Below are positions 1-54,823 of a stretch of DNA of 54,823 nucleotides, piece by piece. The translations under genes were made by a program, and so were the position numbers. The DNA comes from a bacterium (GTDB lineage: Bacteria > Planctomycetota > Planctomycetia > Planctomycetales > Planctomycetaceae): the NCBI GenBank assembly GCA_016124895.1, contig WGMU01000013.1, positions 1-54,823 on the forward strand, read 5' to 3'. Numbering within the stretch: the first letter of the stretch is position 1; each line of letters opens with the position of its first letter. The notes beneath the pieces were generated by a model. It did no database searches and had not been told where the DNA came from. It was given only the letters and a program-made list of their open reading frames with translations.

Positions 1-1320
1 GAGCAGCCGGAGGTTCGCGAATCGTTGCCACTCGTCGCCAGGCATCTGCGAGAGCAGCGATCGTTTGCCGTGAACGACCTCGTCGTGCGACAGCGGCAGG
101 ATGAAGTTTTCCGACGCGGCGTACATCGCGCGGAACGAAAGCTCATTCTGGTGGTGGCAGCGATGGATCGGGTCGCGGCGCAGGTACTGCAGTGTGTCAT
201 GCATCCAGCCCATGTCCCACTTCATCGTGAAGCCAAGGCCGCCGTCGTAAACGGGTTTCGAGACGCCCGGCCAGGCGGTCGATTCTTCGGCGATTGTGAG
301 AATGCCGGGGAACTCGGCGTGCAGCACCGTGTTGAGTTCGCGAAGCAGGGCGATGGCTTCGAGGTTCTCGCGACCGCCATGCTCGTTCGGCACCCACTGA
401 CCGGAGTCGCGTGAGTAGTCGAGGTAAAGCATCGAAGCGACGGCGTCGACCCGGATTCCGTCGACGTGGTAGGTCTCACACCAGAAGCGGGCACTGGACA
501 GCAGGAAGTCGCGCACCTCTTCTCGTCCGTAGTTGAAGACGTGCGTATTCCAGTCCGGATGAATACCGCGGCGTGGGTCATCGTGCTCGTACAGCGCCGT
601 GCCGTCGAACCATGCCAGACCGTGCGGATCGTTCGGAAAGTGCGCCGGCACCCAGTCGATCAGGACGCCGAGCCCCGCCTGATGGCAGCGATCCACGAAC
701 TCCATGAAATCCTGTGGTGAACCGAAACGGCTGGTCGGAGCGAAGTACGCCGTGACCTGATAACCCCACGAGCCGTCGAACGGGTGCTCGGTGATCGGCA
801 GCAGTTGCAGATGCGTGTAGCCGAGCTGGCTGCAGTATTCGATGAGCTGATCGGCAAGTTCCTGATACGAGAACCAGTCGCGGCCGTCGTTCGGACGACG
901 CCACGAGCCGAGGTGGACTTCGTAAATCGAAACGGGCGTCTGCAGCCAGTCTGTCTTGAGACGCTGCGTCAGCCAGTCGTCGTCGTGCCACTCGAAGCCG
1001 GACAGGTCGCAGACGATCGACGCGGTCTCTGGACGGACTTCCGACTGAAAGGCATACGGGTCCGCCTTGTCGACCAGGGCTCCAGCCTGAGTGCGCAGCG
1101 AGAACTTGTAGGGTTCGCCGCAGCCGATGCCAGACTGAAAGCCGCTCCAGACGCCAGAGTCGCTGGACTGCAGTGGAGTCGCTCCGTGTCGCCAGCCGTT
1201 GCGGTCGCAGATGACGGAGACGTCGCGGGCGGTCGGAGCCCAGACGGCGAAACGAGTACCGGCGGTTCCGTCTTCCGAAGAAACGTGGGCTCCCAGTCGG
1301 TCGTACGCGCGGCTGTCCAT
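1..1320 (-). CDS. glgB: 1,4-alpha-glucan branching enzyme (GlgB), 3' end cut by window edge
   Basis: Encodes the first 440 residues of a GH13 glycogen branching enzyme, which cuts alpha-1,4-glucan and rejoins it through alpha-1,6 links in the cytoplasm. Residues ~10-100 form the CBM48-like beta domain ([17 protein letters not shown]). The catalytic barrel follows, with the nucleophile in [10 protein letters not shown] (D292), the acid/base in TIAEES (E345) and [13 protein letters not shown] near residue 410. The 53-residue spacing D292-E345 equals that of E. coli GlgB (D405/E458), which is strong support. The start is about 110 residues later than in E. coli, so the extra N1 module is absent. 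The ATG at 1320 follows GAGGGA, a good ribosome binding site. The frame is open to base 1, so the C-terminal domain lies outside the window. No other glycogen gene is visible here. Confidence 0.96.
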
Positions 1321-2050
1321 AACGTCCCTCGTTCCCGCAGCGGGGTTCGACGCTGGAACAAACGTCGTTGATCGCACTGCGATCGAAACGAACTGTTCCC
1401 GTTGTCTTCTGTGACTGAGGCCTGAATGACAGAGCGATCCGCAACTTTGAACGGCGCGACGCCTCGATCGCGGAGCGATCAGCGACTGATTCCGACGTGG
1501 AACTCCGCCTGCCCAGCGTCGCAGGATACTCGTCCGGGCGAATCGCTCAATAACTCCCTGACAATGGTATGACGTGCGCGACCTGGACGCTGCGGGCTGT
1601 ATCGGCTGCGGTGACAAGCGAACGTTTGCAGAAAGCTGTTGATCGCTCCGCGATCAAAAAGCGACAGTTGCTGCCGGGACGAGTTGAGACGCACCGTTTG
1701 AGGAGTGAATCGGAAAGACCAGCGATGCGACGCTTCGATCGCGGAGCGATCAATGGCCGACTCGACTCACTCTGCTCGGAGACTGCGGCCTGTGTCGAAT
1801 GCAGTGGGTCGCTGAAGTCTGCGGAAGATAAGGGCCGTGCCGGCGATCGTCACTTATTGATAGAGAACCTCGACGGAAACGCGATCCCGAGTCACGTTGA
1901 GGCGGTGCCGCGAAAGTAGGATGACTCGCTGAGAACTGTGAAGAGTCCGGGTATTCGGAATGTACCTCCCGTTCGGGGGGCCGCTTGTCAGATTCGTCTG
2001 CAGGAAATGTCCGGCTGCCTCGTTGTTTTCCTGTGAATCGTGCTCTGTCC
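1321..2050. other. 730-bp divergent intergenic region with palindromic repeats
   Basis: This space separates glgB (-) from the DUF1570 gene (+). Short open frames exist but they run through the palindromic repeats and show no recognisable domain, so I call no gene. The only structure I see is the set of four palindromes at 1370-1751, annotated separately. Promoters for both flanking genes should lie here but I cannot point to convincing -35/-10 boxes. Confidence 0.6.
1370..1751. repeat. Four copies of a 15-bp palindrome (GATCGCnnnGCGATC)
   Basis: Copies are at 1370-1384 (GATCGCACTGCGATC), 1466-1480, 1641-1655 (inverted) and 1737-1751 (both GATCGCGGAGCGATC). Copies two and four also share the preceding GCGACGCcTC / GCGACGCtTC, so the repeat unit is longer than the palindrome. 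Each can form a 6-bp stem with a 3-nt loop. A diverged relative may lie in the 3' end of the coding sequence near 9721-9742. No transposase is nearby; these look like small dispersed repeats rather than a mobile element with its own genes. Confidence 0.75.
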
Positions 2051-3091
2051 ATGTTTACGCGAGCGATCATTCTGGTCTTTGGACCCGTGCTGCTGATCGC
2101 CGGCTGTTATTTCATGACGGTCGGTCGCGGGCAGCTCAGCGCGCAGGCGGCGACTCACGAGCACGATGATTCGCAACAGCGGGACTTCGACCTCGATGCA
2201 CTGCAGGCCGGAGCGGAAGACGGGCTGACTCTGCGGGATGACCGTGCTGCGACAGATGCCAGGAGTCGCCTGGCTGTCGCCTGTGACGAACGAGCCCGGC
2301 AGTTGCATGAGCATCTGACATCCAGCGACCGCATCATCGTTCGGCCTCCGTACGTGCTGGCAGGCAACGTGGCAGAAGAGGAACTGGACCGACAGTACCG
2401 CGAGACGATTCTGCCGACGGCTCGGGCGCTGTCGCTCGCGTTCTTTGACGCTGCACCGGATGAGCCGATGACGCTGCTTCTCTACTCATCCGAAGAGGCA
2501 TACCGGAACGCGGCCTGGCATCTCGATCGCCGGGATTCGACAGACTATTACGGTTACTACATCCGGCCTGATCGGCGCATCGTGCTGAATCTGGCGACGG
2601 GAGACGGCACGCTGGCTCACGAACTGACACACGCTCTGGCCCACTTCGACTTTCCGCAGATGCCGGAATGGTTTGACGAGGGACTCGCGTCTGTGTTTGA
2701 AGAAGCCGATTTTTCGCCGGATGGGTTGCAGCTTGTCGGAGTCACGAACTGGCGGCTGAATTATCTGCTCGATGCAATGCAGAAACGCCGGTTGAAGACG
2801 CTGGAATCGCTGATCACGGCCCGCAAGGTCGATGCTGATCATCAGGCCGTGCAGTACGCTCAGGCCCGCTACTTCTGTCTGTACCTGCAGGAGCGAGGTC
2901 TGCTGCCGTTCTTCTATCGCAAGTTTCGCCAGCAGCACGCAAGCGACCCCAGCGGTGCGAGGACCTTGTGCTCGGTCCTCGGTACCGAGGATTTCGACTC
3001 GATCGATCGCGACTTCCGCCGCTGGGTGATCGCGCTGTACGAGCAGTTGAAAACGCCGGCGACACACGCTGAACCGCAGGCCAGCCTTTGA
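2051..3091 (+). CDS. Secreted DUF1570-type HExxH metallopeptidase, putative
   Basis: A 346-residue protein with an N-terminal hydrophobic segment (FTRAIILVFGPVLLIAGC), so probably exported or anchored in the membrane. The core is a gluzincin-like zinc site: HELTH (H190, H194) followed 16 residues later by WFDEGLA, where E210 is the likely third ligand. This arrangement matches the DUF1570 family, common in planctomycetes and of unknown substrate. The C-terminal 130 residues are helical and have no motif I recognise. The ATG at 2051 was chosen because it puts the hydrophobic segment at the N-terminus; an in-frame ATG exists at 1985 but adds a polar leader. No clear Shine-Dalgarno is present. 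The HExxH assignment is secure, the substrate is unknown. Confidence 0.8.
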   Translation: MFTRAIILVFGPVLLIAGCYFMTVGRGQLSAQAATHEHDDSQQRDFDLDALQAGAEDGLTLRDDRAATDARSRLAVACDERARQLHEHLTSSDRIIVRPPYVLAGNVAEEELDRQYRETILPTARALSLAFFDAAPDEPMTLLLYSSEEAYRNAAWHLDRRDSTDYYGYYIRPDRRIVLNLATGDGTLAHELTHALAHFDFPQMPEWFDEGLASVFEEADFSPDGLQLVGVTNWRLNYLLDAMQKRRLKTLESLITARKVDADHQAVQYAQARYFCLYLQERGLLPFFYRKFRQQHASDPSGARTLCSVLGTEDFDSIDRDFRRWVIALYEQLKTPATHAEPQASL

Positions 3092-3196
3092 CGCTGGCGC
3101 TGTGTTTGTCGCATTGTTCGGCTGATCCTGGCACGCTTGACGTGCCCGCCTGTTGCCGTCGAGCATTCGTCTCCCCATTTTCTGCTGGAGACATTG

Positions 3197-6100
3197 ATGA
3201 ACGGCGAATCCCGGTTTGAATCGCAGTTACTCGCGGTTGGCAAGCGTCGCTATATTCATGACTGCTGGCTCTCTCTGGCAACCGTGGTCGTCCTGGCCGT
3301 TGTTGTTGCGTCAAACCAAGCTGCCGCTGAGGACTCGAAGCCAGCGCAGGATCCGAATGTCTTTCGGACGACGATCCGGCCGACCGATCCGCTGTCTGCC
3401 GAGGATGAACTGCGCACGTTTTCTGTCCCGGACGGCTTTGAAGTACAGCTTGTTGCAGCGGAGCCCCAGATCGCCAAACCGATGAATCTCGCCTTCGATG
3501 CGCGCGGGCGAATCTGGGTGACGGACTCGGTCGAGTACCCGATCCCGGCACCGGCCGATCGAGCGAGCCGTGATTCGATCAAGGTCCTCGAAGATACGAA
3601 CGGCGACGGGCGGGCCGATCGCGTGACGACGTTTGCCGACGGACTCAACATCCCAATCGGGCTGTATCCGTACCGGGACGGCGTCGTCTGTTTCAGCATT
3701 CCGGACATTCTGTTTCTGCGCGACACGGACGGCGACGGCAAAGCCGATCAGCGGGAAAGGCTGGTTGGTCCATTCGATACGACGCGCGATACGCATGGGA
3801 TGTGCAACGCATTCACCCGCGGATTCGACGGCTGGCTGTATGCGTGCCACGGTTTCAATAACCGCTCGGAAGTTGCGGGCCGCGACGGGCACGTCGTTTT
3901 GATGCAGAGCGGGAATACGTTTCGACTGCGGCTCGATGGTTCGCGGATCGAGCAGCACACGCACGGGCAGGTGAATCCGTTCGGCATGGCGTTCAATTCT
4001 GACGGCGACCTGTTCAGCGCCGACTGCCACACAAAACCGGTCACGTTGCTGCTGGCCGGCGGCTGTTACGAGAGCTTCGGCAAGCCCCACGACGGCCTGG
4101 GCTACGTGCCCAACGTCATGGACCATCTGCACGGCTCGACGGCCATCGGGGGCATCTGTCTGATCGAGGACGATCACTGGCCGGACGAGTTCCGCGGCAA
4201 CGCGTTCGGCGGCAACGTGATGACCAGCCGCGTTAACCGCAACTCGCTGGTCTATTCCGGTTCGAGCATCCGAGCCAAAGAGGAACCGGACTTTCTGATC
4301 GCGACGGATCCATGGTTCCGGCCGGTCGATCTGCAGCTCGGGCCGGACGGGGCGCTGTATATCGCCGACTTCTACAACCGGATTATCGGTCACTACGAAG
4401 TTCCACTCGACCATCCCGGACGCGACCGGCACAGCGGTCGTATCTGGCGAGTTGTTTACAAGGGCTCTGCAGCAGCAGGTGGAGCAGGGCAGGGCGGACC
4501 GCCGGCAGCGCGACCGGCCGATTTCACGAAGCTCGGTCCGGCCGAGCTGGTCGAGCAGCTTGCGGAATCAAATCTGACGCGGCGAATGCTGATGGCGGAT
4601 CGGTTGACGGATCACTTCGGCGAGGCCGCGGTCGCTCCCGCACGGATTGCGTTTGCGGATGTGGCGAGGTCGGCGGACGTTCGTGTTCACTGTCTGTGGG
4701 TGTTGCAACGGCTGGGAGCACTGACGGCCGACGAACTGCAGATGGCGATCGCAGCAGAAAGTCCCGAACGCCTGCGGATTCATGGTTTCCGGGTCCTCTC
4801 GGCGGCGAAGTCGGACGACGGTCGAGTGCTCGGCGCCGGTCCTGTTCAGCTCGCGGAGTGGCTGCATCAGGGTTTTGCAGATCCCAGTCCGCTGGTGCGC
4901 CGGGCGGCGGTGATGGCCAGCGCTCAGCACCTGCTGGATGCAAACGTCGCGGCTCTGATCTCGCTGTTTGGGCAGACGCCTGAGAGCGACGTGCATCTGC
5001 GGTACGTCATCCGCATGGCCCTGCGGGATCATCTTGCGACCGAAGGGCGGTTTGCAGTGCTCCATCAGCAGCCACTCGACCAGGCCGGTAAACAGCTTGT
5101 CGCCGATGTGTGCCTCGCACTGAACAACGAAGCCGCGGGGACGTTTCTGTTGCAGCATGTGACTGACGTCGAGATCTCCGATCGAACAAAACTGGCCGAC
5201 GTCCTGCGACAGATTGCGACAACGGTTTCGGGTGAGCAGATCGCTCAGGTGGTCACGCTGGCGCAGCAGCGGTTTCACGACGACACGAGGTTTCAGCTCG
5301 ATCTGCTGACGGCGGTGAAAAAAGGGCTGGATGAACGCGGCGTCGCGGACGCGTCGGTGCAGAAGTGGGCTGCTGAGCTGGCGCAGAGGCTGCTGAATGT
5401 CGATCTGAAGCCGGAAGACGCGCCGGCCGAGTGGACCTTCCTGCCGGTCCCCGGCAAGCCGGACCGCGGCGACCCGTGGACGATCACCAATCGCCGCAAC
5501 TCAGCCGACGGTCAGAAGGCGTCGCTCCTCTTCAGTAGTTTTCCACGAGGCGAACAATGGACCGGGATTTACCGGTCGGTTCCGTTCGAGGTCGGCGATT
5601 CGTTTTCGTTCTGGGCAGCAGGGCATATCGGACATCCTGGCCAGCCCGTTCACGCCGAGAACTTCATCCGCATGCGCGATGCCGGGACGCTCGAAATCCT
5701 GCACGAAACCACGCCACCACGGAACGACGTGGCTCAGCGAACCGAATGGGATACGAAAGCCGAACGTGGGCGGCGCGTGATCATCGAGCTGGTCGACGGG
5801 GACACTGACAGCGCGTACGCATGGCTGGCAGTCGGTCGGTTTTCAGCCCCACGGCTCAACCCGAGTGCCGTCCCCGAGGAACGTCGTCAGGCGGCGTTGC
5901 TCATTCTGCAGTTTCAACTGAAGGAATTCGTGGACGATCTGCGCAGCCTGCTGCGGACATCGACTGACCGGAACGAGACAACGCGAATGATCGGCATGAC
6001 GCTCGGACTGTTTGCGCAGGACTCGCGTCTGGTCGCGGTGTCGGAAGCCCTGAAACTGCAGGGTGTTTCACAGCAGACATACGCTGCCGCAGTCTCAGCA

Positions 6101-6859
6101 CTGGTCAATGACGACGCTTCAGCAGCGCCGGAGATTCTGAAGCAGTCAATGAAAGCAGCGACGGCGGCCGAGCAGCAGCGGATCGCGGACCAGTTGCTGA
6201 TCGACGGCCGGTCGATGACGCAGTTGATCGATCTGGTCGAGACCGGCGCCGCGTCGGCTCGACTGCTGACGCGGCCCGCCGTGGCTCAGAAAGTCACCGC
6301 GGCGGGCACTGCTGAGCAGAAGGAACGCGTTCGTCAACTGACGGAAAGTCTGCCGAGTGAAGACGCGGGACTCGCCGAACTGATCATGCAGCGGCGAGCG
6401 GCCTTTGGAGCGACTGAGTCGTCGGCGCTCGTCGGAGTGGAGCTGTTCAAGAAGAACTGCTCGGTCTGCCATCAGGTAGCCGATCAGGGGAAAAAGGTCG
6501 GGCCGAACCTCGACGGCATCGGCAACCGCGGACTCGACCGCCTGGTTGAGGACGTGCTGGCCCCGAACCGCAACGTCGACGTCGCGTTCCGCTCGACGAC
6601 GATCGTCACGATCGAAGGCAAGGTGATCAGCGGACTGATCAAGCGGACTGAAGGCGAACAAATCATTCTGGTCGACAGTAAGGGCGAGGAGATTCCCGTC
6701 GCGAAGAAGACGATCGACGAGCAGTTCCCGTCCGCTCTCTCGCCCATGCCCGCGAACTTTGGCGAGTCACTGACCGAGCAGGATTTTCGGCAGGTGATGG
6801 CGTATCTTCTGTCGCTACGTGGAGGCAGTGGGGAACAGGCAAGAGAAAGCAGGGAATAG
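3197..6859 (+). CDS. PVC-type membrane-bound dehydrogenase/haem-binding CxxCH protein
   Basis: A 1220-residue exported protein of the large planctomycete/Verrucomicrobia family that joins a PQQ-dehydrogenase-like beta-propeller, HEAT-like helical repeats and a C-terminal cytochrome c domain. The signal peptide is around residues 20-45 (LATVVVLAVVVASNQAAAED). Residues ~65-425 hold the propeller, with blades such as VTDSVEYPIPAP, LEDTNGDGRADRV, LRDTDGDGKAD and LYIADFYNRIIGHYEVP. A helical middle follows, then the haem site CSVCH (C1088, C1091, H1092) in LFKKNCSVCHQVADQGKKVG. Family members are thought to oxidise sugars or other polyols in the periplasm and pass electrons to haem; the substrate is not known. 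The ATG at 3197 follows CTGGAG with 8-nt spacing; a more upstream ATG (3137) lacks this. It lies 105 bp after the DUF1570 gene. Confidence 0.92.
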   Translation: MNGESRFESQLLAVGKRRYIHDCWLSLATVVVLAVVVASNQAAAEDSKPAQDPNVFRTTIRPTDPLSAEDELRTFSVPDGFEVQLVAAEPQIAKPMNLAFDARGRIWVTDSVEYPIPAPADRASRDSIKVLEDTNGDGRADRVTTFADGLNIPIGLYPYRDGVVCFSIPDILFLRDTDGDGKADQRERLVGPFDTTRDTHGMCNAFTRGFDGWLYACHGFNNRSEVAGRDGHVVLMQSGNTFRLRLDGSRIEQHTHGQVNPFGMAFNSDGDLFSADCHTKPVTLLLAGGCYESFGKPHDGLGYVPNVMDHLHGSTAIGGICLIEDDHWPDEFRGNAFGGNVMTSRVNRNSLVYSGSSIRAKEEPDFLIATDPWFRPVDLQLGPDGALYIADFYNRIIGHYEVPLDHPGRDRHSGRIWRVVYKGSAAAGGAGQGGPPAARPADFTKLGPAELVEQLAESNLTRRMLMADRLTDHFGEAAVAPARIAFADVARSADVRVHCLWVLQRLGALTADELQMAIAAESPERLRIHGFRVLSAAKSDDGRVLGAGPVQLAEWLHQGFADPSPLVRRAAVMASAQHLLDANVAALISLFGQTPESDVHLRYVIRMALRDHLATEGRFAVLHQQPLDQAGKQLVADVCLALNNEAAGTFLLQHVTDVEISDRTKLADVLRQIATTVSGEQIAQVVTLAQQRFHDDTRFQLDLLTAVKKGLDERGVADASVQKWAAELAQRLLNVDLKPEDAPAEWTFLPVPGKPDRGDPWTITNRRNSADGQKASLLFSSFPRGEQWTGIYRSVPFEVGDSFSFWAAGHIGHPGQPVHAENFIRMRDAGTLEILHETTPPRNDVAQRTEWDTKAERGRRVIIELVDGDTDSAYAWLAVGRFSAPRLNPSAVPEERRQAALLILQFQLKEFVDDLRSLLRTSTDRNETTRMIGMTLGLFAQDSRLVAVSEALKLQGVSQQTYAAAVSALVNDDASAAPEILKQSMKAATAAEQQRIADQLLIDGRSMTQLIDLVETGAASARLLTRPAVAQKVTAAGTAEQKERVRQLTESLPSEDAGLAELIMQRRAAFGATESSALVGVELFKKNCSVCHQVADQGKKVGPNLDGIGNRGLDRLVEDVLAPNRNVDVAFRSTTIVTIEGKVISGLIKRTEGEQIILVDSKGEEIPVAKKTIDEQFPSALSPMPANFGESLTEQDFRQVMAYLLSLRGGSGEQARESRE

Positions 6860-6943
6860 ATAACAGCCGTCAGACGCTCCTTGCCGGCAGCGGGTTTAAG
6901 ATGTGTGCCAGTGCTGTCTGCACGTGGAAAGTTACGGTCCTTC

Positions 6944-6967
6944 GCACTGGCAGAGCCAGTGGCACAC
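6944..6967. repeat. Dispersed 24-bp repeat with internal palindrome
   Basis: The core CACTGGCAGAGCCAGTG is a perfect palindrome-like hairpin (7-bp stem, 3-nt loop). An inverted copy differing at one base lies at 30313-30336. It sits in the 161-bp gap between the PVC haem gene and the aldose epimerase gene and could act as a transcription terminator for the former, but there is no T tract. Confidence 0.7.
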
Positions 6968-7020
6968 TGATAGATAACAGATAGCCATGCTCCAATCGCC
7001 AACGCACTGAAGACGCCAAT

Positions 7021-7983
7021 ATGACAGTTCTCACTCTCACGTCTCCCGATTCCGCGTCGACCGCCAGTATCTGCATCGAACGTGGCTTCAACTGCTTTGC
7101 GTTTCAGGCAGACGCCGGTGCCGGTCGGCTGGTTGACGTGATTGATTCGCAGCCAGGATTTGAAACCGGAGAAGGGCGAGTCAGCGGCAACGGGATTCCG
7201 ATCCTGTTTCCCTTTCCCAACCGGATTCGCGGAGGCCGGTTCTCGTGGCGCGGACAGGAGTTTGAACTGCCGGATTCGCTCGTCGGATACGACAACACAG
7301 GAAACGCGATTCATGGCTTCGTGATCGACCGACCGTGGCGAGCTGTCGATCAGGGAACGAGTTTTGCTACGGGCGAATTTCAGTTGAGCGTCGATGCTCG
7401 CGATCGTCGGGCGCTCTGGCCGGCTGACTTTATCATTCGAGTTCGCTACGAACTGAGCCGCGGAACATTACGGTCGGTCTTCCAGATCATTAACCCGGAT
7501 ACGGTTGCACTGCCGTGGGGCCTGGGCACGCATTCGTACTTCAAACTGCCGCTGAGCAGCACGTCGCAGGCGTCGAAGTGCCTGCTGTCAGCGCCGGTCA
7601 CGCAGCAATGGTCGCTCGACGAGTGCCTGCCAAGTGGTGAGAAGTCGGCGATTGATCCGGAACTGACACTCGACGAGGGCATCTATTTCGGCAGTCGACG
7701 TTTTGACGACGTCTTCAGCGGCGTGCCGGAAGATATTGTCGAATGCTCGGTGATGGACGAGGCCGCGGGACTGCAGGTCGTTCAGCGGAATCCGGGGAGC
7801 TTTCGCGAGCTGGTGATCTACACGCCGCCGAACCGTGACGCGGTGTGCTTCGAGCCTTACACCTGCGTGACCGACGCGGTCAATCTGCAGCAGCAGGGAG
7901 TCGACGCTGGCTGGCAGACGCTGGGGCCGGGTGAGTCCTTCACAACGTGGATCGATATTGCAGCCGGACCGGTGCTGGCGTGA
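7021..7983 (+). CDS. Aldose 1-epimerase family protein (GalM-like)
   Basis: A 320-residue cytoplasmic protein (no signal peptide) of the aldose 1-epimerase/YeaD superfamily, which interconverts alpha and beta anomers of sugars or sugar phosphates. The fold markers are visible: GIPILFPFPNRI near residue 60, NAIHGFV near residue 97 (first active-site histidine), WGLGTHSYFKLP (second histidine) and the C-terminal FEPYTCVTDAVN carrying the catalytic glutamate. The gene overlaps the next one by a GTGA junction, so the two are probably co-translated. Substrate cannot be decided from sequence. The ATG at 7021 has no strong Shine-Dalgarno but matches the usual family N-terminus. Confidence 0.88.
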   Translation: MTVLTLTSPDSASTASICIERGFNCFAFQADAGAGRLVDVIDSQPGFETGEGRVSGNGIPILFPFPNRIRGGRFSWRGQEFELPDSLVGYDNTGNAIHGFVIDRPWRAVDQGTSFATGEFQLSVDARDRRALWPADFIIRVRYELSRGTLRSVFQIINPDTVALPWGLGTHSYFKLPLSSTSQASKCLLSAPVTQQWSLDECLPSGEKSAIDPELTLDEGIYFGSRRFDDVFSGVPEDIVECSVMDEAAGLQVVQRNPGSFRELVIYTPPNRDAVCFEPYTCVTDAVNLQQQGVDAGWQTLGPGESFTTWIDIAAGPVLA

Positions 7984-9764
7984 CGGGCAGACGGCAGACA
8001 GCGCTGCGCCGGTCGCTGGCCCGGTTCGTGTTGAGGCGATGGTTCGTTGTACTGCTGTCCGTCGGCCTGGCTGTCGCGGCGACGTGGCCGCTGGCGAGCG
8101 ATCCTGTCACCCGGTTTCCGCTCGGCACAACCAATTGCGATACCGTGCCGCTGTTCAATGTCTGGACGATCTGGTGGAACGCAGATTGCGCCGCGCGCGG
8201 ATTCGCGAACTACTGGAATGCGCCGATCTTTTATCCGGCGACGAATACGTTTGCGTATTCCGAACCGCAGCCGATGACGCTGATCGTCGCGCCGGTGATC
8301 TGGCTGACGGGCTCGCGGATTCTCGCCTACAACCTGTATCTGCTGCTGTCGCTGGTTCTGAATGGAGTTGTCGGCGCGGCGTTACTGCGTGTGCTGCGCG
8401 TGCGACGAAGCGTTGCTCTCTGTGGTGGTGCGGCGATGCTGCTGCTGCCGATCGTTCACTGGCAGCGTGACGTAATTCAGCTTGTGCCGCTGTGGCCATC
8501 GCTGTGGACACTGGCAGCGCTGATTCGACTCTCGCGAAAGCCGCGTGTACGAACCGGCATCGAGACCGGGCTGGCATTCGGCGTTGCCTTTCTGACGAGC
8601 GGGCATCACGGACTGTTTCTCGCGATTCTGCTGCTCGGTTCTGCTTGGGTTCTACCGACGCGCCTGCGGCACTGCAGAACCTGGCTGGCGTGGATCGCGG
8701 CGGCTTTTGCTGCGAGCCTTGTCGTTCTTCCGGTCGGTCTGAAACTGCAAGAGGTTGCTGAACTGCGTGGCTTTGAGCGTTCGCACGAGTCCGTCACCCG
8801 GCTGTCGGCTCAGGCCGGAGATTATTCGGCCGCGTGGGGATGGCAGCTTGTCGACACGGGCGATCTTCTGGCACGATCGAACTGGAAGCTCTCGCCGGGG
8901 CTGTTGAAGTTTGGATTCGCAGCGGCGGGGCTGGTGCTGGGGCTGAGTCGGCGGCGGTTGCGGCGTGTGACGGCGTTTACCGCCGTGTTCGGAACGCTCG
9001 CGTTCGCGCTGTCGCTCGGTGGGAATCTGACTTCTGGAAGCTGGCATCCGTGGTGGACGATCGCGGAAGTTGTGCCCGGAGCCGCACAGGTCCGCAATGT
9101 TTTTCGGTTTGCTTACTTCCTGCAGGTGGCGGTCGTTGTGCTGGCGGCAGTGGGCCTTTCGTCGTTGTGGAGTCTGACCCGAGCGCTGCGCCGCCGGTGG
9201 GGAGGCGAGCGATCGGTGATCGCATGGCGGGCCGGGCAGGTTCTGCTGCTGGGACTCGGTCTGGCCGCCGTGGTCGAAGTCCTTCCGCCGCGGCCGGCAC
9301 TCGGGTATGCACCGAATGTCGCTCCGCAACGCGGCTGGATTGAATTCGTCCGGCAGAACACTCGGGCAGGACGAGCACTCGCGTGTGTGCCCTTCGCGTC
9401 GGGAAACCAGATTCAGCAGTTTCAGCCGACTCTCTGGTGGATGTTTCTCGGGACCGAACACGGTGTACCGCTGGTCAATGGTTACTCAGGCTTCTTCCCC
9501 GACGAGTATTTTTCGCTGCGGAACGCGGTGGCCGAGCATTTCCCGGATGAGAGCGTTCTGCATCGGTTCGAGCAGTCCGGAGTCGCGTTCGTGCTCGTCG
9601 CGACACGGCAGATCGCGAGCGACGATCTGCTGGAAGCGATCGCCGCCAGCCCGCTGCTTGAACGCGTCCATCACGACGCGTCGGGCGTCGACGTTTACCG
9701 AATCCGAGGAAAGGACTTCGTTGAACGCTCCGCAATCGAAACGCCGCGGTCCGGTGCCGAGTGA
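7980..9764 (+). CDS. Polytopic membrane protein, glycosyltransferase (GT-C)-like
   Basis: A 594-residue integral membrane protein with a first helix at ~20-40 (FVVLLSVGLAVAATWPLA) and about ten more. A long first external loop carries NCDTVPLFNVWTIWWN and WNAPIFYPATNTFAYSEP; acidic loops after the first helix are typical of GT-C enzymes that use lipid-linked sugars, such as PMT_2/YfhO-like families. A soluble C-terminal part (~450-594) follows the last helices. The GTG start at 7980 overlaps the stop of the epimerase gene (GTGA), which argues for translational coupling; a longer start at 7947 would overlap more. The last ~15 residues (RSAIETPRSGAE) are encoded by sequence resembling the palindromic repeat of 1370-1751. 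Glycosyltransferase activity is inference from topology. Confidence 0.75.
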   Translation: MTGRRQTALRRSLARFVLRRWFVVLLSVGLAVAATWPLASDPVTRFPLGTTNCDTVPLFNVWTIWWNADCAARGFANYWNAPIFYPATNTFAYSEPQPMTLIVAPVIWLTGSRILAYNLYLLLSLVLNGVVGAALLRVLRVRRSVALCGGAAMLLLPIVHWQRDVIQLVPLWPSLWTLAALIRLSRKPRVRTGIETGLAFGVAFLTSGHHGLFLAILLLGSAWVLPTRLRHCRTWLAWIAAAFAASLVVLPVGLKLQEVAELRGFERSHESVTRLSAQAGDYSAAWGWQLVDTGDLLARSNWKLSPGLLKFGFAAAGLVLGLSRRRLRRVTAFTAVFGTLAFALSLGGNLTSGSWHPWWTIAEVVPGAAQVRNVFRFAYFLQVAVVVLAAVGLSSLWSLTRALRRRWGGERSVIAWRAGQVLLLGLGLAAVVEVLPPRPALGYAPNVAPQRGWIEFVRQNTRAGRALACVPFASGNQIQQFQPTLWWMFLGTEHGVPLVNGYSGFFPDEYFSLRNAVAEHFPDESVLHRFEQSGVAFVLVATRQIASDDLLEAIAASPLLERVHHDASGVDVYRIRGKDFVERSAIETPRSGAE

Positions 9765-9916
9765 ATCGGTGGGAGGCATTCCTCGCTGGACGACATGTTC
9801 CCACCCGCGGGAATTCCGCGACCGGATTCGTGAGGCTTCTGCGAAGAGCGACTGCTTCCAGTGGTGTCGCATTCCAGTGGCGACTACAAATCCCGCGGAC
9901 TCGTGAAGGTTACACA

Positions 9917-10474
9917 ATGGATCGCAGGCACTCGATGAATCCCTGGCACGACGTGACTCCCGGCATTGAGCTGCCGTCGGAGTTTGTATCGGTGGTTGAA
10001 ATCCCGATGGGCTCCAGCGTGAAGTACGAGCTGGATAAGAAGACCGGGCTGCTGAAGCTCGACCGTATTCTGTACTCGGCCGTTTTTTACCCGGCGAATT
10101 ACGGCTTCATTCCGCAGACGTTTGCCGAGGACGACGACCCGCTCGACGTTCTGGTGCTCTGTCAGGAACCGGTGGCGCCGCTGACGCTGGTCCGGTCGCG
10201 GGCGATTGGCCTGATGACGATGCTGGACGGTGGCAAGCCCGACCATAAGATCCTGGCCGTCGCAACCGACGACCCGGAGTACAACAGTTTTACCGACGCC
10301 TCCGAGTTGCCGATTCACCGCCTGTCGATGCTGCGGCGTTTTTTCCAGGACTACAAGCAGCTTGAAGACAAAGCTGTTCAGGTCGACGAGATTCAGTCGG
10401 CGGAAACGTCGTTTCCGATCATCGAAGACGCCCTGAAGCGGTACGACATCAAGCGGCGGCACGGTTTTCACTGA
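9917..10474 (+). CDS. ppa: Inorganic pyrophosphatase, family I
   Basis: A 185-residue soluble pyrophosphatase that splits PPi to two phosphates in the cytoplasm and so drives biosynthetic reactions. The family I signature D-x-D-P-x-D is present as DDDPLD (residues 72-77). Other family marks are VVEIPMGSSVKYELDKKTG, which binds PPi, and VFYPANYGFIPQT. Length agrees with the bacterial hexameric form. The ATG at 9917 follows GAAGG with 9-nt spacing; in-frame starts upstream at 9761 would add a leader absent from the family. A second ATG at 9935 is possible. Confidence 0.96.
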   Translation: MDRRHSMNPWHDVTPGIELPSEFVSVVEIPMGSSVKYELDKKTGLLKLDRILYSAVFYPANYGFIPQTFAEDDDPLDVLVLCQEPVAPLTLVRSRAIGLMTMLDGGKPDHKILAVATDDPEYNSFTDASELPIHRLSMLRRFFQDYKQLEDKAVQVDEIQSAETSFPIIEDALKRYDIKRRHGFH

Positions 10475-10536
10475 TGCTGCGGGGCGAGTCTGCTGGCGAT
10501 TCGATTCAGACAGACGTTTGATCCAGAGGGCGTTCA

Positions 10537-11367
10537 ATGAGAGTTCGGTGCGTTCGCGTTCTGCTGACTGCGTATCTGGTGTTTGTTGCACAGGGTTCAT
10601 TCGTTCGAGCGGACGAATTTCCCGGCAGAAAATCCGACTGGCACGGCTTCGACCGTTTCGACTTCGAGCACGCTGGCCGGAACTGCATTGTCGTGACTCC
10701 GCAGGATGAGGCGCCCGATCGACCGTGGGTCTGGCGGGCTCGGTTCTTCGGCCACGAACCGCAGGCGGATGTCGCCCTGCTTCAGCGCGGGTATCACGTC
10801 GTCTACTGCGACGTCGCGAATCTGTTCGGCAGTCCGCAGGCGGTTGAGCACTGGAACCGGTTCTACGACCTGCTGACGACGAAGCACGGCTTTGCGAAAA
10901 GGACAGCTCTTGAGGGCATGAGCCGCGGCGGGCTGATCATCTACAACTGGGCGGCGGCCAATCCCGACAAGGTGGCGTGCCTGTACGGCGACGCTCCCGT
11001 CTGCGATTTCAAAAGCTGGCCCGGTGGCAAGGGAGTGGGGAAGGGCAGTGCGGCAGCCTGGCGGGACTGTCTGAAAGCGTACGGCCTGACGGAGCAGCAG
11101 GCGCTCCAGTACGACCGCAACCCGATCGACCAGCTCGAACCACTGGCCAAAGCTGGCATCCCGATCCTGCACGTCGTCGGCGCCGCAGACGAAGTTGTCC
11201 CCGTCGCAGAAAACACGGCGATCATCGAGCAGCGTTATCAGGCGCTGGGGGGTTCGATCGAAATTATCTCAAAGCCCGGCGTCGGCCATCACCCGCACGC
11301 GCTCAAAGATCCGCAGCCGATTGTCGACTTCATTGTGCAGCACACACAGGCGGCAGCTTCCAGGTGA
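10537..11367 (+). CDS. Secreted alpha/beta hydrolase
   Basis: A 276-residue protein with a cleavable signal peptide (VRVLLTAYLVFVAQGSFVRAD) and an alpha/beta hydrolase fold. The nucleophile elbow is GMSRGG (S129); the acid is probably D218 in GAADEVVPV and the histidine H251 in GVGHHPHA, so the triad is complete. The pattern GxSxG plus the short lid near PVCDFKSWPGGKG resembles prolyl-oligopeptidase-like and acetyl-xylan-esterase-like exported hydrolases of planctomycetes, whose substrates are mostly unknown. The ATG at 10537 follows AGAGGGCG. It is the last gene of the + strand run and faces the FabI-like gene. Confidence 0.85.
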   Translation: MRVRCVRVLLTAYLVFVAQGSFVRADEFPGRKSDWHGFDRFDFEHAGRNCIVVTPQDEAPDRPWVWRARFFGHEPQADVALLQRGYHVVYCDVANLFGSPQAVEHWNRFYDLLTTKHGFAKRTALEGMSRGGLIIYNWAAANPDKVACLYGDAPVCDFKSWPGGKGVGKGSAAAWRDCLKAYGLTEQQALQYDRNPIDQLEPLAKAGIPILHVVGAADEVVPVAENTAIIEQRYQALGGSIEIISKPGVGHHPHALKDPQPIVDFIVQHTQAAASR

Positions 11368-11380
11368 GCAGTCTTAATCG

Positions 11381-11396
11381 GCGGCCATGTGGCCGC
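11381..11396. terminator. Hairpin between convergent genes
   Basis: The 30-bp gap between the hydrolase stop and the FabI-like stop contains GCGGCCATGTGGCCGC, a GC-rich palindrome (7-bp arms around TG). Its place between converging genes suggests a bidirectional terminator, though there is no T tract on either side. Confidence 0.4.
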
Positions 11397-11397
11397 A

Positions 11398-12207
11398 TCA
11401 GATCGGCGCGTCCGTATCGCCATGCACGAGGTCGCGGTCGAAATAGTTGATACTCATTCCGGCGTCGAGCACGACTCCCTGCGCATTGATGCCTGACGAC
11501 CGCGGGCTCAGCAGGAAGGCGATTGTGTTTGCCACTTCTTCCGTCTGGACCGCCTGCTTCCGCAGCGTGGCCCGTTCGGCATAGAGGTAGCTATCGACGT
11601 AACCGGGAATGCCGGCCGACGCCGACGACTTGAGCAGTCCGGGACAGACCGCGTTAAAGCGGACGTGCGAGAACTGCGAAAACGCCTTGGCCAGAAAGCA
11701 GACGCTGGAATCCAGCGCCGCTTTGACTGGCGCCATGTAACCGTAATTCTCAGCGGCCATCCGCGTCGTCGAGATCGAAACCGTCACCACGCTGCCATTT
11801 TCCGGATCGAGCAGCTCCCGGAACGCATTCGACACGGCGATCAGCGAGAAGCAGGAAATGTCTACAGCCTGCAGAAATGCCGGCCGGGGGGTTTCGTGAA
11901 ATGGCAGCCAGCCGGCCGAGTAATCCGCGAAAGCGATCGAATGAACAAGGCCGTGCAGCGAGTCGACGCTTGCTGACACATCGTCGCGCAATTTGTCGAT
12001 CTGCGATTGATTCTCGACGTCGCAGACAAAGACCGGCGCCTCGGGAAACAGCTTGCGAACCGTCGCTGCGCGCTCGTCCGAACGCACACTGAAGAGCACG
12101 TTCGCTCCGGCGTCCGTCAGCACTCTGGCTGCGTGATACGCGACGCTCTTGCGATTCGCCATGCCCAGAATCAGCACGTTGCGGCCAGTCAGTTGCAGAA
12201 AATCCAT
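11398..12207 (-). CDS. fabI: Enoyl-ACP reductase-like SDR (FabI type)
   Basis: A 269-residue short-chain dehydrogenase with the FabI layout. The nucleotide-binding loop is [13 protein letters not shown] at the N-terminus, as in FabI (GxANxxSIA), and LVHSIAFA is the characteristic FabI stretch. The catalytic pair is spaced Y-x6-[10 protein letters not shown] with Y155 and K162 (Y156/K163 in E. coli). FabI reduces the enoyl-ACP double bond with NAD(P)H in the last step of fatty-acid elongation. One feature is odd: the position of E. coli Tyr146 is Ile145 here ([11 protein letters not shown]). It may therefore be a variant or paralogue with a different enoyl substrate. It is preceded on the same strand by the M20 gene, 196 bp away. 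Confidence 0.82.
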
Positions 12208-12313
12208 AACCCTCTCGTCCGGTCAATCATGCGGAGTCATCGCCAGTCGGTCCGAAACGGATGGGATGATACGGGCTGTTTCTCAACAGGCGTAGGAAAC
12301 AGCAACTCCGTGA

Positions 12314-12380
12314 TCTCTGTGCCTCTGTGTTTGCAATGTCTGAGTGCTGCACTTCGTCTCCAAAGAGAAACATAGAGGCA
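12314..12380. repeat. Imperfect inverted repeat with CTCTGTG-type motif
   Basis: The left arm around 12320-12332 (GCCTCTGTGTTT) pairs with the right arm around 12368-12380 (AAACATAGAGGC) with one mismatch. It lies between the M20 gene and the FabI-like gene in their reading direction and belongs to the class of low-complexity hairpins seen elsewhere in this window (compare 23334-23426). Confidence 0.5.
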
Positions 12381-12403
12381 CTGAGGGTACAGAGAGGGAA
12401 GTG

Positions 12404-13600
12404 TTACCGTTCAGACGGTGGGTTCGAGCAGAACCGGTAGTAGACGTCGGCGGCTTTTTCGAGTTGCTCGATTTCGATCCACTCGTCCTTCGTATGAGCC
12501 TGCGCGATCGAGCCAGGCCCGAAGACGACCGAGGGGACTCCGCCACGGCAGGTGCGCGACGCGTGCGTTCCGTAGGGAACTCCGACCGCCTCGTGAGGAC
12601 CGTCAACCTGAGCGATGACGTCGAGCAGTGGTGCAGCCACCCAGCCGTTGTCGTCATCGCTGAGCGTTGGACCGTTGAGCCACGGTTTCTCGTACGTGAT
12701 CTCGAAGTCGAGCCGGCTGGCGAGAAACTCGCGGATGCGGGCGAGTGCCTCTTCAGGATCCTCGCCGGGAATGATCCGGCGGTCGATCTCGATGGCACAC
12801 TCGTCCGGGACGACATTGACACTGGCCCCGCCGTAAATTCGGCCGACGCTGATCGTCGACGGTCCGCAGAGTGGATGCGGATCGCGCTGGCCGGGCAGGA
12901 CGTCCGCGTACTCTTCCAGAGCGTTGAGCACTTTGGCCATCCGGTAAATCGCGTTGATGCCCTGTGTCGGATCTGAACTGTGGCAGGCCCGGCCGTGAGT
13001 CAGGATTCGGAACCGAGTGGCTCCCCGGTGTGCCACGACGACGTCCAGCAGCGTCGGCTCGGCAATCACCGCACCGTCAGGCCGTTGCGTGACGAGCTTT
13101 GACCGTCCCGGCGTTTCCCAGTAAGTGCAGAGATCGGTGATCCCCAGCGTCGTCTGCTCTTCGTCGCAGGTACAGCTCATAATGACGCTCGCCGCTCCAG
13201 CCGGCTGCTCGCGCACCAGCCGGGCGAAGGCCCACAGCATCGACGCCAGTCCGCCTTTGACGTCTGACGCCCCGCGCCCGTAAACGCGACCGTCGCTGAT
13301 CGACGGTTCGAACGGAGGAATGGTCATCCCGTCAACCGGCACCGTATCCTGATGCGCGTCGAGCAGCAGCGTCGTCGTCGCCCCAGGCGGATCGAATTTC
13401 GCGATCACGTTCGAGCGACCCGGCACGACTTCAATCACTTCGTGCGGAACACCAAGCGTCTCAAAGAACTGCACGAGATACTCAGTCAACCGCGTCTCAA
13501 AAAACTCCGGCCCGGAGAGGTCGCGACCCATCGGGTTGACGCTGGGAATGGAGATCAGATCGCACAGCAGGTCGGTGACGGAAGCAGGAAGGTCAGACAT
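12404..13600 (-). CDS. M20-family deacylase (ArgE/DapE-like)
   Basis: A 398-residue zinc hydrolase of peptidase family M20. The metal site is complete: H83 and D85 in DAHQDTVPVDG, D113 in GRGASDVKGG, the general base/metal ligand pair E147-E148 in CTCDEEQ, and CHSSDPTQGINAI in the dimerisation domain. ArgE and DapE remove acetyl or succinyl groups from acetylornithine or succinyl-diaminopimelate; which one applies here cannot be decided from sequence, and no arg or dap neighbour is present. No signal peptide, so cytoplasmic. The ATG at 13600 gives the standard N-terminus LLCDLISIPSVNP. Confidence 0.9.
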   Translation of the reverse strand: MSDLPASVTDLLCDLISIPSVNPMGRDLSGPEFFETRLTEYLVQFFETLGVPHEVIEVVPGRSNVIAKFDPPGATTTLLLDAHQDTVPVDGMTIPPFEPSISDGRVYGRGASDVKGGLASMLWAFARLVREQPAGAASVIMSCTCDEEQTTLGITDLCTYWETPGRSKLVTQRPDGAVIAEPTLLDVVVAHRGATRFRILTHGRACHSSDPTQGINAIYRMAKVLNALEEYADVLPGQRDPHPLCGPSTISVGRIYGGASVNVVPDECAIEIDRRIIPGEDPEEALARIREFLASRLDFEITYEKPWLNGPTLSDDDNGWVAAPLLDVIAQVDGPHEAVGVPYGTHASRTCRGGVPSVVFGPGSIAQAHTKDEWIEIEQLEKAADVYYRFCSNPPSER

Positions 13601-13686
13601 GGATGACTCATAACGGCGGAAATGCGATGGACGGAACTACAGAAAAACTCGTCGAAAGTCTGCGCGACTTTTGCTACGGGGCAGAT

Positions 13687-15102
13687 CTACCTCGCAAACT
13701 GCAGCGAGTAGACATCGGCACTCTGCAGCGAGAAACGGAGACGCACTGGCTTCCCGGCGAGACTGCTGACGTCGGCACCGGACTGCCAGATAACGGTCTG
13801 ACTGATCTCGTCGCCGGTGAGCGGCTTGCACTCGTCGAGACTGAACCCGGAAATCGGCTTGCCGTCGACGGTCTGCAGTTCCACGCAGACGCTGCCGCCT
13901 TTTTGTACGGCGTAGTTCAGCGTGAGGCTCTTGCCGGAGAATGTCAGCGGTTTGGAGAGCAGTTCGCCGCCGTTCGCTTCGGCCGAGACCGACACGAAGC
14001 CGTCGACGCGGTAGGTGAAATAACGCAGCCGGCTGTCGGGGCCTTCGTAGTAGGCTTCGGAGCCGTAGACCAGCAGCTCGCGATCGTTGTCCGGGCGAGT
14101 GACCAGGCCGTTTGCCATGTAGTTGCTGCGGTTACCGTCGCGGTCTTCAGGAGCGTCCGGCGGAATGACGGCCTGGTTCCAGCGATGAAAATGCAGGCCG
14201 TCGCGGCTCGACATAAAGATCGGTTCGACCTGACTGTCGCTCGGGCGGTACCGCGTGGGAAAACCAATGCGGATATGCGGAGCCCGCTCGTAGGGGCGGA
14301 TCGCGTTCGTATAAAGATGCTCGTTTGGCGTGCCTCCGGGATACTGCAGCAGTTGCGGTTTCGTCCAGGTGAGGAAGTCTGGCGACGTGCAGGTCATGAT
14401 CGAGCGGACGCCGTTGGTAAACGTGCGGTGGTAGTCGCGGTACTGCTGCGTGACGGGATCCCAGAAAGCCAGATTCTGCGAGTCGAACGCGCCGTCGGTG
14501 ATGACCGGTTCGTCCTTGATCAGCGACCAGTGAACTCCGTCCGGTGACTGGAAGACGTAGAGCCCCTTCTTGCCGTCAGGCCGGCCCCGGGAAATGCCTT
14601 TGTAGCGGGCTTCCGGCGGAGCGTCGGGGTTCGCGTCCTTAAACGCGACAAAGCAGTGCGAACCGAGTCCTTTCAGGATGATGTTGTTGTCCTTCGACCC
14701 GTCCCATTCGACGATGCCCAGTTTCGGTTTCGTCCAGTGGACACCGTCGCGGCTCTCGGCGTAACAGGTCACTTCGGGATGCTGCGTCTTCTGCGACCTT
14801 AAGTCCCCATGTGACCCGCGGTAGTACATCCGGTAAATGTCCCCGTCGCGAAAGATCGAATAGTACGCGCACGTATTGCCTTCCCAGGGCTGGTCGGTGA
14901 CGAGGACGACCCCGCCGGGAGTCGGCTGATGCACCTTCTGAGTTGCTCCGCCTGACAGACTGTCGATCAGGAAATCGTCGACAAAGAACTCCAGTCGCGA
15001 ACCGATCTCCAGCGGTTGAGCGGCCGTTGCAATCTGGTCAGAAACAAGCGAGATCAATGAAAGGGCCAGCACAAAGCCAGGCAGACAGGCTCTCAGACGC
15101 AT
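13687..15102 (-). CDS. Secreted beta-propeller glycoside hydrolase-like protein
   Basis: A 471-residue exported protein with a signal peptide (MRLRACLPGFVLALSLISLVSDQIATAA). Repeated blade motifs such as YYSIFRDGDIYRMYYRG, YAESRDGVHWTKPKLG and FQSPDGVHWSLI mark a five-bladed propeller related to GH32/GH43/GH130-type glycosidases. A C-terminal beta domain (LTLNYAVQKGGSVCVELQ) resembles the sandwich that follows such propellers. Catalytic acids cannot be assigned with confidence, so enzyme activity is inference. Planctomycetes encode many such proteins, often for degrading sulfated polysaccharides. The next upstream gene on this strand (C45) is 216 bp away, across two hairpins. Confidence 0.72.
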   Translation of the reverse strand: MRLRACLPGFVLALSLISLVSDQIATAAQPLEIGSRLEFFVDDFLIDSLSGGATQKVHQPTPGGVVLVTDQPWEGNTCAYYSIFRDGDIYRMYYRGSHGDLRSQKTQHPEVTCYAESRDGVHWTKPKLGIVEWDGSKDNNIILKGLGSHCFVAFKDANPDAPPEARYKGISRGRPDGKKGLYVFQSPDGVHWSLIKDEPVITDGAFDSQNLAFWDPVTQQYRDYHRTFTNGVRSIMTCTSPDFLTWTKPQLLQYPGGTPNEHLYTNAIRPYERAPHIRIGFPTRYRPSDSQVEPIFMSSRDGLHFHRWNQAVIPPDAPEDRDGNRSNYMANGLVTRPDNDRELLVYGSEAYYEGPDSRLRYFTYRVDGFVSVSAEANGGELLSKPLTFSGKSLTLNYAVQKGGSVCVELQTVDGKPISGFSLDECKPLTGDEISQTVIWQSGADVSSLAGKPVRLRFSLQSADVYSLQFAR

Positions 15103-15189
15103 CGCGGGGCTCCGGTTCGGGACAGAAGAGAGTGGGCTGGTCGCACGATAGCAGTCGAGACGCTGACATGCAGCGATCTCAACTGTAGT

Positions 15190-15300
15190 CCGGTTTCTCC
15201 GAAACCGGGAGTTGCGGAGCGGCGACGTTGAACGTTCACGACCCGCGTTGTCGGCAGATGACGGCGTGCTCTGCTGAAGTGCGAGTTTCGGAGAAACTCG
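15190..15300. repeat. Pair of related hairpins in opposite orientation
   Basis: CCGGTTTCTCCGAAACCGG at 15190-15208 and CGAGTTTCGGAGAAACTCG at 15282-15300 are each near-perfect hairpins, and each is followed or preceded by related flanks (CAACTGTAG / CTACGGTTG). They are inverted copies of one dispersed repeat, in the 216-bp gap between the C45 gene and the glycosidase-like gene. Confidence 0.7.
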
Positions 15301-15318
15301 CCTACGGTTGTCTTCACC

Positions 15319-17190
15319 TCAATTCGAACCGTCGGTGCCGACCGGTGCCGGTTCCGTGCTCATCGACCGCAGCAAATCGTGCAGGTCGAGTTTCACATAG
15401 GGCCGTTCCGCGGCCGGGTGTTTGTGGTCGGCATTGGCGACGTAGAGCACTCCGTCTTCCGGGACGAACAGGACATTGTGCAGGTTGGACTGCATCGCGA
15501 CCGGGCGGCTCATCAGCCACTGGCCAAGTTCGGCGTCGAACTGGCCGTATTTTTCCTGTACCCGCTCGCGAAGTTTCTGCAGCCGGCTGCCGGCGGACAG
15601 CACGACGCCGTCCTCAATGCCCTCACCCAGCCGTTCGTGAGCCTGCCCCGGAAGGATGAACTCGATCGATTCGGGCAGCGCCGCGACACCAACGGCCCGG
15701 TTCGTCTTGCCGTCAGCGAACACGTAGTAGTACTCGCACGTTCGAGGACTGTTCTTCCACAGGTCCATGACATCGTCGAGTGTCCGACATTCTTCGAGGG
15801 CTTGCCGCATCAGTGTCGCCATCGGCACGCCGTCCCACTGGCCTTCGCCGCGTCCGCCCATCTCGCCGAGCGAAATCGACTGAGCGTTCATGCCGCTGAC
15901 ACTGCCGATGAAGCCCGCGTAGCCGACGTTGGCGAACGGGATGCGCCCATCAACATTGACAATGAACGTCGTCGCCGCGTCCTGCAGGCCGATTGCCGTC
16001 ATGTAGTCGAGCACGCGTCCGTGGTAGAGCTTGCCGTCCCTCGTCGCCTTGCCGCACAGTGCGAAGCCCGAACAGTGAAACAGTTCCGGAAAAACATTGA
16101 GCGTCTGTACGAGCCCTTCGTCGAGGTCCAGTGCCGCAGCCATCGCCCGCGTTTCGACTTTGTGCCGCTCGGGAATGTGCGGCGACAGTCGAGTGTACGC
16201 GTCTTCAAGATCGTGCCGGAACCAGCGGCCGGTGCGGATGGTTTGGGCCGTGCCGAACGTGTGCAGCACTGAGTCGATACAGGCCTGAGCTTCCTGCCGC
16301 AGCAACTCGCCGTGCGCCCTTCCGACTTCTTCTGGAGAACCGCTCAGCAGAACAACCCGCTGTCCGTCGATCCAGCGCAGCTCGCCATGCGGTACCGTGC
16401 GAGCGACCTGGGGTGGATCCGTCAGCAGCCGCGACGGAGCCAGGATTTCAAGAGCCCGCCGGACTCCTCGCACAAGCTGGCGTTCCAGTTCCGTCCGGTC
16501 GATCTCGACAACCCGAACGTCGTCGGTCTCGGTCAGCGGCGCCGATTCATGCGGCGTTTCAGTCACCTTCAAATCGAGGTCGACGTTATCGGCCGAAACC
16601 TGCATCCGGCCGAGTTGAGGAAACTCAAACGTCACGTCACCGCCTGCTGCTCCACGAGCTGTTCCAGCATCGAACGTCACACCGAACAGGTTCTGCAGCA
16701 GCCCGGCCGTTGCCGCAGCATCAGGCTGAAACAGCACTGGCGCATACTGAGCGATTGCCGACCGTGGAGTGATCAGCCGCGACACGATCTCCCGCGGTGC
16801 GAGTCGATCCGCCGAATCGATCGGGCCTCGCCCGACAAACACAACGCCGTGCTTCGGCAGTCCAAACTCCGTCACATCCGGCCGCCGCCGAACCTGCAGA
16901 GCATAGTCAGCATGCGTCAACTCCAGCTCAAATGACTCGTTGCCGAGTCTCGCGAGTCTCAGCGAGATCTGCTGGGACTTCCTGTCTATCGGCACCTTTG
17001 CCGTCCCGAAAAACGCAAACCGTTCCTGCTCGCCAGACGCCGCGGTCAGAAACGGCTGCAGTCTTTCGGCCAGAGAGATCCCGGAAGAGGACTCGTCTGC
17101 TGCGCGAACAGATGCGACAGGCAGTAAGACCACGGTCAGCAACGCAATCGCGACGGTGGGGCTGAACAGAAGTCGGTTCCGAATCGGCAT
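15319..17190 (-). CDS. C45-family autoproteolytic acyltransferase/hydrolase
   Basis: A 623-residue exported protein (signal peptide MPIRNRLLFSPTVAIALLTV and following). From residue ~270 it is a peptidase C45/acyl-CoA:6-APA acyltransferase-like Ntn hydrolase: VLLSGSPEEVGRAHGELL, the probable nucleophile C373 in FHCSGFALCGKAT, then GKLYHGRVLDY, GYAGFIGSVSGMNAQSISLGEMG, and a C-terminal SNLHNVLFVPEDGVLYVANAD. Such enzymes self-cleave before the Cys and act on amide or acyl bonds; the substrate is unknown. Unusual is the ~240-residue domain between the signal peptide and the C45 part, which contains a beta-rich segment and has no motif I recognise. It lies 70 bp downstream of the thioredoxin/PDZ gene on the same strand. 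Confidence 0.82.
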   Translation of the reverse strand: MPIRNRLLFSPTVAIALLTVVLLPVASVRAADESSSGISLAERLQPFLTAASGEQERFAFFGTAKVPIDRKSQQISLRLARLGNESFELELTHADYALQVRRRPDVTEFGLPKHGVVFVGRGPIDSADRLAPREIVSRLITPRSAIAQYAPVLFQPDAAATAGLLQNLFGVTFDAGTARGAAGGDVTFEFPQLGRMQVSADNVDLDLKVTETPHESAPLTETDDVRVVEIDRTELERQLVRGVRRALEILAPSRLLTDPPQVARTVPHGELRWIDGQRVVLLSGSPEEVGRAHGELLRQEAQACIDSVLHTFGTAQTIRTGRWFRHDLEDAYTRLSPHIPERHKVETRAMAAALDLDEGLVQTLNVFPELFHCSGFALCGKATRDGKLYHGRVLDYMTAIGLQDAATTFIVNVDGRIPFANVGYAGFIGSVSGMNAQSISLGEMGGRGEGQWDGVPMATLMRQALEECRTLDDVMDLWKNSPRTCEYYYVFADGKTNRAVGVAALPESIEFILPGQAHERLGEGIEDGVVLSAGSRLQKLRERVQEKYGQFDAELGQWLMSRPVAMQSNLHNVLFVPEDGVLYVANADHKHPAAERPYVKLDLHDLLRSMSTEPAPVGTDGSN

Positions 17191-17260
17191 GGATTATTCC
17201 TGGACAGGCAAATGTGAGTATTGGGCAGGACCTGGCCCTGCTGGCATGCAGTGCTATTCG

Positions 17261-18580
17261 CTATTCGACCAGTCTGATCCGCAACTCTTTGCGCTGGCCG
17301 TCGCGGAGAACGGTCAGTGGCAGTTCGTCTCCAACTTTGTAGTTCAGTTTGATGTGCGCATTGAACTGCTGATTGTTGACGTCACGGAGCGGCTGCCCGG
17401 CAACGGCGACGATCACGTCGTTCTGTCGCAGCCCGGATTCGATGGCCGCTCGTCCGCCGTCGGCGTCGCGGTTGATCCACTTGACCTCAAGAGCCGTGTC
17501 CGAATCGGGAATGCCGAGCTCTTTGCGGCGGTCGAAGGCGAGAATCGGTGACCAGACTCGCAACCGCGGCGACACGGACCACATCGAGCCTCGCCACGAG
17601 ATGTCGTACTCCTTCCACGCGGCTGGAAGTTTCACTGAATGCTTGGTTTCGTCAGCCAGTTCGATGTTCAGCGAGGTCGCCGTGTTTGGCAGCTTGTGCA
17701 GCACCCACTGCATGTCGGCAATTGAGACGATCCGCTGACCGTTGAGTTTCCGTACTTCCGAGCCGCTCTTCAGGCCTGCCGCGGCGGCGGGTGAGCCGGC
17801 GACGACTTCGCTGATCTTGAGGCCGTCGTTGCGGTCGATCTTCAGCCCGACTGTGTCCGGCAGCGGGAACTTCCAGAGCTGGTCTTTCGAGAACGTACCG
17901 GCCTCCTGAGCCTGAAAGTGCCCGGCGTCGTGGATCATGTGGCAGTGGACGCAGTTGGAGCGAGTCGTCTCCTGTTCGAGCTTCTCCGCGTTCCGCATCC
18001 CCGGCAGGTCGAGCGCTGTCAGGCCGGGCTGCTTCGAGCCGTGCTTGCCACGTAGCTCATCAATGTTTCCCGGATAGGCTGCGTGGAGCTTCAGAACGCG
18101 CTGCATCGTCGTCAGCAGGCCGTCGATCGAGTTATAAGCGTCCGGCCCTTCCGCGCTCTGCGTTCCGTACCGCGCGTAAACGACGCCGTCGGCATTGACG
18201 AACATCGCGGCCCAGTTGAGATCGTGATCAAACTCGAACAGCGACAAGTCAACATCCTTCATCTCGACCTGCCGGACGGGAATGAAGTTCTTCCGAGCGA
18301 ACTCACGCACACGTTCGTTGCCGCTGGCGACGTCCGCATCAAAAGCCGCACACGCCTTGCAGGGCACGCAACGAAACGTGACGAACAGTGGCTTGTTCTC
18401 CTTCTTCGCCTGCGCCATCGCTGAAGGGATGTCGTTGTAAACCCAGACGTCCGTCCGAGCCCCGTTCTCATCCTTGATCCGTTCCCGCAGCCCACCGTCG
18501 TCGGCAGTCGCGGGGGATAATACCCTCAAAAGGAATGCAGAAACCAAACAAGCGACAGTCACTCGAAACGAAGCACGCAT
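17261..18580 (-). CDS. Exported thioredoxin-like / CxxCH / double PDZ protein
   Basis: A 439-residue exported protein with a signal peptide (VTVACLVSAFLLRVLSPATAD). Residues ~45-170 form a thioredoxin-like domain with CVPCKAC (C71, C74, C77) in place of the usual CGPC. A short helical segment carries a CxxCH site, NCVHCHMIHD (C210, C213, H214), which should bind one haem c. Residues ~240-330 and ~345-439 are PDZ domains (GLKISEVVAGSPAAAAGL and AAIESGLRQNDVIVAVAGQPL). The combination suggests a periplasmic redox scaffold that reads or binds C-termini of partners; no catalytic Ser or protease domain is present. The ATG at 18580 follows GGAG with 7-nt spacing; a start at 18637 is possible but delays the signal peptide. 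Confidence 0.78.
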   Translation of the reverse strand: MRASFRVTVACLVSAFLLRVLSPATADDGGLRERIKDENGARTDVWVYNDIPSAMAQAKKENKPLFVTFRCVPCKACAAFDADVASGNERVREFARKNFIPVRQVEMKDVDLSLFEFDHDLNWAAMFVNADGVVYARYGTQSAEGPDAYNSIDGLLTTMQRVLKLHAAYPGNIDELRGKHGSKQPGLTALDLPGMRNAEKLEQETTRSNCVHCHMIHDAGHFQAQEAGTFSKDQLWKFPLPDTVGLKIDRNDGLKISEVVAGSPAAAAGLKSGSEVRKLNGQRIVSIADMQWVLHKLPNTATSLNIELADETKHSVKLPAAWKEYDISWRGSMWSVSPRLRVWSPILAFDRRKELGIPDSDTALEVKWINRDADGGRAAIESGLRQNDVIVAVAGQPLRDVNNQQFNAHIKLNYKVGDELPLTVLRDGQRKELRIRLVE

Positions 18581-18644
18581 TGCAGAACTCCGTGAAAGGC
18601 AGGAGCGAGGAAAAATTGGTCGACCCAATAGTTCCAAGTCTGAT

Positions 18645-18718
18645 GTAGCCGAAGTCGCCAGGCTTTGGACACCGACTCGGATTTCACGGGAAATCCAAAC
18701 TCTGGCGAGTTCGGCTAC
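18645..18718. repeat. Long inverted repeat (25-bp arms, 24-nt loop)
   Basis: The left arm 18645-18669 (GTAGCCGAAGTCGCCAG...) pairs with the right arm 18694-18718 at 22 of 25 positions. It lies upstream of the thioredoxin/PDZ gene and before the small + strand gene. Its sequence (TAGCCGAAGTCGCCAG) looks like a dispersed hairpin repeat; it could also form a structured leader. Confidence 0.75.
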
Positions 18719-18870
18719 GATGCCGTCGCGTCAAGCCTGGAACAACTGAGACCGACAAGCAAACATTTCACAGGCAGAGCGGTTGGCGCTCAGATCTGAT
18801 AGAAGTCTCCGCTTGTAAGGCGAAACGTCAAGGGCGCCACACATCGCTTGCAGCACAAACGCCCCTGTCC

Positions 18871-19137
18871 ATGGCCGCACTCGCTGACGATTCCCCCCAG
18901 AGGACGATTGGCCTTTACCGAAGGATTCAATCCATGGTTGATTCATTCTGGGCTGGCGGTGCTGACGCTTATGAAACCGGGCTTCGTGAGCATTACGAGG
19001 CGCTGCTTCGTGATCTGCGAACAGATCTCGCTGAATGCTCTGACGAAGTGATGCGTGCGGACTGTGAAGCCCGGATTGCTCAGGCAGAAGCGGAGTACAG
19101 GTCGAAGCTGCAGGACATCGGTGGTCTCCTCTTCTGA
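18871..19137 (+). CDS. Small hypothetical helical protein
   Basis: An 88-residue product that I do not recognise. It is strongly helical and acidic/basic in alternation: DAYETGLREHYEALLRDLRTDLAECSDEVMRADCEARIAQAEAEYRSKL could form two amphipathic helices or a short coiled coil. No signal peptide. The codon pattern and composition look protein-like, unlike the repeat-rich flank upstream. It converges with the DUF1501 gene, whose stop is 37 bp away. A later ATG at 18934 would remove 21 residues and start directly at the helical part. Confidence 0.5.
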   Translation: MAALADDSPQRTIGLYRRIQSMVDSFWAGGADAYETGLREHYEALLRDLRTDLAECSDEVMRADCEARIAQAEAEYRSKLQDIGGLLF

Positions 19138-19174
19138 CGTTCTCTGCAGCGTGGCTGTCCAGTGGGAACCGGAC

Positions 19175-20563
19175 CTACGCGAACAGTTCATTGACGACTC
19201 GGCCGTGAACGTCGGTCAGGCGGAAGTCGCGGCCGGCGTGGCGGTAGGTCAGGCGGTTGTGGTCGAGTCCCAGGGCGTGCAGGATCGTCGCATGCAGATC
19301 GTGCAGGTGGACTTTGTTTTCGACGGCCTCGTAACCGTGTTCGTCGGTGGAGCCCCAGGTCAGGCCGCCTTGCACTCCACCGCCGGCCAGCCACATGGTG
19401 TAGCCCTTGTGGTTGTGGCCGCGACCATCCTGCGTCGGATCGTCGGGCGTGCGGCCGAACTCACCGCCCCAGACGATCAGTGTGTCGTCGAGCATTCCTC
19501 GGTCGGCCAGGTCGCTGAGCATGGCAGCGATTGGCTGGTCGATTCGCTTCGCCGCCTGCGGCATCAGACGGGAAACGAAGCCGTGATGATCCCAGTCGCG
19601 GTCGGTGATTTCGATGAAGCGGACGCCAGCTTCGGCGAAACGGCGGGCGAGCAGGCACTGGCGACCGAAGGCATCTGTCGGCCCCTGATCAATGCCGTAA
19701 GCGGCGAGTGTCTCTTTCGTTTCGCCGGAGAGGTCCATCGTCTGCGGCAGTTTGTTCTGCATCCGGAAGGCGAGTTCGAACGATTCGATGACGCCTTCGA
19801 GTTGCGGGTCGCCAGCCTGATCGTCGACAAGATGGCGGTTGAGTGATTGCAGCAGGTCAAGTTGCCTTCGCTGACTCGCTGAGGTCAGTCGCGGGTTCGT
19901 CAGGTTGCCGATCGTCGCCTGTTTGATGTTCTGGTTGGAGTCGCCGATCGAGGTCGCCTGGCACGCAGCGGGAAGGAAGGCACTTGCGTAATAGCGGCTG
20001 CCACCCAGGTCCTTCAGCGGGCAGAGGGACACAAAGCCGGGCAGACTGTTGTTCTCGGTACCCAGACCATACAGCACCCACGATCCGATACTCGGCCGGA
20101 CGAATTGAAAACTGCCCGTGTGCAGTTGTTCGAGCGCCTGCGGGTGATTGTTGTTATCCGTGTGCAGGCTGTTGATCACGCACAGTCGGTCGACCTGCCT
20201 GGCCAGGTGCGGAAACAGCTCGGACACCCACGTCCCGCTCTCGCCGTGCTGCGAGAACTTCCACTGCGAACCGAACAGTCTGGAGCCGCTGTTGCGTCCA
20301 GGTCTGAGGTTGTCGGCGTTGAGTTGCGGCTTGTAATCGAAGCTCTCCATCTGCGAAGGTCCTCCGCGCATGCAGAGGAAGATGACGCGCTTTGCCCGCG
20401 GAACAAAGTGCGGCTGCTTTGGTGCGAGCGGACTGTCGCGGGCCGCCACCTGCTGACAAAGCCCCGCGAGCGCCAGCATGCCAAAGCCGGCGGATGCGGT
20501 TGCGAGACTGTCTCGTCGTGTGACTTGAGGAACCGTTATGGAAACCCGTGGAGAATTCATCAT
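19175..20563 (-). CDS. DUF1501 family protein (sulfatase-like fold)
   Basis: A 462-residue protein of family DUF1501, found in great numbers in planctomycetes and structurally related to the alkaline phosphatase/sulfatase superfamily. The N-terminus has a twin-arginine signal, TRRDSLATASAGFGMLAL, so export in folded form is likely. Family marks are FLCMRGGPSQMESFDYKP, GSWVLYGLGTENNSLPGFV, WDHHGF and VWGGEFGRTPD; the last carries part of the expected metal site. DUF1501 genes almost always sit next to PSCyt1/DUF1549/DUF1553 genes, as here: the stop of that gene is only 16 bp upstream, so the two form an operon. The joint function is unknown. Confidence 0.93.
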   Translation of the reverse strand: MMNSPRVSITVPQVTRRDSLATASAGFGMLALAGLCQQVAARDSPLAPKQPHFVPRAKRVIFLCMRGGPSQMESFDYKPQLNADNLRPGRNSGSRLFGSQWKFSQHGESGTWVSELFPHLARQVDRLCVINSLHTDNNNHPQALEQLHTGSFQFVRPSIGSWVLYGLGTENNSLPGFVSLCPLKDLGGSRYYASAFLPAACQATSIGDSNQNIKQATIGNLTNPRLTSASQRRQLDLLQSLNRHLVDDQAGDPQLEGVIESFELAFRMQNKLPQTMDLSGETKETLAAYGIDQGPTDAFGRQCLLARRFAEAGVRFIEITDRDWDHHGFVSRLMPQAAKRIDQPIAAMLSDLADRGMLDDTLIVWGGEFGRTPDDPTQDGRGHNHKGYTMWLAGGGVQGGLTWGSTDEHGYEAVENKVHLHDLHATILHALGLDHNRLTYRHAGRDFRLTDVHGRVVNELFA

Positions 20564-20579
20564 CGACGCTTTCGCGGGG

Positions 20580-23165
<2,586 letters not shown>

Positions 23166-23502
23166 GCCAAATCAACCGCGACGTCGCGACATGCCGGCAG
23201 CGTACTCGTTTTCCGACACCGTCTCACGGTCCTGACGGCAAATCGACGGTCGCCTCGATTTGGAAGTCACGTGCGGTAGGCTGACAGCCACTTCTGTGAT
23301 GCGACGATGTTGAGTCGCTGTGCAGTCGAAATGGCCACGAAAAAGCACAAAGAGGCACGAAAAAGTGTGCAGGGGGGGCTTCTCGCTGCCGCTCTTCTTT
23401 CGTGCCTCTTTGTGCTTCTTCGTGGCGAAAGAAGACACCGCAGAAGACAGCGGCGCGAAGCCTGTGCGATGGCGTCAGGCAATTGTGTGGTTCTCGGCAG
23501 GC
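23166..23502. other. 337-bp intergenic region
   Basis: Between the DUF1559 gene and the PSCyt1 gene, both on the - strand. It holds a strong 29-bp-arm hairpin at 23334-23426 (separate entry). I see no gene in it. Confidence 0.6.
23334..23426. repeat. Long hairpin of the CACAAAGAGGCACGAAA type
   Basis: The arm 23334-23362 (GCCACGAAAAAGCACAAAGA...) pairs with 23398-23426 at 28 of 29 positions, with a 35-nt loop. It lies 77 bp after the stop of the DUF1559 gene in its reading direction, where a terminator would be expected. The A/C-rich arm is similar in style to other low-complexity dispersed repeats of this phylum. Confidence 0.8.
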
Positions 23503-24393
23503 TCAGAAGTCTTCCAGGATCTTCTCGTCGCGCCGGTTGCCCAGGTGTTGAAACGTTTCGATGTCGATGTTTTCTGAGATGAAGCGGACAGAGCCGTCGC
23601 CGAGAACGAACTGGCTGCCGCCGATGTGCCAGCTTCCAAAGCCGCCAACCGTGGCCGTATTCTCAAACAGCGGGCCGGTCGTCTGACTCGAACGGGTGGC
23701 AGTTGTGGACGCGGGAGACTTGTTCGGTCCGGCACCGGTGTTTCGCAGTGTCGCTCGTGTTCCAGACAGCCAGCCGAGGCCAGGTTCGACACCGCGTTTT
23801 TCGCCGATAAAGATCGTGTTGGACGCACCGTCGAGAATGTCTTTGAAGCGGATCTCGCTGTTCAGAAAGAAGACGCCGTTATTGTCGACATCGATTGGAC
23901 TTTCCTGGTCGTGGTGGCACGCCGCGTAGTTGGAATAGCTGGTGTCACCTCCTCGAACCCACTCAGGATCGCTTGGGCACTGAAAGGACGAAAGTCTCGC
24001 CTGGCGTACGTTGGCCGCCTGGTCATAGGCTCCCAGATTGAAATCGATCGCCTTATACAGGGCCTGCTGCTCGATGTTCGGCAGAATCTGGACGATCCAC
24101 GACATGTGGTAGCCTTCCGGCGTTGACTGAATGGGACCGGTCGCGTTGACGCAGCCGGGCGGCAGTACGCTGTGAGCCATTTCGTAATTCATCACTGCCA
24201 GGCCGATCTGCGCGAGATTGTTCTTGCACTGCGTTCGCCGGGCAGCTTCGCGGGCCTGCTGCACGGCGGGCAGCAGCAGTGCCACGAGCACCGCGATGAT
24301 CGCGATGACGACCAGCAGTTCGATCAGTGTGAACGCTCGCCGCGCGTCTGCGGCGGTAGACAGGCGGTGTTGGGAAGAGGCGAGGCGACGCAT
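23503..24393 (-). CDS. DUF1559 prepilin-like protein
   Basis: A 296-residue protein with a type IV prepilin N-terminus, ARRAFTLIELLVVIAI, followed by LLLPAVQQAREAARRTQC, the hallmark of DUF1559. Cleavage is expected after A20, before F21; the residue before the cut is Ala rather than the usual Gly, and E25 is the conserved Glu at position +5. The C-terminal H-G-(x)-G motif of the family (HIGGSQFVLGDGSVRFI) is present. DUF1559 proteins are abundant in planctomycetes and thought to form pseudopilus-like or surface fibres. The ATG at 24393 follows GGAG with 7-nt spacing; a GTG at 24456 would add a leader of 21 residues. It ends the secretion-like gene cluster. Confidence 0.9.
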   Translation of the reverse strand: MRRLASSQHRLSTAADARRAFTLIELLVVIAIIAVLVALLLPAVQQAREAARRTQCKNNLAQIGLAVMNYEMAHSVLPPGCVNATGPIQSTPEGYHMSWIVQILPNIEQQALYKAIDFNLGAYDQAANVRQARLSSFQCPSDPEWVRGGDTSYSNYAACHHDQESPIDVDNNGVFFLNSEIRFKDILDGASNTIFIGEKRGVEPGLGWLSGTRATLRNTGAGPNKSPASTTATRSSQTTGPLFENTATVGGFGSWHIGGSQFVLGDGSVRFISENIDIETFQHLGNRRDEKILEDF

Positions 24394-24478
24394 TGCAGGG
24401 CTCCGTAATCTGGCGTTGTCTTCGTTGTCGAAGGGGTTGTTGAGTGGTTTCGTCACGAGGAAGTGAGTTGGCTGATGC

Positions 24479-24937
24479 TCACTGGCTGCTGCTGGAAACG
24501 TCGATCACAACGGCGCGTTCGATGTGAGCGCGGTGTGGTGCATCCGGGGGAGAATCGATTGTGATCTGCGCGACTCGTCTGGTGGCGACGTCGGTGTCTG
24601 CTGCGATCTGAATCGCGATCCGGGCTGATTCGTCCAGTCCAGTCTGGTCCATCGAGATCGTCCAGGTGTCACCGCTCCATGCCGCGTTCTCCTGCAGGCG
24701 GGCGGCCGCGACCTGAGCCGCGGCTTCAGCCAGCCATTCGGCCTGAGCCTGCGGCAGCAGCAGCCGTGTCTGGTTGCGGTGCAGCATGGCAGCCCGGATC
24801 AGCACGCCGGCGGTCAAACTCAGTAACAGCAGACAGACAACGCAGATGATGAGCACGGTCCCCTGGCGAGGGCCCTGGCCTCTGCGGCGAGCGTGGTGGG
24901 ATCGATCCGTCGGCGAGAGACGGAGGTCAATCATCAT
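24479..24937 (-). CDS. Pseudopilin, GspK/PilX-like (lacks Glu+5)
   Basis: A 152-residue protein with a prepilin-type leader: GPRQG then TVLIICVVCLLLLSLTAGVLIRAA. If cut after G26, the +5 residue is Ile31 instead of Glu. Among type II secretion pseudopilins only the tip protein GspK normally lacks this Glu, and the missing H-bond donor favours a place at the fibre end. The rest (AEWLAEAAAQVAAARLQENAAW) is helical, then beta. It is half the length of a typical GspK, so the alpha-helical insert of GspK is probably absent; a PilX-like minor pilin is the alternative. The ATG overlaps the stop of the upstream J-like gene (ATGA), which indicates co-translation. Confidence 0.72.
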   Translation of the reverse strand: MMIDLRLSPTDRSHHARRRGQGPRQGTVLIICVVCLLLLSLTAGVLIRAAMLHRNQTRLLLPQAQAEWLAEAAAQVAAARLQENAAWSGDTWTISMDQTGLDESARIAIQIAADTDVATRRVAQITIDSPPDAPHRAHIERAVVIDVSSSSQ

Positions 24938-25512
24938 GGCCTGTCTCCCTGCGCCGGCGGCTGCTGGAACCGAAGCGACAGACCAAGCGCGGCTTCGATG
25001 CGACCGGCGGTCGGACGCGTGTGCGGATCGCCGGGCCGGTTAACGACAAGCACAGCGATCTGCCGCTGATCGTTGTCAGGCACAGTGAGTCCCAGAGAAA
25101 TGCCGGCAGACGGTAGACGGTAGTGCTCGACAGATCCGGCTGTTTCTGATCGGGCTGCTCCCGTGTCGGCGGCTGAAGGTTGAAACTGACGCCGTACGGC
25201 ATCGTCGGCGACGCTCCAGACAATTGACCCATCGACTGTCTGCAGTTCGAGCCGGCTGGAATCCGCTGCCCCTGCCTGTCGGGCATTGTGCGCGTCCGAG
25301 CGGAAGTCCCGGGACAAGCGTCGCCACACCGCGGCTTCACTGAGGGACTGCACTTCGCCGGCCTGAACCCGGAACAGCTTCACCAGCCCCGTGATTCCGA
25401 CCGTCAGGACGGCTCCCATGATCGTCATCACGACCATGAGTTCGACCAGCGAGACGCCGCAGCGGTCTGGCTGGCGAGTACGAGGAGCGGCGATGTGTCG
25501 GGGAGGTGTCAT
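24934..25512 (-). CDS. Pseudopilin, GspJ-like
   Basis: A 192-residue prepilin with cleavage site RCG/VSLVELMVVMTIMGAVLTVGITGL, where E24 is at +5. The long polar body with QSLSEAAVWRRLSRDFRSDA and the beta-rich C-terminus resembles minor pseudopilin GspJ, which forms the tip with GspI and GspK. It overlaps the K-like gene by 4 nt and is separated from the I-like gene by 60 nt. The ATG at 25512 is the only start that gives a normal leader length (19 residues). GspH would be an alternative. Confidence 0.72.
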   Translation of the reverse strand: MTPPRHIAAPRTRQPDRCGVSLVELMVVMTIMGAVLTVGITGLVKLFRVQAGEVQSLSEAAVWRRLSRDFRSDAHNARQAGAADSSRLELQTVDGSIVWSVADDAVRRQFQPSAADTGAARSETAGSVEHYRLPSAGISLGLTVPDNDQRQIAVLVVNRPGDPHTRPTAGRIEAALGLSLRFQQPPAQGDRP

Positions 25513-25572
25513 CGTTGTTTTCGAGTAGATCGCCGTGAAAGGCGTTGAGTCAGTGTGAAGGATGGACGTCGG

Positions 25573-26094
25573 TTACGGAGTCGACGGACCGCTCGTCGGT
25601 GGTTTGAACCACGCGGTCAGTTGCAGCGGCTTGACTCGCTGGTTGTTGTCGCTGGTCCAGGTCAATGAGAGTCGGATCTGCTGCTGATTCGGAAACGCGG
25701 ACTCGGTATCGATCATGGCCGTCAGTTCGGCGTCGGTGAGGTTCGCGGTGGCTTCAGGACTGAGTTCAAGCTGCTGCAGTTGCTCGCTGGTGCGCTGCCC
25801 GGCCGGCAGAGCGGCGATCCGTTCCATCTGATTGGCGAGTTCCAGTGCGGCGACACGATGGTTCTCTGTCGTGCCCTGAGCCAACCGGACCCAGGCGATG
25901 ATCGGAAGCAGCCCCGCCAGGAAAACTCCCAGCAGAATCGTGCCGACCAGCATCTCGATTATCAGCGCACCGCGACGCTGACTGAGTCGGTCATGTCGGG
26001 GGGGACACTTTCGCGCACTGTGTCGCCAGTTGGCAGGCGGCTTACCGCGCCCACTGCAGGAAAGATCGAACTGGTGGTTGAGTTTGTGCATCAT
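25573..26094 (-). CDS. Pseudopilin, GspI-like
   Basis: A 173-residue prepilin-like protein with a long 42-residue leader ending RRG, then ALIIEMLVGTILLGVFLAGLLPII; E47 is at +5 after cleavage. The helix is followed by a small domain with VAALELANQMERIAALPAG and a beta-sheet C-terminus, as in GspI. It lies 5 bp downstream of the first GspF-like gene. The leader is longer than usual and rich in Arg and Pro; a shorter internal start is possible but I see no better one. Confidence 0.68.
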   Translation of the reverse strand: MMHKLNHQFDLSCSGRGKPPANWRHSARKCPPRHDRLSQRRGALIIEMLVGTILLGVFLAGLLPIIAWVRLAQGTTENHRVAALELANQMERIAALPAGQRTSEQLQQLELSPEATANLTDAELTAMIDTESAFPNQQQIRLSLTWTSDNNQRVKPLQLTAWFKPPTSGPSTP

Positions 26095-26099
26095 TCTGG

Positions 26100-27827
26100 T
26101 CAGGCCAGGTCGTTAAGCAGTTTCACGAGCGGGAGGAACATCGACAGAACGATTGCACCGACGAGAACTCCCATCAGCACGATGACGATCGGCCGCAACA
26201 GAATGAGCAGTGCGTCAATCCGGTACTGCAGTCGCCGTTCACGCGTGGTGGCGACTTCGCGCAGTGCCCAGGCGAGGTTGCCAGTGCGTTCGGCCGACTC
26301 GATGACCGCGAGATCGCGGGGGCCGATAAAGCCGCGGCGCAGCAGTTGAGTCCAGCAGTCGCTGCCACTCTCGACATGCGAGAGAATGGCCGCCAGGTCA
26401 GTCGCGATAACGGGGCGGTGATGACTGTTTGCCATCGCCAGCAACCCCTCGGTCAGCGGCTTCCGGCTTTCGATCGTTCGGGCCAGATGTCGCAGAATTC
26501 CGGACGCATCAAAGCGGCGATAGAAACTGGCGAATGGCCGGAATCGCAGGTTCCGCCAGCCAATATCGTCCATCGCGATGATCATCAGCATCAGCAGCGG
26601 CAGAGCCGGCAGCACGAACAGCAGCGGCCCAGCCAGCAGATCAGCCAGCGAATAAACAGCGACACTCAACTTCGGCATTTCAACGCCGAAGCCGTTAAAG
26701 ATGTACTTGTATTTCGGCACGATCGTGTAGCACAGAAACGTCGTGATCGATCCCAGAAACAGCAGCACGATCGCCAGATAGTACACCAGCCCGGAAGGCG
26801 AACCCGCTCGGAAGCGGTCACGCAGCCAGGTCAGATGCTCGGTCGCGCACTCGGCCAGAGCGGTGTCGAGCGAGCCACTTTCCTCGCCCACGCGGATCGC
26901 CGTCATGCACCATGCAGGCAGCATGCCGCGGAATTGACCGAACCAGACTGCTGCGTACAGGAGAAACTCGATTGCAAGCACGATCGACGCCAGAGCAAGT
27001 CCAGTCTCCATCCCCTGGATCATGGATGAGCTGGAAAAGAAGCCTAACAGGAACACCAGAATTGGAAGGATGCTTAGAAGAAAAAGCAGCCAGAAAACCT
27101 GCTCGACTGTTCGCTCTGGCGGACGGCCTGCCATCAGTGCCGTCGCGAGCGACCGACCTCCTTTGATCTGCATGGCGAGTTCCCGCAGTCGGCAGGCGTG
27201 CGTACCGCACCAGGTGCGGGCGTGACGATCCAGTTCAGCGGCGAGGTCCCGTTTCTGCCGCACGGCCAGCGCCAGCAGCCACAGCAGTTGCGCTTCGCGA
27301 TTTCGTTGCCGATACCAGGCAACCGTCGGAACGGCCAGCAGCAGAATAACCAGCGCGAAGACGAGGGCGAACCCGAGCATGACCGAACAGACCAGCGTCG
27401 CCAGCAGCAGGGCCGTCCAGCCACAACGTTCGATCCAGCCGGTGGAACGGTCGATCTCCAGTTCCAACTGTTCCTGATCATCGCGGTCCAGGCGGCGCAG
27501 TTGTCCGACGACGGTAAACGCCGGAATCAGCGTCAACGCGACCAGGACTCCAAACAGTCCGGCCGAAGAACCAGCAATGACGTCGACTTCCAGACCACCA
27601 CTGTTCAGAACCGCGAGCACTCCGGCGATTCCGCCCAGCACGTACAGCCCGGCAACGAAGCCGACAACGACCGCATAGACCGAGATATGCCGCGCTCGAC
27701 GCCGGGCGTCGGCCGATGTCCGACCCAGCACGTTGCAGGCCATCCTCCAGTAACAGAAGGCCAGCCCCAGCAGCGGCAGGACTCCTGCGAAGAAGATGCC
27801 GGCAAGAATGTCTCCGCTAGCGATCAC
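26100..27827 (-). CDS. GspF-family inner membrane protein, extended (copy 1)
   Basis: A 575-residue polytopic membrane protein. Its N-terminal third is an extension with three or four extra helices (GIFFAGVLPLLGLAFCYWRM, ISVYAVVVGFVAGLYVLGGI, AALLLATLVCSVMLGFALVF) and a soluble stretch. The C-terminal part has GspF-family features: AIRVGEESGSLDTALAEC, ILRHLARTIESRKPLTEGLL, LAVIESAERTGNLAWALREV and a final hydrophobic segment PIVIVLMGVLVGAIVLSMFLPLVKLLNDL. GspF is the inner-membrane platform protein that couples the ATPase to fibre assembly. This is the third GspF-like gene in a row on this strand. A GTG start at 27827 follows GAGG with 6-nt spacing. Confidence 0.75.
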   Translation of the reverse strand: MIASGDILAGIFFAGVLPLLGLAFCYWRMACNVLGRTSADARRRARHISVYAVVVGFVAGLYVLGGIAGVLAVLNSGGLEVDVIAGSSAGLFGVLVALTLIPAFTVVGQLRRLDRDDQEQLELEIDRSTGWIERCGWTALLLATLVCSVMLGFALVFALVILLLAVPTVAWYRQRNREAQLLWLLALAVRQKRDLAAELDRHARTWCGTHACRLRELAMQIKGGRSLATALMAGRPPERTVEQVFWLLFLLSILPILVFLLGFFSSSSMIQGMETGLALASIVLAIEFLLYAAVWFGQFRGMLPAWCMTAIRVGEESGSLDTALAECATEHLTWLRDRFRAGSPSGLVYYLAIVLLFLGSITTFLCYTIVPKYKYIFNGFGVEMPKLSVAVYSLADLLAGPLLFVLPALPLLMLMIIAMDDIGWRNLRFRPFASFYRRFDASGILRHLARTIESRKPLTEGLLAMANSHHRPVIATDLAAILSHVESGSDCWTQLLRRGFIGPRDLAVIESAERTGNLAWALREVATTRERRLQYRIDALLILLRPIVIVLMGVLVGAIVLSMFLPLVKLLNDLA

Positions 27828-27842
27828 AGAAAACCTCGCGTC

Positions 27843-29123
27843 TCAAGACAGATCATTGAGCAGTTTGATGAGCGGCATGAACAGGCCGCCGACCGTGATA
27901 ATCGCCAGTGCTCCGATCAGCAGAATGACAACCGGAGTTGCGGCACCCGCCATCGCTCGCGCGTTGACATCACACTGCGACGCGAAGATCTCACCCGACG
28001 CCCGCAGCGCCTGCGGCAGCGATTCATCAGGCTGATCCCAGCCGGGAATCCGCAGCAGTTCAACCGGGAGATTCGGTAGTCGAGCCTGCGCGGCCGCGAG
28101 CGATTCGCCCCGTTCGACAAAGTGCGCCGCATCGTCAGCACACTGCGACAGGCAGGGGTCACGCATCGCCGATCCCACAAGCGAGAGTGCTCGGGGTAAC
28201 GGGACGCGGTTCTCAATCAGCAGCGCCAGCAGATGGCAGAACTCACTGAGCCCCGTCAGTTTGAGCGCCCGTCCCAGCAGCGGAATTTCATAAACGACGC
28301 GCCGCGTTGTCGCCGGCCCAACAATCGCCCTGAACGCGACCGATCCACCCAGGACAATCAGCAGAGCCACCGGCACGGTGACGACTGCATTGGTCAGGAA
28401 GAACAGCGTGAAGTCGCTGAGTTGAATCAGGACGAGCGTGACGGCGGGCAGTTCGACGCCAAAGCCTTCGAAAATCTGCTTGAACTGAGGCAGCAGATAG
28501 CCGAACAGCCCCACCGAAATCGCTCCCAGCACGGCAAGCAGAATGAATGGATAAGCCAGCGCGGTGAGCACTCGCCCGCGCAGCCGATTCCGCAGACGGG
28601 TGAACTGGACGTAATGCGCGACGCTGCGGGTCAGCGTTCCAGACTCGGTGCCGCTGCGGATCATCTGGAGCAGCCAGTCCGGCATGGCGTTGCCGAATTC
28701 CCTGACGACGTCGTCAAGTGGCCGACCCGCGTCGAGCCGCGAACTCATTTCAACGAACGACCGCCGGAGAGCCGGTTTGCCGGTCTCTTCGGCGAGCGTT
28801 CGCAGTCCGACCGAAAGCGGCAGCCCGGAATCCATCATGACGCCGAGCTGACCGAGAACTTCGACACGCTCACTCACTGACAACGACGCTGCTGTTTGAG
28901 AGTGTGACGGGGGAACTTGCGAACCAGATGCCGCCGAGGATGCCGAGGCGGTCGCGCCCGACGCCGGGACGCTCGCACCAGTTGATGTCGCTGCCGTCAC
29001 TGATTCGACGCTCAGCCCCTGACGCGAAAGCGCGGCCTTCGCGGATTCCATATCGGCAGCCTCGATCACACCGTCAACCGGCGTGCCGTCCGAGTTCGTC
29101 GCTGTGTAACGAAAAAGTGGCAT
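27843..29123 (-). CDS. gspF: GspF-family inner membrane protein (copy 2, canonical)
   Basis: A 426-residue platform protein with the classical GspF N-terminus PLFRYTATNSDGTPVDGVIEA, then a Ser/Ala/Pro-rich linker (~45-75) and two GspF cytoplasmic domains: LGVMMDSGLPLSVGLRTLAEETGKPALRR and LSEFCHLLALLIENRVPLPRAL. Three membrane segments (ILLAVLGAISVGLFGYLLP, TNAVVTVPVALLIVLGGSV, VVILLIGALAIITVGGLFMPLIKLLNDL) match the family. It is the most typical of the three copies. The stop and the start of copy 1 are 15 bp apart, and copy 3 ends 5 bp upstream, so all are co-transcribed. Confidence 0.9.
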   Translation of the reverse strand: MPLFRYTATNSDGTPVDGVIEAADMESAKAALSRQGLSVESVTAATSTGASVPASGATASASSAASGSQVPPSHSQTAASLSVSERVEVLGQLGVMMDSGLPLSVGLRTLAEETGKPALRRSFVEMSSRLDAGRPLDDVVREFGNAMPDWLLQMIRSGTESGTLTRSVAHYVQFTRLRNRLRGRVLTALAYPFILLAVLGAISVGLFGYLLPQFKQIFEGFGVELPAVTLVLIQLSDFTLFFLTNAVVTVPVALLIVLGGSVAFRAIVGPATTRRVVYEIPLLGRALKLTGLSEFCHLLALLIENRVPLPRALSLVGSAMRDPCLSQCADDAAHFVERGESLAAAQARLPNLPVELLRIPGWDQPDESLPQALRASGEIFASQCDVNARAMAGAATPVVILLIGALAIITVGGLFMPLIKLLNDLS

Positions 29124-29128
29124 GGCGA

Positions 29129-30211
29129 TCAGATCGTTGGTTCGGCAAGGCCGCGGAACAGTCCCAGCACGGGGGTAAACAGCAGCAGGCAGTACAGCAG
29201 CGTGACGGCTCCGCCGATCGCAACCGTCAACAGGGCCGGCAGGATGGACTTGAGTGCCTCGGCCTGCTGTGTCGCTCGGCTCTGATAAACCTCACCCGCC
29301 GTTTCCAGGACGGCTGGCAGGTTTCCGTTCTTCTCTCCTGACGTCAGCATCCAGTTCAGAAACCGCGGCAGAGAATGCGCAGATGACAGGCTGCCCTGCA
29401 GCGATTGTCCCTCCTGCAACTGCTGAGCAACTGCCGTCGTATCCCGGATGATCGACTGGCTGCCGGTGGCCCAGCCCGCCAGCAGAACGGCTTCGTGCAT
29501 CGGTGTTTCGTTCTGTACCAGCAGACGGAGCGTTCGTGTCAGCGTGGCCCGGTCGAAGTTCTCAATGATCCACGGAAACCAGGCGAAACGATGCAGCCGG
29601 CTCGCGACCAGACGTCCGGCCGCGGTGTTGTGCTGTGTTGCGACCCGCTGCGCCAGTGCGAGCGCGATGATCACCACCACGAGCGGAATTCCGGGACACC
29701 AGATGGCCTGATACTCGTGCAGAGCAGCGAGCATCCTCGTCAGTACGGACGGTTCGATATCCAGGCTCTCATGCACCCGCAGGTACTCCGGGATCACGGA
29801 ATAAGCCACCAGTGACAGCAGTCCCCACGCCATGACAAAGACAATTGCCGGGTAGAGCAGGGCGATGGCAATCCGGCGGTGCAGGTCGAGCAGTGACGTC
29901 GCCAGGCCGGACATTTCTTCCAGCGCCTGTGGCAGACGGCCTGATCGCAGACCGGCTTCAACAACCGCGCGGTACACGCCGGGGATTCGGTCGCCTTCGT
30001 CGTCGAGTGCCTGTTCGAGACTGACGCCCGTTTCCATCCGCTCGGCCAGCCGCTGCGACAGCCTCGCCAGTCCGCCCGTCGACGACTGCCCGACCTGCTT
30101 CAAGCCAAGTTCAAGCGGCACGCCGGATCGAATCAGCGAGGCAATCTCATCGTTGAACGCGATGAGTTGCTCCAGCGAGACGCGATCAGAACTGATGGAC
30201 GATTCGGCCAT
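29129..30211 (-). CDS. GspF-family inner membrane protein (copy 3)
   Basis: A 360-residue platform-type protein without the short N-terminal GspF beta segment. It begins at the first cytoplasmic domain: LEQLIAFNDEIASLIRSGVPLELGL and RLAERMETGVSLEQALDDEGDRIP, and continues with VVEAGLRSGRLPQALEEMSGLATSL. The membrane helices are IALLYPAIVFVMAWGLLSLVAY, CPGIPLVVVIIALALAQ and LLTVAIGGAVTLLYCLLLFTPVLGLF. The second cytoplasmic domain (LTRTLRLLVQNETPMHEAVLLAG; LTSGEKNGNLPAVLETAGEV) is complete. It is first of the three copies in transcription order, after a 535-bp gap from the ATPase gene that holds a repeat array. Confidence 0.82.
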   Translation of the reverse strand: MAESSISSDRVSLEQLIAFNDEIASLIRSGVPLELGLKQVGQSSTGGLARLSQRLAERMETGVSLEQALDDEGDRIPGVYRAVVEAGLRSGRLPQALEEMSGLATSLLDLHRRIAIALLYPAIVFVMAWGLLSLVAYSVIPEYLRVHESLDIEPSVLTRMLAALHEYQAIWCPGIPLVVVIIALALAQRVATQHNTAAGRLVASRLHRFAWFPWIIENFDRATLTRTLRLLVQNETPMHEAVLLAGWATGSQSIIRDTTAVAQQLQEGQSLQGSLSSAHSLPRFLNWMLTSGEKNGNLPAVLETAGEVYQSRATQQAEALKSILPALLTVAIGGAVTLLYCLLLFTPVLGLFRGLAEPTI

Positions 30212-30312
30212 GCGGTTTCGTTGTGTAGAAGTTGAAGTGACGCTGACGGCGACGTTTTCAGTAGAGGAATGCAGCCAGGCTCGATCGTTGATCGCTTCCC
30301 GCCTTCAAGACC

Positions 30313-30336
30313 GTGTGCCAGTGGCTCTGCCAGTGC
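30313..30336. repeat. Inverted copy of the 24-bp repeat at 6944-6967
   Basis: Reads GTGTGCCAGTGGCTCTGCCAGTGC on +, with one base different from the reverse complement of 6944-6967. It directly precedes the 70-bp direct repeats. Confidence 0.7.
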
Positions 30337-30337
30337 G

Positions 30338-30477
30338 TAGTTGGACAGAGCCACTTTGGCGAAATCTGCAAGGAGACAAGCACGAAGCGCAAGTGACGTT
30401 GTCCACTTAGTTGGACAGCGCCACTTTGGCGAAATGTGCGAGGATACAAGCACGAAGCGCAAGCGAGTGTGTTTGAC
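30338..30477. repeat. Two direct copies of a ~70-bp unit
   Basis: Copies run 30338-30407 and 30408-30477, abutting without spacer. Shared blocks are TTGGACAGnGCCACTTTGGC, GCnAGGAnACAAGCACGAAG and CGCAAG. A third, shorter copy in the opposite orientation follows at about 30484-30542. Two copies without spacers and without cas genes are not a CRISPR array. Confidence 0.8.
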
Positions 30478-30513
30478 GTAAATGACTCACTCGCTTGCGC
30501 TTCGTGCTTGTAT
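30444..30513. repeat. Perfect 26-bp inverted repeat, 18-nt loop
   Basis: The arm 30444-30469 (ATACAAGCACGAAGCG...) is exactly complementary to 30488-30513, formed by the second direct copy and the inverted third copy. As RNA on either strand it would fold into a long stable stem, which may end transcription or protect an mRNA end between the ATPase gene and the GspF-like genes. Confidence 0.85.
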
Positions 30514-30746
30514 GGCAACTGCAAGTGGCGCAGCCCAATTAGGAACGCGTCGGAAACAACTTCCCGATTTGCGATCAGCTTCATCAGCCGCAACGCGTTA
30601 GCGTCCGGTTCTCGTCCGGTCTGACAGAACCGTGGGCTAGCGCCCCGCGGCTGATTGCGGGAAGTCGTTTTGGACACGTTCCTTAATCCACTGATTTACC
30701 GGCTGAGCCTGTGGCACAGCAGAATTCACGATTGCTGGTCCGGGAA

Positions 30747-32018
30747 TCACAGGTGATTCCGCGTCCGACCGAAGACGCGAATCAGCTCGGCCGGGCTGGT
30801 CTGGCCGGCAGAGACAGCGCCGAGGCCGCTCTGCCAGCGGGTTTTCATACCGGCCTGAACGGCCAGTTGTTCGAGATCGTCGGCATCGCTGCGGGACAGG
30901 ATCGCCCTGCCGAGTTCCGTCGCTTCGTTCCGCAGAAACTCGGCGAGCAGCAGACGTCCGAAATAGCCGGTTCCACGACAGCGTTCACAGCCGGTCGGTA
31001 CGCGGCACGTTGTAACGTCGAGTCCCAGTCGATCCGTTTCATTCGTCGACTCCGTCGAGCAATCACACAATCGGCGAAGCAGTCGCTGCGAGAGAATCGC
31101 CAGCAGACCGCTTCGCAGGAGGTACGGCTCGATACCCATATCGGACAGCCGGCAGATGGCTTCCGCCGCGCTGCCTGCATGGAAAGTTGTGAGCACCAGG
31201 TGCCCCGTCAGCGCCGCCTGAAAGACGGTTTCCGCGGTCTCACGATCGCGAATCTCGCCGACAAGGATGACTTCCGGATCCTGACGCATCAGTGATTTGA
31301 GCCCGGTGGCGTAGTCAAATCCCGCCGCCGGATTCACCTGCGATTGAGCCACTCCCGTCAGAGCGGCCTCAATCGGATCTTCCAGACTGACAAGACTTCG
31401 CTGCCCGGCGGATTTGTCTGCGACTTCTCGCAGACAGGCATAAATCGTTGTGGTTTTCCCGCTACCCGCCGGACCGCAGACGAGAAACACGCCACCGCCT
31501 TCGAGCAACAGATCGCTGACGCCGCTGCGAATCTCGGCCGGCAATCCCAGATCGTCGAGCTTCCGAAACGTTCCTGACCCGACAAACAGTCGCACGACAG
31601 CTTTCTCGCCGTGCAGCGTTGGAAACGTACTCAGCCGCATCTCGACATCGGCGTCGGACCAAATCGCAGCGGCGACGTTCGCTGCGTCCCTCTTACCGAC
31701 CCCCAGCACGTTTCGCAGCCGGCCTTCCTGTGGCACTTCGGTCCGATAGGTGAGCAGTTCTGCCAGGACCTTGAGCCGGGCAGCGACGTTTGACGAGATC
31801 GGCTTTCCGATCCGCGTCACCGGCTGCAGCACGCCATCCAGCCGCCAGAGAACGTTCAGTCCGGTTTCATCCGGCACCAGATGAATGTCACTGGCCCGCG
31901 CCGCCTGAGCCGACGTCAGCAGCGCATCGACAATCTCAACGGCCGAGACTTCCGTCCGCGAATCCCCCCGCCGCACAGCCAGAGCCCGCTCATACTGCGC
32001 TGCCAGTTCGTCGCTCAT
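30747..32018 (-). CDS. gspE: GspE/PilB-type secretion ATPase, short form
   Basis: A 423-residue cytoplasmic ATPase that would power pseudopilus assembly through GspF. It begins at the N2-like domain (AVEIVDALLTSAQAARASDIHL, with the conserved ASDIH), has Walker A GPAGSGKTTT (K188), an Asp box around GEIRDRETAETVFQAALTGHLVL, and the His box TTFHAGSA. The C-terminal part holds a Cys cluster, CDC...C....C..C ending GCERCRGTGYFGR, related to the zinc-binding C-M domain of GspE but with the first pair spaced as CxC. The N1E domain that binds GspL is missing, in agreement with the absence of gspL here. The ATG at 32018 was preferred over an upstream TTG (32057). Confidence 0.93.
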   Translation of the reverse strand: MSDELAAQYERALAVRRGDSRTEVSAVEIVDALLTSAQAARASDIHLVPDETGLNVLWRLDGVLQPVTRIGKPISSNVAARLKVLAELLTYRTEVPQEGRLRNVLGVGKRDAANVAAAIWSDADVEMRLSTFPTLHGEKAVVRLFVGSGTFRKLDDLGLPAEIRSGVSDLLLEGGGVFLVCGPAGSGKTTTIYACLREVADKSAGQRSLVSLEDPIEAALTGVAQSQVNPAAGFDYATGLKSLMRQDPEVILVGEIRDRETAETVFQAALTGHLVLTTFHAGSAAEAICRLSDMGIEPYLLRSGLLAILSQRLLRRLCDCSTESTNETDRLGLDVTTCRVPTGCERCRGTGYFGRLLLAEFLRNEATELGRAILSRSDADDLEQLAVQAGMKTRWQSGLGAVSAGQTSPAELIRVFGRTRNHL

Positions 32019-32113
32019 CAGAAAGTCCGCTCCGTGTGCTGCCAGAGACACGTCCAACGCGACGCGTCATACCGACAGGAGATCGGACAGCAAAGCGACT
32101 TTGTCTGCGAATC

Positions 32114-33118
32114 TCAGTGCGCCGTGGCCGCTTTCGGCATTTCAGCACACAGGTCAATGAGCGACTTCGTCTCGGTCTCAAATTCCCAGGCGTCGCTCTT
32201 GAACTGATAGACGAACCGTGGAGCGACACCGAGCGTGCCGGCAAAGTAAGTTGCAACCTCGCGCAGGTAGTGGCCGTCCGGTTTGTACGTGCCGCTGCCG
32301 TTGTTCAAATAGAAGTAACAGTTCGTTGGCGGGCATTTGCCAATGCGCTGCGGGATATCTTCCGGTGCCGTATCGACGATGATTTCGCCAGCGTATGCGA
32401 CAGTCGTCCCGTTCCATTTCTCCGCAACGAATTTCGATCGCCACTTCGCCGGCTGAGCGAGTCGGTAGTGCTTGCTGAGCGCGTCCCGAATCCCCACCTT
32501 TTTCCCACCCTCTCCCGACGGCGTGACGATCCAGTGAGTGGCTTTGGTTTTCTGACCATCGACTTCAAACGGCTCTTCGCCGTCGAAGTCGATCATTCGG
32601 CCGGGCACGACGTCCTGCTTCGAACTCTTCAGAAACGCCGACGTCTTCGCTGTCTCGGTCCAGACAGCAACCCGGATCGTGCCTTTGTGGTCGATCACGT
32701 AGTTGTAACGCTGAAACCGCCGCTTGTTGTGATCCTTATTTGAGTTGATCGACTCGACGAACTCACGCAGATCGAGCGGCCTGACGTCGACGAGGTCATT
32801 CAGCCCCATCCGCTGATAAATCCCGAAGTTGTTCAGCTTCTTCCGCGTCTCCTGACACGGGTATGGCCCGCCAAAGTGGCTCGCGCGGAAACCCTTTGCC
32901 GGAGCCTGGGGTGCCGCATGTGACCCTGTGGCGGAAGTCACCTCGCCGCAGACGTCACTTGCACCTTGTGGAGTGGATGACTCGCCCTTGGGGCAGCACC
33001 CCTGTGCTGCCAGCAGCACGCTGCTCACAAGCAGCAAGGCAGCGACCGATGAGAGAAAGACTCGCCGCGGCGATGTGTCTTGACGCTGGTCCAGTTCGGA
33101 AAGACGAAAGCAGTTCAT
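32114..33118 (-). CDS. Hypothetical secreted protein, possible lipoprotein
   Basis: A 334-residue protein that I do not recognise. The N-terminus is an export signal (RRVFLSSVAALLLVSSVLLAAQGC) with two Cys at 41-42; AQGC is a poor but possible lipobox. A low-complexity linker follows (~45-80), then a mixed alpha/beta body with IYQRMGLNDLVDVRPLDLREFVESI, RYNYVIDHKGTIRVAVW and a beta-rich C-terminus (NCYFYLNNGSGTYKPDGHYLREVATYF). The gene is 95 bp upstream of the ATPase gene and 150 bp downstream of mutS. A role in the secretion-like system is possible by position only. The start at 33118 places the signal peptide correctly; a start at 33178 would push it inwards. Confidence 0.7.
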   Translation of the reverse strand: MNCFRLSELDQRQDTSPRRVFLSSVAALLLVSSVLLAAQGCCPKGESSTPQGASDVCGEVTSATGSHAAPQAPAKGFRASHFGGPYPCQETRKKLNNFGIYQRMGLNDLVDVRPLDLREFVESINSNKDHNKRRFQRYNYVIDHKGTIRVAVWTETAKTSAFLKSSKQDVVPGRMIDFDGEEPFEVDGQKTKATHWIVTPSGEGGKKVGIRDALSKHYRLAQPAKWRSKFVAEKWNGTTVAYAGEIIVDTAPEDIPQRIGKCPPTNCYFYLNNGSGTYKPDGHYLREVATYFAGTLGVAPRFVYQFKSDAWEFETETKSLIDLCAEMPKAATAH

Positions 33119-33268
33119 GGCGCAGCCCGGAGAGAGAAATGATGGTGGGAACTGTGCGGAATGATCCATCATGGCCACACGTCGATCAGGTCGTCAACCT
33201 GCACGGGTCGGGAAGCCTACGGGCTCTGCGTGAAAAAGGGACTGCTCGCGCGTACTCACTGGTCAGGA

Positions 33269-35998
33269 TCAGCGATCAAGTTTGTTTCTCAAACGATTCA
33301 ACTCTTCCAGCGCTGCCAGTGGTGTCATCTCTTCGATTTTCAGCTTGCGGATTTCGTCGAAGACCGGGTGCTCCTCGACGACGAACAGCGAAAGCTGCTT
33401 CTCTTTGGACTTCTTCGTCCGCTTTGGCACCTTCGGGCGGCCGTCCTCATCGAGGTGGTCGTTTTCAAGCGTCTGCAGGATGACTGATGCGCGGTCGACG
33501 ACGGACCGCGGGACGCCGGCCAGACGGGCGACGTGGATGCCGTAGCTCTTGTCTGCCGAGCCCTCGACGATCCGATGCAGAAAGATGATGCCGTCGCCCT
33601 GTTCATGCACGGCGACGTTCCAGTTCGACGCGTGCTTGAGCGTCGAGGTCAGTTCGGTCAGTTCGTGATAATGCGTCGCGAACAGCGTGCGAGCCTTGAT
33701 CGAATCGTGCAGAAATTCGGTGACGGCCCAGGCCAGCGAAATGCCGTCGTAGGTGCTCGTGCCGCGCCCAATCTCGTCAAGAATGACGACGCTGCGGTCG
33801 GTCGCCGTGTTGAGAATCCGCGCTGTCTCGGTCATCTCGACCATGAACGTACTCTGCCCTTTGCCGAGTTCGTCGCTGGCTCCGACGCGGGCGAAGACGC
33901 GGTCCGCGACGCCGATGCGAGCCTCGCTGGCCGGGACAAACGAGCCCATCTGAGCGAGAATCGTCAGCAGCGCCGCCTGCCGAATGTAGGTACTCTTACC
34001 GGCCATGTTCGGGCCGGTGATGATCTGCACGCGACCGTGGTGATCGCCACCCAGCAGCACGTCGTTGGGGACGAACTCGCCGGTCGGCTGCAGCTTGCCG
34101 AGCACCGGGTGCCGGCCCTCGCGGATATCAAGTACCGGGTCGGTCGTCATCTGTGGTCGACAGTAACCCTGAGCGGACGCCAGCACGGCCAGCGAGATCA
34201 GCACGTCAATCTCGGCGATCACTTCCGCCGAGTTCTTCAGCCGCGTGACGTGCTCGGCGACGCGGTCGCGCAGCGCGGTGAAGAGTTCCTGTTCGAGCAT
34301 CCTGGCTTCGTCCTCGGCCCGCAGCACCTTCTCTTCGTACTCCTTGAGTTCCGGCGTGATGAAGCGTTCCTGGTTCTTCAGTGTCTGTTTGCGGATGTAG
34401 TCGTCAGGGACTTTGTCCTTATGCGCGGCGGTCACTTCAAGGTAGTAGCCGAAGACCTTGTTGAACCCGACTTTCATGCTGGGGATGCCGGTCCGCTCGA
34501 TCTCCTGCGCCTGGTACTTCGCGATCCACTGCTTGCCGCCGCGGGCCAGTTCGCGCAGTTCGTCGAGCTGAGCGTTGTAGCCGTCGCGGATCATGCCGCC
34601 GTCGGTTGTGAGCAGCGGCGGATCGTCGGTCAGCGCGGTGTCGATGTCCGCTCGCACTTCCGGGCACAGATCGAGGTCGGCTTCCAGCGACTGAATCAGC
34701 CTCGCCTTCCGCCCCGACAGCTTCGCTTTGATCTTCGGCAGCAGAGCCAGCGTCCGAGCGAGGCAGCCGAGATCGCGCGGGTTGCAGCGAAGCGTCGCAA
34801 CTTTCGCCGTCAGTCGCTGCAGGTCATAGACTTTGCTGAGTTCCTCGCGGATGTCGCGGCACAGAATGACGTTCTGAGTGAACTCCTCGACCGCGTCGAG
34901 CCGCGCTTCGATGTCCGCAATCTCGGTCAGCGGATTGGACAGCCAGTCGGCCAGCAGCCGCGCGCCCATTGGCGAAACGGTTTCGTCGATCACGTCTAGG
35001 AGGCTGCCTTCGCGCTTGCCTTCGCGGAGCGTGCGCGTCAGTTCGAGACTCGCCCGCGTGGCTTCATCGATCGTCAGGTTTTTCCCGAGCCGCCAGGGTT
35101 CCAGACGGACGATGTGCGAGAGGGAACTCTTCTGCGTTTCCTGCACGTATTCGAGTAATGCACCGGCTGCGACGATGCCCGGCGCGTCCGCGTCGAGATC
35201 GAAGCCGTCGAGCGTTTTCATCTCGAAGTGCTGCAGCAGGTTCTTGCGGCAGGCGTCGACGGCAAAGCTCCACGGCGGGCGCTTGGTCACTGTCATTCCG
35301 CGCAGGCCCAGCTTCGGCAGCAGTTCGTCTGCACGTGCCGGGCTCTCGGAAACGAGCAACTCCGACGGCCGCAGGCGCGCGAGTTCATCCGCAAGCTGCT
35401 CCATCTCCAGATTGGATGTCTGGAACCGGCCGGTCGAAACGTCGAGCCAGGAGAGCCCGACCCCGTCCTTGCCGACGAAGACGCTGGCCAGGTAGTTGCT
35501 TTCGCGCGGGTCAAGCAGAGCTTCGTCGGTCAGCGTTCCCGGCGTGACGACCTGCGTCACCTCGCGGCGGACGAGCCCCGTGGCCTTTTTCGGATCCTCG
35601 ACCTGTTCGCAGATCGCCGCACGATGGCCGGAGCGGATCAGTTTGTGGAGGTAGTTCTCCAGCGCGTGATACGGAAACCCGGCCATCGGAATCGGGTTGT
35701 CGGTGTTCTTGTCGCGGCTGGTCAGCGTCAGTCCGAGCGCCTTCGCGGCGATGGCGGCGTCGTCGAAAAACAGTTCGTAGAAGTCGCCCATCCGGAACAG
35801 CAGGAGCGAGCCGGGGTTCTGGCTCTTGACCTCCATGTACCGTTCCATCATCGGCGTCAGTTTTGCCCCGCCGGACTTCCCCGCCGGGTTCTGGCGTGCG
35901 GCCTTCTTTTCCGTCGGATCGTTGTCCGCCGTCTCCGAAGCAGCCGCCGTCTGCAGAGCGTCCTCATCCGTATTCTGTTGATCCCGAGTCGCCGCCAT
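33269..35998 (-). CDS. mutS: DNA mismatch repair protein MutS
   Basis: A 909-residue MutS that recognises mismatches and recruits MutL. Domain I carries the mismatch-reading Phe-x-Glu in [10 protein letters not shown] (F73, E75). The clamp and lever domains follow, and the ATPase domain has Walker [10 protein letters not shown] (~661-669), [17 protein letters not shown], Walker [17 protein letters not shown] and the HTH-like end [19 protein letters not shown]. An N-terminal tail of ~45 polar residues precedes domain I and is longer than in most MutS proteins. A 58-nt piece of this gene (35474-35531) reappears in altered form at 40853-40910, inside the remnant described there. No mutL is in the window. 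Confidence 0.98.
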
Positions 35999-36687
35999 CT
36001 TGGCACGCGTTTCCTGATTGAGTGTCGAAGTCGATTCGCCAGGCTGGACGGCTCAAAAATGTTCCATCAGAGCCTCGCAGGGGTGGCATCGTCGTGCGCC
36101 GCGGTATCGATTTCCACTCAACGCAGAGCAACGGGCTCAACGCAGCATCGGCAGGCTTGAGCAGACCAGAACATCCTCTGACTATGCGCATACCCAAACG
36201 GTGAGGAGCGAATGCTCCAGGAAAACCCGCATCACAATCGCAGGCCCATCGGAACGTCACCCGGCCATCCTGCTCCTGTGTCGGTTCGGATGCCGTTCGC
36301 GGCCTTCTATTCAGTGCCCCGATCTCGTGAGCACGGGATGTGCCCGCAAGACCGGGTGTCACTCGCGACCGCTGACGGCGTACCTTAGTCTGGACTGACA
36401 GATCATTCAGAAACCCGCTGGCAAAAAGTTCTCAAGCCGGCTCCCGTTGGCGACCGCAGGTGCCTGACTCAAGTAACGGTCCCTGGTCGATGGGTGGCTC
36501 TGGACCGGTAAGTGGCCTGGCGTCCGGTGAAGTTGAACTTTCGGCTGTCCTGTCATGCCGACAGATTACGACGTCATTGCATCGATCAACGGGACGCTGT
36601 GTTCCGAGTGCGTGAATCAACCGGGTTCCTGTCCCTGACCGAAGCGAGCGAGTTACGCCCGATCCCACAGCAGCTCAGGAGTCCTGA
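35999..36687. other. 689-bp divergent intergenic region
   Basis: Between mutS (-) and the kinase gene (+). I see no convincing gene. The stretch around 36050-36130 (GCATCGTCGTGCG, then GATTTCCAC) has a loose counterpart at 40944-40978 in the remnant region and may be a degenerate dispersed repeat. The kinase ribosome binding site, CAGGAGTCCTGA before the ATG at 36688, is at the right end. No promoter boxes stand out. Confidence 0.5.
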
Positions 36688-39600
36688 ATGACCGCCGATT
36701 CGGACAGCACACACAATCTCGATCTGCTGACGATCGACAGAAGGATTGAGCCGGTATGCCAGCAGTTCGAACAGGCCTGGATCACAGAAACACCTCTCAG
36801 GATTGAAGAGTGTCTGAGTCAGGTGTCGGGACCGAAGGATCGCAAGCAACTTCTGCTGAGGCTGCTGAGACTTGAAATCAGTCTGCGCCGCAAAGCTGGC
36901 GAGTTTCCGGCCATCAATGCGTATGTCTCTCGTTTTCCAGAGGACGAAACCACAGTTCGAAGTGTTTTCGAGGAGGATGATCGTGCCGAGCTGTCTGCCA
37001 CGATCCTGTCTGTCCGCTGTCCACGTTGCATGAATGAATGCACGGGAGAACTGGCTTCGGAGACAAGGGAGATGACATGCGGTGCATGCCATCACACCTT
37101 TCGGCTGATCGGCATGCCTTTCGGCAGCCGGCTGATGCCGGGTGATCGCATTGCTCACTTTGAACTCAAGGAACTGTTGGGGCGCGGCTCATTTGCAAAT
37201 GTGTGGAAGGCGCACGACCGGAAGCTGAATCGTGATGTCGCAGTCAAAGTCCCCAGACGTGGTGAACTGACTCAGCAGGAGTCCGAAAAGTTCCTCCTTG
37301 ATGCGAGAACGACCGCGCAGTTGAAGCATCCAAACATCGTCAGCGTGCATGAGGCCGGTCGCTCTGGCGAGTCGGTCTACATCGTTACCGACCTGATCGA
37401 CGGTTTGACGCTGGCTGGTTGGCTGGCCGACCAGCGGCTGACACCACGTGACTCGGCGCAGCTCAGTCTGCAGATTGCCGAAGCACTGCATCACGCTCAT
37501 CAGCACGGCATCGTTCATCGGGATTTAAAACCCGGCAATGTCATGATCGATACCAGTGGCGTTCCTCACCTGATCGATTTTGGCCTGGCAATTCACCGCA
37601 GCGCCCACGTTGAAGCCACGATCACATACGAGGGCCGGCTTGTTGGCACACCAGCCTACATGGCTCCCGAGCAGGCCCGGGGTCAGGCATCATCAGCCGA
37701 TGCCCGATCCGATGTGTACTCACTGGGAGTGATTCTGTATGAGCTGCTGACAGGCGAGCGACCGTTCCGAGGCGAACTGGAGGCACTCCTGCAGCATGTC
37801 GCCCATGATGATCCGCCCGCTCCGTCATCGCTGCGCCCCGGCATCCCGCGTGACATTGAAACGATCTGCCTGAAGTGTCTCGAAAAGTGTCCGTCGGACA
37901 GGTACGCATCGGCGCGTCTGCTCGGAGACGACCTGCAAAGATTTCTGCGAGGTGAACCCGTCCTTGCGAGGCCGATTACCCGGATTCATCGCCTGGCGCG
38001 CTGGTGCCGCCGGAATTCAACACTTGCAGCACTCACTGGCTTACTGGTCGTCATCGTGCTGGGCCTGGCCGTTGGCGGACCACTGGTGGCTGTCCAGCAG
38101 GCGGAACTGGTCCAGAGTGAGGCTGCAGCTCACGCGAAGACACGCAGTGCTCAGCAGGCCGCCGAACGTGACCGTCGTGCTGCGAATCAGTCTCGGGGGG
38201 CAGCAGAACTGGCACAGAGCGCTGAAGCACGCGAACGATTGCGGGCCGAGCAGGAATGGGGCAGAGCGCAACACCAGGTTGCGCGATTACAGGTTGCTAA
38301 TGGCACGCGATTGCTCGACGCCGGTGACGCGTTTGGCGGTCTGGAATGGCTGCAGAAAGCATTTCTGACGGACGCGTCAGTCACCTCGCCGTCAGCCGAT
38401 CCGGGAGAACAGAAGCGTCGCGATTTCCTGGAAGCCGCGCATCGACAGCGACTGGCATTCGTTAGGGATGAACTTCCCAGGCTGATTCATATCTGGCAGC
38501 GCGACTCTCCAGACAGGGATGAGAACCATTTTCAATACATCGACTGCTGTCGCGAGAAGCGAACCGCAGCGTGGCACACTTATCAGGACAGCGTCTACCT
38601 GCTGGACCTTGAGACGGGAAAGGAACAGCGAATCGATCAGGACGTTGCTGTGATCAGTGTCGCCCTGAGTCCGGATGGCTCCCTGCTGGCGGTGAACACC
38701 AGAGATCAGCGAGTGCGACTCTGGAGCACCGTCACCGGGAAGAAGCTCGCCGAACTGCAACACTCAAGAAGCTGTAAGTTTGCCAGCTTTAATCAGGATG
38801 CGACGCGCCTACTGCTCGGAGGCGACTTCACTCGTGCCATCTGGAAACTGCCCCGAGACTTCGGGGACAATTCAACACTGACGATGGCAGCAGAGGTCTT
38901 CCATACTGACACCCGCCCGGGGTTTTCCGTGTGCTGTTTCAGCCCCGATGGTCGCCTGTTTTCTGGGGCCGAACTTCTGCCATCCGGACCGGCTGTCGTG
39001 ATTCGCAATTCCGAGTCAGGTTTGCCGGTCGGCCGACCTGTTAACCTTGAGCCGAGGTCGCGCGTCCGATGGTTAACCTTCAATCCAGATGGCACTCGAC
39101 TGCTGGCTGTAGCGGAAGGTGCTGAAGAGACCACTGTTTACCTGGCGGACGTCCCTTCCGGCAGCCTGTTGTTTCCACCGATCACTGGCCTGAAGAGAGT
39201 CAGCCGTGTCGAGTTTTCACCAGATGGCTCTCGCTTTCTGGTCACAATGGCCGATGGTGTCAGCATCAGGAATTCAGAAAATGGAAGTCCAGAGACTTCC
39301 GTGCTGCCGCATGGTGACGTGGTCTACCACGCGCGATTCAGCGTTTCAGGACGCTATGTCGCCACCGCGAGCCGCGATCACACAGTGGGTGTCTGGGACA
39401 CCAGTAACGGCCGAGCGGTCTGCCCGGCAATTCCCCATCCCGACAATGTCTGGGATGTGTGGTTTGTTGGAGACCGTGATAACCGGGTCGTGACCAGTTG
39501 CCGGGATGGAACTGTTCGTGTCTGGGAATGGCCCGCACGGCACGACGTTGTTGCCCTGAATGGGCATAAGACTGCTGTCCGTCATCTTCAATTCAGCAAT

Positions 39601-40683
39601 GAAGGGACAAAGCTGGTGACAGGCAGTGATGATGGGATCGTCTGCGTCTGGTCTCCCGAATCCAGTCAGAATCCTGTGTGTGCGATCGAACTGGGGGGTG
39701 AACCAGAGAACCTCGTGTTTCATCCAGACGGACATTCACTGCTGGCATCTGTTGATAAGCAGCAGGTCCGTATCTGGAAACTGGACAACAACGAGGCTGG
39801 CATATCAGGAAACCCGGAGATCGTCGGGCCACCCGTCGCATCGCTCGCTCGATTCAGTCCCGATGGCCGATGGGTGGCTCTGACCTCGAGAAACAGGGTT
39901 AGTGTGCTCGACGCGAATTCCGGCCTGCTACAGATATCACAGTTTCAGATGCGTCCCACCTTCGCGATTCGGGGGATCGACTTCAGTCCCAGTGGCGAGC
40001 GTCTGCTGACGATCGGCCAGGGCGTGCTGAGAGTCTGGGATGTGATCAGTGGCAAGCCACAAATGACACTGACGGCAACCGGATCGGTGAAATCTCACGG
40101 ATTCTTCAGCCCGGACGGAACGCGAATTTTCACTGCTGGACTGCAGGGCGGAAACTTCATGGTGGATGCCTCAGGGACGGATGCCCTTGCTCGGACAATC
40201 TGGAACGCGGCCACGCCGCAATTGCTGACGGCTGAGTTCTCAAGAGACGGCCGGCTGCTGCTGACGAGCCACGTCGACGGCACTTTTCTGTTGAGAGACG
40301 CCGAAACAGGCAGACTCATCCTGGAACCCGGACATCACACGGGTTTATCGTCAGCGCGGATCGCCCCGATGGGTGAACTGATCGTGACAGGGGGGAGTGA
40401 CGGGAATATTCGTGTCTGGAGCACCACGACGGGCGAACTGTTGTCTCCGCCGCTCAGACACGGCAGCGCCATTCACGATGTACACTTTCATCCAGACGGT
40501 CACAGGTTCGTCTCTGGATGCGATAATGGAACGGTCCGGATATGGAGCATTCCACTACCTCTGGCAGAACCGGTGGATGAATTACGGAAACAGGTTCAGC
40601 ATTTGAAGTCCACCCAAGTCAATTTACCACGCGCACTGAAATCGGTGATTCCAGTCGAATCAGGTGAATTTCCCGAGGAGTAA
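36688..40683 (+). CDS. Ser/Thr protein kinase with zinc ribbon and WD40 repeats
   Basis: A 1331-residue Hanks-type kinase. Residues ~1-105 are helical; a zinc ribbon follows with CX2C-X16-CX2C (C111, C114, C131, C134). The kinase domain (~155-430) is complete: LLGRGSFANVWKAHD, K187 in VAVKV, H277-R278-D279 in HRDLKPGN, D297 of the DFG motif, and GTPAYMAPEQARG. A membrane helix at ~446-470 (LTGLLVVIVLGLAVGGPLVAV) is followed by a charged coiled coil (~475-540). The remaining ~750 residues hold many WD40-like repeats (VRLWS, VGVWD, VRVWEW, VCVWS, IRVWS), a beta-propeller for protein partners. It is a membrane-bound sensor kinase whose WD40 part should lie outside. SD CAGGAG before the start. 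Confidence 0.96.
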   Translation: MTADSDSTHNLDLLTIDRRIEPVCQQFEQAWITETPLRIEECLSQVSGPKDRKQLLLRLLRLEISLRRKAGEFPAINAYVSRFPEDETTVRSVFEEDDRAELSATILSVRCPRCMNECTGELASETREMTCGACHHTFRLIGMPFGSRLMPGDRIAHFELKELLGRGSFANVWKAHDRKLNRDVAVKVPRRGELTQQESEKFLLDARTTAQLKHPNIVSVHEAGRSGESVYIVTDLIDGLTLAGWLADQRLTPRDSAQLSLQIAEALHHAHQHGIVHRDLKPGNVMIDTSGVPHLIDFGLAIHRSAHVEATITYEGRLVGTPAYMAPEQARGQASSADARSDVYSLGVILYELLTGERPFRGELEALLQHVAHDDPPAPSSLRPGIPRDIETICLKCLEKCPSDRYASARLLGDDLQRFLRGEPVLARPITRIHRLARWCRRNSTLAALTGLLVVIVLGLAVGGPLVAVQQAELVQSEAAAHAKTRSAQQAAERDRRAANQSRGAAELAQSAEARERLRAEQEWGRAQHQVARLQVANGTRLLDAGDAFGGLEWLQKAFLTDASVTSPSADPGEQKRRDFLEAAHRQRLAFVRDELPRLIHIWQRDSPDRDENHFQYIDCCREKRTAAWHTYQDSVYLLDLETGKEQRIDQDVAVISVALSPDGSLLAVNTRDQRVRLWSTVTGKKLAELQHSRSCKFASFNQDATRLLLGGDFTRAIWKLPRDFGDNSTLTMAAEVFHTDTRPGFSVCCFSPDGRLFSGAELLPSGPAVVIRNSESGLPVGRPVNLEPRSRVRWLTFNPDGTRLLAVAEGAEETTVYLADVPSGSLLFPPITGLKRVSRVEFSPDGSRFLVTMADGVSIRNSENGSPETSVLPHGDVVYHARFSVSGRYVATASRDHTVGVWDTSNGRAVCPAIPHPDNVWDVWFVGDRDNRVVTSCRDGTVRVWEWPARHDVVALNGHKTAVRHLQFSNEGTKLVTGSDDGIVCVWSPESSQNPVCAIELGGEPENLVFHPDGHSLLASVDKQQVRIWKLDNNEAGISGNPEIVGPPVASLARFSPDGRWVALTSRNRVSVLDANSGLLQISQFQMRPTFAIRGIDFSPSGERLLTIGQGVLRVWDVISGKPQMTLTATGSVKSHGFFSPDGTRIFTAGLQGGNFMVDASGTDALARTIWNAATPQLLTAEFSRDGRLLLTSHVDGTFLLRDAETGRLILEPGHHTGLSSARIAPMGELIVTGGSDGNIRVWSTTTGELLSPPLRHGSAIHDVHFHPDGHRFVSGCDNGTVRIWSIPLPLAEPVDELRKQVQHLKSTQVNLPRALKSVIPVESGEFPEE

Positions 40684-41032
40684 TACGGTCGCGGCTGAAG
40701 ACAATTCCCAGGGAGTGACCGCTGATTCGGGCCAGACAGCGGATCGTCAGTCAACTGTGCTGTGTCGAACCGGCGATCCGCGGTTTTCATTCAGCATCAA
40801 TGCGTTTCTGCCAGAGTTTGCGAATTTGTTTCAGGCGGCGTTCGATGGTGCGGACGAAGACGCTGGCCAGGCAATTGCTTTCCCGCGGATCAAGCAGGGC
40901 TTCGTCAGTCTGATCCCGCGTAAGCTTTCCGGCGACACTGTCGCGGTATCGTCGTGCGGAATGGCCTGAAATTCCACCCAGAATGATGCCATCAACGTCC
41001 CGACTGCACAGCAATCCTTCGTCTGATTACAT
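40684..41032. other. 349-bp region between convergent genes
   Basis: It contains a possible stem (40739-40746 with 40774-40781, GCGGATCG/CGATCCGC, 27-nt loop) downstream of the kinase gene and the MutS/sigma remnant (40787-41014). No complete gene is visible. Confidence 0.6.
40787..41014 (-). pseudogene. Chimeric remnant: MutS fragment joined to ECF sigma C-terminus
   Basis: On the - strand a 75-codon open frame encodes [19 protein letters not shown], nearly the MutS sequence [19 protein letters not shown], directly followed by RTIERRLKQIRKLWQKRIDA, the end of the sigma factor encoded at 50111-51130 (one residue different). At DNA level 40786-40856 matches 50110-50180 at 70 of 71 bases including the stop codon, and 40853-40910 matches 35474-35531 in mutS at about 52 of 58 bases. 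The two parts overlap by GACG, a microhomology. The upstream ~33 residues (DGIILGGISGHSARRYRDSVAG) have no relative that I recognise. There is no ATG (TTG start) and the frame lacks all functional domains, so I call it a remnant, not a gene. Confidence 0.8.
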
Positions 41033-42646
41033 TCAATGGAGCGGCTGCCTTTTCTCAAACCTGAGTCGGTAAATCTGCGTCTGCTCGATCGCCCAGTGCC
41101 GTTCAATAACCCAGTCAGGGGAGGATCCGAGATATTCAGAGATCGCTGGGTTGATTGACCGTTCTTTCTGACGATTCCAGAAAACCTCGTTAGCCCCTTC
41201 AGGGATAGATTCTTCATCGATCCAGTAGCACAGACCGGTGGATCGCCATTCGAAACCGCTTCCGACACCTCCAGCGACAAAATGCTGCAGATACTCGTAG
41301 GCAGGGTACCAGCCGGAATAGGGACCAGTGATCTGGATGACATTCGGCCCGGCGTCCTGCATAATCGAATTCAACACCGTCTGCCGCTGAGCCAGGCTGA
41401 ACTCGCAGGCTGCTCCCGGAGACTGCTGGCCAGAATTCATCAGCTTCAGGCACGCAGCCAGAAACGAGATATTTCCAGCGATGAGGATGACAACAACCGC
41501 AACCATGGCAGGCCGCCAGCGTGAAGTTGCTGCGCGGCGAAGGTTGTCTGCAGCAAGTGCCACAAGGATTAGCCCGAACGGCTGAGTGACCAGCATTCCG
41601 TCTGGCGAGCCGGTGTTTCGCAGCAACGTGCTCAGAATCAACGCGAGGCCAATCCACAATGCCACAAGTCGCGAAGAACGGAAGTCTGAGCTTGAGCCTG
41701 CGGCTGCCTGGATCACAGCTCCCACAAACAAGGCAGTCAGCAGCAGCGAGCCGGCAGACGTGGACACGATCAGCCAGCCGGGAAAGTCTTCGGGCCAGGT
41801 CGATAGATCATTACCGAACCAGAACTCGAATCCAGAGCAGCACAGCATCTGCAGGAGAGTCGTCAGTGCCTGCAGAAACGCCTCAGCATGGGCTGCGGGA
41901 GAATCGAGAATCTGCCTGGCCCATGCGGACAACTCGACCCAGCCTGTAATTTGCTGAAACTTCAGCCACGGGAGCCAGGCGGCCAGGCCGATCGATGCAC
42001 CAGCGACAAGCGGCGTGACTGTCAAGTGCCGGCGGCCAGCGAACAGAACCGCGGTAACCCAGGGAAGAGCACACAATCCGGAAAAATGAATCTGTGGCAC
42101 GACCAGACCAAGCAGTACCAGCAGACCGAGCTGGTGCTTCCTGTGTTCATCCAGCCAGCGCAACGAAAAATCGACGAGCAGAATACAGAAGAGAGCCAGA
42201 CAACTCGCAGGCACCAGTAGCCGGGAATAGAGCACTGCCCAGGGCGACGAGGCGTAAAGCAGTGTGGCGGTCATTGCCGGGAAGAACCCGAAGTGCCTGA
42301 GACACAACCGAAACAGCAGCCAGACTGACAGCAGATTCAGAACGATGACCGGCGTCAGCAGAGCGATGGGATTCCAGCAGAACATGCCGACAAGTGCCGA
42401 CAGAGAAATCAGAAAGGCCGAACTGCGGACGTCTTCTGTCAGAGGCCCGGCCAGAGCCCAGTCCCGGCCATTCAGCAGACGAAGAGTGCTGAGCGCGTTC
42501 AGCCCCTGAATCCCGACGACATTTGAAATGCTGATCAGATCGAGCCGGTACAGGCGCAGAAAGGCTGCCAGGAGCAGAATACTCCCCAGGAGCCATCGGG
42601 AGCCCGCTTCAGCTCTCGAGATCTCATGTGGCGTCGACTGATCCAC
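41033..42646 (-). CDS. Polytopic membrane protein, GT39/GT-C-like
   Basis: A 537-residue integral membrane protein with about eleven helices (LLGSILLLAAFLRLYRLDLIS, LLTPVIVLNLLSVWLLFRL, LGLLVLLGLVVPQIHFSGL and others). The long first loop (VVGIQGLNALSTLRLLNGRDWALAGPLTED) and the helix spacing resemble family 39 dolichol-phosphate-mannose-type glycosyltransferases and related GT-C proteins, but the usual DE/ExD pair after the first helix is not obvious, so activity is uncertain. The soluble C-terminus (~420-537) has a short beta-rich domain. It is the last gene of an operon that begins at 49924; the MBL gene ends 29 bp upstream. Confidence 0.7.
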   Translation of the reverse strand: MDQSTPHEISRAEAGSRWLLGSILLLAAFLRLYRLDLISISNVVGIQGLNALSTLRLLNGRDWALAGPLTEDVRSSAFLISLSALVGMFCWNPIALLTPVIVLNLLSVWLLFRLCLRHFGFFPAMTATLLYASSPWAVLYSRLLVPASCLALFCILLVDFSLRWLDEHRKHQLGLLVLLGLVVPQIHFSGLCALPWVTAVLFAGRRHLTVTPLVAGASIGLAAWLPWLKFQQITGWVELSAWARQILDSPAAHAEAFLQALTTLLQMLCCSGFEFWFGNDLSTWPEDFPGWLIVSTSAGSLLLTALFVGAVIQAAAGSSSDFRSSRLVALWIGLALILSTLLRNTGSPDGMLVTQPFGLILVALAADNLRRAATSRWRPAMVAVVVILIAGNISFLAACLKLMNSGQQSPGAACEFSLAQRQTVLNSIMQDAGPNVIQITGPYSGWYPAYEYLQHFVAGGVGSGFEWRSTGLCYWIDEESIPEGANEVFWNRQKERSINPAISEYLGSSPDWVIERHWAIEQTQIYRLRFEKRQPLH

Positions 42647-42675
42647 CGCTTCCCTGTCTCAAATATAATTCGTTA

Positions 42676-44265
42676 TCAGTAGCCATAGCCCAGCGACATG
42701 CGGCTTTGATTCAGAGTGTCTGTCCAGTCGCGACCGTAGAGATTGGCATTCTGTCCGTGGTTTGGCCGAGCCGGCAACCAGATCTGTGGCCGCGTACCAG
42801 CCAGCCGATGCAGCGAGCGAAGTCCCTCAGGCAGATCAAGGGGCGTCAGGTACCAGTCATTGGCCGGATCAGATGGAACCAGTAGCGGAGCGAGGCCGGA
42901 AAACAGGATGCGTTTTCCCTCTCGATTCAGCAGCCAGGCCGATCTCTCAGAGCCAAAGCCGAGAACCGGGATTCGCTCCAGATTCAACCAGGCAAGCTGT
43001 TCCGGCAGGTCTTCGGATAAAGTGAATGCCGCATTCGCGCAGAGCCGTTCAACGTCGGCTCTAGCCGATTCCGCAGCGATGATTCGGCAGCCGGTCGCAT
43101 TGACCACTGACGAAAGGCCAGCGACGAGGGTCGGAGTTGTCCCGGTCAGAATCACGGCGTCGAGCATGGGTAGCTCCCGGCCGAACATCTTCAAATGCTC
43201 GGACAGGAAATCGACAAGCTTTGCTCCACCGGGGGCGTCTACCAGAATCAGCGCTGCATCATCCGACAGACAGTAGACCGCTGTCTGATTCAGATCGCCG
43301 AGATAGAACAGCCCCGTTGCAATCTGTTTCGGGATACCGTCAAGAAAGTCCGCGCCGTCAGTTTCGAATCGGGCAACCAGTTGTTCCATCTGCTCAATCC
43401 CGCGACTGAGCGTCGCTGACCACCATTCCGGCGACACACGGGCGTTGACCATTCGCCGTTGTGTTTCAGGGTGCCCCGGCAGCAGCAGGTCCGGTGCGGG
43501 CAGATGCTGCAGATCCCTCAAAGTCTGCAGGTAGGCCTGGGCATCGCCTCGGAACTCTGGAGCGAGATATGCCGAATACGTTCCCAGGTCGCCATCGATC
43601 GTCATGATCGTGTCACCGCTGAAGAGCACCGTTTTTCCTGCCCAATCGACGAGATAGCAGGTACTGCCTGGTGTATGTCCCGGCGTTGCCAGCACCTGAA
43701 TCACCGCTTCACCCAGCTCGATCGTCTCGCTCCCGGATAACTCGACATCGACAACCGTCGGTTCGATCGGCACGTTGTCCATTGGGAACGTCGAAAAAAC
43801 GGCCTCTCGTGGTCCGGCATTGCGGAGCACAGCGCTGTCCCCGGCACCAGCGTAGATTTTTGCTCCGGTTAACTCGCGAAGCTGCATGGCTCCGAGATAG
43901 TGATCGCCATGCCCATGTGTGATCAGGATCATCTTCAGGTCGGCAACATTCAGATGGAGGGCCTGCATCTGCTTCAGAAGCAGTTCGTGTGACTGGCGAA
44001 GACCGCAGTCGACGAGGATCAGCCCGTCGCTCGTTTCCAGAACGTAGGCAACCGATGGCGACAGGGCTCCCAGCACGTGCAGACCGGGAGCGAACGTCTG
44101 AGGTCCTGGAACGAAGATGGCCGGCTTCTCTGGTTGTTCAGCGGGAACTGAGTCGGGGATTTCTTCGTTGATCAGCGTGACTACGAGAACGCAGATCAGC
44201 GACGCAACTGTCATGCTGACGAGAATCAGTTTTCGGCCAAACCTGTCGTGTCTCGTCAGACGCAT
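42676..44265 (-). CDS. Membrane-anchored MBL-fold hydrolase with degenerate second lobe
   Basis: A 529-residue protein with an N-terminal membrane anchor (LILVSMTVASLICVLVVTLI). Residues ~60-280 are a metallo-beta-lactamase fold domain: LILVDCG, the metal motif HGHGDH in ILITHGHGDHYLG, GHTPGSTCYLV and LFSGDTI, and LLPGHPE. Residues ~310-520 repeat the fold (ALILVDAPGGAKLVDFLSEH, AVILTGTTPTLVAG, RIIAAESARADV) but the H-x-H-x-D-H motif has become TGTTPTLVAG, so this lobe cannot bind metal in the usual way. Such proteins include glyoxalase II-like and related hydrolases; the substrate is unknown. The ATG overlaps the end of the ABC ATPase gene by 10 bp, so translation is coupled. Confidence 0.82.
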   Translation of the reverse strand: MRLTRHDRFGRKLILVSMTVASLICVLVVTLINEEIPDSVPAEQPEKPAIFVPGPQTFAPGLHVLGALSPSVAYVLETSDGLILVDCGLRQSHELLLKQMQALHLNVADLKMILITHGHGDHYLGAMQLRELTGAKIYAGAGDSAVLRNAGPREAVFSTFPMDNVPIEPTVVDVELSGSETIELGEAVIQVLATPGHTPGSTCYLVDWAGKTVLFSGDTIMTIDGDLGTYSAYLAPEFRGDAQAYLQTLRDLQHLPAPDLLLPGHPETQRRMVNARVSPEWWSATLSRGIEQMEQLVARFETDGADFLDGIPKQIATGLFYLGDLNQTAVYCLSDDAALILVDAPGGAKLVDFLSEHLKMFGRELPMLDAVILTGTTPTLVAGLSSVVNATGCRIIAAESARADVERLCANAAFTLSEDLPEQLAWLNLERIPVLGFGSERSAWLLNREGKRILFSGLAPLLVPSDPANDWYLTPLDLPEGLRSLHRLAGTRPQIWLPARPNHGQNANLYGRDWTDTLNQSRMSLGYGY

Positions 44266-44921
44266 TTCAATTGCCCTGCACGCATCTCGAAAACCTGCGT
44301 CCCCAGAGCGATCAGTCTCGGGTCGTGTGTCGAAAAAACGAGAGTAACGCCATCGGTGTGGATTTCGCGAAAGATCTCGATCAACCGCTCTGCCGCCCGC
44401 GTATCCAGATTGGAGGTAGGCTCGTCGGCGAGCAGAATCCGGGGTGACGCGACAAGTGCCCGCGCCACAGCAACTCGTTGCTGCTCGCCACCGCTGAGCT
44501 GTTCGGGACGGCTTTCGGACTTTCGCCGAAGCCCCACTCGTTCCAGCATCTGACCGGCAAGATCAAATCGACGAGCCTGTGGAACCCCCAGCGGAATCAG
44601 CGGCCAGGTCACGTTTTCCCACGCCGGAAGACGCGGCAACAGCGAAAACGACTGAAATACAAATCCGATGTGCCGTCGAATCCGCGCAAGTTCGACTCCA
44701 GAGCAGTTGTTGACATCGCGGCCGAGGATGTGGACTGCGCCGCTCGTCGGACGCGAGAGGGCTCCGAGAATTGAAAGCAGACTCGTCTTGCCGGAACCGG
44801 ATTCCCCAGTCAGGACAACAATCTGCTGACTGAAGATCGAGAGTGAGACGTTATCGACGGCAGTCACAACTTCGGTTCCATCCCCACGAAACTGCTTTGT
44901 CACACCAATGGCCTCAATCAT
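44256..44921 (-). CDS. ABC transporter ATPase, LolD/MacB type
   Basis: A 221-residue ATP-binding protein of the MacB/LolD/FtsE family, which works with FtsX-type permeases rather than classical transporters. Walker A GESGSGKTSLLSI, Q-loop FVFQSFSLLPRLPAWENV, signature LSGGEQQRVAVARAL and Walker B ILLADEPTSNLD are intact, with the H-loop in VFSTHDPRLIAL. Its partner is the permease gene just upstream; the two overlap by ATGA, so they are translated together. The MBL gene begins before its stop codon. In proteobacteria relatives extract lipoproteins from the inner membrane or move peptides and toxins. Substrate here is unknown. Confidence 0.93.
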   Translation of the reverse strand: MIEAIGVTKQFRGDGTEVVTAVDNVSLSIFSQQIVVLTGESGSGKTSLLSILGALSRPTSGAVHILGRDVNNCSGVELARIRRHIGFVFQSFSLLPRLPAWENVTWPLIPLGVPQARRFDLAGQMLERVGLRRKSESRPEQLSGGEQQRVAVARALVASPRILLADEPTSNLDTRAAERLIEIFREIHTDGVTLVFSTHDPRLIALGTQVFEMRAGQLKCV

Positions 44922-46108
44922 CGCATTGCCTCATCAGGCGGAACGATGGCGTACTGCCAGGAAGTATAAAGAGAACCACTCAACGTAATCGACAGGGCGA
45001 CGACGAAAGCCACCATCGCAGGAACAGGCAACAGTCGGAACGGCACGGGGAATCCGGGAAATACATCAACTCCGGAAATAAAAAAGCCGACGATTCCAGC
45101 ACCGTCCAGTACACGCAGCCAGAGGAAAGCGATCGCGATACTGGTCGCAGCAGCCGTCACGCTGATCAGAAGACACTCAACAAATGCTTTCAGCAGAACT
45201 TCGTCAGTCTGCCAGCCGGTTGCTTTCAGAATACCGATTTCTCGACGGCGTTCAGTCTGTCCGTACCCCGAAGTGACCAGAATGACGAGCAGCCCGCAGA
45301 CGAATGCCACGACAAACTGCAGAGTAAAGATTCCCAGCTTCTGAAACCGATCGCTCAGGATCTGTTCCGACAGGGATTCGCGGCTTCTCACGTTCAGTTG
45401 CGTCAACGTGTCTCTCGCAGCGGAGTCACGAACGGTCCGCTGAATTTCTACACGGACAGACTCACTGTAGCCCTGTCTGCAATACACTACGAAGTCTGTG
45501 ACTGAATCGGGTTGAGCGAAGATTCGTTGCGCAGATTCAACCGTCGTGAGCATCATCTGTGACTGCCAGAATGGAATCCGCGACTCAAACATGCCAACGA
45601 TGACAGAGGTCCGTTCACCCTCAGGGTTACGGTAGAATGGGGGTAACTGCGATCCGATTGTCACTTTCAGATGCTTGGCTAGTGCCGTGCCGACTACCAG
45701 TTCGTGTTGTGCCGCATTGCCGGGTAACCGTCCGGAGACGCACCGAACAGCATCCGGAAACGCCGCTTCGGGAAGACCAACGATGACGGCGGCAACGTGA
45801 TCGCGGCCGATCTTCGTTAGCCCGATGATTCTCGGTACGACGCCGAGCACTCCGTCGATCGTCATCAGCTCTTCGGCCATGCTGGCTGGCAGCGGGCTGC
45901 TCTGTCCGAAGCGACTGCCGCTGACATACAGATCGCCCCCCGAGTTGATGGCGGCAGATTCTTCCAGCCGCAGGCCATCAGAGATGCCAATTCCAACCAG
46001 AAACGGCACCAGCATGACGAGCAGAACGGTGAACGTGGCAACGCTTCGCACCGGATCGATCAGAACAGAAGTCTGGCCAGCTCGAAAGATCTCAACGAAA
46101 CGTCGCAT
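44918..46108 (-). CDS. ABC transporter permease, FtsX/MacB type
   Basis: A 396-residue permease with the MacB topology: one helix near the N-terminus (TFTVLLVMLVPFLVGIGISDGL), a large periplasmic domain (~50-265) and three C-terminal helices (LQFVVAFVCGLLVILVTSGYGQT, VECLLISVTAAATSIAIAFLWL, PVPAMVAFVVALSITLSGSLYTS). The FtsX loop ERRREIGILKATGW is present. It is the membrane partner of the following ATPase. The ATG at 46108 follows AAGG with 5-nt spacing; an ATG at 46132 is equally possible. The N-terminus overlaps the small protein gene in another frame by 17 bp. Confidence 0.9.
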   Translation of the reverse strand: MRRFVEIFRAGQTSVLIDPVRSVATFTVLLVMLVPFLVGIGISDGLRLEESAAINSGGDLYVSGSRFGQSSPLPASMAEELMTIDGVLGVVPRIIGLTKIGRDHVAAVIVGLPEAAFPDAVRCVSGRLPGNAAQHELVVGTALAKHLKVTIGSQLPPFYRNPEGERTSVIVGMFESRIPFWQSQMMLTTVESAQRIFAQPDSVTDFVVYCRQGYSESVRVEIQRTVRDSAARDTLTQLNVRSRESLSEQILSDRFQKLGIFTLQFVVAFVCGLLVILVTSGYGQTERRREIGILKATGWQTDEVLLKAFVECLLISVTAAATSIAIAFLWLRVLDGAGIVGFFISGVDVFPGFPVPFRLLPVPAMVAFVVALSITLSGSLYTSWQYAIVPPDEAMR

Positions 46109-46502
46109 CACGACCTTGTCCTTGAGATTCATCCTCTGCTCCAACTGCAGACGCCTGACACAGCAGAGCACCGTCTCCACGACGAGCGGAAGCGTGAAGC
46201 ACTTGCGCCGCAGGTAGAGGACGCGATGACGCCGTTAGAACGTTCCAGGTACCTGAAGTCAGAAACGCAGACGGAGTGACGCTGGGACCAAAACTGATTC
46301 CGTTCAGCAGTGCCTGGAACTCACTTCGCCGGGAATTCCGCCCAACGTCCAATTGAGCGTCGACTGCCACAACGGTCACCACAGCCAGGACCAGACCGGC
46401 CATGCTCACTGTCGGCAACCAGTGCGTAAACGCAGTTCGTAATTCCAGCCCACGGCCATCGGATGGTGAGCCGTTTCTGATCATCGAATCATCGACGTCC
46501 AT
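46092..46502 (-). CDS. Small protein with one membrane helix, hypothetical
   Basis: A 136-residue product that I do not recognise. It starts with ATG ATG (46505/46502) inside the end of the ASPIC/UnbV gene, 11-14 bp before that stop codon, a form of overlap typical for co-translated genes. It has a single hydrophobic segment (WLPTVSMAGLVLAVVTVVAVDA, ~29-50) and a polar, possibly disordered, C-terminus. The position in the operon, directly before the FtsX-type permease, suggests a bitopic partner of the transporter. The C-terminal ~60 residues look less protein-like, so a shorter product or a spurious frame cannot be excluded. Confidence 0.5.
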   Translation of the reverse strand: MDVDDSMIRNGSPSDGRGLELRTAFTHWLPTVSMAGLVLAVVTVVAVDAQLDVGRNSRRSEFQALLNGISFGPSVTPSAFLTSGTWNVLTASSRPLPAAQVLHASARRGDGALLCQASAVGAEDESQGQGRDATFR

Positions 46503-48369
46503 CATCTGACCCGCCCTCTGGTTCAGCAATCTCCAGAAGCTGATTGATTCCGGGAGTGCTGATTGACTGCCGACGGCCACCTGGCCACTGGATTTCCACG
46601 AGGTCAATCCGGTCAGCAGTGCCAAGTCCGAAATGCAGCACCTTAGAGGATTGCGACAGATAGCCACTGGCTCCCTGCAGCAGACGAACCTGGCGCCGAC
46701 CGCCGCCGGTCACCGTTACAACGGCGCCGATCGCGTCGCGATTGCAGGAAGTTCCCCTTAGCCGCAGAGCGAAGTAGTTCCGCGGTGGAAACTCGTTGTG
46801 GAAATAGTACGGTCGGTGATTGAAATTGTTCGTCAGGATGTCAACACGGCCGTCGCCATCGAAGTCTGCTGTTGCCGCACAGCGCGAACTGCGGACGGCA
46901 TAGCGATCCTGAATACGGTCTTCCAGGTAAATTCCTTCCGCAGGAGGTTCGATTCCACGGGTCTCAGCCTGATCCAGAAAAGTCCCGTTTCCCTGATTCA
47001 TCAAAAGCGAATTCGGCCAGTAATAAAACGGGTAGCCCATGCCGGCGGCGATGAACACGTCTTCGTGCTGATCGTTATCGAAGTCACCCGTGGCGACTCC
47101 CCAGGGCCAGAAGGTTTCCAGGCCAGCTTCGGCAGTGGCCTCTTCAAATTTCCCGTTGCCCAGATTCCTGTACAGCACGTTTCCGAACAGAACGCCGTCG
47201 TGTCGGAAATCGAGAACCCCTTCAAGATCCCTCTCCATCATCATGAGTTCCGCGTTCGACTCCGTCACCGGTCCGTAGAAGTACGGGAATTTGCTGGCCT
47301 GATGTTTTCGGGCTGTCTGCAGCGAGGTGTGGTTGTAGTCGAGGCCCATCCACATATCTGAGTGCATATCGACGACGAACAGGTCCAGCGTTCCGTTACT
47401 GTCGAAATCAAAGACGCGGCACCCGATGGCGCCGAATGACGTTTTGCCAAGGACTGTCGCGGTCACGTCCTCGAAACGCCCACTACCGAGGTTTCGGTAA
47501 AGCTGATCCGGACCGAACATGTTTGAGATAAAAACGTCCTGAGCGCCGTCCTGATCATAGTCAAAAACCGCGACGTCACTGGCCCATCCGCGTCCCTTCA
47601 GTCCCGAGTCTTCCGTGACGTCAGTGAAGGTGCCGTCACGGTTGTTGTGATAGAGAATGTTGGGCTCAATGCTGGAGCCGACAACTTCGTTCAGACCTCC
47701 GATCAGCCCTTTGCCAACGAAATATTGAGATCCCCCGTCGTAGGCCTCACTGGTCCAGTTCGCCGTGTTAACAACCAGCAGGTCGAGGAAACCATCATTG
47801 TCACAGTCAAAAAAGGCCGCTGTCTGTGAGTGGCCGACGAATTCAACTCCCGCTTCGGCCGTCGCGTCGTCGAACGTTCCGTTTCCGCGATTTCGAAACA
47901 GAGTGTTTCCGCCCCGCGTACTGGTGACATAGAGATCCTGATCACCGTCGTTGTCATAGTCGGAAAAGGTGGCTCCGACACTGACCCGGTCCGCAAGAGC
48001 GACTCCCGCTGTCTGGGTCACGTCGCGGAATGTGCCGTCACCTCGGTTCTGGAACAGAGCATTCGCGCCAAGCTGATTCAGAAAGTACACGTCGTCATGA
48101 CCATCTCCGTTAATGTCTCCAATAGCCACGCCACAACCGTGATCGTAGAGGTTGATCTTGAAGGTCTCGCCCTGTTCTGCCGGCAGGAATCCCATCTGAA
48201 ATGTAATCCCGGACTCGGCCGAGAGATCCCGAAACCCAGGTTGCTGAGCGTCGGTTCGTCGGGGATCCTTGCTGTCGGCAGGCCGAAACAGAACAAACGC
48301 GGCCGCGACGACAGCCAGCAGGCCTAGCGTCCATGTCAGTCTGTGTGAGTTTGACTGGAACGCTGCCAT
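46489..48369 (-). CDS. FG-GAP/VCBS repeat protein with ASPIC/UnbV domain
   Basis: A 626-residue exported or membrane-anchored protein (signal-like LTWTLGLLAVVAAAFVLF at ~12-30). It has at least six FG-GAP/VCBS blades with calcium-binding DxDxDG motifs (GDINGDGHDDVYF, SDYDNDGDQDLYV, FDCDNDGFLDLL, FDYDQDGAQDVF, GDFDNDQHEDVF, ADFDGDGRVDIL), each followed by NxGxGTF, and a C-terminal ASPIC/UnbV domain (AIGAVVTVTGGGRRQVRLLQ, LHFGLGTADRIDLVEIQWPGG). Such integrin-like propellers bind Ca2+ and other proteins or carbohydrates outside the cell. The ATG forms TAATG with the stop of the NosL-like gene, so translation is coupled; AAGG lies 9 nt upstream. Confidence 0.93.
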   Translation of the reverse strand: MAAFQSNSHRLTWTLGLLAVVAAAFVLFRPADSKDPRRTDAQQPGFRDLSAESGITFQMGFLPAEQGETFKINLYDHGCGVAIGDINGDGHDDVYFLNQLGANALFQNRGDGTFRDVTQTAGVALADRVSVGATFSDYDNDGDQDLYVTSTRGGNTLFRNRGNGTFDDATAEAGVEFVGHSQTAAFFDCDNDGFLDLLVVNTANWTSEAYDGGSQYFVGKGLIGGLNEVVGSSIEPNILYHNNRDGTFTDVTEDSGLKGRGWASDVAVFDYDQDGAQDVFISNMFGPDQLYRNLGSGRFEDVTATVLGKTSFGAIGCRVFDFDSNGTLDLFVVDMHSDMWMGLDYNHTSLQTARKHQASKFPYFYGPVTESNAELMMMERDLEGVLDFRHDGVLFGNVLYRNLGNGKFEEATAEAGLETFWPWGVATGDFDNDQHEDVFIAAGMGYPFYYWPNSLLMNQGNGTFLDQAETRGIEPPAEGIYLEDRIQDRYAVRSSRCAATADFDGDGRVDILTNNFNHRPYYFHNEFPPRNYFALRLRGTSCNRDAIGAVVTVTGGGRRQVRLLQGASGYLSQSSKVLHFGLGTADRIDLVEIQWPGGRRQSISTPGINQLLEIAEPEGGSDDGRR

Positions 48370-48842
48370 TAAGGACACACCTTGTCCGTTAAGCCGCTTG
48401 CAGACGCCAACGGCGAATCCGTTACCGAAACAACGCGGGCACGAGCGGCGTCTGCGTGCCTGAGAGCGTCAGCGGACGTCCGAAACGTGTGCCAGCGGTT
48501 TCCAGTAATTGCGTTGGTTGGGACAGTACTCCGGACAAAAAATGCCTGCACAGCGTTAACTTCGATTCCGCTCGATTCGTCAGTTACATAAATATGCGAA
48601 ACAGCCGCTGCTGACCGGTCGATCCAAGCCGCGGCACAGAGCACGCAACAGAATGAATACGAGACGTCAGGTGACGTAGCGACCCGAACACGGAAAACAG
48701 AGTCGACGGGAAGTCCGTCCCAGTGGCAGCGTGCAGGATTCTTACCTCGAACCGTGTGCCCAATCAATGGCAAGACCGCAGCAACGAACAGAGTCACGGC
48801 GGCAGTCAGCCACAGGTGTCTGTGAATCATTCGAGTCGCCAT
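48369..48842 (-). CDS. NosL-like membrane-anchored Cys protein
   Basis: A 157-residue protein with an N-terminal membrane anchor (LWLTAAVTLFVAAVLPLIGHTV). The body looks like NosL, the copper-binding helper of nitrous oxide reductase: IYVTDESSGIEVNAVQAFFV corresponds to the NosL strand preceding its ligand region, and RWHTFRTSADALRHADA to the C-terminal half. Possible metal ligands are C39-H40 (ARCHWDG), the pair C65-C66 and C69 in FCCVLC. NosL delivers Cu(I); here no nitrous oxide reductase gene is present, so a related metal or redox role is inference. The gene begins the coupled cluster with the ASPIC/UnbV gene and follows the membrane protein at 48878 by 35 bp. Confidence 0.62.
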   Translation of the reverse strand: MATRMIHRHLWLTAAVTLFVAAVLPLIGHTVRGKNPARCHWDGLPVDSVFRVRVATSPDVSYSFCCVLCAAAWIDRSAAAVSHIYVTDESSGIEVNAVQAFFVRSTVPTNAITGNRWHTFRTSADALRHADAARARVVSVTDSPLASASGLTDKVCP

Positions 48843-48877
48843 CTGAAACCCATTGAGACATTCTCTGCGTTACGGTG

Positions 48878-49924
48878 TCAGCAGAGCATCAGTTCGACCG
48901 AGATCAGGACCAGCGACGCGGAATAGCTGACCAGACTCAGGAACAGCAGTTGAGTAACGAACGTCGGCAGAATTTCGTGAGTCTGGGAACAAACACCCAG
49001 CCGGGATACAAGAAATGCCCATCCGATGCTGAACGCTCCGGCCATTGACGCGATGACGGCCAGCAGACTTTCCGGCGCTGCAGTTACCAGATCGTACGGG
49101 CACTGATGGAACGGCAGTCCCAGAATCTCCGGTGCGGCAACGTCACGTAAAAACAGTCCGCCAACTGGCAGTGACGAGATTGCGGCAAACAACAGTATCC
49201 AGCCAGGAACTCCTGACAGCACCAGGCTGGAATCTGAATCAGGCTTCCTGATCGCACAGGCGAAGAGCACTGCGATCAGGCCACCATTCAACGCGTAGTA
49301 CGACCAGGCAACCAGAGGCCGCAAGCTCTGCGGAACTGCAGCCTCGGGCGTAAGCAGTTTCTGCCGTTCCAGCGCTTCCAGGGGAGTCGTGCAGCATCCT
49401 CCGGAGATTCGTGTTTCGGTACGAGGAATGCTGACGTAGCTCAGTTCAACCGAGGCATCCACAACCGTGATCACGCCGATGATGAGGAAAAAGGTCAGGA
49501 CGCGACGAAGCAGCGGCGATGTCGCTGTTTGTCGATCAACCAGATGCATGACGAATCCTGCGCCACTCGCAAACACGAGAAGCGGCCGCAGGAACTGAAG
49601 AATGTCCAGCAGGCCAGGCAGAAGCCGACTCAGACCGATTGATCCTTTTCCGATTTGCGTGACCCCGTAAATGCACATGACGGAGGGCCATTGCTGCACA
49701 TAGCTTTGCAGCAGCACATACAGAAGTGGCCACGAGACTGCATTCAGCACGACGACTGCTAACGCAAGAGCGATCACCAGCGCAACACGGTATTCGGCTG
49801 CGTCGGCGCTGACGTCTGCCTTTCCGCAGATTCGCCGGCCGGAGACGCTGACAAGTCCAATCCCCAGAATGATGCGAAGCCCGCTCAGAAAGGCCGCCAG
49901 CGTCGTATAGCCGTTAAGGAACAT
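48878..49924 (-). CDS. Polytopic membrane protein with conserved-looking Cys/His sites
   Basis: A 348-residue membrane protein with about eight helices that I do not recognise as a named family. Notable are polar sites next to membranes: C84 in MCIYGVTQIGKGS, C177-C178 in SGGCCTTPLEAL, H273-Q-C275-P in PFHQCPYDLV, C312 and the C-terminal C348. The CPYDL and CxYG motifs near the membrane, together with the adjacent NosL-like gene, suggest metal or haem handling, but this is inference. It is the first gene of the - strand operon that runs to 41033. A start ATG at 49924 gives a hydrophobic N-terminus; the upstream 186 bp separate it from the sigma gene stop and may hold its promoter. Confidence 0.7.
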   Translation of the reverse strand: MFLNGYTTLAAFLSGLRIILGIGLVSVSGRRICGKADVSADAAEYRVALVIALALAVVVLNAVSWPLLYVLLQSYVQQWPSVMCIYGVTQIGKGSIGLSRLLPGLLDILQFLRPLLVFASGAGFVMHLVDRQTATSPLLRRVLTFFLIIGVITVVDASVELSYVSIPRTETRISGGCCTTPLEALERQKLLTPEAAVPQSLRPLVAWSYYALNGGLIAVLFACAIRKPDSDSSLVLSGVPGWILLFAAISSLPVGGLFLRDVAAPEILGLPFHQCPYDLVTAAPESLLAVIASMAGAFSIGWAFLVSRLGVCSQTHEILPTFVTQLLFLSLVSYSASLVLISVELMLC

Positions 49925-50110
49925 GCCAGATGGTTTCGGTTGTTCTGCGCAGAACCGACTGGTTGCACTCTGTCATCTGCCGCTGAAAACGATGCGCCCG
50001 TCGGGTGTGGCGAATGACGTTACTCTAACGGCAGCAGTTCAAAAAAAGCGAGAACCGGCAGTCTTGCTGTGGAGACTGTTTTCAATTCGCAATGTGCCCC
50101 AATCACAGAT

Positions 50111-51130
50111 TCATTCAGCATCAATGCGTTTCTGCCAGAGTTCGCGAATTTGTTTCAGGCGGCGTTCGATGGTGCGGACGTTACAGCCGAGTTTGTCGGC
50201 GATCTCTTCGTGTGTGTGGCCTTCCATTTTCATGACGGCAATCTGTTGAGCCATCGCATCGGGCAGGCTGGAGAGCAGGCGGTGTGTTTCGTCGGCCATC
50301 AGAGCAGCCAGGTCGGGAGCCGGCTTCTCGCTGGGAAGCTTGTCGAAACCCACGACGAAACTCGGGTCCGAAGTCGCCAGAGAGAACTCGACGGCTGAGT
50401 CGCCGCGGACGTTGCCGCCACCGCGTTTCTGTCGCGAGTTGTGTTCAATAATGGCGGCGGCCTTGCGCGTCGTGATCACCATCAGCAGTCGCCAGAGCTG
50501 TTCGCGACTGTCGAGTTCAGGAAAGCGGCCAGCCGTGATGCCCGCCAGAAGGCTCTTCAGAGCCAGGAGCGCGACGTCTTCCTCGTCACTCACCCGCTTC
50601 GAGGCGTCACCGAATGATCGCGCCGCGACGTCGACCACTTCCTGCGCATAGCGATTCCAGATGAGCTGAGCTGCCTCTTCGTCGCCATCTTTGACACGCC
50701 GAATCCACTCGGTGACGTCGTCTTCAGCCCGTGGGTTGCTGTCGGAATCTGACGGTTCGCTCGACAGCTCGTCTCTGGCGGCAGAATCCTCGACAGCATT
50801 CTGCCCGACCCGAAACTGCAGGATCGGGCCGGTCTTTCCCAGGCGAACGACCGTCGGCGCAGAAATCGTCAGCGTGTCGACGCGGCGGCCATTTGAGAAC
50901 GTGCCGTTGACTCCCAGGTTGTAGTATTCCCAACTGGTGCCGTCATGCAGCAGCACGGCGTGACAGCGCGAGACTTTCTTGCCGAAGTCGGCCAGAGAAA
51001 TGTCGGATTCTACGGAGCGGCCAATCGATACGGATTCGCGCGTGGGAAAGACCCGCCGATCCGTTACATCTCCTTCCGGAGAGACAACGGTCACATTCAG
51101 GCTGTCGCGGCTTGGATCAGGACGTGACAT
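50111..51130 (-). CDS. ECF sigma factor with N-terminal FHA domain
   Basis: A 339-residue fusion. Residues ~10-110 are an FHA domain, which binds phosphothreonine: SIGRSVESDISL, VSRCHAVLL and NLGVNGTFSNGRR carry the expected G-R, S-R-x-H and N-G motifs. A linker rich in Asp, Glu and Ser follows (~115-140). Residues ~140-215 are sigma region 2 (WIRRVKDGDEEAAQLIWNRY) and ~265-330 region 4 (LPDAMAQQIAVMKMEGHTHEEIADKLGCNVRTIERRL). It directs RNA polymerase to specific promoters and would respond to a Thr kinase signal instead of an anti-sigma factor. No anti-sigma gene is adjacent. The last 71 bases are copied at 40786-40856. Start at 51130 puts FHA at the N-terminus; 51175 is an alternative. Confidence 0.92.
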   Translation of the reverse strand: MSRPDPSRDSLNVTVVSPEGDVTDRRVFPTRESVSIGRSVESDISLADFGKKVSRCHAVLLHDGTSWEYYNLGVNGTFSNGRRVDTLTISAPTVVRLGKTGPILQFRVGQNAVEDSAARDELSSEPSDSDSNPRAEDDVTEWIRRVKDGDEEAAQLIWNRYAQEVVDVAARSFGDASKRVSDEEDVALLALKSLLAGITAGRFPELDSREQLWRLLMVITTRKAAAIIEHNSRQKRGGGNVRGDSAVEFSLATSDPSFVVGFDKLPSEKPAPDLAALMADETHRLLSSLPDAMAQQIAVMKMEGHTHEEIADKLGCNVRTIERRLKQIRELWQKRIDAE

Positions 51131-51484
51131 GAAAAGTTCTCGAGCCCGCGACACGGAGACGGCCACCTGATTCATCGGTCAGTCGCACTGTGTTTCCGCC
51201 GTTGTAATGCACAAAACCAGCGACGAAGTGCCCACTTCCTGGTTGTGGTGTCCACTGCAGCGATCAGGCAAAACGATGATCAGTCAACCAGACGCCGATA
51301 ACTTCGGTTATTGAGACTGATCGCACTGTCGCGGCCGACGCAGTATTCTCGGTCAGTCGGATTCTACCGTTCGCGAAGTCGCGAGCGGTTCCATTTTCAC
51401 CCGAGAATTTCCGGGATGGCCGCCTGGGCTGAAGATCACTTCGGCGACGCGGCTCCAGTGAAACCGGTCGTTCTGGAGTTCAGT
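51131..51484. other. 354-bp divergent intergenic region
   Basis: Between the FHA-sigma gene (-) and the gamma-glutamyltransferase gene (+). I see no gene and no repeat in it. It should hold both promoters; an autoregulatory site for the sigma factor is possible but I cannot name it from sequence. The ribosome binding site of the + gene (CTGGAG) is at the right end. Confidence 0.5.
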
Positions 51485-53269
51485 ATGAGCAGCCGACGGA
51501 AGCCCTTGTTCCAGAAATTCGCAGCCAGGCAGCAGCTGCCGCTCCTGTTTCGTCGAAGCCTGAGCGGTCTGCTGGCCGTGGGCGCACTGCTGCTGAGTCT
51601 GCCCACGGAGAGCCGTTCTGCCGATCCATCAGCAGCGACTCCGGCAGATGAGACCGTCTGGCAGCACGCTGCGGTGGCCGCGGATCATCCGCTGGCCAGT
51701 CAGGCGGGCGTTGAAGTGCTGCGTCGCGGAGGCAACGTTGTCGATGCGGCGGTGGCGGTTGGCTTCGCCCTGTCAGTGTTGCGGCCGGCGAGTTCCGGAC
51801 TGGGTGGCGGCGGGTTCATGGTCATCTGGGACGCGAAGCAGCAGCGGGCCATCGCGCTCGACTATCGGGAACGGGCGCCGCTGGCAGTCTCGCGCGAAGC
51901 CTACGCAGCAGCGGCCGACGAGAGTCGCAAAGGCGGGCTGGCTGTCGGCGTTCCCGGTCACGTTCGCGGACTGTGTCACGCTCTGGAGAAGTATGGTTCG
52001 CTGCCGCTTGCTGAAGTGCTGAAGCCGGCACTGCGTTACGCGACCCAGGGTGTACCACTCGACGACCACGAAGTCGCTTTGCGGAAGTCGCAGGCGAAAC
52101 GGGCCGAGCCGGATGCCGACCGCTTTGTCGGGCTCTGGCAGCAGTACCTGTTCGAGGGCAACGTTCCGCCCGTCGGGACAAGAGTCACTTCGCCGCAGGG
52201 CAGGGCTCTCCAACTGATCGCCGAGCACGGCTCCGACGCGTTCTATCGGGGAGAAATTGCCGCAGCGATCGTCAAACTCGTCTGCTCACGCGGCAGCGAA
52301 ATGACGCTCGACGACCTCGCGCAAATGGACGTTGTCGAGCGACCAGTGCTGACGTCGCAGTACTCCGGTTTCGATGTCCTGACGATGCCGCCTCCGTCGA
52401 GCGGCGGAGTTGCGCTGCTCGAAACGCTCAACATTCTGGACGCTCTGGAAGACGGCAAGCTGTGTATCGATCTCAATCGCGGGCGACGTGACGAGCACTA
52501 TTACCATGTTCTGGCGGAAGTGATGAAGCACGCCTTCGCAGACCGGGCGGAGTTTCTCGGCGATGCGGACTTCGTCGACGTCCCGGTGAAACGGCTGACG
52601 AGCGACTCGTACGCGGAGAAACTCGCCGACCGAATCCAGCTCGATCGAACTCAGCCGCCCGAGGCATACGGCCGCTTTCTGCCGAAGGACGATGCCGGCA
52701 CGACGCACTTCTGCGTGATCGACGTGGCTGGCAACGCCGTCGCCTGTACCGAAACGATCAATACCAGCTTCGGAAGCTGGCTCGTCGAACCGACCTGTGG
52801 CATCGTGCTCAATAACGAGATGGACGATTTCACCACCGCAGCCGGCCGCCCCAACGCGTTCGGCCTGATCCAGAGCGAGGCGAACGCGATCGCACCGCGG
52901 AAGAAGCCGCTGTCGAGCATGACGCCGACGATTCTGGTCAAGGACGGCAAGGCGGTTTTCGCCGCTGGAGCTTCCGGTGGTCCGCGAATCATCAGCGCGA
53001 CGCTGCAGGTGCTGCTGAACATGAGCCGTTTCGGAATGACGCCGCAGCAGGCGGTGCGGGCACCGCGGATCCACCACCAGTGGCTGCCCAACACGCTGCT
53101 GCTCGAATCAGAACTGATGACCGAGTTCGGTAAGCCCCTGCAGGAAAAATATGGTCACGCGGTTTCAAAAAGCAGCGGCCTGGCGGCGACGCAGGCCGCG
53201 AGTCGAATGGCCGACGGGCTTCGTGCCGCGAGCGACCCGCGTAAGCACGGCCAGGCAGCGGGGTTCTGA
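51485..53269 (+). CDS. ggt: Gamma-glutamyltransferase
   Basis: A 594-residue exported gamma-glutamyltransferase/hydrolase that transfers or hydrolyses the gamma-glutamyl bond of glutathione and similar peptides. The signal peptide is at ~25-45 (SLSGLLAVGALLLSLPTESRSAD). The N-terminal subunit has AVAADHPLASQAGVEVLRRGGNVVDAAVA; the small subunit begins at the nucleophile T407 in AGTTHFCVID, where self-cleavage yields the active enzyme, followed by INTSFGSWLVEPTCGIVLNNEMDDF and the GGPRI loop (GASGGPRI). Length matches the family. The ATG at 51485 follows GGAG with 7-nt spacing; in-frame starts upstream lack this. Confidence 0.96.
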   Translation: MSSRRKPLFQKFAARQQLPLLFRRSLSGLLAVGALLLSLPTESRSADPSAATPADETVWQHAAVAADHPLASQAGVEVLRRGGNVVDAAVAVGFALSVLRPASSGLGGGGFMVIWDAKQQRAIALDYRERAPLAVSREAYAAAADESRKGGLAVGVPGHVRGLCHALEKYGSLPLAEVLKPALRYATQGVPLDDHEVALRKSQAKRAEPDADRFVGLWQQYLFEGNVPPVGTRVTSPQGRALQLIAEHGSDAFYRGEIAAAIVKLVCSRGSEMTLDDLAQMDVVERPVLTSQYSGFDVLTMPPPSSGGVALLETLNILDALEDGKLCIDLNRGRRDEHYYHVLAEVMKHAFADRAEFLGDADFVDVPVKRLTSDSYAEKLADRIQLDRTQPPEAYGRFLPKDDAGTTHFCVIDVAGNAVACTETINTSFGSWLVEPTCGIVLNNEMDDFTTAAGRPNAFGLIQSEANAIAPRKKPLSSMTPTILVKDGKAVFAAGASGGPRIISATLQVLLNMSRFGMTPQQAVRAPRIHHQWLPNTLLLESELMTEFGKPLQEKYGHAVSKSSGLAATQAASRMADGLRAASDPRKHGQAAGF

Positions 53270-53315
53270 ATGCAGAAGGCGGCGCATCTCTCGCGGGTCT
53301 TGACGGAAAACACCA

Positions 53316-53765
53316 TCACCCTTCCGTCTCGCCGCGCCGTTTGAAATAGTACCGCTGCACCTCCGCGACGCAGCATTGGCCGTTTGCGGCGAGTGTCTGA
53401 CAGTGGGCGTCGGATGTTTTCGATCGTTCGACGACCGAGCGGACACGTGTGACGACGCCCTCATCGATGTCAGCGTCGATCTCGTCCGCGGTCAGGCCGA
53501 AGCAGGCACACAGCGGTGCTTCCATCGACTTCGGCCAGGCGGGACGCAGCAACTGATCGGCGGGCACCATCCGCTCAAACTGGTCGAAGTAGGCGACCGG
53601 GCATGACGCCAGTGGACAGAACATCGCGCGGTCTCCGAGTTCTTCACGCGCGTCAGCCGGCAGCCAGTGATTGAGCGTTGACGATCCGACCGCGTGCCCC
53701 AGTGACCCGCACCGCGGGCAATGGCGAATGTCGGAATCCTGTTCGCGGACGAAGGCTTTATTCAT
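53316..53765 (-). CDS. CopZ-like zinc/[2Fe-2S] protein without HMA domain
   Basis: A 149-residue protein that resembles the N-terminal part of Archaeoglobus CopZ. A zinc-binding half has C16-P-R-C19 and C50-P-L-A-S-C55 (HCPRCGSLG, MFCPLASCPVAYFD), matching the CopZ zinc domain order. A BFD-like [2Fe-2S] half follows: CACFGLTADEIDADI (C86, C88) and C122, C131, C132. The heavy-metal-associated (HMA) domain that carries Cu(I) in CopZ is missing. It may handle iron-sulfur clusters or reduce and pass copper to a partner. It converges with the ggt gene; no P-type ATPase is in the window. Confidence 0.78.
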   Translation of the reverse strand: MNKAFVREQDSDIRHCPRCGSLGHAVGSSTLNHWLPADAREELGDRAMFCPLASCPVAYFDQFERMVPADQLLRPAWPKSMEAPLCACFGLTADEIDADIDEGVVTRVRSVVERSKTSDAHCQTLAANGQCCVAEVQRYYFKRRGETEG

Positions 53766-53900
53766 GGTGACTCGCGAATTCTCTCGAACGCGGATGATGA
53801 CGGGCGCGCAGCGTAACGCCGAGTCGGAGCGTCGTCGTCAGTCATGCAATCGAGGTCGGTAACGTCGTCTCCCGCAATCTGTGGTACGCACTCCGCAGTC

Positions 53901-53921
53901 GGACGGATTGTCGATCCGTCC
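53901..53921. repeat. Perfect hairpin GGACGGAT-n5-ATCCGTCC
   Basis: An 8-bp perfect stem with a 5-nt loop, 35 bp after the stop of the ComEA-like gene in its reading direction and 136 bp before the CopZ-like start. It may terminate transcription; the same style of hairpin occurs as dispersed repeats in planctomycetes. Confidence 0.55.
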
Positions 53922-53955
53922 CACGTAAGGCCCCGCTGTTTCTTGAGCGGTGACC

Positions 53956-54522
53956 TCATGGGTCGACGATCGCTTCCGGCCGAACCTGCAGCCAGCGGCG
54001 GTTGCGTTCAAGCGTCTTTGGTCCGATGCCAGCGACACGCTGCAGGTCGTCAATCGAGCGGAACGGGCCGTTCTGGTCACGGTCGGCGACGATCCGCTTT
54101 GCGAGGATCGGGCCGACGCCTTCAAGCTGGCTCAGTTCGATCCAGGTCGCGGAGTTCAGTTCAATTCGATAACCAATCGACTCTGAGGCGTGTTCGACGA
54201 TCAGGCCGTCCGGTCGCGACTCGACCAGACCATACCAGCGCCGGCAAAGCACGGTCAGTGCGATCGCCAACAGAACAGCGAGCGTGAGCTGATCACGGTC
54301 ACGCAGCCACGAGGTCGGATTGACATGAGTCGTGTCAGCGTCGAGACGCGCGTCGGAGCGGCCTGACGTCGTCGTGCGAGATGGCGTCTCGGTCGCTTCC
54401 GGTTTTTTGAGAGCGTCCGCTCTGCTCGGGCGGTCAGACGAGCCGGCCACGTTGAGCGACGACGAAGCTTCTGCCGCATCCGGGTGTGCGATCGGTCTTC
54501 CGACGTCAGTTCTGGCTTGCAT
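53956..54522 (-). CDS. ComEA-like helix-hairpin-helix protein
   Basis: A 188-residue protein with a polar N-terminus of ~85 residues, one membrane helix (LTLAVLLAIALTVLC) and a C-terminal ComEA domain with two helix-hairpin-helix motifs: IELNSATWIELSQLEGVGPILAKRIVADR and IDDLQRVAGIGPKTLERN. ComEA binds incoming double-stranded DNA at the outer face of the inner membrane during natural transformation. The polar N-terminal part in front of the anchor is longer than in typical ComEA, and no other competence gene is near. The ATG at 54522 was preferred over a GTG at 54528. Confidence 0.87.
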   Translation of the reverse strand: MQARTDVGRPIAHPDAAEASSSLNVAGSSDRPSRADALKKPEATETPSRTTTSGRSDARLDADTTHVNPTSWLRDRDQLTLAVLLAIALTVLCRRWYGLVESRPDGLIVEHASESIGYRIELNSATWIELSQLEGVGPILAKRIVADRDQNGPFRSIDDLQRVAGIGPKTLERNRRWLQVRPEAIVDP

Positions 54523-54626
54523 TGTCACAGACGCGTCCGACTGCAGGGCACGTTAGTGTGGCGCGGAGCCAGGGAAGCGGCCCGCTTTTTCCTGTGAGCG
54601 AATGTGCAAACTGTGTTGTGCGTCTG

Positions 54627-54823
54627 TCAAGTCACAGGAACATCGAACCACTCTTTCCAGACCGGCGGAATCTCAGCCATCAGAGTGATCAATTCACGCG
54701 TCGTCGGATGTGCAAACTGCAGCGAGGCGGCGTGCAGGGCGAGTGCTCGTCGGTTGTTGCACGTCGGGCCGCCATACTTCACGTCACCGAGAATCGGCCA
54801 GCCGCGCGACGACAACTGCACCC
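54627..54823 (-). CDS. RluA-type pseudouridine synthase, C-terminal part
   Basis: The last ~65 residues of an RluA/RluC/RluD-family pseudouridine synthase, which modifies uridines in rRNA or tRNA. Visible are GWPILGDVKYGG, the sequence before the C-terminal RALALHAASLQFAHP that is typical of the family. The frame is open to the right edge, so the catalytic Asp and any S4 domain lie outside. Its stop is about 105 bp from the ComEA-like start in the same direction. Confidence 0.88.
   Translation of the reverse strand, partial: VQLSSRGWPILGDVKYGGPTCNNRRALALHAASLQFAHPTTRELITLMAEIPPVWKEWFDVPVT

What the first reader, a model, noticed from the sequence alone, without database searches (positions are those of the whole stretch)
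40787..41014. MutS piece fused to an ECF sigma C-terminus, both parents in this window
Seen: 40786-40856 equals 50110-50180 at 70/71 bases, to the stop codon; 40853-40910 equals 35474-35531 in mutS at about 52/58 bases; the junction shares GACG. The open frame runs across the junction. Inference: a microhomology-joined duplication, or gene conversion, has built a small chimeric frame. The different divergence of the halves suggests the sigma part was copied or converted more recently. If many copies exist in the genome it is a repeat family that carries gene ends.
Basis: seen in the sequence. Interest (0 to 1): 0.78.

Follow-up and report, generated by a model that had tools for sequence, protein, structure and literature searches.

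The report
Insertion scar made of gene scraps
A short stretch stitched together from pieces of two neighbouring genes is real, but it is most likely leftover DNA from a rearrangement, probably the insertion of a foreign gene cluster, and not a new gene.

Summary
Window 40786-40856 matches 50110-50180 (ECF sigma 3' end with its stop) at 70/71; 40849-40910 matches mutS 35470-35531 at 55/62. The pieces share GACG at the join. Only these three places match well in the 8.1-Mb genome, so there is no repeat family; the fusion was not found elsewhere. The interval between the two parents, 36020-50109, has unusually low GC, and its genes have a patchy distribution in relatives. Its larger part, 41033-49924, is a seven-gene set that recurs together elsewhere. 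The sigma copies are 71-bp direct repeats flanking exactly that set; the mutS scrap lies just inside the left repeat. Best reading: the left scar of an illegitimate insertion at the sigma 3' end. Rivals: local templated insertion, resolved tandem duplication, attachment-site island, translated small gene. Open: the mutS scrap is more diverged (6/58 against 1/71), and 5 of its 6 changes are silent, which leaves room for a foreign mutS allele or for translation. No promoter match, homolog or second fusion supports a gene. No genome showing the state before the event was found.

The parts
40786..40856 (-). Displaced copy of the 3' end of the FHA-ECF sigma gene, including its stop codon (left copy of a 71-bp direct repeat)
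   Evidence: 70/71 to 50110-50180; boundary bases
40853..40910 (-). mutS-derived scrap (MutS residues 157-175), 52/58; the blastn match is 55/62 from 40849
40853..40856 (.). GACG shared by both source sequences at the join
50110..50180 (-). Source copy of the repeat: 3' end of the FHA-ECF sigma gene (right copy of the direct repeat)
50111..51175 (-). Sigma factor gene, FHA domain plus Sigma70_ECF
   Evidence: Pfam FHA 4e-10, Sigma70_ECF 7.2e-37
35470..35531 (-). Source of the scrap inside mutS
33269..35998 (-). mutS, 909 aa, uninterrupted frame
   Evidence: G001 match 93% identical over residues 1-846; ORF
40911..50109 (.). Proposed inserted segment: 122 bp, seven minus-strand genes (41033-49924), 185 bp; bracketed by the 71-bp repeats, with the mutS scrap at its left end
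   Evidence: gene set recurs elsewhere; GC 0.569, below all 368 sampled windows of 9.2 kb
36020..50109 (.). Low-GC interval between mutS and sigma; G001 homology stops 21 nt upstream of the mutS start
36688..40683 (+). Protein kinase with WD40 repeats, left neighbour of the scar
   Evidence: Pfam Pkinase 1.4e-49, WD40 2.4e-55
40736..40784 (+). Imperfect inverted repeat ending at the scar; possible kinase terminator, weak
   Evidence: fold z -1.54, 11 of 200 shuffles fold as well; the consensus scan found no terminator
40787..41014 (-). Open frame across the join (75 codons from a TTG); probably not a gene
   Evidence: frame; no homologous fusion

Best explanation
The chimera is the left-hand junction scar of an illegitimate insertion. 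A horizontally mobile seven-gene set (about 40911-50109) entered next to the 3' end of an FHA-ECF sigma gene. The event duplicated the last 71 bp of sigma: one copy still ends the gene at 50110-50180, the other was left displaced at 40786-40856. At the left joint about 54-58 bp of mutS sequence was stitched in as filler, with GACG shared at the join. The open frame across the join is a by-product. Shown: the two copies, their boundaries, the shared GACG, the bracketing of the gene set, the unusual GC and the patchy distribution. Inferred: that insertion and scar were one event, the order of steps, and the insertion mechanism.
For: Both homologies are significant, and no extension of either was significant. 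The sigma copies are direct repeats enclosing exactly 41033-49924 plus short margins. That segment is a gene set on its own: of eight fetched regions, G010 and G077 carry 7 of 7 genes, G217 and G277 5, G381, G345 and G241 4, and G317 3 at a contig end, none with a full-length kinase match. GC over 36020-50109 is 0.573, below all 344 windows of 14 kb from 800 kb of the same genome; 4-mer composition is at percentile 95-98 for 36-48 kb and 85 for 48-52 kb. Kinase match at E 1e-150: only the own genome of 40 (15 candidates scored per genome). 41033-42646: own plus 2 of 61. DNA 38500-42600: in five relatives nothing but the mutS and sigma pieces. G001 mutS homology ends 21 nt upstream of the start, with a different gene next to it. 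GACG at the join. Fusion not found in other genomes.
Against: No recombinase or transposase was recognised in the 33 window proteins scanned against Pfam, so the mechanism is unproven. The kinase part is also low in GC (only 2.6% of 384 windows are as low) and may have arrived together with the gene set, in which case the scar formed later. The mutS scrap is more diverged than the sigma copy (6/58 against 1/71, p 0.045; 7/62, p 0.025), which one event followed by neutral drift does not predict well, and 5 of its 6 changes are silent in the MutS frame (p 0.004-0.015). The genus-mate G001 is fragmented and 84% complete, so absence there may be a gap. No genome with an empty site was found. [quoted passage not shown]
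Confidence: 0.5

Rival explanations
1. Local templated insertion: during break repair or at a stalled fork between the kinase and the gene set, synthesis switched to sigma, then to mutS and back, inserting about 125 bp copied from templates within 10 kb. Independent of the arrival of the gene set.
For: Both templates are nearby and on the same strand, with GACG shared at the join; an exact 9-base repeat TCGTCAGTC lies at 40744 and at the end of the scrap, 40902.
Against: It leaves unexplained why the sigma piece begins one base beyond the sigma stop, at the edge of the gene set. TCGTCAGTC also occurs at 45201 and 53835, so the repeat may be chance.
Confidence: 0.2
2. Relic of a tandem duplication of about 14.7 kb (35474-50180). 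The order sigma end, then mutS interior, is the join that such a duplication makes. The two copies then lost complementary parts, leaving the join as a fossil between the kinase and the gene set.
For: Order and orientation are those of a duplication join, with GACG shared, and the scar lies between its two sources.
Against: It needs a duplication plus two deletions whose inner ends meet in one short intergenic space. The flanks of the scar show no significant remnant of mutS or of the sigma 3' flank, and no further copy was found in the genome.
Confidence: 0.18
3. Site-specific integration: the sigma 3' end is an attachment site and the 71-bp repeats are the two halves of an integrated island.
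For: 71-bp direct repeats, one of them ending a gene and reaching its stop codon, flank a low-GC gene set.
Against: No recombinase recognised in the scanned proteins; in the stretches fetched from G001, G007, G032 and G027 the sigma end has no second copy; it does not explain the mutS scrap.
Confidence: 0.05
4. A translated small chimeric protein kept by selection.
For: Both source frames stay in phase up to the sigma stop; 5 of 6 changes in the mutS part are silent, p 0.004-0.015.
Against: No homolog of the fusion; no sigma-70-type promoter match in 40600-41200 (that consensus may not suit this organism); the single change in the sigma part alters the protein, E to K; one of the silent sites lies in the 9-base repeat and may belong to the flank.
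Confidence: 0.05

Closest known systems
[quoted passage not shown]
   Same: DNA pieces joined with relaxed identity needs; I saw one passage that names both and cites Harms 2016 and de Vries 2002 (PMC7192050). That SPDIR uses microhomology and intragenomic pieces is recalled.
   Different: Here two pieces of 54-71 bp lie in a row beside a 9-kb gene set; transformation was not tested, and the same passage calls these processes insignificant in nature.
Templated or filler-DNA insertions (MMBIR/FoSTeS type)
   Same: Nearby templates copied into a junction with microhomology (recalled; I saw only the search listing).
   Different: A bacterial setting; replication-based copying is not shown here.
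Tandem-duplication join points with short homologies in enteric bacteria
   Same: The order of the pieces is that of a duplication join (recalled; the search listed one paper, not read).
   Different: No duplicated arms remain.
Genomic islands at gene 3' ends with flanking direct repeats
   Same: A displaced 3' end and an intact 3' end flank low-GC genes (family recalled; search listing only).
   Different: No integrase recognised, and a mutS scrap is present.

Membership tests
Illegitimate-recombination insertion scar | Pieces derived from elsewhere with sharp ends | tested here: met
   no significant extension
Illegitimate-recombination insertion scar | Short shared sequence at the join | tested here: met
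   GACG, 4 bp; 4 bp alone is weak evidence
Illegitimate-recombination insertion scar | A relative showing the empty site | tested here: inconclusive
   The genus-mate G001 has another gene order and is fragmented
Integrase-type genomic island | Direct repeats flanking the island, one in a gene 3' end | tested here: met
Integrase-type genomic island | Site-specific recombinase gene | tested here: not met
   None recognised among 33 window proteins scanned against Pfam; action in trans not tested
   Three places in the genome, two of them the parents
Functional chimeric gene | Homologs of the fusion in other genomes | tested here: not met
   170 genomes of the order incl. own: no other fusion; genome contigs: none
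Functional chimeric gene | Expression | not testable with these tools
   No RNA or protein data

The most novel reading that the evidence does not exclude
The mutS scrap is not a copy of the resident mutS but of a sister species' functional mutS allele that came in with the gene set. The scar would then be a two-source record, local sigma plus foreign mutS, of one transfer event. Alternatively the in-phase fusion was kept because it is translated.
Probability: 0.15. Interest if true: 0.5.

Novelty: new member of a known kind. Interest (0 to 1): 0.27.

Why it matters
It is a readable fossil of a rearrangement whose templates can still be named, next to a low-GC gene set that has no recognised integrase, and a caution that small in-phase chimeric frames can be junction debris. 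The kind of event is known; this adds an example.

Tried and rejected
Longer mutS homology upstream of the scrap: a local score of 34 was reached by 10 of 500 shuffles, but 22% of 7984 genome windows score as high; an anchored alignment (14% of shuffles), a protein alignment (34% of shuffles) and the flank against the whole mutS region (14.5% of 524 windows) were not significant either. Rejected. Extension of the sigma copy past its stop: 85% of windows score as high; rejected. Weak DNA hits across the join: three hits of 31-42 bp at 82-87% (G053, G016, G027) overlap the join; their loci hold no match to MutS or to the sigma protein; taken as chance. A 58-residue hit of the fusion frame in G079 lies antisense to a 491-aa frame; taken as chance. 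A-only mutagenic copying: the six changes are C>T three times, T>C, C>G and A>G; rejected. Repeat family: rejected. Known structured RNA: no Rfam match up to E 0.1 in 36000-50500. Assembly artefact: not excluded by reads; but the pieces are not exact copies of their parents, as an assembly chimera would be (inference). Ancestral adjacency of mutS and sigma: in G001, G007, G032 and G027 they lie on different contigs, so it was neither shown nor excluded.

Full report
What was checked. Both are on the same strand. GACG at 40853-40856 belongs to both matches. On the minus strand the frame reads from unrelated sequence through ...[19 protein letters not shown] (MutS) into RTIERRLKQIRKLWQKRIDAE and the sigma stop. 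In the whole genome (8.13 Mb, 195 contigs; the window is all of contig C75) only these three places match well (E 1e-176, 1.3e-28, 8.1e-16; next 0.053).

What the parents are. 50111-51175 encodes an FHA-domain ECF sigma factor. 33269-35998 is mutS, 909 aa, uninterrupted; its best match outside the own genome is 93% identical over residues 1-846, in G001, the only genus-mate that the searches listed.

Surroundings. The stretch between the parents stands out. GC is 0.573 over 36020-50109, below every one of 344 windows of 14 kb (step 2 kb) from eight other contigs; 0.569 over 40911-50109, below 368 of 368 windows of 9.2 kb; and 0.581 over the kinase part, where 2.6% of 384 windows of 4.7 kb are as low. 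Third-position GC is 0.56-0.65 for the eight genes tabulated between 36688 and 49924, against 0.68-0.81 for the seven others tabulated. In G001 the DNA homology stops 21 nt upstream of the mutS start, and the gene next to mutS is a homolog of window 15319-17190. G001 sigma is followed by other genes, part of which lie on contig C195 in our genome. DNA 38500-42600 has no match at E 1e-5 in G001, G007, G032, G027 or G011 other than the mutS and sigma pieces. A kinase match at E 1e-150 was found in 1 of 40 genomes, the own one, with 15 candidates scored per genome. A match to 41033-42646 was found in 3 of 61, own included. An FtsX-permease (44918-46180) match at E 1e-40 was found in 31 of 392 genomes of the phylum, own included, with at most 4 candidates scored per genome; the other 30 are labelled 'same phylum' only. 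G010 and G077, of the same family, do carry this permease at 42% identity; I cannot see whether they were in its sample. G001 is 84% complete in 1210 contigs, so absence there is weak evidence.

The right-hand part is a gene set. I fetched eight regions around such hits and compared 35 window proteins with them at E 1e-6. G010 and G077 carry all seven genes of 41033-49924, in other orders; G217 and G277 five; G381, G345 and G241 four; G317 three at a contig end. No full-length kinase match lies there: a 27% WD40 match in G010 and a 34% kinase-domain match in G277. By Pfam the set holds a mannosyltransferase-like protein (PMT_2, just under its cutoff), a metallo-beta-lactamase-fold protein, an ABC ATPase, an FtsX-type permease and an FG-GAP/UnbV protein; 48369-48842 and 48878-49924 have no Pfam family. 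That 48369-48842 looks NosL-like is recalled only.

Reading. The two sigma-end copies are direct repeats that enclose this gene set, its short margins and the mutS scrap. An insertion at the sigma 3' end, with duplication of 71 bp and a filler at the left joint, would leave just that. The displaced copy lies beside the kinase 3' region; the functional copy still ends sigma. No extension of either homology is significant: 22% of genome windows score as high against the upstream flank, 14.5% of larger windows when the whole mutS region is used, and 85% for the flank beyond the displaced stop. I hold this reading at 0.5, with a local templated insertion (0.2) and a resolved tandem duplication (0.18) as close rivals. 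All three make the frame a by-product. The data do not decide whether the kinase and the gene set arrived together.

Age and selection. At the six mutS differences G001 has the resident mutS state each time (my reading of the rows), so the changes lie on the scrap's side. Over 66 bases, eight of them outside the scrap, G001 differs from mutS at 6 and from the chimera at 16. Of the 29 other mutS rows (59 of 61 genomes, own included, had a match; 30 loci were returned), six distant ones (L063, L074, L075, L077, L081, L087) are as near or nearer to the chimera. Five of the six changes are silent: p 0.004 to 0.015 for transition weights 1 to 6. The halves differ in divergence: p 0.045 for 6/58, 0.025 for 7/62. 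These are small numbers, tested after the fact. One silent site lies in the 9-base repeat TCGTCAGTC (40744 and 40902; also 45201 and 53835) and may be flank. They are the only evidence that points past plain debris, to a foreign mutS allele or to translation.

Other genomes. By DNA, 13 of 59 genomes (own included) have a match at E 0.01. Most are the mutS or sigma gene or short stretches elsewhere; three weak hits of 31-42 bp overlap the join, in loci without MutS or sigma homology. By protein, 22 of 170 genomes of the order (own included) have a match at E 0.01; outside the own chimera they cover the mutS part or the sigma part only, except one chance hit in G079. Peptide patterns and a degenerate junction pattern found no fusion in genome contigs, a collection that may leave out the window's own genome. 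In an 855-kb sample of the same genome, 47 pairs of at least 40 bp and 85% identity include two dispersed families, tandem or near repeats, and several 43-77 bp pairs at 85-93% that I did not examine. None outside the families is as similar as the sigma pair; some are comparable to the mutS pair.

Literature. Seven answered searches, of which I saw listings and starts of abstracts. I read passages only of PMC8116780 and PMC7192050. PMC7192050 names HFIR and SPDIR as processes with relaxed identity needs, and says that they are supposed to be insignificant in natural populations. None of the listings I saw describes this scar; the searches were general and did not name the organism, whose name was not established.

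Noticed in passing
window 30400-30550 (partial second copy 30338-30396): A dispersed ~140-bp element with a very long near-perfect hairpin (-82.7 kcal/mol, z -8.9): 81 matches over both strands in this genome, 40 near-full-length places among the 40 of 74 candidates scored, and weaker, mostly central copies in G001, G007 and G011 (4 of 21 genomes, own included). Rfam: six matches up to E 1, all below gathering scores. Looks like a MITE- or REP-like family.
   Followed up: partly
G000 contigs C187:71495-71575, C187:88141-88233, C34:83697-83776, C34:81851-81891, C50:163146-163202: A second dispersed short repeat family, 41-81 bp, 89-98% identical, seen in the 855-kb sample.
   Followed up: no
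window 15319-36020: In G001 the homolog of 15319-17190 lies head-to-head beside mutS; here the two are about 16 kb apart on the same strand, suggesting an inversion or other rearrangement ending at the left edge of the low-GC interval.
   Followed up: partly
window 41033-49924: Seven-gene set (ABC/FtsX transporter, FG-GAP/UnbV protein, beta-lactamase-fold protein, mannosyltransferase-like protein, two proteins without Pfam family) recurring in same-family and same-phylum genomes with shuffled order; function unknown.
   Followed up: partly
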